24,095 nucleotides of DNA from a virus, in the IMG/VR virus record IMGVR_UViG_3300000117_000247, positions 1-24,095 of that record, one strand, 5' to 3'. Of this stretch, positions 1-24,095 are shown in pieces (positions within the stretch are counted from its first letter, which is position 1; each line of letters opens with the position of its first letter). The notes under the pieces are model-generated. The model was not told the DNA's origin, made no database searches, and saw nothing but the letters and a program-made list of their open reading frames with translations. A program made the position numbers and the translations under genes.

Positions 1-125
1 TGGGATTCCAGTTTACAAAGAACTTTTTCTTTATCATAGCAGAGGATTGGCCATTCACCAGCCCTCTCCACTACCCCGACAATACAGTCATCGTAGCCAT
101 CCATTTTTATTAATTTTTTATCCAT
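1..125 (-). CDS. Conserved phage protein, C-terminus cut by window edge
   Basis: A minus-strand reading frame is open to the left edge of the window, so only about the first 41 residues are present. It contains MDGYDDCIVGVVERAG and then WPILCYDKEK. From memory this looks like a short phage protein family in which such an N-terminus is followed by an E-rich helix and a GAWxG motif; that part lies outside the window. In-frame ATGs occur at 128, 125 and 104. I chose 125, but the conserved part begins near the ATG at 104. The tRNA-like gene ends only 6-9 nt upstream, so the two are probably on one transcript. Function is unknown. The frame is convincing because its codon use is ordinary and it has no stop. 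Confidence 0.6.
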   Translation of the reverse strand, partial: MDKKLIKMDGYDDCIVGVVERAGEWPILCYDKEKVLCKLES

Positions 126-133
126 CATATTAT

Positions 134-209
134 TGGCGGTGCAGTGAGATTCGAACTCACACGTTGACAAGCTTTATATCGCCCCGTCTCTACATTGGAC
201 TATGCACCC
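134..209 (-). tRNA. tRNA-like gene with aberrant anticodon arm
   Basis: The minus strand shows six acceptor pairs (GGTGCA at 208-203 with TGCACC at 143-138), a perfect T arm (GTGAG, loop TTCGAAT, CTCAC), T8-A9 after the acceptor, a D stem GTC/GAC and an encoded CCA at 136-134. Total length is normal for a tRNA. Two parts are irregular. The D loop lacks the usual GG pair, and no standard 5-bp stem with a 7-nt loop fits the anticodon region. The best alternative is GGCGA/TTGTC around an 8-nt loop, TATAAAGC. The first acceptor position would be a G-G mismatch. I cannot assign an amino acid. It may be a decayed tRNA, an unusual functional one or a tRNA-like structure. Confidence 0.6.
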
Positions 210-217
210 TCTTCTAT

Positions 218-295
218 TTATTGATTAAAACAATTAATGAGTAATATTAGCATCGCGATCAGTGAGACAAACAGCCATATAGATTCAGTATTCAT
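218..295 (-). CDS. 25-residue membrane microprotein
   Basis: An ATG at 295 follows a textbook Shine-Dalgarno, GGAGGT (306-301), with a 5-nt spacer. It opens a 25-codon frame ending TAA at 218. The product starts MNTESIWLFVSL and is almost entirely one hydrophobic helix (about residues 6-20), ending with a polar NCFNQ tail. Its start shares one base with the upstream stop (TAATG), so translation is probably coupled. It is the last gene of an operon that begins near 947 and sits just upstream of the tRNA-like gene. Phage membrane microproteins of this size include lysis or superinfection-exclusion factors, but nothing here selects one. The strong ribosome site makes it likely to be real. Confidence 0.55.
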   Translation of the reverse strand: MNTESIWLFVSLIAMLILLINCFNQ

Positions 296-498
296 TATTC
301 ACCTCCTTCATTTGGGAATACTTCTTTTTCTGATCCGTCTTGGAGCATAGCTAGCACCTTACCTTTGCACTGAATAGCATTTTGTTTTGCCATATCTAAG
401 CAATTGATGGAGGGATTCACTTTCTCAAGGTCAGTTGAATACCCGCCCATCCAATCGCCCTTACGACTGTAAACATTGTATGTTTTGACTTCAGACAT
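295..498 (-). CDS. Small hypothetical phage protein (67 aa)
   Basis: A 67-residue soluble protein of mixed charge that begins MSEVKTYNVYSRKGDWMGGY. There is no signal peptide, membrane segment or recognised motif. The aromatic N-terminus followed by an alternating C-terminal part (KVLAMLQDGSEKEVF) would fit a small beta-rich fold. Its ATG overlaps the upstream stop by one base (TAATG), and its own stop overlaps the microprotein start in the same way, so it is the middle of a tightly coupled run of three genes. The function is not recognised. Confidence 0.6.
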   Translation of the reverse strand: MSEVKTYNVYSRKGDWMGGYSTDLEKVNPSINCLDMAKQNAIQCKGKVLAMLQDGSEKEVFPNEGGE

Positions 499-716
499 TA
501 TGCTTCTAGCTTGATGTCAATCTTTGAGGCTTCCTCTGTAGGAGCTTCGCTACTGGTAACTACTGCGGTAGGAGCAGAGTCAATAACAACATTTAATTTC
601 TCCAGCCAAACTCTTGATACAGGGATTGTCTGCTTTCTACCAAACAAGTCGTTCAGTTGCTCTAGGTTGATGTTCACAAATGATGTGCCACCTTTGGGTC
701 TTCCACGTTTTGCCAT
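498..716 (-). CDS. GRP-motif (AT-hook-like) small protein
   Basis: A 72-residue protein. Residues 1-10 hold KRGRPKGG, the core of an AT-hook minor-groove binding motif. A short predicted helical part follows (VNINLEQLNDLFGRKQTIPV, then SRVWLEKLN), and the tail is acidic and low in complexity. The order GRP, basic residues, hydrophobic helix with L-x-D-L-F, then IPV resembles the protein at 4191-4373, which suggests a shared family. It lies 33 nt after the stop of the upstream gene with no clear ribosome site, and it overlaps the next gene by one base. DNA binding is inferred from the motif only; it could be a small regulator. Confidence 0.6.
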   Translation of the reverse strand: MAKRGRPKGGTSFVNINLEQLNDLFGRKQTIPVSRVWLEKLNVVIDSAPTAVVTSSEAPTEEASKIDIKLEA

Positions 717-749
717 TTTATTAGTTGGTTTGTTTTTCTATTTAGGAGA

Positions 750-947
750 TTAGTATCCGCACTTCGAAACGACTGCACTAGCTTCTCTGGAGAGAACCTC
801 AAGAGTATCGTCATAGTCAATCACCTCTGCCTCTTTGAGAGCTTTTTCCAAGCCACCAATGAGTTCCCAAAGGTTCTCTGCTTCGATCTTGTTGCCGTTG
901 ACTGCGATGTCGATCTTAGTAAAGTCAATGTCCAGTTCGTCGTTCAT
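750..947 (-). CDS. Acidic hypothetical protein, first gene of an operon
   Basis: A 65-residue acidic protein (MNDELDIDFTKIDIAVNG...) with a C-terminal helix and a final KCGY. No known domain is recognised. Two ATGs are possible, at 953 and 947. I chose 947 because a well-formed promoter (TTGACC, 16 nt, TATTAT) ends at 954 and would start transcription at about 947; the ATG at 953 would fall upstream of that. If so, the mRNA is leaderless. It heads the run of small genes that continues down to 218. Function unknown. Confidence 0.6.
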   Translation of the reverse strand: MNDELDIDFTKIDIAVNGNKIEAENLWELIGGLEKALKEAEVIDYDDTLEVLSREASAVVSKCGY

Positions 948-953
948 GGTCAT

Positions 954-981
954 ATAATAGTAGGTTTTATCTTAGGGTCAA
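954..981 (-). promoter_or_regulatory. Sigma70-type promoter, leaderless arrangement
   Basis: On the minus strand TTGACC (981-976), a 16-nt spacer and TATTAT (959-954) form a near-consensus promoter. The -10 box ends 6 nt before the ATG at 947, so the expected start of transcription falls on that ATG. It drives the small-gene operon 947-218. Confidence 0.6.
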
Positions 982-992
982 GTTTTTTTTCA

Positions 993-1925
993 TTAAATTG
1001 TTTGAGCAAATGCCATTCCCTGTCTGGTAAGTTTTCTCTTGACATCTATCTCTAGCAAGTTCTTCCTCACCAGAATCTGCTCATAGTCTCTCTGGATAGC
1101 TTGCTTCTGATAGCCAGTCACAGAGCAGAGTCCATTGAGTGTCATTGCTCCCCTGTCCCTCAGAGTCTTCACGATTTGAATCTCAGAGTTTGATAAGCCC
1201 ATTGGATTGATTCCCATAGCAGTGCAGAACTCAGACCAGACAGTCTTTGTGAAGACTTCCAGCTTGGTAGCGGAGGAATACGTCTGAGCGTCCTGAGCCT
1301 TTACTACAGCGTCCCTTGGGTTTCCTCTCAATACAGAAACGATCTCCTGCTTCGTTGCAGGATCAATCTGTACATTTTTTTCTAGATTAGATTCAAAGAT
1401 TTTGTAAAGTTCTTCCCCAGAGTAATCTTCAAAAGAAATATCTCTAAGTCGATCTCTAAGTGGCTCACAAAGCTTTTCTTGATTTGTTGTCGCCATGCAA
1501 AGTGAAAGCTTCGAAAAATCAAATGTGAAAGTTCCCTCTTCTGTAGTAACAGTCCTAACTGGATTTTTGTCCACATTCAGTGCTGTCAAGAAAATTTCCT
1601 GCAAGTCCTTGGGGATGTTGTGTCCCTCATCAATAAAAAGAAAAGCACTATGCTCAACCCACAATGGGTAAACCTGCTCAAAGAACGCACGAGCGTTTCT
1701 GATTGTCTTGCCGTTAATCTCAAGCATTGGAGGACGAGTGCCATCTGGACGCTCAAGAGCCTCGCGAAACTTACGAGCAAAGAAGGTTTTACCTCCACCC
1801 TTCTGGGTAGTGAGGTTGATAAACGGCAAACGGTTTGTTGCCTTATAAGAGTCAATGAACACACTCAAAGTGCGCTTGACTGACTCTTGCCCAATTGCTT
1901 CTTTGAATATCTTGTTGATTTCCAT
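993..1925 (-). CDS. RuvB-like AAA+ ATPase
   Basis: A 310-residue protein with the layout of RuvB, the Holliday-junction branch-migration motor (usually about 330-350 residues). The Walker A region is TQKGGGKT (40-47), Walker B is FLFIDE (95-100), sensor 1 is ATTNQ with N148, an RDRLRD segment carries candidate arginine-finger residues (158-161), and the sensor 2-like motif is GNPRDA with R204. A winged-helix-like C-terminus follows from about residue 240 and ends KRKLTRQGMAF, like the RuvB C-terminal domain. The first glycine of the P-loop is replaced by threonine, which is unusual. No RuvA or RuvC is nearby. It probably acts in phage DNA recombination or repair, but another clamp-loader-like role is possible. 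It has its own promoter ending 6 nt before the ATG. Confidence 0.8.
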   Translation of the reverse strand: MEINKIFKEAIGQESVKRTLSVFIDSYKATNRLPFINLTTQKGGGKTFFARKFREALERPDGTRPPMLEINGKTIRNARAFFEQVYPLWVEHSAFLFIDEGHNIPKDLQEIFLTALNVDKNPVRTVTTEEGTFTFDFSKLSLCMATTNQEKLCEPLRDRLRDISFEDYSGEELYKIFESNLEKNVQIDPATKQEIVSVLRGNPRDAVVKAQDAQTYSSATKLEVFTKTVWSEFCTAMGINPMGLSNSEIQIVKTLRDRGAMTLNGLCSVTGYQKQAIQRDYEQILVRKNLLEIDVKRKLTRQGMAFAQTI

Positions 1926-1931
1926 ACCCAG

Positions 1932-1959
1932 AGAATATCAGAATTCTCAGGCGGGTCAA
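1932..1959 (-). promoter_or_regulatory. Sigma70-type promoter, leaderless arrangement
   Basis: On the minus strand TTGACC (1959-1954), a 16-nt spacer and TATTCT (1937-1932), with 6 nt to the ATG at 1925. The architecture is identical to the promoter at 954-981, and both share the -35 hexamer TTGACC. The predicted transcript of the RuvB-like gene starts at or within a base or two of its ATG, and no Shine-Dalgarno is present. Confidence 0.6.
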
Positions 1960-1978
1960 CACCTTTTTGATTAAAAAA

Positions 1979-2272
1979 TCACTTTTTTCTTAACTCGTTG
2001 TGTTTCAGCACCCAAGGAATTACTAAATTTTCTACACATCGAACATACGCTTCCTCATCATTATTCTCCATAAACGCTATACCTGTCATCTCAAAAATCA
2101 AATGAGTAACTTCGTGAACCAGTGTCCACCAATGCTGCTCTGGGTCTTTTAAGCATTTTTTATTCAATTTAATTAGCTTATCATCCATAAAACATTCCCC
2201 CCAGTCCTCCATTTCCTCGTAAATAATTTTTATTTTTGTATTTAGAACCTCGACTGAAGAAAGTCTTTTCAT
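1979..2272 (-). CDS. Mini zinc metallopeptidase-like protein (HExxH)
   Basis: A 97-residue protein with a canonical zincin motif, HEVTH (residues 53-57), inside a hydrophobic helix (LVHEVTHLIFEMTG). An acidic NNDEEAY stretch (71-76) and then CVEN follow and can supply the third zinc ligand, as in gluzincins such as ImmA/IrrE- or SprT-like proteins. It is far shorter than most members and has no extra domain, so it looks like a bare catalytic core. Gene 1979-2272 lies just upstream of the RuvB-like gene, which has its own promoter. The substrate is unknown. A host regulator or repressor is one possibility, by analogy to ImmA. Start at the ATG at 2272; no Shine-Dalgarno is visible. Confidence 0.65.
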   Translation of the reverse strand: MKRLSSVEVLNTKIKIIYEEMEDWGECFMDDKLIKLNKKCLKDPEQHWWTLVHEVTHLIFEMTGIAFMENNDEEAYVRCVENLVIPWVLKHNELRKK

Positions 2273-2294
2273 CTTAAATAATTACACTTTGATC

Positions 2295-2322
2295 TTGACT
2301 AAGGTCGGAAAACAGTGAGAAT
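2295..2322 (+). promoter_or_regulatory. Candidate promoter, leaderless arrangement
   Basis: TTGACT (2295-2300), a 16-nt spacer and GAGAAT (2317-2322; 4 of 6 consensus bases), then 7 nt to the ATG at 2330. The -35 is strong and the -10 weak. It lies in the short divergent gap between the metallopeptidase and the plus-strand genes. Confidence 0.4.
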
Positions 2323-2329
2323 ATTATTG

Positions 2330-2548
2330 ATGACCTCAGAAGAAAAATTAAAAGCGTTAGACCAAGCTAAAGAGAAAATGCTCAAATTAAAAGAAGCTCA
2401 GAAAGACCTTTACCAAGAAACTAAACAAAAATTAGGATTAAGCGAGAAGTATGATCGTGATCTTTGGGATTTTCTAGTGATTGGATTACGATTTGCTAGA
2501 CATGAGATCGAAGTAGCCTTGCACACAAATGAGGGAAAAGATGCTTGA
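2330..2548 (+). CDS. Small helical hypothetical protein
   Basis: A 72-residue, highly charged, mostly helical protein (MTSEEKLKALDQAKEKM...). Residues 3-37 have the heptad spacing of a coiled coil, and a DLWDFLVIGLRFARHEIEVAL helix follows in the C-terminal half. A GTG at 2315 would add five residues, but it lies upstream of the expected transcription start, so I prefer ATG 2330. Its stop (TGA) is embedded in the -35 hexamer of the next promoter. No family is recognised. It may be a small regulator or an anti-host factor, but that is only a guess from size and position. Confidence 0.6.
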   Translation: MTSEEKLKALDQAKEKMLKLKEAQKDLYQETKQKLGLSEKYDRDLWDFLVIGLRFARHEIEVALHTNEGKDA

Positions 2549-2572
2549 CTTTAATTTTTAAGTGTTTAAATT
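2545..2572 (+). promoter_or_regulatory. Candidate promoter
   Basis: TTGACT (2545-2550) overlaps the stop codon of the preceding gene. A 16-nt spacer and TAAATT (2567-2572) follow, with 9 nt to the ATG at 2582. The transcript would have a leader of about 2 nt. No Shine-Dalgarno precedes the ATG. Confidence 0.4.
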
Positions 2573-2581
2573 AGCCCAGAC

Positions 2582-3079
2582 ATGAATATATTCTGTTTAG
2601 ACAAAGACCCCGAAATTGCTGCTCGCCAGCATTGCGACAAACATTGTGTCAAGATGATTCTTGAATGCAATCAACTTCTCTGCACTACATTCTGGATGCA
2701 GGATCTTGAAGCTCCATATAAGAAGACTCATTACAATCATCCCTCTGCAATCTGGGCTAGAGAGTCCCGTGGTAACTTTGAGTGGCTTGTCCAGCATACA
2801 GCAGCTTTACTTAACGAATATACTAAAAGGTATGGCAAGCGTCACAAAAGCACAGATACTTTTATTTGGATTCTGGAGAACAAACATCGCTTAAACTTCG
2901 ACAGAAAAGAGCAAACAGAATTTGCTGTAGCGATTGCTCAAGACCAGAGATGCAGACAACTACCAAACTTCGAAACTCTTTCTGTTGTCGAAAAGTATCG
3001 CGAGTATTATAATCACGACAAATCTTATATGGCGAAATGGCAATACAGCGAAAAGCCAAAGTGGTATACCGTAAAATAA
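2582..3079 (+). CDS. Conserved phage protein with CDKHCVKM motif
   Basis: A 165-residue protein belonging, from memory, to a family common in aquatic phages. It opens MNIFCLDKDPEIAARQHCDK and has the signature CDKHCVKMILE (about residues 18-28), then THYNHPSAIWARESRGNFEW (50-69) and a C-terminal YREYYNHDKSYMAKW. Conserved His, Asp, Lys, Arg and Trp residues suggest an enzyme, but no reaction is established that I can name. Similar proteins have sometimes been labelled as pyrimidine-dimer glycosylase-like; I see no basis for that here because the DenV motifs are absent. It is the first gene of a plus-strand run that continues to 4373. Confidence 0.7.
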   Translation: MNIFCLDKDPEIAARQHCDKHCVKMILECNQLLCTTFWMQDLEAPYKKTHYNHPSAIWARESRGNFEWLVQHTAALLNEYTKRYGKRHKSTDTFIWILENKHRLNFDRKEQTEFAVAIAQDQRCRQLPNFETLSVVEKYREYYNHDKSYMAKWQYSEKPKWYTVK

Positions 3080-3094
3080 AAAATACTTTAATTT

Positions 3095-3340
3095 ATGAGA
3101 GAGAAATTTGAAAACTGTTTGATAATAATCGGATCAATTGTAGTCGGAGTACCCCTTGGGGTTGTAGTTGGCTTGATTTGCTGGTTTAAATTCCCATTCC
3201 AAATATATTGGGCTGCAAGAGCTAACTTAGCTTTACAAAGAATAGATAGAGCCAAGACACAAATAAAAGAATATCAAAATGAAGATATCTGGGAAAACCA
3301 CATCAAAAAAATGGAAGAAAAAAAATCTTATGACAACTGA
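3095..3340 (+). CDS. Small single-pass membrane protein
   Basis: An 81-residue protein with one clear membrane helix at about residues 8-31 (IIIGSIVVGVPLGVVVGLIC), followed by an amphipathic, charged cytoplasmic-type tail rich in Lys and Glu (about residues 40-81). The topology is probably N-out, with the basic tail inside. It lies 15 nt downstream of the previous gene and overlaps the Nmad1 gene by 11 nt, so it is cotranscribed. It has no holin-like lysis context here. Function unknown; it could be an inner-membrane accessory protein. Confidence 0.55.
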   Translation: MREKFENCLIIIGSIVVGVPLGVVVGLICWFKFPFQIYWAARANLALQRIDRAKTQIKEYQNEDIWENHIKKMEEKKSYDN

Positions 3341-3668
3341 AGAACTACTAGAACTGCATGAAGAAACCTGCGAAACTTGCAGGAGGATCATGAGACAAAA
3401 AAATAGCGATTACACTGGTGGAGAAAAATCTACAGACCCCTTCGCTAATTTTAATGCTGCATCTGTACTTGGAATTGATCCAGTGCAAGGCTTACTGCTT
3501 AGAGTAATTGATAAGATCCAAAGGATTAGGTCTTTCACAAATGACAAGGAGTTGAAAGTTTCAAATGAGAGTGTTGAAGATGCTTGCGATGATATCGTAA
3601 ATTACGCGATATTAGCTAAAGCGATGCTTATGGAACAAAGATCTGAACTTAAAAAAACAGATGATTGA
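3330..3668 (+). CDS. Nmad1/DUF1599-like nucleotide modification protein
   Basis: A 112-residue protein starting MTTEELLELHEETC. The sequence RRIMRQKNSDYTGGEK, then DPFANF, GLLLRVIDKIQRI and a DDIVNYAILAKAML helix match the Nmad1 (DUF1599) domain, described as associated with phage base-modification systems and helical like MazG-type NTP pyrophosphatases. An in-frame start at 3279 exists, but the first 17 codons there are only the shadow of the upstream gene in another frame; ATG 3330 begins the conserved part. It overlaps its neighbours at both ends (11 nt and 8 nt). The biochemical role is inferred. It would act on the nucleotide pool together with ThyX and MazG encoded elsewhere in the window. 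Confidence 0.7.
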   Translation: MTTEELLELHEETCETCRRIMRQKNSDYTGGEKSTDPFANFNAASVLGIDPVQGLLLRVIDKIQRIRSFTNDKELKVSNESVEDACDDIVNYAILAKAMLMEQRSELKKTDD

Positions 3669-4194
3669 AGTAAAAGTTACCCCAGAAATATGGGAAGAAG
3701 CTAAGAGGAGAACTTCAGAAGCTGCTGAAAGATTTGGAGACAGAGGAACTCATAGGCTTAACAGTGATCGGCAAAAAACTACAGGCTATTTAGCTGAAGT
3801 ATGCATTAACCATGAATTTCCTAACATTAAATACAGCGACGATTTAAATGTTGATTTTCATTTTAATTCAATGTCTCTGGACGCTAAGTCCCAAGGTTGC
3901 AACTCAAAGCCTTTAGGTTATTATAGTGCTACTCTATATGAGGAGCAGAAGAAGAGGTCAGCTGATTATTATATTTTCAATAGAGTCAAAAATGATTTCA
4001 GCAAAGTTTGGATTTGCGGAGTAATCTCTAAAGAAAGGTTTTTCCAAATAGCTAAACTAAAGAAAGCTGGAACAAAAACTAATAATTTTACCTATGATCA
4101 GTCTAGGTATGAGATTGAATATAAAGATTTAGATAATCTTCAAAGTTTTGTGAGCCACTATTCACATAAAAAAAATAGCCAAAGTTTACTATGA
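3661..4194 (+). CDS. Putative PD-(D/E)xK nuclease-like phage protein
   Basis: A 177-residue protein. A conserved glycine-rich stretch TTGYLAEVCINHEF (about residues 40-53) is followed by a spaced DDLNVDFHF and then SLDAKSQG (72-79), which together give the E...D...DxK pattern of restriction-endonuclease-like folds. ADYYIFNRV and KVWICGVISK are consistent with the later core strands of that fold. Similar proteins are frequent in phages but, as far as I know, uncharacterised. The start at 3661 overlaps the upstream stop by 8 nt, and the end overlaps the next ATG (ATGA). The nuclease assignment rests on the motif pattern only and it could be an inactive relative. Confidence 0.5.
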   Translation: MIEVKVTPEIWEEAKRRTSEAAERFGDRGTHRLNSDRQKTTGYLAEVCINHEFPNIKYSDDLNVDFHFNSMSLDAKSQGCNSKPLGYYSATLYEEQKKRSADYYIFNRVKNDFSKVWICGVISKERFFQIAKLKKAGTKTNNFTYDQSRYEIEYKDLDNLQSFVSHYSHKKNSQSLL

Positions 4195-4373
4195 ACGATG
4201 TAAAAGAAAAAAATAAAATGGGGAGACCTCTCAATAGAGGGCTTCAGAAGGTAGAACTAAAAGACTTATTAGATAAGTTTAAAACTTCTATGGAGATTCC
4301 TATTCCATACACCTTCGCAAGACAATTTGGTCTTCTACCAGAAGACTTAAATAAAGAGCGAGAAATTAAGTAA
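4191..4373 (+). CDS. GRP-motif small protein, relative of the 498-716 product
   Basis: A 60-residue basic protein: MNDVKEKNKMGRPLNRG, then a helix VELKDLLDKF, then IPIPYTFARQFGLLPEDL. The GRP motif, the VxLxxLxDxF helix and the IP(V/I) segment are in the same order as in the 498-716 protein, so the two are probably paralogues or one family. It overlaps the upstream gene by 4 nt (ATGA), is the last gene of the operon and is followed by a strong terminator. Possible DNA-binding accessory protein; no experimental basis is known to me. Confidence 0.6.
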   Translation: MNDVKEKNKMGRPLNRGLQKVELKDLLDKFKTSMEIPIPYTFARQFGLLPEDLNKEREIK

Positions 4374-4394
4374 AAACGATTAAAAATTCGCCAC

Positions 4395-4430
4395 TCACAA
4401 ACCCACCCCTACGGGAGTGGGTTTTTTGTG
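4395..4430 (+). terminator. Rho-independent terminator
   Basis: A GC-rich stem ACCCAC-C-CC, loop TACG and GG-A-GTGGGT (one C/A mismatch) is followed by TTTTTT. CACAAA and TTTGTG extend the pairing outward. It lies 22 nt after the stop of the 4191-4373 gene and separates the accessory operon from the structural gene at 4442. The A-run on the other side could also let it work on the minus strand. Confidence 0.85.
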
Positions 4431-4441
4431 TAATATAAGAT

Positions 4442-5314
4442 ATGCCTTCTGTAACAAGAGTTCATTCTCATGAGAGCCAAGTCTATATTGATAGCACTTT
4501 AATTAGGGGCGTTCAGTCTTTTAATTATCAGAACCCCAAAAATGTTCAAGAGCTAAGGAAACTTGGGTCTTACAAACAAGAAAATTATATTTTAACAGCA
4601 GATCAGCCTGTTGATACATCTATAGAATTTATCGTCAATGATCATGTTTTAAGCAGAACTGGTAACTACTTGAAGTTTTTAAGCTCAGATGAGTCCACAT
4701 TAAAGTTGAAGGACGCTACTGCTGAAACCACTTTCAATAAAGCAAACCTCACAAACTTTTCTTTGGACTTTAATGTCGGAGAATTTGCCGTGGGCAACTA
4801 TGGATATCAGTGTGATTCCTTATCTGTAAATGAGTCAGAGTCATATGAAGATGCCGATATAGATTCTTCGAAAATAAATATTTTTAGACCGCAAAATATA
4901 ACTCTAACCACAACCCTAACTGAAGGACTAAACTCTACAGATTATCCAATCCAATCTGCCTCTATTTCTGTAGGGATAGATAGAAGACCCACAATCAGAG
5001 TCGGAGAACGAGGAGCGAGAAGAAGATATCCTGTATTACCAGCACAAGGATCTTTAAATATATCTATTCTTAAAAATAAAGTTGAAGAGACTTTAGACTT
5101 GTCAAGCTTGGTTGCTAAAAAAGGAAACTTTACATTTGTAATGTCAGAAACTGCTTTGGGATCTGCTTCTACAAACCCAAATTTAAATATAAAAGTTCAC
5201 AATTGTTTTTTAACTTCTGTAAACCATTCTCATTCTTTAGACGATAATGCATCATTAGAATTTTCTTATTCATTTCCGATTTCAAATGATGCCATCGAAT
5301 ATTATTTTTCGTAA
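4442..5314 (+). CDS. Putative virion structural protein (tail-tube-like)
   Basis: A 290-residue, beta-rich protein with no Cys-rich or catalytic motif and low helix propensity. It opens MPSVTRVHSHESQVYIDSTL, then IRGVQSFNY and QELRKLGSY. This 'I-x-G-(V/I)QS ... LG' order resembles the N-terminus of some phage tail-tube or related structural proteins. A repeated pattern of about 80-100 residues ending in aromatic or serine-rich strands is visible but weak. It stands alone behind a terminator with its own AT-rich start region (TAATAT at -10 to -5), fitting separate late expression. Other virion roles are possible. Start: the first ATG after the terminator. Confidence 0.5.
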   Translation: MPSVTRVHSHESQVYIDSTLIRGVQSFNYQNPKNVQELRKLGSYKQENYILTADQPVDTSIEFIVNDHVLSRTGNYLKFLSSDESTLKLKDATAETTFNKANLTNFSLDFNVGEFAVGNYGYQCDSLSVNESESYEDADIDSSKINIFRPQNITLTTTLTEGLNSTDYPIQSASISVGIDRRPTIRVGERGARRRYPVLPAQGSLNISILKNKVEETLDLSSLVAKKGNFTFVMSETALGSASTNPNLNIKVHNCFLTSVNHSHSLDDNASLEFSYSFPISNDAIEYYFS

Positions 5315-5383
5315 GAAAATTTAGCAACCCCTTATTTGGCAAAATCCCGCTTAAACTTGGGACTTTTTGGTGTATATACAAAT

Positions 5384-5920
5384 ATGCCATTGCCAATGCC
5401 AAATAATGGAGAAAAAAGGTCTAAATTTGTTAGTCGCTGCATTGTAGACCTTGCAGATAAAAAAGAATTCCAAGATGACAAGCAAAGAGCTGCCGTTTGT
5501 TATTCTCAATTTGAAAAAGCCGAAAGTAAAGCATCTGTGGTAATTAGCGATCCAATAAATAAAGAAGATTCCATCTTATTCTTTTCTAAAGCATCTCCTG
5601 ATGTAAAAAAACATTACTTCAAAACAAAAGAAGAAGCAATGAAGGACGCTGAAAAAATGGGATTAAAGGGTATTCACACTCATACAACAGAAGATGGAGA
5701 GACTTTGTATATGGCTGGTCCAGATCACAAGGCTTTTATGAAGCGTCATGACGAGATCCTAAAAGAAAAGGAAAAGTCTGACAGTAGCCTGTGGGAAAAC
5801 ATCAGGAAAAAGAAAGAGCGAATCAAAAGAGGCTCTGGTGAAAAAATGAGGAAGAAAGGCGACAAAGGTGCGCCTACCTCTGATCAAATCGAAAAAGCTA
5901 AAGGCCAAAAGAACGACTAG
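5384..5920 (+). CDS. Head-associated type protein with cysteine-box and HTH-TE motif
   Basis: A 178-residue protein. Residues 1-45 (MPLPMPNNGEK, then SRCIVDLADKKEF, then KQRAAVCYSQF) match a short module that I recall from phage head or prohead-protease neighbourhoods, often written MPxPxxGExxxxFxxRC...AVCxSQ. A second module around residues 88-120 (KTKEEAMKDAEKMGLKGIHT, then HTTEDGETLYMAGPDHK) is also seen in marine phage structural proteins. The C-terminal 50 residues are very basic (KERIKRGSGEKMRKKG). A TTG at 5336 gives a longer frame, but the conserved module starts at ATG 5384. A relative of the first module occurs at 8384-8728. A structural or assembly role is inferred. Confidence 0.55.
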   Translation: MPLPMPNNGEKRSKFVSRCIVDLADKKEFQDDKQRAAVCYSQFEKAESKASVVISDPINKEDSILFFSKASPDVKKHYFKTKEEAMKDAEKMGLKGIHTHTTEDGETLYMAGPDHKAFMKRHDEILKEKEKSDSSLWENIRKKKERIKRGSGEKMRKKGDKGAPTSDQIEKAKGQKND

Positions 5921-6168
5921 AAAGCCTGTCTTTTCAAAGTTTTAAAGATGTCATACAAGCATTGATCCTGCTTGGTAGCCTCCCTAACTTTATTTTTAAT
6001 CTCAAATGAGTGCGAAGTGTGAGCTATATCACGCTTAATTACCCAACCTCCCTCAATAAAGTAGTCTGAGTCCCAATTAAATACCTCTGAAATATAATCA
6101 AGAGTAATTAAATGCCTTTGACCTTCAGAGATCTCAATCTCTACTGTTTGTTTCCCTGTTATCTTCAT
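5917..6168 (-). CDS. Hypothetical phage protein (83 aa)
   Basis: An 83-residue protein (MKITGKQTVEIEISEGQ...) with a beta-strand start and a helical C-terminus (QDQCLYDIFKTLKR). No domain is recognised. It overlaps the upstream gene 6134-6484 by 35 nt. Its stop shares the palindrome CTAG (5917-5920) with the stop of the convergent plus-strand gene, so the two transcription units meet with no spacer or terminator. It is last in the minus-strand run that starts at 8336. Function unknown. Confidence 0.55.
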   Translation of the reverse strand: MKITGKQTVEIEISEGQRHLITLDYISEVFNWDSDYFIEGGWVIKRDIAHTSHSFEIKNKVREATKQDQCLYDIFKTLKRQAF

Positions 6169-6484
6169 GGGTATTATTTACACTAATAACATCCTCGTTT
6201 AAATTAATTTTATTTTTAGCCTCAAGCCACTGTCGCTGGTTTAACCTTCTACCGCCTAAGTAATATACCTGCTTCCCATTTTTAGTTGTTATCGCTGGAC
6301 CCTCAAGATTATGCAATCTTCCATGATCCCAGTACTCCTCACAACCATTATTAAAGATTACAGCTGGCTTCCCTTTCCTGTGCTTTATTGTACGATTAAT
6401 ATCTTTAAAGTATCGTACCCCATCAAAATCAATACGCATGAACGCATCATTTTCTGTATTAGCGTAATATATTTCTTTCCCCAT
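6134..6484 (-). CDS. Repeat protein with HRxGKPA/LEGPA motifs
   Basis: A 116-residue protein with two or three copies of a short beta-hairpin repeat: IKHRKGKPAVIFNNG, CEEYWDHGRLHNLEGPAI and then KQVYYLGGRRLNQRQWLEA. The pattern 'H-R-x-G-P-A-x-x-x-x-x-G-x-x-x-(W/Y)-x-x-G' is a familiar phage and bacterial repeat of unknown function, related in look to MORN-like repeats, which are usually interaction surfaces. It begins 1 nt after the upstream stop and ends inside the next gene. No signal peptide. Role unknown. Confidence 0.65.
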   Translation of the reverse strand: MGKEIYYANTENDAFMRIDFDGVRYFKDINRTIKHRKGKPAVIFNNGCEEYWDHGRLHNLEGPAITTKNGKQVYYLGGRRLNQRQWLEAKNKINLNEDVISVNNTHEDNRETNSRD

Positions 6485-6485
6485 A

Positions 6486-6680
6486 TTAATCTTTAATAAA
6501 TGTTATCTCTCGTGCTATAATATCTTCTGGATTCTTTTTTGCGCGAGCTTCAGCTCTTTTCAATTCATTCTCTGTAAATAAGAAGTGCCTCCCGTCATCA
6601 GAACTAATCTGGAAGTAAACGAGAGAAGCGTTATTTTTCTTCTGATTATTAACAACTGTATTTATGTAAGCGTATTGCAT
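6486..6680 (-). CDS. Small hypothetical protein (64 aa)
   Basis: A 64-residue protein: a beta-type start (MQYAYINTVVNN) and (SLVYFQISSDDGRHFLF), then a charged helix (ELKRAEARAKKNPEDI) and a short strand. No motif is recognised. It lies 21 nt after the upstream stop and is followed directly by the repeat-protein gene, so it belongs to the GT14-ThyX run. Function unknown. Confidence 0.5.
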   Translation of the reverse strand: MQYAYINTVVNNQKKNNASLVYFQISSDDGRHFLFTENELKRAEARAKKNPEDIIAREITFIKD

Positions 6681-6701
6681 AATTCTACTGCATCTAATTT
6701 A

Positions 6702-6935
6702 TTAAAACTCAAAAAATGATTCTTCAATATCACCCATAATATTGTCTTCCTCTACTGGACAATCGCTCAGAATGTTAGATAACATCTCATTTTCCTCTTC
6801 TGTAGGCTGTTCAGAGTCATCAAGAATCTTCTTGAATCTTTCTATAGAACCAAAGTTATCAATAATATCTCCGTCCTCCAATTCATAAGTTCGAACCTGC
6901 TGAAGAGAGCGGAGTTCATTTTTTTTTATTTGCAT
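6702..6935 (-). CDS. Acidic small protein (77 aa)
   Basis: A 77-residue protein, basic in the first 15 residues and strongly acidic afterwards (DGDIIDNF, SEQPTEEENEML, EEDNIMGDIEES). The charge profile resembles phage proteins that mimic DNA or bind basic partners, but nothing specific is recognisable. It begins 3 nt after the ThyX stop and lies in the same operon. Function unknown. Confidence 0.5.
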   Translation of the reverse strand: MQIKKNELRSLQQVRTYELEDGDIIDNFGSIERFKKILDDSEQPTEEENEMLSNILSDCPVEEDNIMGDIEESFFEF

Positions 6936-6938
6936 AAT

Positions 6939-7556
6939 TTAATATCCCCAACTATTTAGAGTGTATCTAAATGGATTATCTTCAATATTCTTTACTAGAT
7001 CAAGCATTTTCTGAGAAATTTCTCTTATTTCTTTCTGAGCGTGTCCACTATTCCTAAGTTTTAGGAAGTTGGCAAAGCTTCTCATGTTGAACTGAACATC
7101 TGCTTGAATACGACTATTGTAAGTCTTGAAGAACCGTGCAGATTCTTTCGCTCGTTTACGCCCTAACTCTGGCTCAAGATCAGCAAGGCATTTGTGGTAG
7201 AGTCTATTCCCATCCTCAGTATACTGCTTTAATTGGTCCTTCCAAAACTCTGGCCAATCATCAGGGACAAACATTTTATCCTCTTTTAGTTCTTTGTATC
7301 GTGCCGACTCTGCATTGAGCGAAGATAATCTATGCTTAAGTAAATGAATATGACTGGCAATATCGCAATCAACAAGAAAATGGACGCTACCCTTTTCAAA
7401 AGGGGTCTCGTGTCCATTGCTCCAAAGCATGTCGATGAGCTTCGGAATTCTCTGTCTTTTCTTTTCATCTAAGTCTCTACTTGTTGATGTCCAAGCACTA
7501 CAAGCAATAACTTCGTCACTACCATAGTGTCCTAATAATTCTACTGTATTTTGCAT
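6939..7556 (-). CDS. thyX: FAD-dependent thymidylate synthase ThyX
   Basis: A 205-residue protein (usual length about 210-250) with the ThyX signature: KHRLSSLNAES (residues 74-84) in place of the textbook RHRx7S, then the SARY segment (84-87). The C-terminal SFANFLKLRNSGHAQKEIRE block matches the conserved flavin/substrate region. It converts dUMP to dTMP with methylenetetrahydrofolate, FAD and NADPH, supplying thymidylate for phage replication. A TTG at 7565 would add MKK; ATG 7556 is the natural start. It lies directly after the GT14-like gene. The first Arg of the motif is Lys, a conservative change that could still bind dUMP. Confidence 0.9.
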   Translation of the reverse strand: MQNTVELLGHYGSDEVIACSAWTSTSRDLDEKKRQRIPKLIDMLWSNGHETPFEKGSVHFLVDCDIASHIHLLKHRLSSLNAESARYKELKEDKMFVPDDWPEFWKDQLKQYTEDGNRLYHKCLADLEPELGRKRAKESARFFKTYNSRIQADVQFNMRSFANFLKLRNSGHAQKEIREISQKMLDLVKNIEDNPFRYTLNSWGY

Positions 7557-7565
7557 TTTTTTCAA

Positions 7566-8336
7566 TTAAAAAGTCAAAGGATCTGCCAGCACTAAAGTAG
7601 AAGGCACAATCTTCCTGACAAAAAGATACCCATCTTTGCGATAAGTGTCAACCATCCCTTTACTAATTTTGTCAAAAGCCCTTGGATTTCTATCTACATT
7701 GCCCATCAAATCTTTTCTTATACTCCAATCAGAGTAAGTTGTCGCTTGCCCCATCTCAAAATCCATACCCAACTGTTTCGCGACCCCCCAAAAGTAAAAT
7801 TCATCAGCAAAAATAACCTTATTCTTTACAAAATACTTAGACCAATGATCAAAAGTCTCAATAAACTTAATCGCATCTTCTCTACGACAAACAAAAAACT
7901 GGCAAACTGCATTATATTCTCCAAAATCATAGCCCTTGATCCCCTCTTTAAATACCTTCTGGCCTTTTACCTTAGTGTGAAAGCTAAAATGCTTTGTGAA
8001 GGTCGTTTTTTTGTACCTTTCTTTTATTAGGTCTACTGTCGTATCTAAATCATAAAGGGGAAAATGCGAGTCACTGATTAAAGAAAAGTATTCATTTTCT
8101 TCATCTTCCAAAGCTGCTTTCATTAATTCTATAGTAGCTTCAACTAATGAAAAATGACCCCAAGCCGTTGGAACAATATTCTCTATCTGATAATCAGAGA
8201 ACACACTTGGGGATTTGAACTTTGGGTGCAGATATAAATTAAATAGATCTTTACTGCCACCGTCAATAAATTTTTTCCAAACATTGTTTCGGGTAAAAGA
8301 ATTGATGGTCAAATTTAAGAAAGCGACTTTTTCCAT
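7566..8336 (-). CDS. GT14 (core-2/I-branching-like) glycosyltransferase
   Basis: A 256-residue protein resembling family GT14. The order W-G-H-F-S-L-V-E-A (59-67), a LMKAAL helix (71-76), SLISDSHFPLY (85-95), a QFFVCRREDA strand and then an acidic motif in VIFADEFYFWGV is typical of that family, where the Glu acts as catalytic base and the enzymes are metal-independent. There is no signal peptide or membrane segment, unlike the eukaryotic members. Phage GT14-like genes are usually linked to glycan or DNA glucosylation; the acceptor here is unknown. It heads the minus-strand run leading into ThyX, which suggests early or middle expression. The 47-nt gap to 8384 holds divergent AT-rich signals. 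Confidence 0.7.
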   Translation of the reverse strand: MEKVAFLNLTINSFTRNNVWKKFIDGGSKDLFNLYLHPKFKSPSVFSDYQIENIVPTAWGHFSLVEATIELMKAALEDEENEYFSLISDSHFPLYDLDTTVDLIKERYKKTTFTKHFSFHTKVKGQKVFKEGIKGYDFGEYNAVCQFFVCRREDAIKFIETFDHWSKYFVKNKVIFADEFYFWGVAKQLGMDFEMGQATTYSDWSIRKDLMGNVDRNPRAFDKISKGMVDTYRKDGYLFVRKIVPSTLVLADPLTF

Positions 8337-8383
8337 TTATTTAATGTTTCTAGTGTATTATAATAATATAACCTAATTATACT
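8337..8383. promoter_or_regulatory. Divergent AT-rich promoter region
   Basis: The gap between two divergent genes contains several TATAAT-like blocks. On the plus strand TATAATAATATAA precedes the ATG at 8384, and on the minus strand TATAAT precedes the GT14 gene. No TTGA-type -35 fits 16-17 nt upstream of either. The plus-strand TAATATAA resembles the block before the structural gene at 4442 and may be a late-type element. Confidence 0.35.
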
Positions 8384-8728
8384 ATGGATAATTTCGAAAA
8401 TCCCTTACAAAGTCAGGCTAGCGTCAATGATGCTGGAGAAATGGAAGTAACTATCGCTAAGAAATATTCTGAAGCAGAAGCTGGAGTTTACAAGTCATAT
8501 ATGAGCATGTGCGCTATGGAAGACAAAACTTTTACAGACACTGCTGGAATGGGAGATAAAGAGACTTATAGTGCTTGTGCAGTGCAATATGGTAAAATGC
8601 GAGCAATGATGATGGACGATAGCAAGGGAGAGCTAACTGAAAAACAAAAGAAGCTTCCTCCTGCCCTCCAAAAAAAGATTATCGAAAAGATGAAAAAAGA
8701 GGGTAAACACAAAGAAGAAAAAGAATAA
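8384..8728 (+). CDS. Cysteine-box protein related to the 5384 gene
   Basis: A 114-residue protein. The stretch YKSYMSMCAMEDKTF then YSACAVQYGKM (about residues 38-70) has the same pattern as SRCIVDLADKKEF/AAVCYSQF in the 5384-5920 product, that is Cys, a spacer with an acidic turn, then A-x-C-x-x-(Q/Y)(F/Y). A second recognisable element is KKLPPALQKKIIEKMK followed by a lysine/glutamate-rich tail. Such proteins are found near phage head genes. It could be a small structural or scaffold component. It starts with ATG 8384 after an AT-rich region and is not preceded by a Shine-Dalgarno. Confidence 0.55.
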   Translation: MDNFENPLQSQASVNDAGEMEVTIAKKYSEAEAGVYKSYMSMCAMEDKTFTDTAGMGDKETYSACAVQYGKMRAMMMDDSKGELTEKQKKLPPALQKKIIEKMKKEGKHKEEKE

Positions 8729-8757
8729 TTGATTTTTTATTCAATTTTCTATAAAAT
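8729..8757 (+). promoter_or_regulatory. Sigma70-type promoter, leaderless arrangement
   Basis: TTGATT (8729-8734), a 17-nt spacer and TAAAAT (8752-8757), with exactly 6 nt to the GTG at 8764. The predicted transcription start falls on the GTG, which supports the unusual GTG start codon. Confidence 0.45.
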
Positions 8758-8763
8758 CTTTTA

Positions 8764-9063
8764 GTGAAAACGATTGTTAAAAAGAAATTAGAAATCGAAA
8801 CTAAAAGACACGATTTCGATAATGAATTTGCTTACATCGAAACATGGCATAATACCCAGTTAAAAGATTGCTTTTTTGCAGAAAAACAATTCCTCTGGCC
8901 TGATGGTAGCCTGAAGGCTGGAGGTAAGAAATATTTCTTAGGTAGAAATCCAGATTCTCCAGAAAAAGAAATTAAATGCATTAACTACAATAACTTTAGT
9001 AGTTTCGACCATCTTTACCATTTATGTGAAAATGGAGAGATTATAAACATTCTTCATGTATGA
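8764..9063 (+). CDS. Hypothetical protein with GTG start (99 aa)
   Basis: A 99-residue protein (MKTIVKKKLEIETKRHDFDN...) with a Trp- and Phe-rich middle (AYIETWHNTQLKDCFFAEKQ). No family is recognised. The start is a GTG at 8764, supported by the promoter ending 6 nt upstream. It ends with the overlap ATGA into the next gene, so the two are coupled. The pairing with a structural-looking gene suggests a small virion or tail-assembly partner, but this is inference. Confidence 0.5.
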   Translation: MKTIVKKKLEIETKRHDFDNEFAYIETWHNTQLKDCFFAEKQFLWPDGSLKAGGKKYFLGRNPDSPEKEIKCINYNNFSSFDHLYHLCENGEIINILHV

Positions 9064-9734
9064 GTGAAAACACTTTCCACATTAAAGCAACTCCACCTGA
9101 CTGTACAGCATTTAACTGGATGGCCCAGCCTTTCATGCCGAAAGTAAAGCCAAGTCTCAGCTCAGAAGGGGATAGAGAATTTGAAGTAACATTTAATCAA
9201 GCTTATGTTTTTGATTATGCTGCTGGGGGAAAAAGGATTGACGTTGCTGGATTAACACATACTATGGGAGAAGAGTCAGCGACTTTTACTTTAAAAATAA
9301 CATTTAATCATCAAGATGGAGCAATCCAAAGCGCGGAAATTTTAAAAGATGATAGCGGTAGTGCAACATTTGAGAACTTTACTGCTCAAAGTGATGTAGA
9401 TGGAGATGGAGTTCCAGAAGTTCCCTCCGCAGAATATTATTTAGAATTAGCTAAAATGGAATCTGGTGATCTTGAAGAACTATACATAAGAGAAAATATC
9501 CACTTGCATATTAGAGGTCATTACCAAAAGTTTGATCAATTCCAAACTGAGGGAGATAGTCCCACGGATGGAGCAGGTTATGGAGTGATGAAGCCTCTCA
9601 ATTCTAGCTTGGCTAATGGTGATATCGAATATAGAGCCTTAGCTGAAGACCCAAGAGAAAATAATGATTTAGAAATAAGACAGGAAGGGAATAATATATA
9701 CTTCTTTGTTCAGGGAGAATCTAGCTCTAGTTAA
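9060..9734 (+). CDS. Putative virion structural protein
   Basis: A 224-residue, acidic, beta-rich protein. Residues 120-128 (DVDGDGVPE) form a calcium-binding loop of the dockerin/EF-hand DxDxDG type. The C-terminus is low in complexity (QGESSSS). The middle contains serine- and threonine-rich strands (ESATFTLKITFNHQDGA) typical of Ig-like or tail-surface domains. It overlaps the upstream gene by 4 nt. Its stop TAA and the stop of the convergent HAD gene both lie in the palindrome TTAA at 9731-9734. A virion location is inferred from composition; no closer identity is claimed. Confidence 0.5.
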   Translation: MSENTFHIKATPPDCTAFNWMAQPFMPKVKPSLSSEGDREFEVTFNQAYVFDYAAGGKRIDVAGLTHTMGEESATFTLKITFNHQDGAIQSAEILKDDSGSATFENFTAQSDVDGDGVPEVPSAEYYLELAKMESGDLEELYIRENIHLHIRGHYQKFDQFQTEGDSPTDGAGYGVMKPLNSSLANGDIEYRALAEDPRENNDLEIRQEGNNIYFFVQGESSSS

Positions 9735-10039
9735 ATATAAAGCTCATCAAAGAACCTATTTCCATTGTAAGCTTTATCATCGATCCAAAAATCGTATGAT
9801 GGCTTATTCATCCTAAGCTCTGTATATTTGACTCCCCAGCCTTCAAGCTGGCTTTTTGTTAATTCAGTCCAGTCTTTGCCTGAGTTACCTCCCCTAGCTG
9901 TCCAATAGATAACCTCATTACCTTTGTCATACAGTTCATTAAAGTATTGTATACGAGAACCCATAGGTCTGGCTAACTCGTATCTACCTCTACTATCCGT
10001 GCAGATAGTCCCGTCAATGTCTATAATAAAAGTTTTCAT
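9731..10039 (-). CDS. HAD-family phosphatase of a sugar-nucleotide cassette
   Basis: A 102-residue haloacid-dehalogenase-fold enzyme: motif I DIDGT (residues 7-11, with D7 the nucleophile and D9 the acid/base), motif II YWTARG (T47), motif III K79 in NKPSYD and motif IV IDDKA (D87, D88). There is no cap domain, so it should act on a fairly open substrate. It is the last gene of an operon with a heptose kinase and a heptose adenylyltransferase, overlapping the latter by 4 nt. The missing chemical step between those two enzymes is removal of the 7-phosphate from heptose 1,7-bisphosphate, normally done by GmhB, also a HAD enzyme. I infer that role here. It is much shorter than GmhB (about 190 residues). 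Confidence 0.7.
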   Translation of the reverse strand: MKTFIIDIDGTICTDSRGRYELARPMGSRIQYFNELYDKGNEVIYWTARGGNSGKDWTELTKSQLEGWGVKYTELRMNKPSYDFWIDDKAYNGNRFFDELYI

Positions 10040-10512
10040 ACTTCTTTGATTTTTGTTATTATTTTCGTGGCGCTTACATCCTCAGAAAATGGAATAAAAC
10101 ATACTTCTGTTTGCCCACACTCTGCTTTCTCAGCGGGGTGTAATGTAGCAACGCTATAATCTCCACCTTTATACCAGCGACATGGCTTGAAATGTCTCAG
10201 GTAACCAGAAACTCTCGCTTCATTAAATATGAAAACATAGTCAACACAATCATGGCAAGCAACAAGGAAAGCTCTCTGCTCTTGGCTAATAATAGGTCTT
10301 TCTGGACCCTTATTCTTTTTAACACTTTTATCGCCATTCACACCAACAACTAATTTATAATCATCAGGCAAATCTTCCTTAATTGATTTTAGAAGGTGTG
10401 CGTGACCTGCATGAAATAAGTCAAAGCAACCATTTGTAAAAGCCATCTTTTCGCCTTCTACCGCGAAATGGTGCATGATTGTAGATGCATCAACTATTTT
10501 GGGGTGATTCAT
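10036..10512 (-). CDS. Heptose-1-phosphate adenylyltransferase (HldE C-terminal type)
   Basis: A 158-residue nucleotidyltransferase matching the C-terminal half of HldE: FTNGCFDLFHAGH (25-37) with the HxGH nucleotide-binding motif at 34-37, ISQEQRAFLVA (the ISxxxR motif), YKGGDYS and SEDVSATKIITKI near the C-terminus. HldE transfers AMP from ATP to D-glycero-beta-D-manno-heptose 1-phosphate, giving ADP-heptose. In enterobacteria it is fused to the kinase; here it is a separate gene that overlaps the kinase stop by 4 nt. A related sugar 1-phosphate cannot be excluded, but the presence of all HldE landmarks makes heptose the best reading. Confidence 0.8.
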   Translation of the reverse strand: MNHPKIVDASTIMHHFAVEGEKMAFTNGCFDLFHAGHAHLLKSIKEDLPDDYKLVVGVNGDKSVKKNKGPERPIISQEQRAFLVACHDCVDYVFIFNEARVSGYLRHFKPCRWYKGGDYSVATLHPAEKAECGQTEVCFIPFSEDVSATKIITKIKEV

Positions 10513-11255
10513 ATCGTTGCTGTTCCTGCTTTACTGACGACGATACTACAACAAGCCTGAGCATACTCAATAGCTAAATCTATATTTTGATTAAATAGAT
10601 AACTAGTCGCAAAAGCCGCAAGGAAAGTATCACCAGCACCACTCACATCTCTTACTTGAGCCACAGATTTTAAAGGATATTTTTTTCCTCTGAACCTACA
10701 CCCTTTACTCCCCAAAGTAACAATGAGGTTTTCCATCCCCATCCCTTCAAATTCATTCTCCTTATATTCCTTTTCATTGATTTTGATAAGATCAAACGAA
10801 TTAGCCCATTCGGGTTTGTATTTCTTTTTTGTATCCAAGAAAGACAATTGAGCATTATCTGCAATATATTTTAAATCTCTATCTGTTAGGTATCCTTTAT
10901 TGTAATCGGAGACAATTACAGCGTCATAAGACCATACATTAGCTTCGCGTAACTTTAATTTATTAATCTCTGTATACTCATCTGAATCAACCCGCAAAAA
11001 CATTTGATTAGAATTGGAATCAATATATCTAACCTTTGCTCCAGTGCTTTGATTGCTTTTAATCTCTACTTCTGCTTCTTTACCTAAATCATTAAGGCAA
11101 GCAACGACATTTCTATGGACATTTGAAGCCATACCCATGAAAGTAACTGAATCTTTTTGTTTAAAAACAGGAACTGGAGCTTCTGGGCATAATCTATCAG
11201 CAGACCCATAAGTAAAAATATCTAAGCATGACTCTCCGATGATTAATATTTTCAT
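10509..11255 (-). CDS. Heptose-7-phosphate kinase (HldE N-terminal type, PfkB family)
   Basis: A 248-residue PfkB-family kinase, shorter than the HldE kinase domain (about 315). RLCPEAPVPV (21-30) corresponds to RISPEAPVPV of HldE, GMASNVHRNV to the GGAANVAxN motif, VSDYNKGYL to the DYxKG strand, DVSGAGDTF (203-211) to the anion-hole/catalytic signature, and KAGTATI is the C-terminal end of the domain. The expected reaction is ATP-dependent phosphorylation of D-glycero-D-manno-heptose 7-phosphate at C1. The segment between the N-terminal sheet and SDYxKG is shortened, which may be why it is compact. It overlaps the adenylyltransferase at its end and the cupin gene at its start, both by 4 nt. 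Confidence 0.8.
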   Translation of the reverse strand: MKILIIGESCLDIFTYGSADRLCPEAPVPVFKQKDSVTFMGMASNVHRNVVACLNDLGKEAEVEIKSNQSTGAKVRYIDSNSNQMFLRVDSDEYTEINKLKLREANVWSYDAVIVSDYNKGYLTDRDLKYIADNAQLSFLDTKKKYKPEWANSFDLIKINEKEYKENEFEGMGMENLIVTLGSKGCRFRGKKYPLKSVAQVRDVSGAGDTFLAAFATSYLFNQNIDLAIEYAQACCSIVVSKAGTATI

Positions 11256-11626
11256 TTTTGTGAATCTCCTTTTTGAATTCTATAAGAATCATACTCAAAA
11301 TGTTGAGTGCTAACTTCAAAAACTTTAGAATCCTCTAGAGCTATAAGCTTGTGAGGAATACATGGCCTTAAGTGAACCGTATCTCCCTCCTCTAATTCAA
11401 CCTCTTTCTCAATAGCATTACCCAAATCGTAATATTTTAACATCAACCGGCCTTCTATGATAGCCCAAGTCTCCTCTTTTTTAATATGATAGTGCATAGA
11501 AAACTCTGCACCCTTATTAAATTTCAAAATCTTACCACAATACAAGTCATTGTTTGTAATCCATACTTCTTCTCCCCAACCTTTTGGATGTCTTTGCACC
11601 CTAGAAAACACAGGCTCTAAGTTCAT
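11252..11626 (-). CDS. Cupin sugar isomerase-like protein
   Basis: A 124-residue single cupin. The motifs GKILKFNKGAEFSMHYHIKK, EETWAIIEGRL, GDTVHLRPCIPH and then KLIALEDS carry the metal-binding H, H, E and H of cupin motifs 1 and 2. The sequence and length resemble the C-terminal domain of type II mannose-6-phosphate isomerases. It is the first gene of the four-gene cassette, with a promoter ending 6 nt before the ATG. In context it could prepare a sugar phosphate or epimerise the heptose; the exact reaction is not shown by the sequence. Confidence is high for the fold, lower for the reaction. Confidence 0.75.
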   Translation of the reverse strand: MNLEPVFSRVQRHPKGWGEEVWITNNDLYCGKILKFNKGAEFSMHYHIKKEETWAIIEGRLMLKYYDLGNAIEKEVELEEGDTVHLRPCIPHKLIALEDSKVFEVSTQHFEYDSYRIQKGDSQK

Positions 11627-11632
11627 TAACTG

Positions 11633-11660
11633 ATTTTAGCTAGAATACATGAAAATTCAA
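11633..11660 (-). promoter_or_regulatory. Sigma70-type promoter of the sugar cassette
   Basis: On the minus strand TTGAAT (11660-11655), a 16-nt spacer and TAAAAT (11638-11633), with 6 nt to the ATG at 11626. It sits just downstream of the terminator at 11672-11694, so the cassette is an independent unit. A leaderless transcript is predicted. Confidence 0.55.
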
Positions 11661-11671
11661 TAGCTAATAAT

Positions 11672-11694
11672 AAAAAAACCGTCCCGAAGGACGG
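11672..11694 (-). terminator. Rho-independent terminator ending the lysis genes
   Basis: A perfect 6-bp stem CCGTCC/GGACGG (11679-11694) with a UUCG-type tetraloop on the minus strand is followed by TTTTTTT (11678-11672). The U-run is on the minus strand, so it stops transcripts coming from the holin and microprotein genes. The plus side has only a weak T-run. Confidence 0.85.
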
Positions 11695-11706
11695 CTTTTA
11701 AATTAT

Positions 11707-11844
11707 TTAAATTAGTTTTATTTTTTTATTTTTTTCTTTCCTATCTTTCTCCTTCTCTTTTACTTCCTGCTTCGTTTCTACTTGATTAGAAATGGCAGAA
11801 TAACAAAAAAAAGATGTAATAGCAGATAAGACAATTACCCTCAT
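11707..11844 (-). CDS. Signal-peptide microprotein in lysis region (spanin candidate)
   Basis: A 45-residue frame not usually called because of its size: MRVIVLSAITSFFCYSAIS followed by a short Q/E stretch and a very lysine/glutamate-rich tail (KEKEKDRKEKNKK). The N-terminus is a clear hydrophobic signal segment with one Cys at residue 14, but the bases around it do not form a canonical lipobox. TATAAT lies exactly 6 nt upstream of the ATG (11844), although no TTGA -35 is seen. It sits 31 nt downstream of the holin stop and before the terminator. A small periplasmic protein with a charged tail in this place recalls outer-membrane spanins. This is a hypothesis; it could instead be an unrelated exported peptide. 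Confidence 0.45.
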   Translation of the reverse strand: MRVIVLSAITSFFCYSAISNQVETKQEVKEKEKDRKEKNKKIKLI

Positions 11845-11875
11845 GGATTAATTATAAAATTAAGATATTTTAATC

Positions 11876-12070
11876 TTACTTTTTATCTCCCTTGTCTTTC
11901 GCCTTGCCGATGTTGACACTAAGAAAGTCAACAATCTTATATACTTTAGCAAGGACAGTACCTTCTTTGGGGGTGGGAGTTAAAGCTGCAAATGCGCTAG
12001 CTGCTGCAATAACAGCACAAGCCCAGTTAAACCATGCTTGACCTTCGACGAATTGAATAAGTGATTCCAT
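11876..12070 (-). CDS. Small holin-like membrane protein
   Basis: A 64-residue protein with one hydrophobic helix (about residues 12-31, WFNWACAVIAAASAFAALTP), a short linker TPTPKEG and a second amphipathic segment (VYKIVDFLSVNIGKAK), ending in a basic tail DKGDKK. The ASAFAAL...TPTP pattern is one I associate with phage holins. It would permeabilise the inner membrane so that the amidase encoded at 13025-13657 can reach the wall. The genes between them are MazG, a basic microprotein and a hypothetical protein, so the lysis genes are interspersed. No Shine-Dalgarno is evident. Confidence 0.65.
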   Translation of the reverse strand: MESLIQFVEGQAWFNWACAVIAAASAFAALTPTPKEGTVLAKVYKIVDFLSVNIGKAKDKGDKK

Positions 12071-12120
12071 AACAATATTTTGTTTGTATCACTTATTACA
12101 CGAAACAAAAAAACAGGGAA

Positions 12121-12249
12121 TTATCTACCCTGCCCTCTATAGGGCTTTTTATAGTTTTTAGAACTTTTGAGCTTAGAAGTCTTACTTTTAGCATGTACTC
12201 CTTTACGTCTAATTTTCTTTTTGGCTTCGTAAGTATTTACTTTTTTCAT
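12121..12249 (-). CDS. Very basic conserved 42-aa phage protein
   Basis: A 42-residue frame: MKKVNTYEAKKKIRRKGVHA, then KSKTSKLKSSKNYKKPYRGQ and GR. Twenty of its residues are Lys, Arg or His and none is hydrophobic enough for a membrane segment. The tail SKNYKKPYRGQGR is, from memory, shared by small proteins in several phages. Its ATG overlaps the upstream MazG stop by one base (TGATG), so it is translationally coupled. A nucleic-acid-binding role is likely from charge alone. The plus strand over its 3' end carries a 5-bp hairpin plus T-run, probably a side effect of coding. Confidence 0.6.
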   Translation of the reverse strand: MKKVNTYEAKKKIRRKGVHAKSKTSKLKSSKNYKKPYRGQGR

Positions 12250-12668
12250 CACTTATCTTTTACAAATTGTCCATTCACCATTTTGCCAGTACGACTTTTA
12301 ATAACGTCATAAGCAGCATTCAAACTGTCAACTGTATCCATATCAACCATCTTTGCTAATAAAATAATAGTGACTAACATATCACCAATACCATCTTTTA
12401 CCTCTGCACGAATATCCTCTTCAGTTGGAGTAGGAACCCCAATACTTTCCATCAAATCTGCTTGATAATCAAAATCATTTAACTTTTGCAAAGCTTGTCT
12501 TGTTTCATCAAGCTCTTCTTGAGTTTTGTCTAATTGCCGCAATGGAGTAGATTTGTTGAAAATACCCTTATCTTGTCCCCAATCAATTACTAATTTACTT
12601 AGTTCTTCGTATTTCATAGATTCTTCCCTCTCCAACATTTTGTTGAATGCGTTCTCAAAAGGTCTCAT
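12249..12668 (-). CDS. MazG-like NTP pyrophosphohydrolase
   Basis: A 139-residue protein of the all-alpha NTP pyrophosphatase (MazG) family. The first acidic motif is EELDE (51-55, E52xxE55) and the second is EVKDGIGD (89-96, with E89, D92 and D96), followed by the hydrophobic helix MLVTIILLAKMV and the C-terminal SRTGKMVNGQFVKD, typical of phage members. It hydrolyses nucleoside triphosphates to monophosphates, and phage versions are proposed to adjust nucleotide or alarmone pools. It overlaps both neighbours (4 nt and 1 nt). An internal ATG at residue 18 has a purine-rich sequence before it, but the ATGA overlap supports the first ATG. Confidence 0.8.
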   Translation of the reverse strand: MRPFENAFNKMLEREESMKYEELSKLVIDWGQDKGIFNKSTPLRQLDKTQEELDETRQALQKLNDFDYQADLMESIGVPTPTEEDIRAEVKDGIGDMLVTIILLAKMVDMDTVDSLNAAYDVIKSRTGKMVNGQFVKDK

Positions 12669-12961
12669 AGACTAACCATTTTAGGAGCAATCTCTTCAAT
12701 TTCCTCACAAAGTCTTAAAATTTCGGAGGTGTGCATATTGAGTGCTTTTGTTTTTAACTTAAACATTTCATTATAGAAACGTTGATAATCCTCTAATTGA
12801 TAGATATACTCTTGACCTGAAATTTTGAGGATAAAGTCCCCATATGTTTCATATAACATTGGGTCAATGCATTTTTCAATTGGATCATAAGAAGCATTCC
12901 CTACAACATAATCAAAAATGTCGTGACGATCCACTTTAATATTCATTATTTCTTGACTCAT
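12665..12961 (-). CDS. Hypothetical phage protein (98 aa)
   Basis: A 98-residue acidic protein (MSQEIMNIKVDRHDIFDYVV...) with aromatic-rich helices (YIYQLEDYQRFYNEMFKL) and a C-terminal helix (EILRLCEEIEEIAP). No family is recognised. Its start is preceded by a large hairpin (12971-13005) and the sequence CACTAATATC immediately before the ATG. The same ten bases precede the tail-fibre start at 22839. It overlaps MazG by 4 nt. Function unknown. Confidence 0.55.
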   Translation of the reverse strand: MSQEIMNIKVDRHDIFDYVVGNASYDPIEKCIDPMLYETYGDFILKISGQEYIYQLEDYQRFYNEMFKLKTKALNMHTSEILRLCEEIEEIAPKMVSL

Positions 12962-12970
12962 GATATTAGT

Positions 12971-13005
12971 GGCGAGTCCACCGATAACTAAGAAGTGGAC
13001 CCGCC
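12971..13005. promoter_or_regulatory. Stable hairpin between endolysin and 12665-12961 gene
   Basis: GGCG-A-GTCCAC (12971-12981) pairs with GTGGAC-C-CGCC (12995-13005): 10 pairs, one A/C mismatch and a 13-nt loop. It is the most GC-rich sequence in the region. On the minus strand it ends 9 nt before the ATG at 12961 and is not followed by a U-run; on the plus strand only TTTCTCT follows. It could be a weak terminator for the endolysin transcript, an RNase processing site or a translational control element. Confidence 0.55.
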
Positions 13006-13024
13006 TTTCTCTATGAACTACCCT

Positions 13025-13657
13025 CTAAAGTTCTTTAATACGATTAATAACCATTTGATAAGTCTCATCTGAAGGGTCATTTTTCCTATTAGGCGCGACC
13101 ATTTTGTGCGTTAGAATGTTTTCTACTCCAAGGTCAAATTTATCCATGAGGTATTTGCATTTCTTGGCAGCGGAATCAATCTCAACCGCACTTGGCTTAC
13201 GTTTGTTAGTGTCTCCGTAGAAAGAAATACCGATACTGTGACCATTTAGACCACTCACACCTTTCCAAGAAGATCTTCCAGCATGCCAAGCTCTTTTTTT
13301 GTCATACACAAATTGCGTACGAGATCCATCAGGCGCAATAAGATAGTGATAACTGACCTTTGATGCAGAATTTAAAATCCATGAACGAGTCCCATCATGA
13401 CTTCCACTGCTATGATGCAGAATCACATACTTGGGCTTAATCGTTCCAGATTGGTTTGGAGAAGCTTTATAAACTTCAGGGTAATCATCTTTAAGTTCTT
13501 GAGCTTCAGGCTCTGGCTTTTCTGGCTCTCCTTTATCGTCATGAATTAGATTTTCCCAAATCATTTTCCATGTAGCGGGTCCATCAATTCCATCATCACG
13601 CAAGCCAAGTTTTTTTTGAACTTGTTTCACGATACGGTCTTTGCCAGAAAAACGCAT
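13025..13657 (-). CDS. Endolysin: N-acetylmuramoyl-L-alanine amidase with peptidoglycan-binding domain
   Basis: A 210-residue lysin. Residues 6-35 (VKQVQKKLGLRDDGIDGPAT) form a PGBD-1-type peptidoglycan-binding domain. A Glu/Pro-rich linker (45-60) leads to an Amidase_2 (T7 lysozyme/AmpD type) domain: VILHHSSG with the first zinc His at 81, YHYLIAPDG, RAWHAG, NGHSIGISFYGD and ILTHKMVAPNRKNDPSD with the later His and Asp zinc ligands. It cleaves the amide bond between MurNAc and L-Ala. There is no signal peptide, so a holin is needed. A longer frame starts at 13756, but ATG 13657 has a good ribosome site (GAGGAA) and directly follows the upstream stop. Confidence 0.9.
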   Translation of the reverse strand: MRFSGKDRIVKQVQKKLGLRDDGIDGPATWKMIWENLIHDDKGEPEKPEPEAQELKDDYPEVYKASPNQSGTIKPKYVILHHSSGSHDGTRSWILNSASKVSYHYLIAPDGSRTQFVYDKKRAWHAGRSSWKGVSGLNGHSIGISFYGDTNKRKPSAVEIDSAAKKCKYLMDKFDLGVENILTHKMVAPNRKNDPSDETYQMVINRIKEL

Positions 13658-13658
13658 T

Positions 13659-13847
13659 TTATTCCTCTTCAGTTGGAGCCTCTGCTTCTGCTTGTGGCAA
13701 TTGAGATTTTGCTTGCTCTTGAATTTTAGTAGCAAGGAAAGAACCTGCTTCAGCAATCTGAAGCCCTTGAGCTTTTACAGCGACATCAATAATCTGAAGA
13801 AGTGCGTTAGCTTCGTTTTCTTGTAAGGTAATTTTGATTTCGTTCAT
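13659..13847 (-). CDS. Small conserved phage protein upstream of the endolysin
   Basis: A 62-residue protein: a beta start (MNEIKITLQENEAN) and two helices (ALLQIIDVAVKAQGLQIAEA and SFLATKIQEQAKSQL), then an acidic tail (AEAEAPTEEE). I recall similar short proteins with the pattern 'ITLxExExNxLxxxIDxxVKxxGL' from phages near lysis or structural genes, without known function. It has its own strong promoter and is cotranscribed with the endolysin; the endolysin ATG begins 1 nt after its stop. A regulator of lysis timing is possible but unproven. Confidence 0.6.
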   Translation of the reverse strand: MNEIKITLQENEANALLQIIDVAVKAQGLQIAEAGSFLATKIQEQAKSQLPQAEAEAPTEEE

Positions 13848-13856
13848 ACTTACCTG

Positions 13857-13884
13857 ATTATAGAAATTCAGAGCAATAATTCAA
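13857..13884 (-). promoter_or_regulatory. Strong sigma70-type promoter of the lysis operon
   Basis: On the minus strand TTGAAT (13884-13879), a 16-nt spacer and the perfect TATAAT (13862-13857), with 9 nt to the ATG at 13847. The short stretch contains AGGT just before the ATG, which would be at or upstream of the transcription start. It drives the 13847 gene and the endolysin. Confidence 0.65.
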
Positions 13885-13888
13885 CAAA

Positions 13889-14875
13889 TTAACATCTAAA
13901 TTTCAAAAAAACATGCTTAACTGCCATCCACATATCTAAATATTTATACTTAGCTAATCTGCCCAGAAATATTGTACTTTCTTCTTTTTTAGCTAATTCC
14001 TCGTATTTTAAATGCCTCTGCTGATCTCCCCCCCAAGGAATGGGGTAAAATGGAATATCTCCCTCTTCCATGCTTTTAGGATATTCTCTTGTAATTATGG
14101 TTTGTCCCGAATGATTCTGGCTAAAATAAGAATGATCATATTGTCTGGTCCATTTGTTCTCGTTATTGCATTCATTATAAACAAGGACTTCTTGCTTATC
14201 CATTGTAGGGTAATGCTCAAACTTTAAAGACCTATAAGGTAATTCACCAAAACAAAAATTAAAATACTGATCTATCCTGCCTGTATAAATAACTTTATCG
14301 CAATCCTCTTCCCTCCATTCTTCCTGTCCCGCATTCAAAACAACTTCTACCCCATCTAACATTTTTTCAAACATTTTTGTGTATCCTTCTTTTGGTATAC
14401 ACTGATATTTTTGACCTTCAAACCAAGTTGGACTTTCTGAGTTCTTCGTACTTGGGATTCTATTTGTGATTGTTTTAGGAATCTTCCCAAAATTCACTCC
14501 CCATTGTTTCTCACTATAGTCTTTAAAAATGTATTTTTTAATCTCTCCTTGAGAGAGTGTCCTCCCTATAACTGCCTCACAACCTTTGTCGTGGTATGGT
14601 AAAGGTATATCGCCAATCTGGGTTCTACCAATTGGCTTATACTCCAGATCAATCCATTCTGTGTACCTAGATAGAAACTCAAAAACTTCTTCATCATCCG
14701 TATGAAAAATATGTGGGCCATACTTGTGGAAGTAAAGACCTTCAATGTCAACATCATAACAGTTGCCTCCAATGTGATTACGGGATTCAAAAATTTTAAC
14801 CTCATAGCCTTTATCTTTAAGTAGACGAGCAGCAGTAATCCCACTCAAGCCACAACCAACAATGACAAACTTCAT
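13889..14875 (-). CDS. glf: UDP-galactopyranose mutase
   Basis: A 328-residue flavoenzyme, about 40-60 residues shorter than typical Glf. The FAD-binding GxGxxG is GCGLSG (7-12), followed by the acidic end of the strand EVKIFESRNHIGGNCYD. FHKYGPHIFHTDDEEV is the diagnostic UGM block, YTGRIDQYF and YRSLKFEH are the substrate-binding regions, and FLGRLAKYKYLDMWMAV the C-terminal FAD-contacting segment. It converts UDP-galactopyranose to UDP-galactofuranose, the donor for galactofuranose in surface glycans. It is the last gene of a glycan cassette, overlapping the glycosyltransferase gene by 4 nt. Loss of loops rather than of catalytic blocks explains the shorter length. Confidence 0.9.
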   Translation of the reverse strand: MKFVIVGCGLSGITAARLLKDKGYEVKIFESRNHIGGNCYDVDIEGLYFHKYGPHIFHTDDEEVFEFLSRYTEWIDLEYKPIGRTQIGDIPLPYHDKGCEAVIGRTLSQGEIKKYIFKDYSEKQWGVNFGKIPKTITNRIPSTKNSESPTWFEGQKYQCIPKEGYTKMFEKMLDGVEVVLNAGQEEWREEDCDKVIYTGRIDQYFNFCFGELPYRSLKFEHYPTMDKQEVLVYNECNNENKWTRQYDHSYFSQNHSGQTIITREYPKSMEEGDIPFYPIPWGGDQQRHLKYEELAKKEESTIFLGRLAKYKYLDMWMAVKHVFLKFRC

Positions 14876-15657
14876 ATGTTAAAATGCATTTTCATACTTT
14901 CACTCATTTTTTGGGAAAACTTTAAATTGGCTTTACCTGAGTGTTGCTCATTGTGAGAGCAATTGTATATGGCTGCTCTAAAATTAATATTTTTACCTTC
15001 ATATCCTTTATAATTAAAATATTTCCAAGAAAATACATGAGATCCTATCACTCTTATTAAATAAAATTTTTGTGTAGATCTAATTATAGTATGCTGGGAT
15101 GAACTAAGATTAACATTTTTAAAATTAATTTGCTCTTTAAGTATGCTAGCTTTAGTTATATTACAAGTCCCGCACTTTTTATCAAAATTATCAATGCACT
15201 TAAATGAATCATCTACACCCATTTGAATACCCTTATTGATTCTTAAAAAATCTTTATTTGAATTATTAATAGTTCTAACTAGATCTCTATGTATGAAGTC
15301 ATCTGCGTCAACAATCATGACATAGTTATCATCATCAACTTCACTTAAAGCTAAAATATACTTAGTGCCTTTATCTAATCTGGCTTGAGGTGTTGCAATG
15401 CTTTGAGTTACCTGAGTGTCTATTTGCCAATTGTTTGGAGGCAATGGTGGTGGCCAATCAACTTCTACAAACTTTACCTTTTTAATTTTTTTATTTTCTG
15501 GAAAGGTGTTTAGCGTTTTATTTGAAACGACTATTACTTCAAATCTGTCATCAAGTTGACCACATACAGAAACCAAGGTCTTTTCTAATAAATCCCAAAT
15601 ATCATTGTATGAATGACAGTTTTCGTAATGTTTAACACATATAATAAAAGTAACCAT
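14872..15657 (-). CDS. GT-A fold glycosyltransferase (GT2-like)
   Basis: A 261-residue protein with a nucleotide-sugar binding GT-A layout: the first strand VTFIICVKHYENC, RFEVIVVSNK, and the metal-binding VDADDF (DxD-type, 116-121) in NYVMIVDADDFIHRDLV. The middle has an unusual Cys-containing stretch, CGTCNITK. Specificity cannot be read. The neighbouring UDP-galactopyranose mutase suggests galactofuranose as donor, but this is inference. It overlaps UGM by 4 nt and the sulfotransferase stop by one base, so the products are made together. No signal peptide: it acts in the cytoplasm. Confidence 0.65.
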   Translation of the reverse strand: MVTFIICVKHYENCHSYNDIWDLLEKTLVSVCGQLDDRFEVIVVSNKTLNTFPENKKIKKVKFVEVDWPPPLPPNNWQIDTQVTQSIATPQARLDKGTKYILALSEVDDDNYVMIVDADDFIHRDLVRTINNSNKDFLRINKGIQMGVDDSFKCIDNFDKKCGTCNITKASILKEQINFKNVNLSSSQHTIIRSTQKFYLIRVIGSHVFSWKYFNYKGYEGKNINFRAAIYNCSHNEQHSGKANLKFSQKMSESMKMHFNI

Positions 15658-16211
15658 TATTCCCCAAATTTATAACCAAAATATTCGATGTCTTTCGCGT
15701 ATATTTCTGCAACAATTTGTTTCGTTTCTTCATCGTAGTATTCGGCGTAATGCTTATGTTTTGTTTTATTTACGTGAGGAAGTTCTTGTTGCGGGACTCC
15801 AATTTTGTCGCAAATAGTATTAAAGTCTTCCTGAAGATTTTCAAATCTGCCAATAAAATCGACTAAGCATACGTCACCTTCAAATAGTTTACTATGCTGT
15901 GATGCATGTTTTGCAGGAAATGGATTTAATAAAAAATCTAAGAAACTCATGTCTTTAGCACTTTCTATATATCCATGTTGAGTATTATCTTTAACTCTAA
16001 AGAAATACTGAGACAGCAATTTATCCCAAGGATTACGTATAATAGAAAATTTAAAATAACTATTAAATTCCGTAGGCTTATACTTTTTGTACCACCAAGC
16101 CCAATTATGCTTCTGCGGAGGGTTCTCAGCGTTTACTAGAAGCTTAGTAATACTACTACCACCAGTTTTGTTTATGTGTATAAAGATAAACTTATTTTTG
16201 CAACACATCAT
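15657..16211 (-). CDS. Sulfotransferase family protein (copy 1)
   Basis: A 184-residue protein of the PAPS-dependent carbohydrate sulfotransferase type. The 5'-phosphosulfate loop is INKTGGSS (13-20) and the 3'-phosphate site is IRNPWDKLLSQ (58-68) with R59 and S67. IGRFENLQEDF and the C-terminal HVNKTKHKHYAEYYDEETK are the conserved family ends. The usual P of PKTGG is N here. It would transfer sulfate from PAPS to a sugar hydroxyl. The start ATGATG is preceded by GGAG inside the upstream gene's last codons. It is a tandem paralogue of the gene at 16215-16802, with the C-termini very similar. Confidence 0.75.
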   Translation of the reverse strand: MMCCKNKFIFIHINKTGGSSITKLLVNAENPPQKHNWAWWYKKYKPTEFNSYFKFSIIRNPWDKLLSQYFFRVKDNTQHGYIESAKDMSFLDFLLNPFPAKHASQHSKLFEGDVCLVDFIGRFENLQEDFNTICDKIGVPQQELPHVNKTKHKHYAEYYDEETKQIVAEIYAKDIEYFGYKFGE

Positions 16212-16214
16212 AAT

Positions 16215-16802
16215 CTATTCTCCAAATCTATATTTAAATGTATCTATATCTTCTTCAAAACTTTCCGCGATAATCTTAATTGATTGATCGTCATAATATT
16301 CAGTATAATGAATGTGTTTTGTTGCGTTTACATGAGGAAGTTTTACTCTAGGATAATTAATTTGATCACATATAAAATTAAAGTCATTCTGAAAATTTTC
16401 AAACCTTCCTACAAAATCTGTTTTAATTGATCCATCCACGGTTATAAAATTTAATTGTGGTTTGAAAAAAACCCATTGTTCCCAAACATGTTTTGCAAGT
16501 ATAAAGTCCTTGAATTTTGGATATTCTTGTTTAATTGTTAGTGTTTTAGGTCTGTCAAAACGAGGTATTCCCCCTCTTTTAAGGTATTCATAAGCACTAA
16601 CGAACTTATCCCAAGGATTTCGAACAAACGCAAATTTAAAGAGATCATCTATAGTAGGGCAATAGTCGGTGGGTCCAAAATATAATTTAGATATCCCATA
16701 GTGGTCGTGAAGTTTAAAGTTAAATACTTTTTTGACAGATCTCCCTCCGCATTTAGGAATATGTATAAAGATAAAATTGTTTTTATGATCTACAAAAGGC
16801 AT
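16215..16802 (-). CDS. Sulfotransferase family protein (copy 2)
   Basis: A 195-residue paralogue of the adjacent gene. The 5'-phosphosulfate loop is IPKCGGRS (15-22), the 3'-phosphate site VRNPWDKFVSAY (60-71) with R61 and S69, and the C-terminal blocks VGRFENFQNDF and HVNATKHIHYTEYYDDQSIK align with those of copy 1. The glycine-rich loop differs (PKCGGR against NKTGGS), so substrate or activity may have diverged. It overlaps the upstream Fringe-like gene by 20 nt and is separated from copy 1 by 3 nt. Together the pair suggests sulfation at two positions or on two acceptors. Confidence 0.75.
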   Translation of the reverse strand: MPFVDHKNNFIFIHIPKCGGRSVKKVFNFKLHDHYGISKLYFGPTDYCPTIDDLFKFAFVRNPWDKFVSAYEYLKRGGIPRFDRPKTLTIKQEYPKFKDFILAKHVWEQWVFFKPQLNFITVDGSIKTDFVGRFENFQNDFNFICDQINYPRVKLPHVNATKHIHYTEYYDDQSIKIIAESFEEDIDTFKYRFGE

Positions 16803-17523
16803 TTTCTAAAGATTGGTAAGGGCATTTTTGTTCATTGAAGTCAGTCCAAACATACTCCAAATCTTTAATGTGTGCGGTGATAAGATCACCCTTTACATTA
16901 ATTATATTTTGGCTTTCCTCCATTGTGTGAGGATCAAAAGAATACATTTTTTTGAGGGCGCTAACATATATTTTATCATTTTCTTTATTATCCGCTTTTA
17001 ACTTTTTATTTAAACGATAACAAATGTGTGATAATGCTATGTCAGAGTGGCTTTGAAAATGTCTATTTTCTTTCCATCCATTTTCTATTACAAATTTCTG
17101 GATTAATTTAAAAGTTTTATCGTTCATTAAAATGCCAGCTCCTCCAAATATCGCCTTCCTTGGGTGGCAAAGCTGAGAGCAATATATTCTTAAATTGTCT
17201 TTGGATAATTTATTTATAAATGAATTTAAATTCTCAGTATGTATAAAAGTATCGTCGTCACAAATTATGTGCCAATCAGCATCATTCCAATCTTGATTAA
17301 ATATTGATTCTATTTTTTCAACACAAGAGTTATAGTCATCAAAATCACAAACCTTTATTACTGGAATTTCATCAATTGCGTCAAATCCTCCTAGAAAATA
17401 AAAATTATCTCCACACTCTTTGATTCTTCTTATGACTGTATTATACAATGGTTTTGTTCTCTCCTCATGAAGAGCTTCACAAACCATAAAATAATAGTTA
17501 ATCACCTTCGACTTCTTCGGCAT
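16783..17523 (-). CDS. Fringe/GT31-like glycosyltransferase
   Basis: A 246-residue GT-A protein resembling the Fringe / beta-1,3-galactosyltransferase (GT31) fold. Key blocks are DADWHIICDDDTFIHTENL (81-99) with the metal-binding DDD, then FGGAGILMN (126-134), which corresponds to the GGAGYxLS block, and SHSDIALSHIC (158-168), where an acidic residue acts as base in the family. GT31 is well known in animals and less familiar in phages. No signal anchor is present, as expected for a cytosolic enzyme. It overlaps the upstream gene by 26 nt. ATG 17487 is a shorter alternative start. Donor unknown; UDP-sugar expected. Confidence 0.65.
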   Translation of the reverse strand: MPKKSKVINYYFMVCEALHEERTKPLYNTVIRRIKECGDNFYFLGGFDAIDEIPVIKVCDFDDYNSCVEKIESIFNQDWNDADWHIICDDDTFIHTENLNSFINKLSKDNLRIYCSQLCHPRKAIFGGAGILMNDKTFKLIQKFVIENGWKENRHFQSHSDIALSHICYRLNKKLKADNKENDKIYVSALKKMYSFDPHTMEESQNIINVKGDLITAHIKDLEYVWTDFNEQKCPYQSLENAFCRS

Positions 17524-17842
17524 CTTCTTCTAAAGGAATTTCTTCTAATATTCCTTCTTTATAGTATGATTCAATAGCTGGTATCGCGTCAAATACAGAT
17601 TGCATAGCAGCAGCTGCCTCTGGAACGTTGGCGACAACTTCCCAAAAATCTAAATGAAGCATTTCTGAATTTTCAGGGCTTGGATCTTCATCAGAATCTG
17701 AATCAAATGCAGTAAGCTTTAAGCTCATGTAACCATCTGAGGCATTAGGAGCATTAACAACAAGTTCTGATACCCATGTATGCGGAAGAGTTTTTTCAGC
17801 TTTTGCTGATATCACTAATGGTGTTTCTTTTGTAATTGGCAT
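17498..17842 (-). CDS. Small acidic protein next to the tail fibre
   Basis: A 114-residue acidic protein (MPITKETPLVISAKAEKTLP...). A beta-type start is followed by SDGYMSLKLTAFDSDSDEDP, a helical middle (AAAAMQSVFDAIPAIESYYK) and a very acidic tail (EEDAEEVEGD). It has no known domain. Similar short proteins are often encoded beside tail-fibre genes, so a fibre-assembly or tail role is possible. It has the best promoter in the window directly before its ATG (TTGAAA, 16 nt, TATAAT) and shares its last 26 nt with the Fringe-like gene. Confidence 0.55.
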   Translation of the reverse strand: MPITKETPLVISAKAEKTLPHTWVSELVVNAPNASDGYMSLKLTAFDSDSDEDPSPENSEMLHLDFWEVVANVPEAAAAMQSVFDAIPAIESYYKEGILEEIPLEEDAEEVEGD

Positions 17843-17847
17843 AATAT

Positions 17848-17875
17848 ATTATAGTTTTTTTGATTTTATTTTCAA
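17848..17875 (-). promoter_or_regulatory. Near-consensus promoter, leaderless arrangement
   Basis: On the minus strand TTGAAA (17875-17870), a 16-nt A-rich spacer and TATAAT (17853-17848), with 5 nt to the ATG at 17842. It lies in the 35-nt gap after the tail-fibre stop and can drive the 17842 gene and the whole glycan cassette. Confidence 0.65.
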
Positions 17876-17877
17876 TA

Positions 17878-20800
17878 TTAACCTGCTCTCCAACTACTTC
17901 CGTCAGAGTATACTGGAATGACGTAGCTACCATTTGTACTTACAACAGATCCATGAGAAGTAGCTAAAGGATAGAAGCTGTAAGCAAACGCTCTTTGACC
18001 TGCTGGAGAAGCAGAAGGTAAATTTGTCGCGTTGTAGATTGTCTGGTGGATGGTTCCGCTCACATCAAGGGATGTACTTGGATTAGTTGTTCCGACTCCA
18101 AGTTTCGTGTTAATGAAGTAGCTTGAGTTTCTTCTGATTGCGCATACTTCAGTTCCTTGGTTGACAGTAGCCGACCCATATCTAAATGATGCGATGCCTT
18201 GAATACTTCCTGATTGAGCCGCTTGAACCCATAAAGTGGTGCTAGTGCCATTCCTACTGATTACGTTATAATCAGTGTTACCCGTATCAGTTCTAAATGC
18301 ATTAGCAGTAGCGGTTCCCGTAACATCAATGCCAGAAGTATTGACCCTAAATCTTTCTACTCCAGCGACTACCGACCTAAGATAACTGTTATTTGACCAC
18401 TGAAGGTAATCATTACTATCTAATCCAATAAGATTAATACTATCTCTAAGGTCAGTCTCTAATTGGAATTCAGTTCCACTGAGATCTAACCCCCTACCAG
18501 CAGTGTATGTTGTATTGGTGTCAGTCGTAACGTAACCAGCACCGTTAGTGAGCTGGTTGTTATTAGTAGGAATCGTAGTAGAGTTATAAGCATTTGACCC
18601 AAATATCTCGCTGAAACGTTTTCTTCTTTCTGCACCGTTATCTAGGAGAATCAATTCATCTTCAGATGTGTTGATAGCACCAGTCATATCAGTTAGTTCT
18701 GATAAATCTAGACTTAGGTTGACTGTGCCTGAAGAAGTAATAGATGTTCCACCCCCATCTAATCCCGCTGCTGTATTTACAGTAACGCTGGTTACAGTTC
18801 CAGTATTAGCCGTAGCACCAGAAGCAATGCCATCCAGCTTAGATCCATCAGAAGCTACATCCCTACCATCAACTGTGCCACCTAGTGTAATGTTTCTACT
18901 AAAGGATGAATCACCATTAGCATCGTTAATTGTTGTAGTTTTTCTACCCGCCCAACCACTGCTCCAGTTATCAGGAGATGAATTTATCTGGATGCCAGAT
19001 TCAGCATTTAAATATACAAGCTCATTTATTTGTCCAGTAAAGTAAGCACTAGCTTCTCCAGCGTTTAATACAAGCTGTTGTCCGTTATATGTTCTTACTT
19101 GATTAGTTCTTAATCCATCGGCGTTGGTAAAATCACCCCTACTAGAATACGTCTTTACGCCAGATATTGTTTGTGCGTTAGAGGTGGTTACATACCCAGC
19201 AGATGCGTGATTACCCCATCCATATGCGGTGTTCCAGTTACTTACATTTGCATCACTCGCTCCAGTAATTGTTCCTCCAACAAAGTTGCCAGATCCATTA
19301 ATACCTTTAGACGCTCCATCAACAAAGAACCCGCCATCCGCACGAATGTATCTTGGAGTATATATATTTTTAGCAGTCTCTTGGTTAATCCTCAACCAAG
19401 ACGTATCTTCAACCCCAATCTCACCAACACGAGTTGTTCCATTATAGAAAACAATATGATCAGAAACATCATTATCTGCTTTTTTTATGTGGAGGTTAGA
19501 TTGGCTACTTCCACTACCAATTGTTAAATCACCAGATACGTATAAATCATCTCCGATATTTACGGGTTCGTTGGAACCATCATTAGAAATTGATCCCCTA
19601 AATACAGCACTATTCTGGACATACAGAGAAGTGCCACTTGAAGCAGCGTATAGGTAGTTATTGGTAACTACTACCTCACCCGTATTCTGAATTCTTAAAG
19701 CTTGTGCGCTATCACTTCCTCTCCTTACCTCAAATGCGTTTCCACTGGAACCACTTCCTGTAACAAGAACAGCCCCTGTTAATGAAGGGCTTGCTAAAGG
19801 AGCTTTCGCTGCCAATGCAGTAGTTATAGATGAAGCGTAACTGGCATCATCCCCTATGGCAGCTGCCAATTCATTGAGAGTGTCTAATGCGGCTGGTGCG
19901 CCACCAATCAAATCACCGATCTCTGTCTGAACATAAGCCGTAGTAGCGATCTTTGTTGAATTATCATTCGGTGGCTGTGTTGAGGCAGTAGACAGTCTAG
20001 CTGCCGCTATAGTACCAGCATTTAAGTTGGTTGCATTTCGATAATAAGATCCTTCTTGAGAATCAAGTAAGTCAGCATCCACTGATGTTAAACCAGAACC
20101 ATTTCCTCTGAAAACACCGTGTGATTTAAGATCACCATTATCACCACCAGTCCCTTTGATAACTTTTCCAGCTTCACAATCAACTTCTAAAGTTGCACCC
20201 GTATAAGAATGTGAAGAAGTAAACGTGACTGTTTCTTCATGTAATGCTAAGATATTAAAAGATAATGTAACTGCGGTAGCATTATTAGTTTTAACTTGAA
20301 TTGCATAAGAATCATTATTATTACTAATGATTTTAACGAATAATCTAGTATAAACACCAGAAAGTACTTCAACTTGAATATCTTGATAATGATTAACTAT
20401 AATATCTAAGATGTTTGCAACCACAACACCGTTTGCAGTACCAGCAACAGTCATTCTGATTGCGCTCATTAATGCACCACCAGAAACTGTTGCTACTGTC
20501 GTGTAGCCAGAATTTGATATATTAGATGCAGAACCCTCATAACGTCTTGCATATCTGTCATCTAAGTTAGTAGAACCAAGACCTGTAATATGACCATAAG
20601 TATCAAGAGTAATATCTTGAATGACTGTGCCGTTACTATTGTTTACCGATCCTTGGGACGAAGTGTCTGTGTGAGATAGGCCAGTTGAAGTTTGAGTCAG
20701 GCCACCACCAGCAGCTACAGAAAATGTTGTGCTACTTAAGCTGATACCGTTACCAGCAGAATACGTTGTGTTGGTATTCGTATCCGTCCAAGGGACGTTG

Positions 20801-22839
20801 ACATACATCTTCTCCGAAGAAACTTCGACAGGGTAATTTTTGCCATTCTCTGAGTAACCAATCTTAACGCCACCTCTTGTCGAAGAAGATGCAGCAGGTA
20901 ATGAGTAAGCAGAAGGTATTGTCGGTTTATTAGTTAAATTGTTATAACTAATATTAATGTTTGCAGATCCGTTAAAACTCGTTCCAGCAATTGTACGAGC
21001 AGTAGTGAGTGTATCAGCATTTGGATGGTAACCATCATGGAAAGCTTTATATTTTGTACCACCGCTTCCACGTTCAAACTGTAATAGAATATCAAGGGCA
21101 CGAGTTGAATCAGTTGTTAGAACCATACCAGTTCCATTAACTTTCTTTAAAGCATTGTCACTATAAAATTCTACTCCAGTGCTATCATTGTTAAATACAA
21201 TACTGCTGTTAAATGCCTTAGTTCCAGTAAATGTTTGACCTCCAGAAAGGTGTGCTGTATCAGAATCAAGTTTCGCTGAAGATATTACAGCCCCTGTCCA
21301 CTCACCAGAATTATTGATTACCTGAGTAGTAGTAGAATTACTTGTACCCAAAAGAGTTCCAACATAATATCCATTAGCAGTAGAAACATGATCGGATGTG
21401 AATATACCTGCTCTTACAAGCGAATGGTCATTTGTACCATCTCCACGAATATAAATTACAGCTCCAGTACCTTTACTATTATGTGTTGGGTTTGAATCAT
21501 TGTAAGTAAATACATCGCCATCGCCATCAGCATTCCAAATAGATGTTGCACCATCAATGATGTTTTCATCACCTGCTGCTGCAAACGCTGAAGTGTTAGA
21601 AGTCGCAGCACTTCCGAGACCTAAAGATGCACGACCTGTAGAAGCATTTAACCCTGTCGATCCACCATCCCACTTGTTGCGGTCTGTGTATGCGGTGTTC
21701 CAGTTTGTTGAGTTACCACCAGTAGCGTAGATGATACCACCTGTGCTAATAGATGCTCCAGAAGCTCCCGTATTTCCATTACCAAATGTAACTCCGCTAC
21801 CAGTGTAATAGTTAATGTATGTTTGATGCCCCGCAGCAGAATCTATGTGTAGATTACCATTTGTGGTTTGAAGTATGGATTCTTTGTTCGCTACATATGC
21901 ACTAAGCTTTAATATACCTTGAGCCGTGCTATCCGTGTCTCCTAACTCTAAAGTGTCAGGTATACGATCAGTGCTCAATGTCCCACTAGTAATCTTAGAA
22001 GCAGCGAGACTTGGGATACGTGCGGTAGCTAACGTCCCCGAAGTAATGTCGGATGCAGCATGGGAGTGAGAAGCTGTAGCGAAAGCTGAAGCGTGATTAC
22101 CATCAAGTAAGTCAGCATCTAATCCAGTACCAGTGCCATCGTTACCTGCATGCCAAACTGTAGAACCTTCCCAAGCTAATACGCCCGAAGAATTCATTCT
22201 TAGATACCTCCCAATTTGACCAGAGATATGGAAACCTATACCTACTGTTGAGCTACTACCGCCAAAAGAATCCAATCTAATGTTTGCGTTAGTGTAATTA
22301 CTTACATTATCTTTTCTAGCAAAAATGGTGTCAGTAGTACTAAGCTGATTAGTAATAGTAATAGCTTGTGATGTGGTGTTACCTCTACCTGTTACAGTAG
22401 CTAGTGTATCTGTTTCAGTATAACTAGTTAAAAATGAAGTACTATTAAATGCATTAGATCCAAGAGTTCTTTTAACAACCTGATTACTACCGTTAATAAG
22501 CAAAGCAGTTGTTTCTGAAGAAGTGGTTAAGCCTGTTAATGTTAAATTAGGAGCAGAAAATCTCTGGTTCGATGTCCAAGAATCTGTTGAATTAACCCAG
22601 TTAATCGTTTTATCACTTGCACCTTTCAAGGTAATACCACCACCATCTGCTGTAGTATCACTAGGAGATGATACATCACCTATAATAATATTCTTATCCT
22701 CAACTAATAGGTTAGCTGTATCAATAGTCGTAGTAGTACCATTGATATTTAAATTACCACCTATCGTAACATCTCCATTACTTTCGTAAGTATTAGAGGT
22801 ATGTGTTAGTTGCCTTTTTGATGAAGTTACTGTTGCCAT
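17878..22839 (-). CDS. Long modular tail fibre protein (1653 aa)
   Basis: A 1653-residue Ser/Thr/Asn/Gly-rich fibre. The N-terminal 100 residues (TIGGNLNINGTTTTIDTANL, LVEDKNIIIGD) form a module found, from memory, in many marine phage fibres. The shaft has repeated units: DADLLDGNHASAF (about 241-253) and DADLLDSQEGSYY (921-933); SDITSGTLATARIP (263) and SKITSGTLSTDRIP (281); NWNTAY near 379 and again near 1201; NTTYSAGNGISL and NTTYTAGRGLDL. No C-terminal chaperone (Ser74-type) motif is visible; it ends SDGSSWRAG. It should form a trimeric host-recognition fibre. Its start region has CACTAATATC before the ATG. Confidence 0.85.
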   Translation of the reverse strand: MATVTSSKRQLTHTSNTYESNGDVTIGGNLNINGTTTTIDTANLLVEDKNIIIGDVSSPSDTTADGGGITLKGASDKTINWVNSTDSWTSNQRFSAPNLTLTGLTTSSETTALLINGSNQVVKRTLGSNAFNSTSFLTSYTETDTLATVTGRGNTTSQAITITNQLSTTDTIFARKDNVSNYTNANIRLDSFGGSSSTVGIGFHISGQIGRYLRMNSSGVLAWEGSTVWHAGNDGTGTGLDADLLDGNHASAFATASHSHAASDITSGTLATARIPSLAASKITSGTLSTDRIPDTLELGDTDSTAQGILKLSAYVANKESILQTTNGNLHIDSAAGHQTYINYYTGSGVTFGNGNTGASGASISTGGIIYATGGNSTNWNTAYTDRNKWDGGSTGLNASTGRASLGLGSAATSNTSAFAAAGDENIIDGATSIWNADGDGDVFTYNDSNPTHNSKGTGAVIYIRGDGTNDHSLVRAGIFTSDHVSTANGYYVGTLLGTSNSTTTQVINNSGEWTGAVISSAKLDSDTAHLSGGQTFTGTKAFNSSIVFNNDSTGVEFYSDNALKKVNGTGMVLTTDSTRALDILLQFERGSGGTKYKAFHDGYHPNADTLTTARTIAGTSFNGSANINISYNNLTNKPTIPSAYSLPAASSSTRGGVKIGYSENGKNYPVEVSSEKMYVNVPWTDTNTNTTYSAGNGISLSSTTFSVAAGGGLTQTSTGLSHTDTSSQGSVNNSNGTVIQDITLDTYGHITGLGSTNLDDRYARRYEGSASNISNSGYTTVATVSGGALMSAIRMTVAGTANGVVVANILDIIVNHYQDIQVEVLSGVYTRLFVKIISNNNDSYAIQVKTNNATAVTLSFNILALHEETVTFTSSHSYTGATLEVDCEAGKVIKGTGGDNGDLKSHGVFRGNGSGLTSVDADLLDSQEGSYYRNATNLNAGTIAAARLSTASTQPPNDNSTKIATTAYVQTEIGDLIGGAPAALDTLNELAAAIGDDASYASSITTALAAKAPLASPSLTGAVLVTGSGSSGNAFEVRRGSDSAQALRIQNTGEVVVTNNYLYAASSGTSLYVQNSAVFRGSISNDGSNEPVNIGDDLYVSGDLTIGSGSSQSNLHIKKADNDVSDHIVFYNGTTRVGEIGVEDTSWLRINQETAKNIYTPRYIRADGGFFVDGASKGINGSGNFVGGTITGASDANVSNWNTAYGWGNHASAGYVTTSNAQTISGVKTYSSRGDFTNADGLRTNQVRTYNGQQLVLNAGEASAYFTGQINELVYLNAESGIQINSSPDNWSSGWAGRKTTTINDANGDSSFSRNITLGGTVDGRDVASDGSKLDGIASGATANTGTVTSVTVNTAAGLDGGGTSITSSGTVNLSLDLSELTDMTGAINTSEDELILLDNGAERRKRFSEIFGSNAYNSTTIPTNNNQLTNGAGYVTTDTNTTYTAGRGLDLSGTEFQLETDLRDSINLIGLDSNDYLQWSNNSYLRSVVAGVERFRVNTSGIDVTGTATANAFRTDTGNTDYNVISRNGTSTTLWVQAAQSGSIQGIASFRYGSATVNQGTEVCAIRRNSSYFINTKLGVGTTNPSTSLDVSGTIHQTIYNATNLPSASPAGQRAFAYSFYPLATSHGSVVSTNGSYVIPVYSDGSSWRAG
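19223..19239. repeat. 17-bp repeat in tail fibre, copy A (copy B 21689-21705)
   Basis: TATGCGGTGTTCCAGTT occurs at 19223-19239 and identically at 21689-21705. On the coding strand it encodes NWNTAY. The match is exact even at synonymous positions, which suggests a recent or exchange-maintained duplication of fibre modules. Confidence 0.7.
20062..20079. repeat. 18-bp repeat in tail fibre, copy A (copy B 22102-22119)
   Basis: ATCAAGTAAGTCAGCATC occurs at 20062-20079 and identically at 22102-22119, encoding DADLLD in both. It marks the boundary of a fibre module and could be a recombination point. Confidence 0.7.
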
Positions 22840-22843
22840 GATA

Positions 22844-24095
22844 TTAGTGTCTTAGCCTTTTTCTATTTATCTTAAATTTAATATTGGAGTCTTTCGCTGC
22901 TGCGTGGAGTGAGTTTAAAGCTACCGTCATATCGCCTTTATAACCCACGTAATAAGGAGCTTTATCTGGGTGACCAGTGCATGATAGCTTAACCTGAAGC
23001 TGTGTCCCAACAGAAGAGAAAACATGTGATGTAGTAGAATCCTTATCATATGTCTCCCAAGTACTTCCGTTATTGTTAGATACATATATAATTGCAGTGC
23101 AATTAGAAGGTATATACAGATTCTCTGTATTAATCACAAATACTTGATCTATATTGGCTGAATTATCCAGTGTAAATGTCCCCCACTTAGCTTCCCAGTT
23201 CCCAATTAATTCAAATGGATTATCATTTTCTTCCCAAATCTTAAATGAATGCCCGTCAGCTCCATACCCCATTTGAACCCAATATTTTGTCCCATTAGCG
23301 GAAGACATTAATACTGCCCCTGAACCATAATCTGATCGGTAAGAATTTCCTCGGCCACCTGTTGAAGTATCCTCTGTAAGGCTATCTCTTCTCCGAAAAC
23401 TATGGCACTTATTATTATCAGGATCAATGAATCCCCCCATTTGCGCCCAGCCCCTATCGCTATGAATTCTTATGAAGTTAGAGTAACTTGGTATCTTATC
23501 CATAGGAGTTCCTGATGTCTTTTGGTATTTTGATCCGAAACGCATAAGTGCCTCGAATACAATATTATCGACATTATTGAAATATACTTGATTATGAATA
23601 GTGGCAGTATTGCCACTCATACATGGGGTAATATCAACATCAACCGCTCTGCTATTCGCCCCAATCCAAAAACGATTAGGAGAATTAACAGGATCAGGAC
23701 AAAAGAATCCTTGTTCGTAACCATCGTCACCAACACCTACATCTCCCATGTCGCACCAAACTAATTCGGGAGAAGATGTGGAAGCATCTTCAACAACAAT
23801 AAAGTTAGAATTATAATAGGCTGCATAAATAACACGATCATTGATTTCATCATAAAACAACCAATGCCTGTAACCATTTCTGTCAATGGTGGCTGTCCCA
23901 GATTTTAAATCTCCTGTACCACTACTATTGCCTAAAACTTCTTCTACACCTGTATTTAAATTTCTTCTAAGCACTCGTCTATAATGTCTAGCGTCATACT
24001 CACCAATATAAATCCACTCCCCCGCAGCCACCAAGCCAGAAGCGTAATACAATCCATGACTAGATATATTCAAACCACTACTACCCGCACCCCCA
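22844..24095 (-). CDS. Virion/tail protein, N-terminus beyond window
   Basis: The minus-strand frame stays open to the right edge, where it reads GGAGSSGLNISS, so the N-terminus is outside the window; the TTG at 24073 is only the first possible start and not the real one. The visible 417 residues are rich in Trp, Tyr and Gly with strand-turn repeats (RHWLFYDEINDRVIYAAYYN), and the C-terminal part (AIIYVSNNNGSTWETYDKDS, then LQVKLSCTGHPDKAPYYVGY) resembles domains at the ends of marine phage tail or baseplate proteins. It lies 4 nt upstream of the tail fibre start, so it is probably a fibre-associated or connector protein expressed with it. No chaperone or enzymatic motif is seen. Confidence 0.65.
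   Translation of the reverse strand, partial: GGAGSSGLNISSHGLYYASGLVAAGEWIYIGEYDARHYRRVLRRNLNTGVEEVLGNSSGTGDLKSGTATIDRNGYRHWLFYDEINDRVIYAAYYNSNFIVVEDASTSSPELVWCDMGDVGVGDDGYEQGFFCPDPVNSPNRFWIGANSRAVDVDITPCMSGNTATIHNQVYFNNVDNIVFEALMRFGSKYQKTSGTPMDKIPSYSNFIRIHSDRGWAQMGGFIDPDNNKCHSFRRRDSLTEDTSTGGRGNSYRSDYGSGAVLMSSANGTKYWVQMGYGADGHSFKIWEENDNPFELIGNWEAKWGTFTLDNSANIDQVFVINTENLYIPSNCTAIIYVSNNNGSTWETYDKDSTTSHVFSSVGTQLQVKLSCTGHPDKAPYYVGYKGDMTVALNSLHAAAKDSNIKFKINRKRLRH

Follow-up and report, generated by a model that had tools for sequence, protein, structure and literature searches.

What does a T4-like virus build with five sugar and sulfate enzymes encoded beside its tail fibre, and on what does it put the product? 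The question is raised by the window, by which we mean the whole stretch of viral DNA analysed here (24,095 nucleotides, IMGVR_UViG_3300000117_000247 positions 1 to 24,095). An earlier note had proposed that five enzyme genes in one overlapping run could make a sulfated, possibly galactofuranose (Galf) containing glycan. The run is there as described. Five ORFs occupy 13889-17523 on the minus strand, and neighbours overlap or abut with gaps of a few bases at most. Its location between the amidase, on the lysis side, and the tail fibre was also right. The order is kept in about 25 related contigs, and purifying selection acts on every gene (median dN/dS 0.08-0.21), so the run is not a product of chance. 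The G+C content is 0.32 versus 0.38 for the remainder of the window. The late-promoter motif TATAAATA has 3 matches where 2.7 are expected, which is no signal.

We argue that the product is probably a sulfated, Galf-containing glycan. The genes, the GT31 fold, the motifs, the modularity, the selection, the empty sites and the linkage to the fibre tip are observed; the chemistry, donor, acceptor and benefit are judged from them. Our answer to the whole question is tentative: an optional, exchangeable cassette, carried by T4-like phages known from metagenomes, may build such a glycan on tail structures of the virion itself.

A compact UDP-galactopyranose mutase

The UDP-galactopyranose mutase (UGM, 13889..14875, minus strand, 328 aa) matches Pfam GLF at 1.6e-55 (188 bits, cut-off 26.3), has an NAD_binding_8 N-terminus (1.3e-19), and reaches UGMs in the PDB with E-values down to 8.8e-61. 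It falls below the NCBIfam TIGR00031 equivalog cut-off (280.1 vs 303.75 bits). The active site is complete. Y120, W125, R139, R215, R244, R306, Y312 and D314 are kept; their counterparts in E. coli are Y151, W156, R170, R247, R278 and the C-terminal GRLAxYKYxDM motif. These residues are near-invariant in 64 viral homologues. From this intact active site we infer that the enzyme would turn host UDP-Gal into UDP-Galf, the first step of the proposed pathway.

Helical domain 2 has 28 residues versus 58 in the E. coli enzyme, so it is about 30 shorter. Nearly all the viral relatives retrieved are 323-339 aa long, and cellular frames are 369-378 in a sample from the family of the L332 genome. L332 is a contig with the cassette that has been placed in a Flavobacteriaceae MAG, and this binning may be wrong.

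Does the GT31 enzyme transfer Galf?

The gene at 16783..17523 (minus strand) encodes a Fringe/C1GalT1-like protein. Its Pfam Fringe match is just below the curated cut-off (5.5e-4, 19.8 bits, cut-off 21), which by itself would leave the GT31 call weak. A profile search finds C1GalT1 (7q4i, 3e-17). The AF2 model (pLDDT 85.7, pTM 0.87) has GT31 enzymes as its top fold matches: DmC1GalT1 (Z 20.5), the chondroitin synthase CHSY3 (20.5), Manic Fringe (19.4) and GfsA (16.4). The profile and fold searches make the call firm. The protein has a DDD metal motif at 89-91, S160-D161 in motif V, and H218. D89-D91, the GG motif at G127-G128, and D161 are invariant across 14 homologues.

The residue before the catalytic Asp may point to the donor. 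Pyranose-donor GT31 enzymes carry Glu or Asp there, GfsA has Gly, and it has been suggested that loss of the acidic residue may mark enzymes that transfer Galf (PMC11538602). The window enzyme has the non-acidic S160 at this position. The window lineage shares this S-D form of motif V with L024, L044 and L032/L033, and there is a UGM gene in every one of these loci. All the other GT31 homologues examined, viral and bacterial, have E-D wherever the motif can be read, and they have no UGM within 6 kb. Two large clusters do have a UGM at 7.5-15 kb from an E-D GT31. When homologues are clustered at 40%, UGM linkage is 3/3 for the S type against 0/4 (p = 0.029). It must be noted that L044, L032 and L033 were obtained via their UGM. 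When 42 UGM-selected records were searched for GT31, only these S-type enzymes and one doubtful match were found. The S-type enzymes form a single clade in the tree with support 99/99, so the link to UGM counts as one evolutionary change rather than several.

Aspergillus GfsA is a GT31 beta-1,5-galactofuranosyltransferase with a solved structure (PDB 8YRL, PMC11538602). It shares with the phage enzyme a GT-A fold, the DxD, the catalytic Asp, a C-terminal His and the lack of an acidic residue before the catalytic Asp. The phage enzyme differs in lacking the extra beta-sandwich domain and in having Ser where GfsA has Gly. The fold match to GfsA is below that to C1GalT1, and the phage donor is predicted.

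One can imagine that the GT31 product contains no Galf, or that the genes belong to separate pathways, with UGM used elsewhere and a pyranose donor for the GT31. GT31 is mostly a pyranose family and the profile match is closest to C1GalT1. UGM has two allele types that are exchanged independently of GT2 and ST1. Among sulfotransferase-selected records UGM and GT31 occur together twice where about one is expected, so the pairing is not above expectation. This reading has to set aside an S-type motif V with constant UGM linkage throughout a deep clade. It must also explain the minimal locus L024, which has GT31 and UGM only, overlapping by 4 bases. We consider it unlikely. Fold, motif V and UGM linkage together lead us to infer that the GT31 moves Galf onto the acceptor.

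Two sulfotransferases and a variable slot

Two Sulfotransfer_2 proteins follow from genes at 15657..16211 (ST1) and 16215..16802 (ST2), both on the minus strand. ST1 scores 70.7 bits (2.8e-19) and ST2 57.4 bits (3.1e-15) against a Pfam cut-off of 22. Both belong to PHROG 3347 (1.8e-27 and 8.9e-23), 'Galactose-3-O-sulfotransferase', and are about 30% identical to a protein of Stenotrophomonas phage DLP6. Here they are two paralogues in a single run with UGM and GT31. The PAPS motifs (5'-PSB / 3'-PB) are visible in the alignment as NKTGGSS and IIRNP...S in ST1 and as PKCGGRS and FVRNP...S in ST2. Judged by these motifs, ST1 and ST2 would attach sulfate to the glycan from host PAPS. An APS kinase, which would give the virus its own PAPS supply, was searched for and none was found. 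Sulfotransferases are frequent among viral contigs, and their role in phages has been described as unclear (PMC10580990).

The remaining gene (14872..15657, minus strand) is a weak GT2 assignment. The match to Glycos_transf_2 (6.7e-6) spans 31 aa only; a DADD at 117-120 is conserved. The slot is a variable one and holds a Glyco_transf_25 (GT25) in L003. Either protein may add a first or further sugar, but this is a weak step in the scheme.

Loss of active-site residues would have spoken against the proposal of the earlier note, and the residues or motifs are in place in UGM, GT31 and the sulfotransferases. Structure and homology searches assign all of these as well, but leave the GT2-like protein with no match in the PDB and a model at pLDDT 38.

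The cassette is optional and exchangeable

About 25 T4-like viral contigs related to the window carry the cassette; these related records are incomplete. Its location is unchanged among them: it follows the tail fibre and a small protein we call p17498, and it shares the coding strand of the fibre. On its other side is either p13659 (13659..13847, minus strand) and the amidase, as in the window, or the run gp13-gp14-gp15-gp16-gp17-gp18 that begins with the neck gene gp13. This is the T4-like order and it matches the annotated order in C48C1, the closest named phage by terminase (64%). In C48C1 itself the UGM gene is well away from those for the tail. GT31 and a GT14-like protein were searched for in named phages and none were found. 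No psbA was found in the 118-kb relative.

The same gene order does recur in relatives, for which the earlier note had proposed to search, but the exact five-gene set is one of several forms. L008, L018 and L019 have no GT2; L006, L007 and L009 have no ST1. The smallest form is the GT31 and UGM of L024. The genes are also a mosaic. Synonymous difference between L018 and the window is 0.15 for ST1 and 0.59 for PfkB; between L029 and the window it is 0.22 for GT2, 0.12 for ST1 and 0.82 for UGM.

Relatives without the cassette were sought via the amidase and gp13, that is, without selecting on the cassette. L292 keeps the gene order of the window with 80.6% DNA identity over 6930-13906, and the identity stops at 13906. 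In this empty site p17498 is directly followed by p13659 and the amidase, which makes p13659 the conserved gene at the downstream insertion edge. L178 is also empty and its p17498 adjoins gp13. Genes for LamG-domain proteins share the slot in L271, L018 and L019. The earlier note held that unrelated genes at this position in close relatives would count against it, and such relatives do exist in part, as empty sites or LamG-domain proteins. They imply the cassette is accessory and not core. The proposal of a sulfated, possibly Galf-containing glycan is supported by the intact UGM and GT31 active sites and by a motif V linked to Galf, but not as a core function. The cassette is a set of optional, exchangeable modules in which GT2 and one sulfotransferase are dispensable.

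What is the acceptor?

What travels with the cassette bears on the acceptor. The C-terminal ~210 aa of the tail fibre (17878-22839) form its tip (17878..18507, minus strand). Over ~209 aa this tip is 73-92% identical in 8 of 11 contigs with the cassette. The exceptions are L008 and L022, which match partially, and L024, which does not match. In the cassette-minus L292 the tip is 27% identical, yet the N-terminus of the same fibre is 87% identical. p17498 (17498..17842, minus strand), between fibre and cassette, behaves in the same way and its allele follows the full cassette. It is 80-95% identical in ten contigs with the cassette, about 33% in L292 and L178, and is not recognisable in the minimal L024. 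L292 and L178 resemble each other, at 70% for the tip and 65% for p17498. Since relatives without the cassette carry another tip and another p17498, the tip, p17498 and the cassette mostly move as a block.

In our reading the likeliest acceptor is the fibre itself or a virion protein associated with it, because the enzymes look soluble, the genes lie among tail genes, and the tip and p17498 are mostly inherited with them. None of the five proteins has a strongly hydrophobic segment. No flippase-type gene (PF01943) was found in five related records, one of them of 118 kb. A charged, variable sugar on the virion could alter adsorption or shield the tail. Against this stand L008, L022 and L024, whose cassette genes go with a tip that differs in part or altogether.

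A cassette that remodels the receptor bound by the tip would lead one to expect tip linkage just as much, so this linkage fits a virion and a host acceptor alike. In such a scenario Galf and sulfate are added to LPS or capsule during infection and mask the receptor, which would exclude rival phages and keep progeny off debris. Matched receptor binding and masking predict that tip and cassette are inherited together, as is seen. The GT25 of the variable slot is from a family of LPS biosynthesis, and the region also holds HldE-like genes, for a heptose kinase and an adenylyltransferase. However, the cassette-minus L292 has these HldE-like genes too, so they are not tied to the cassette. The cassette has no flippase or membrane protein, although core-LPS transferases need none, and the locus sits among tail genes. 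We regard remodelling of the host surface as the main rival reading, possible if on balance doubtful. A known case of such remodelling is the gtrABC seroconversion cassette of P22-like phages, whose glycosyltransferases alter the host receptor. The cassette described here differs in having no membrane GtrA/GtrB-type proteins, and its phage is T4-like, not temperate.

A third target would be the phage genome, with sugars and sulfate placed on hydroxymethylated bases. T4 glucosylates its DNA, and the window encodes ThyX. Nucleotide or protein modification has been suggested for phage transferases (PMC10829341), and we count this in favour. However, no hydroxymethylase of the thymidylate-synthase family (PF00303) is present in eight related records, one of them of 118 kb, and the cassette is linked to the tail tip. 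We consider this highly improbable.

Significance

A virion acceptor would not be without parallel. The mycobacteriophage systems are not known to include a set of UGM, GT31 and sulfotransferases or to be linked to a tail tip. Virion glycosylation, with a glycosylated major capsid protein, is described for mycobacteriophages Che8 and Rita (Freeman et al. 2023, as cited in PMC11256854). As far as that citation describes them, phage-encoded glycosyltransferases glycosylate virion proteins there, as we predict for the cassette. In the literature searched, a body with most subscription journals outside it, two papers bring phage, sulfotransferase and galactofuranose together, and judged by title and abstract neither is about a phage system of this kind.

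One can take the virion acceptor further and propose a tail coated by sulfated Galf glycans, made through a phage clade of GT31 Galf-transferases and a compact UGM, swapped with the tip as one block and co-evolving with receptor specificity. Put in that full form the proposal is speculative and less likely than not to hold. Co-inheritance with the fibre tip suggests that the sugar matters in virus-host contact. S160, directly before D161, gives a prediction at the level of one residue of which donor the GT31 uses. The cassette is a small, bounded presence/absence system by the tail fibre, for which the empty-site relatives serve as controls, and together with S160 this makes a role for the sulfated sugar directly testable. 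It is a natural setting for asking what sulfated sugars do in phage-host contact.

Sugar-related and other genes outside the cassette

The minus strand carries a split HldE-like module at 9731-11626, made up of a cupin, a PfkB protein, an adenylyltransferase and a small HAD protein. The PfkB protein is heptose-kinase-like (TIGR02198, 4.6e-36) and the adenylyltransferase matches TIGR02199 (3e-38), which suggests that the module synthesizes ADP-heptose. Relatives lacking the glycosyltransferase and sulfotransferase cassette keep it too. Similar genes adjoin the neck gene gp13 in L187, L202 and L256.

A Core-2/I-branching protein (Pfam Branch; 7566-8336, minus strand) adjoins ThyX. It is kept across the lineage, and a search of named phages gave no match. 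The RuvB-like AAA protein (993-1925, minus strand; PRK00080, 1.3e-25) has divergent homologues in sister contigs L281 and L288.

Related contigs

Ahead of the same amidase as the window's, sister contigs L280-L285 and L288 have a sulfotransferase, a GT25, a protein whose tail is a Ser/Ala/Glu/Thr repeat, and a GT31 of about 202 aa that is E-type (Glu before the catalytic Asp of motif V). The gene set there differs from contig to contig. In large viral contigs (L153, L112, L121, L123, L131), genes for sulfotransferases and glycosyltransferases form long runs, with seven sulfotransferase-like ORFs in 13 kb of L153. One phage-like, cassette-bearing contig (L332, CAKZOO010000189.1) is binned with a Flavobacteriaceae MAG, which is possibly a hint of the host or possibly misbinning.
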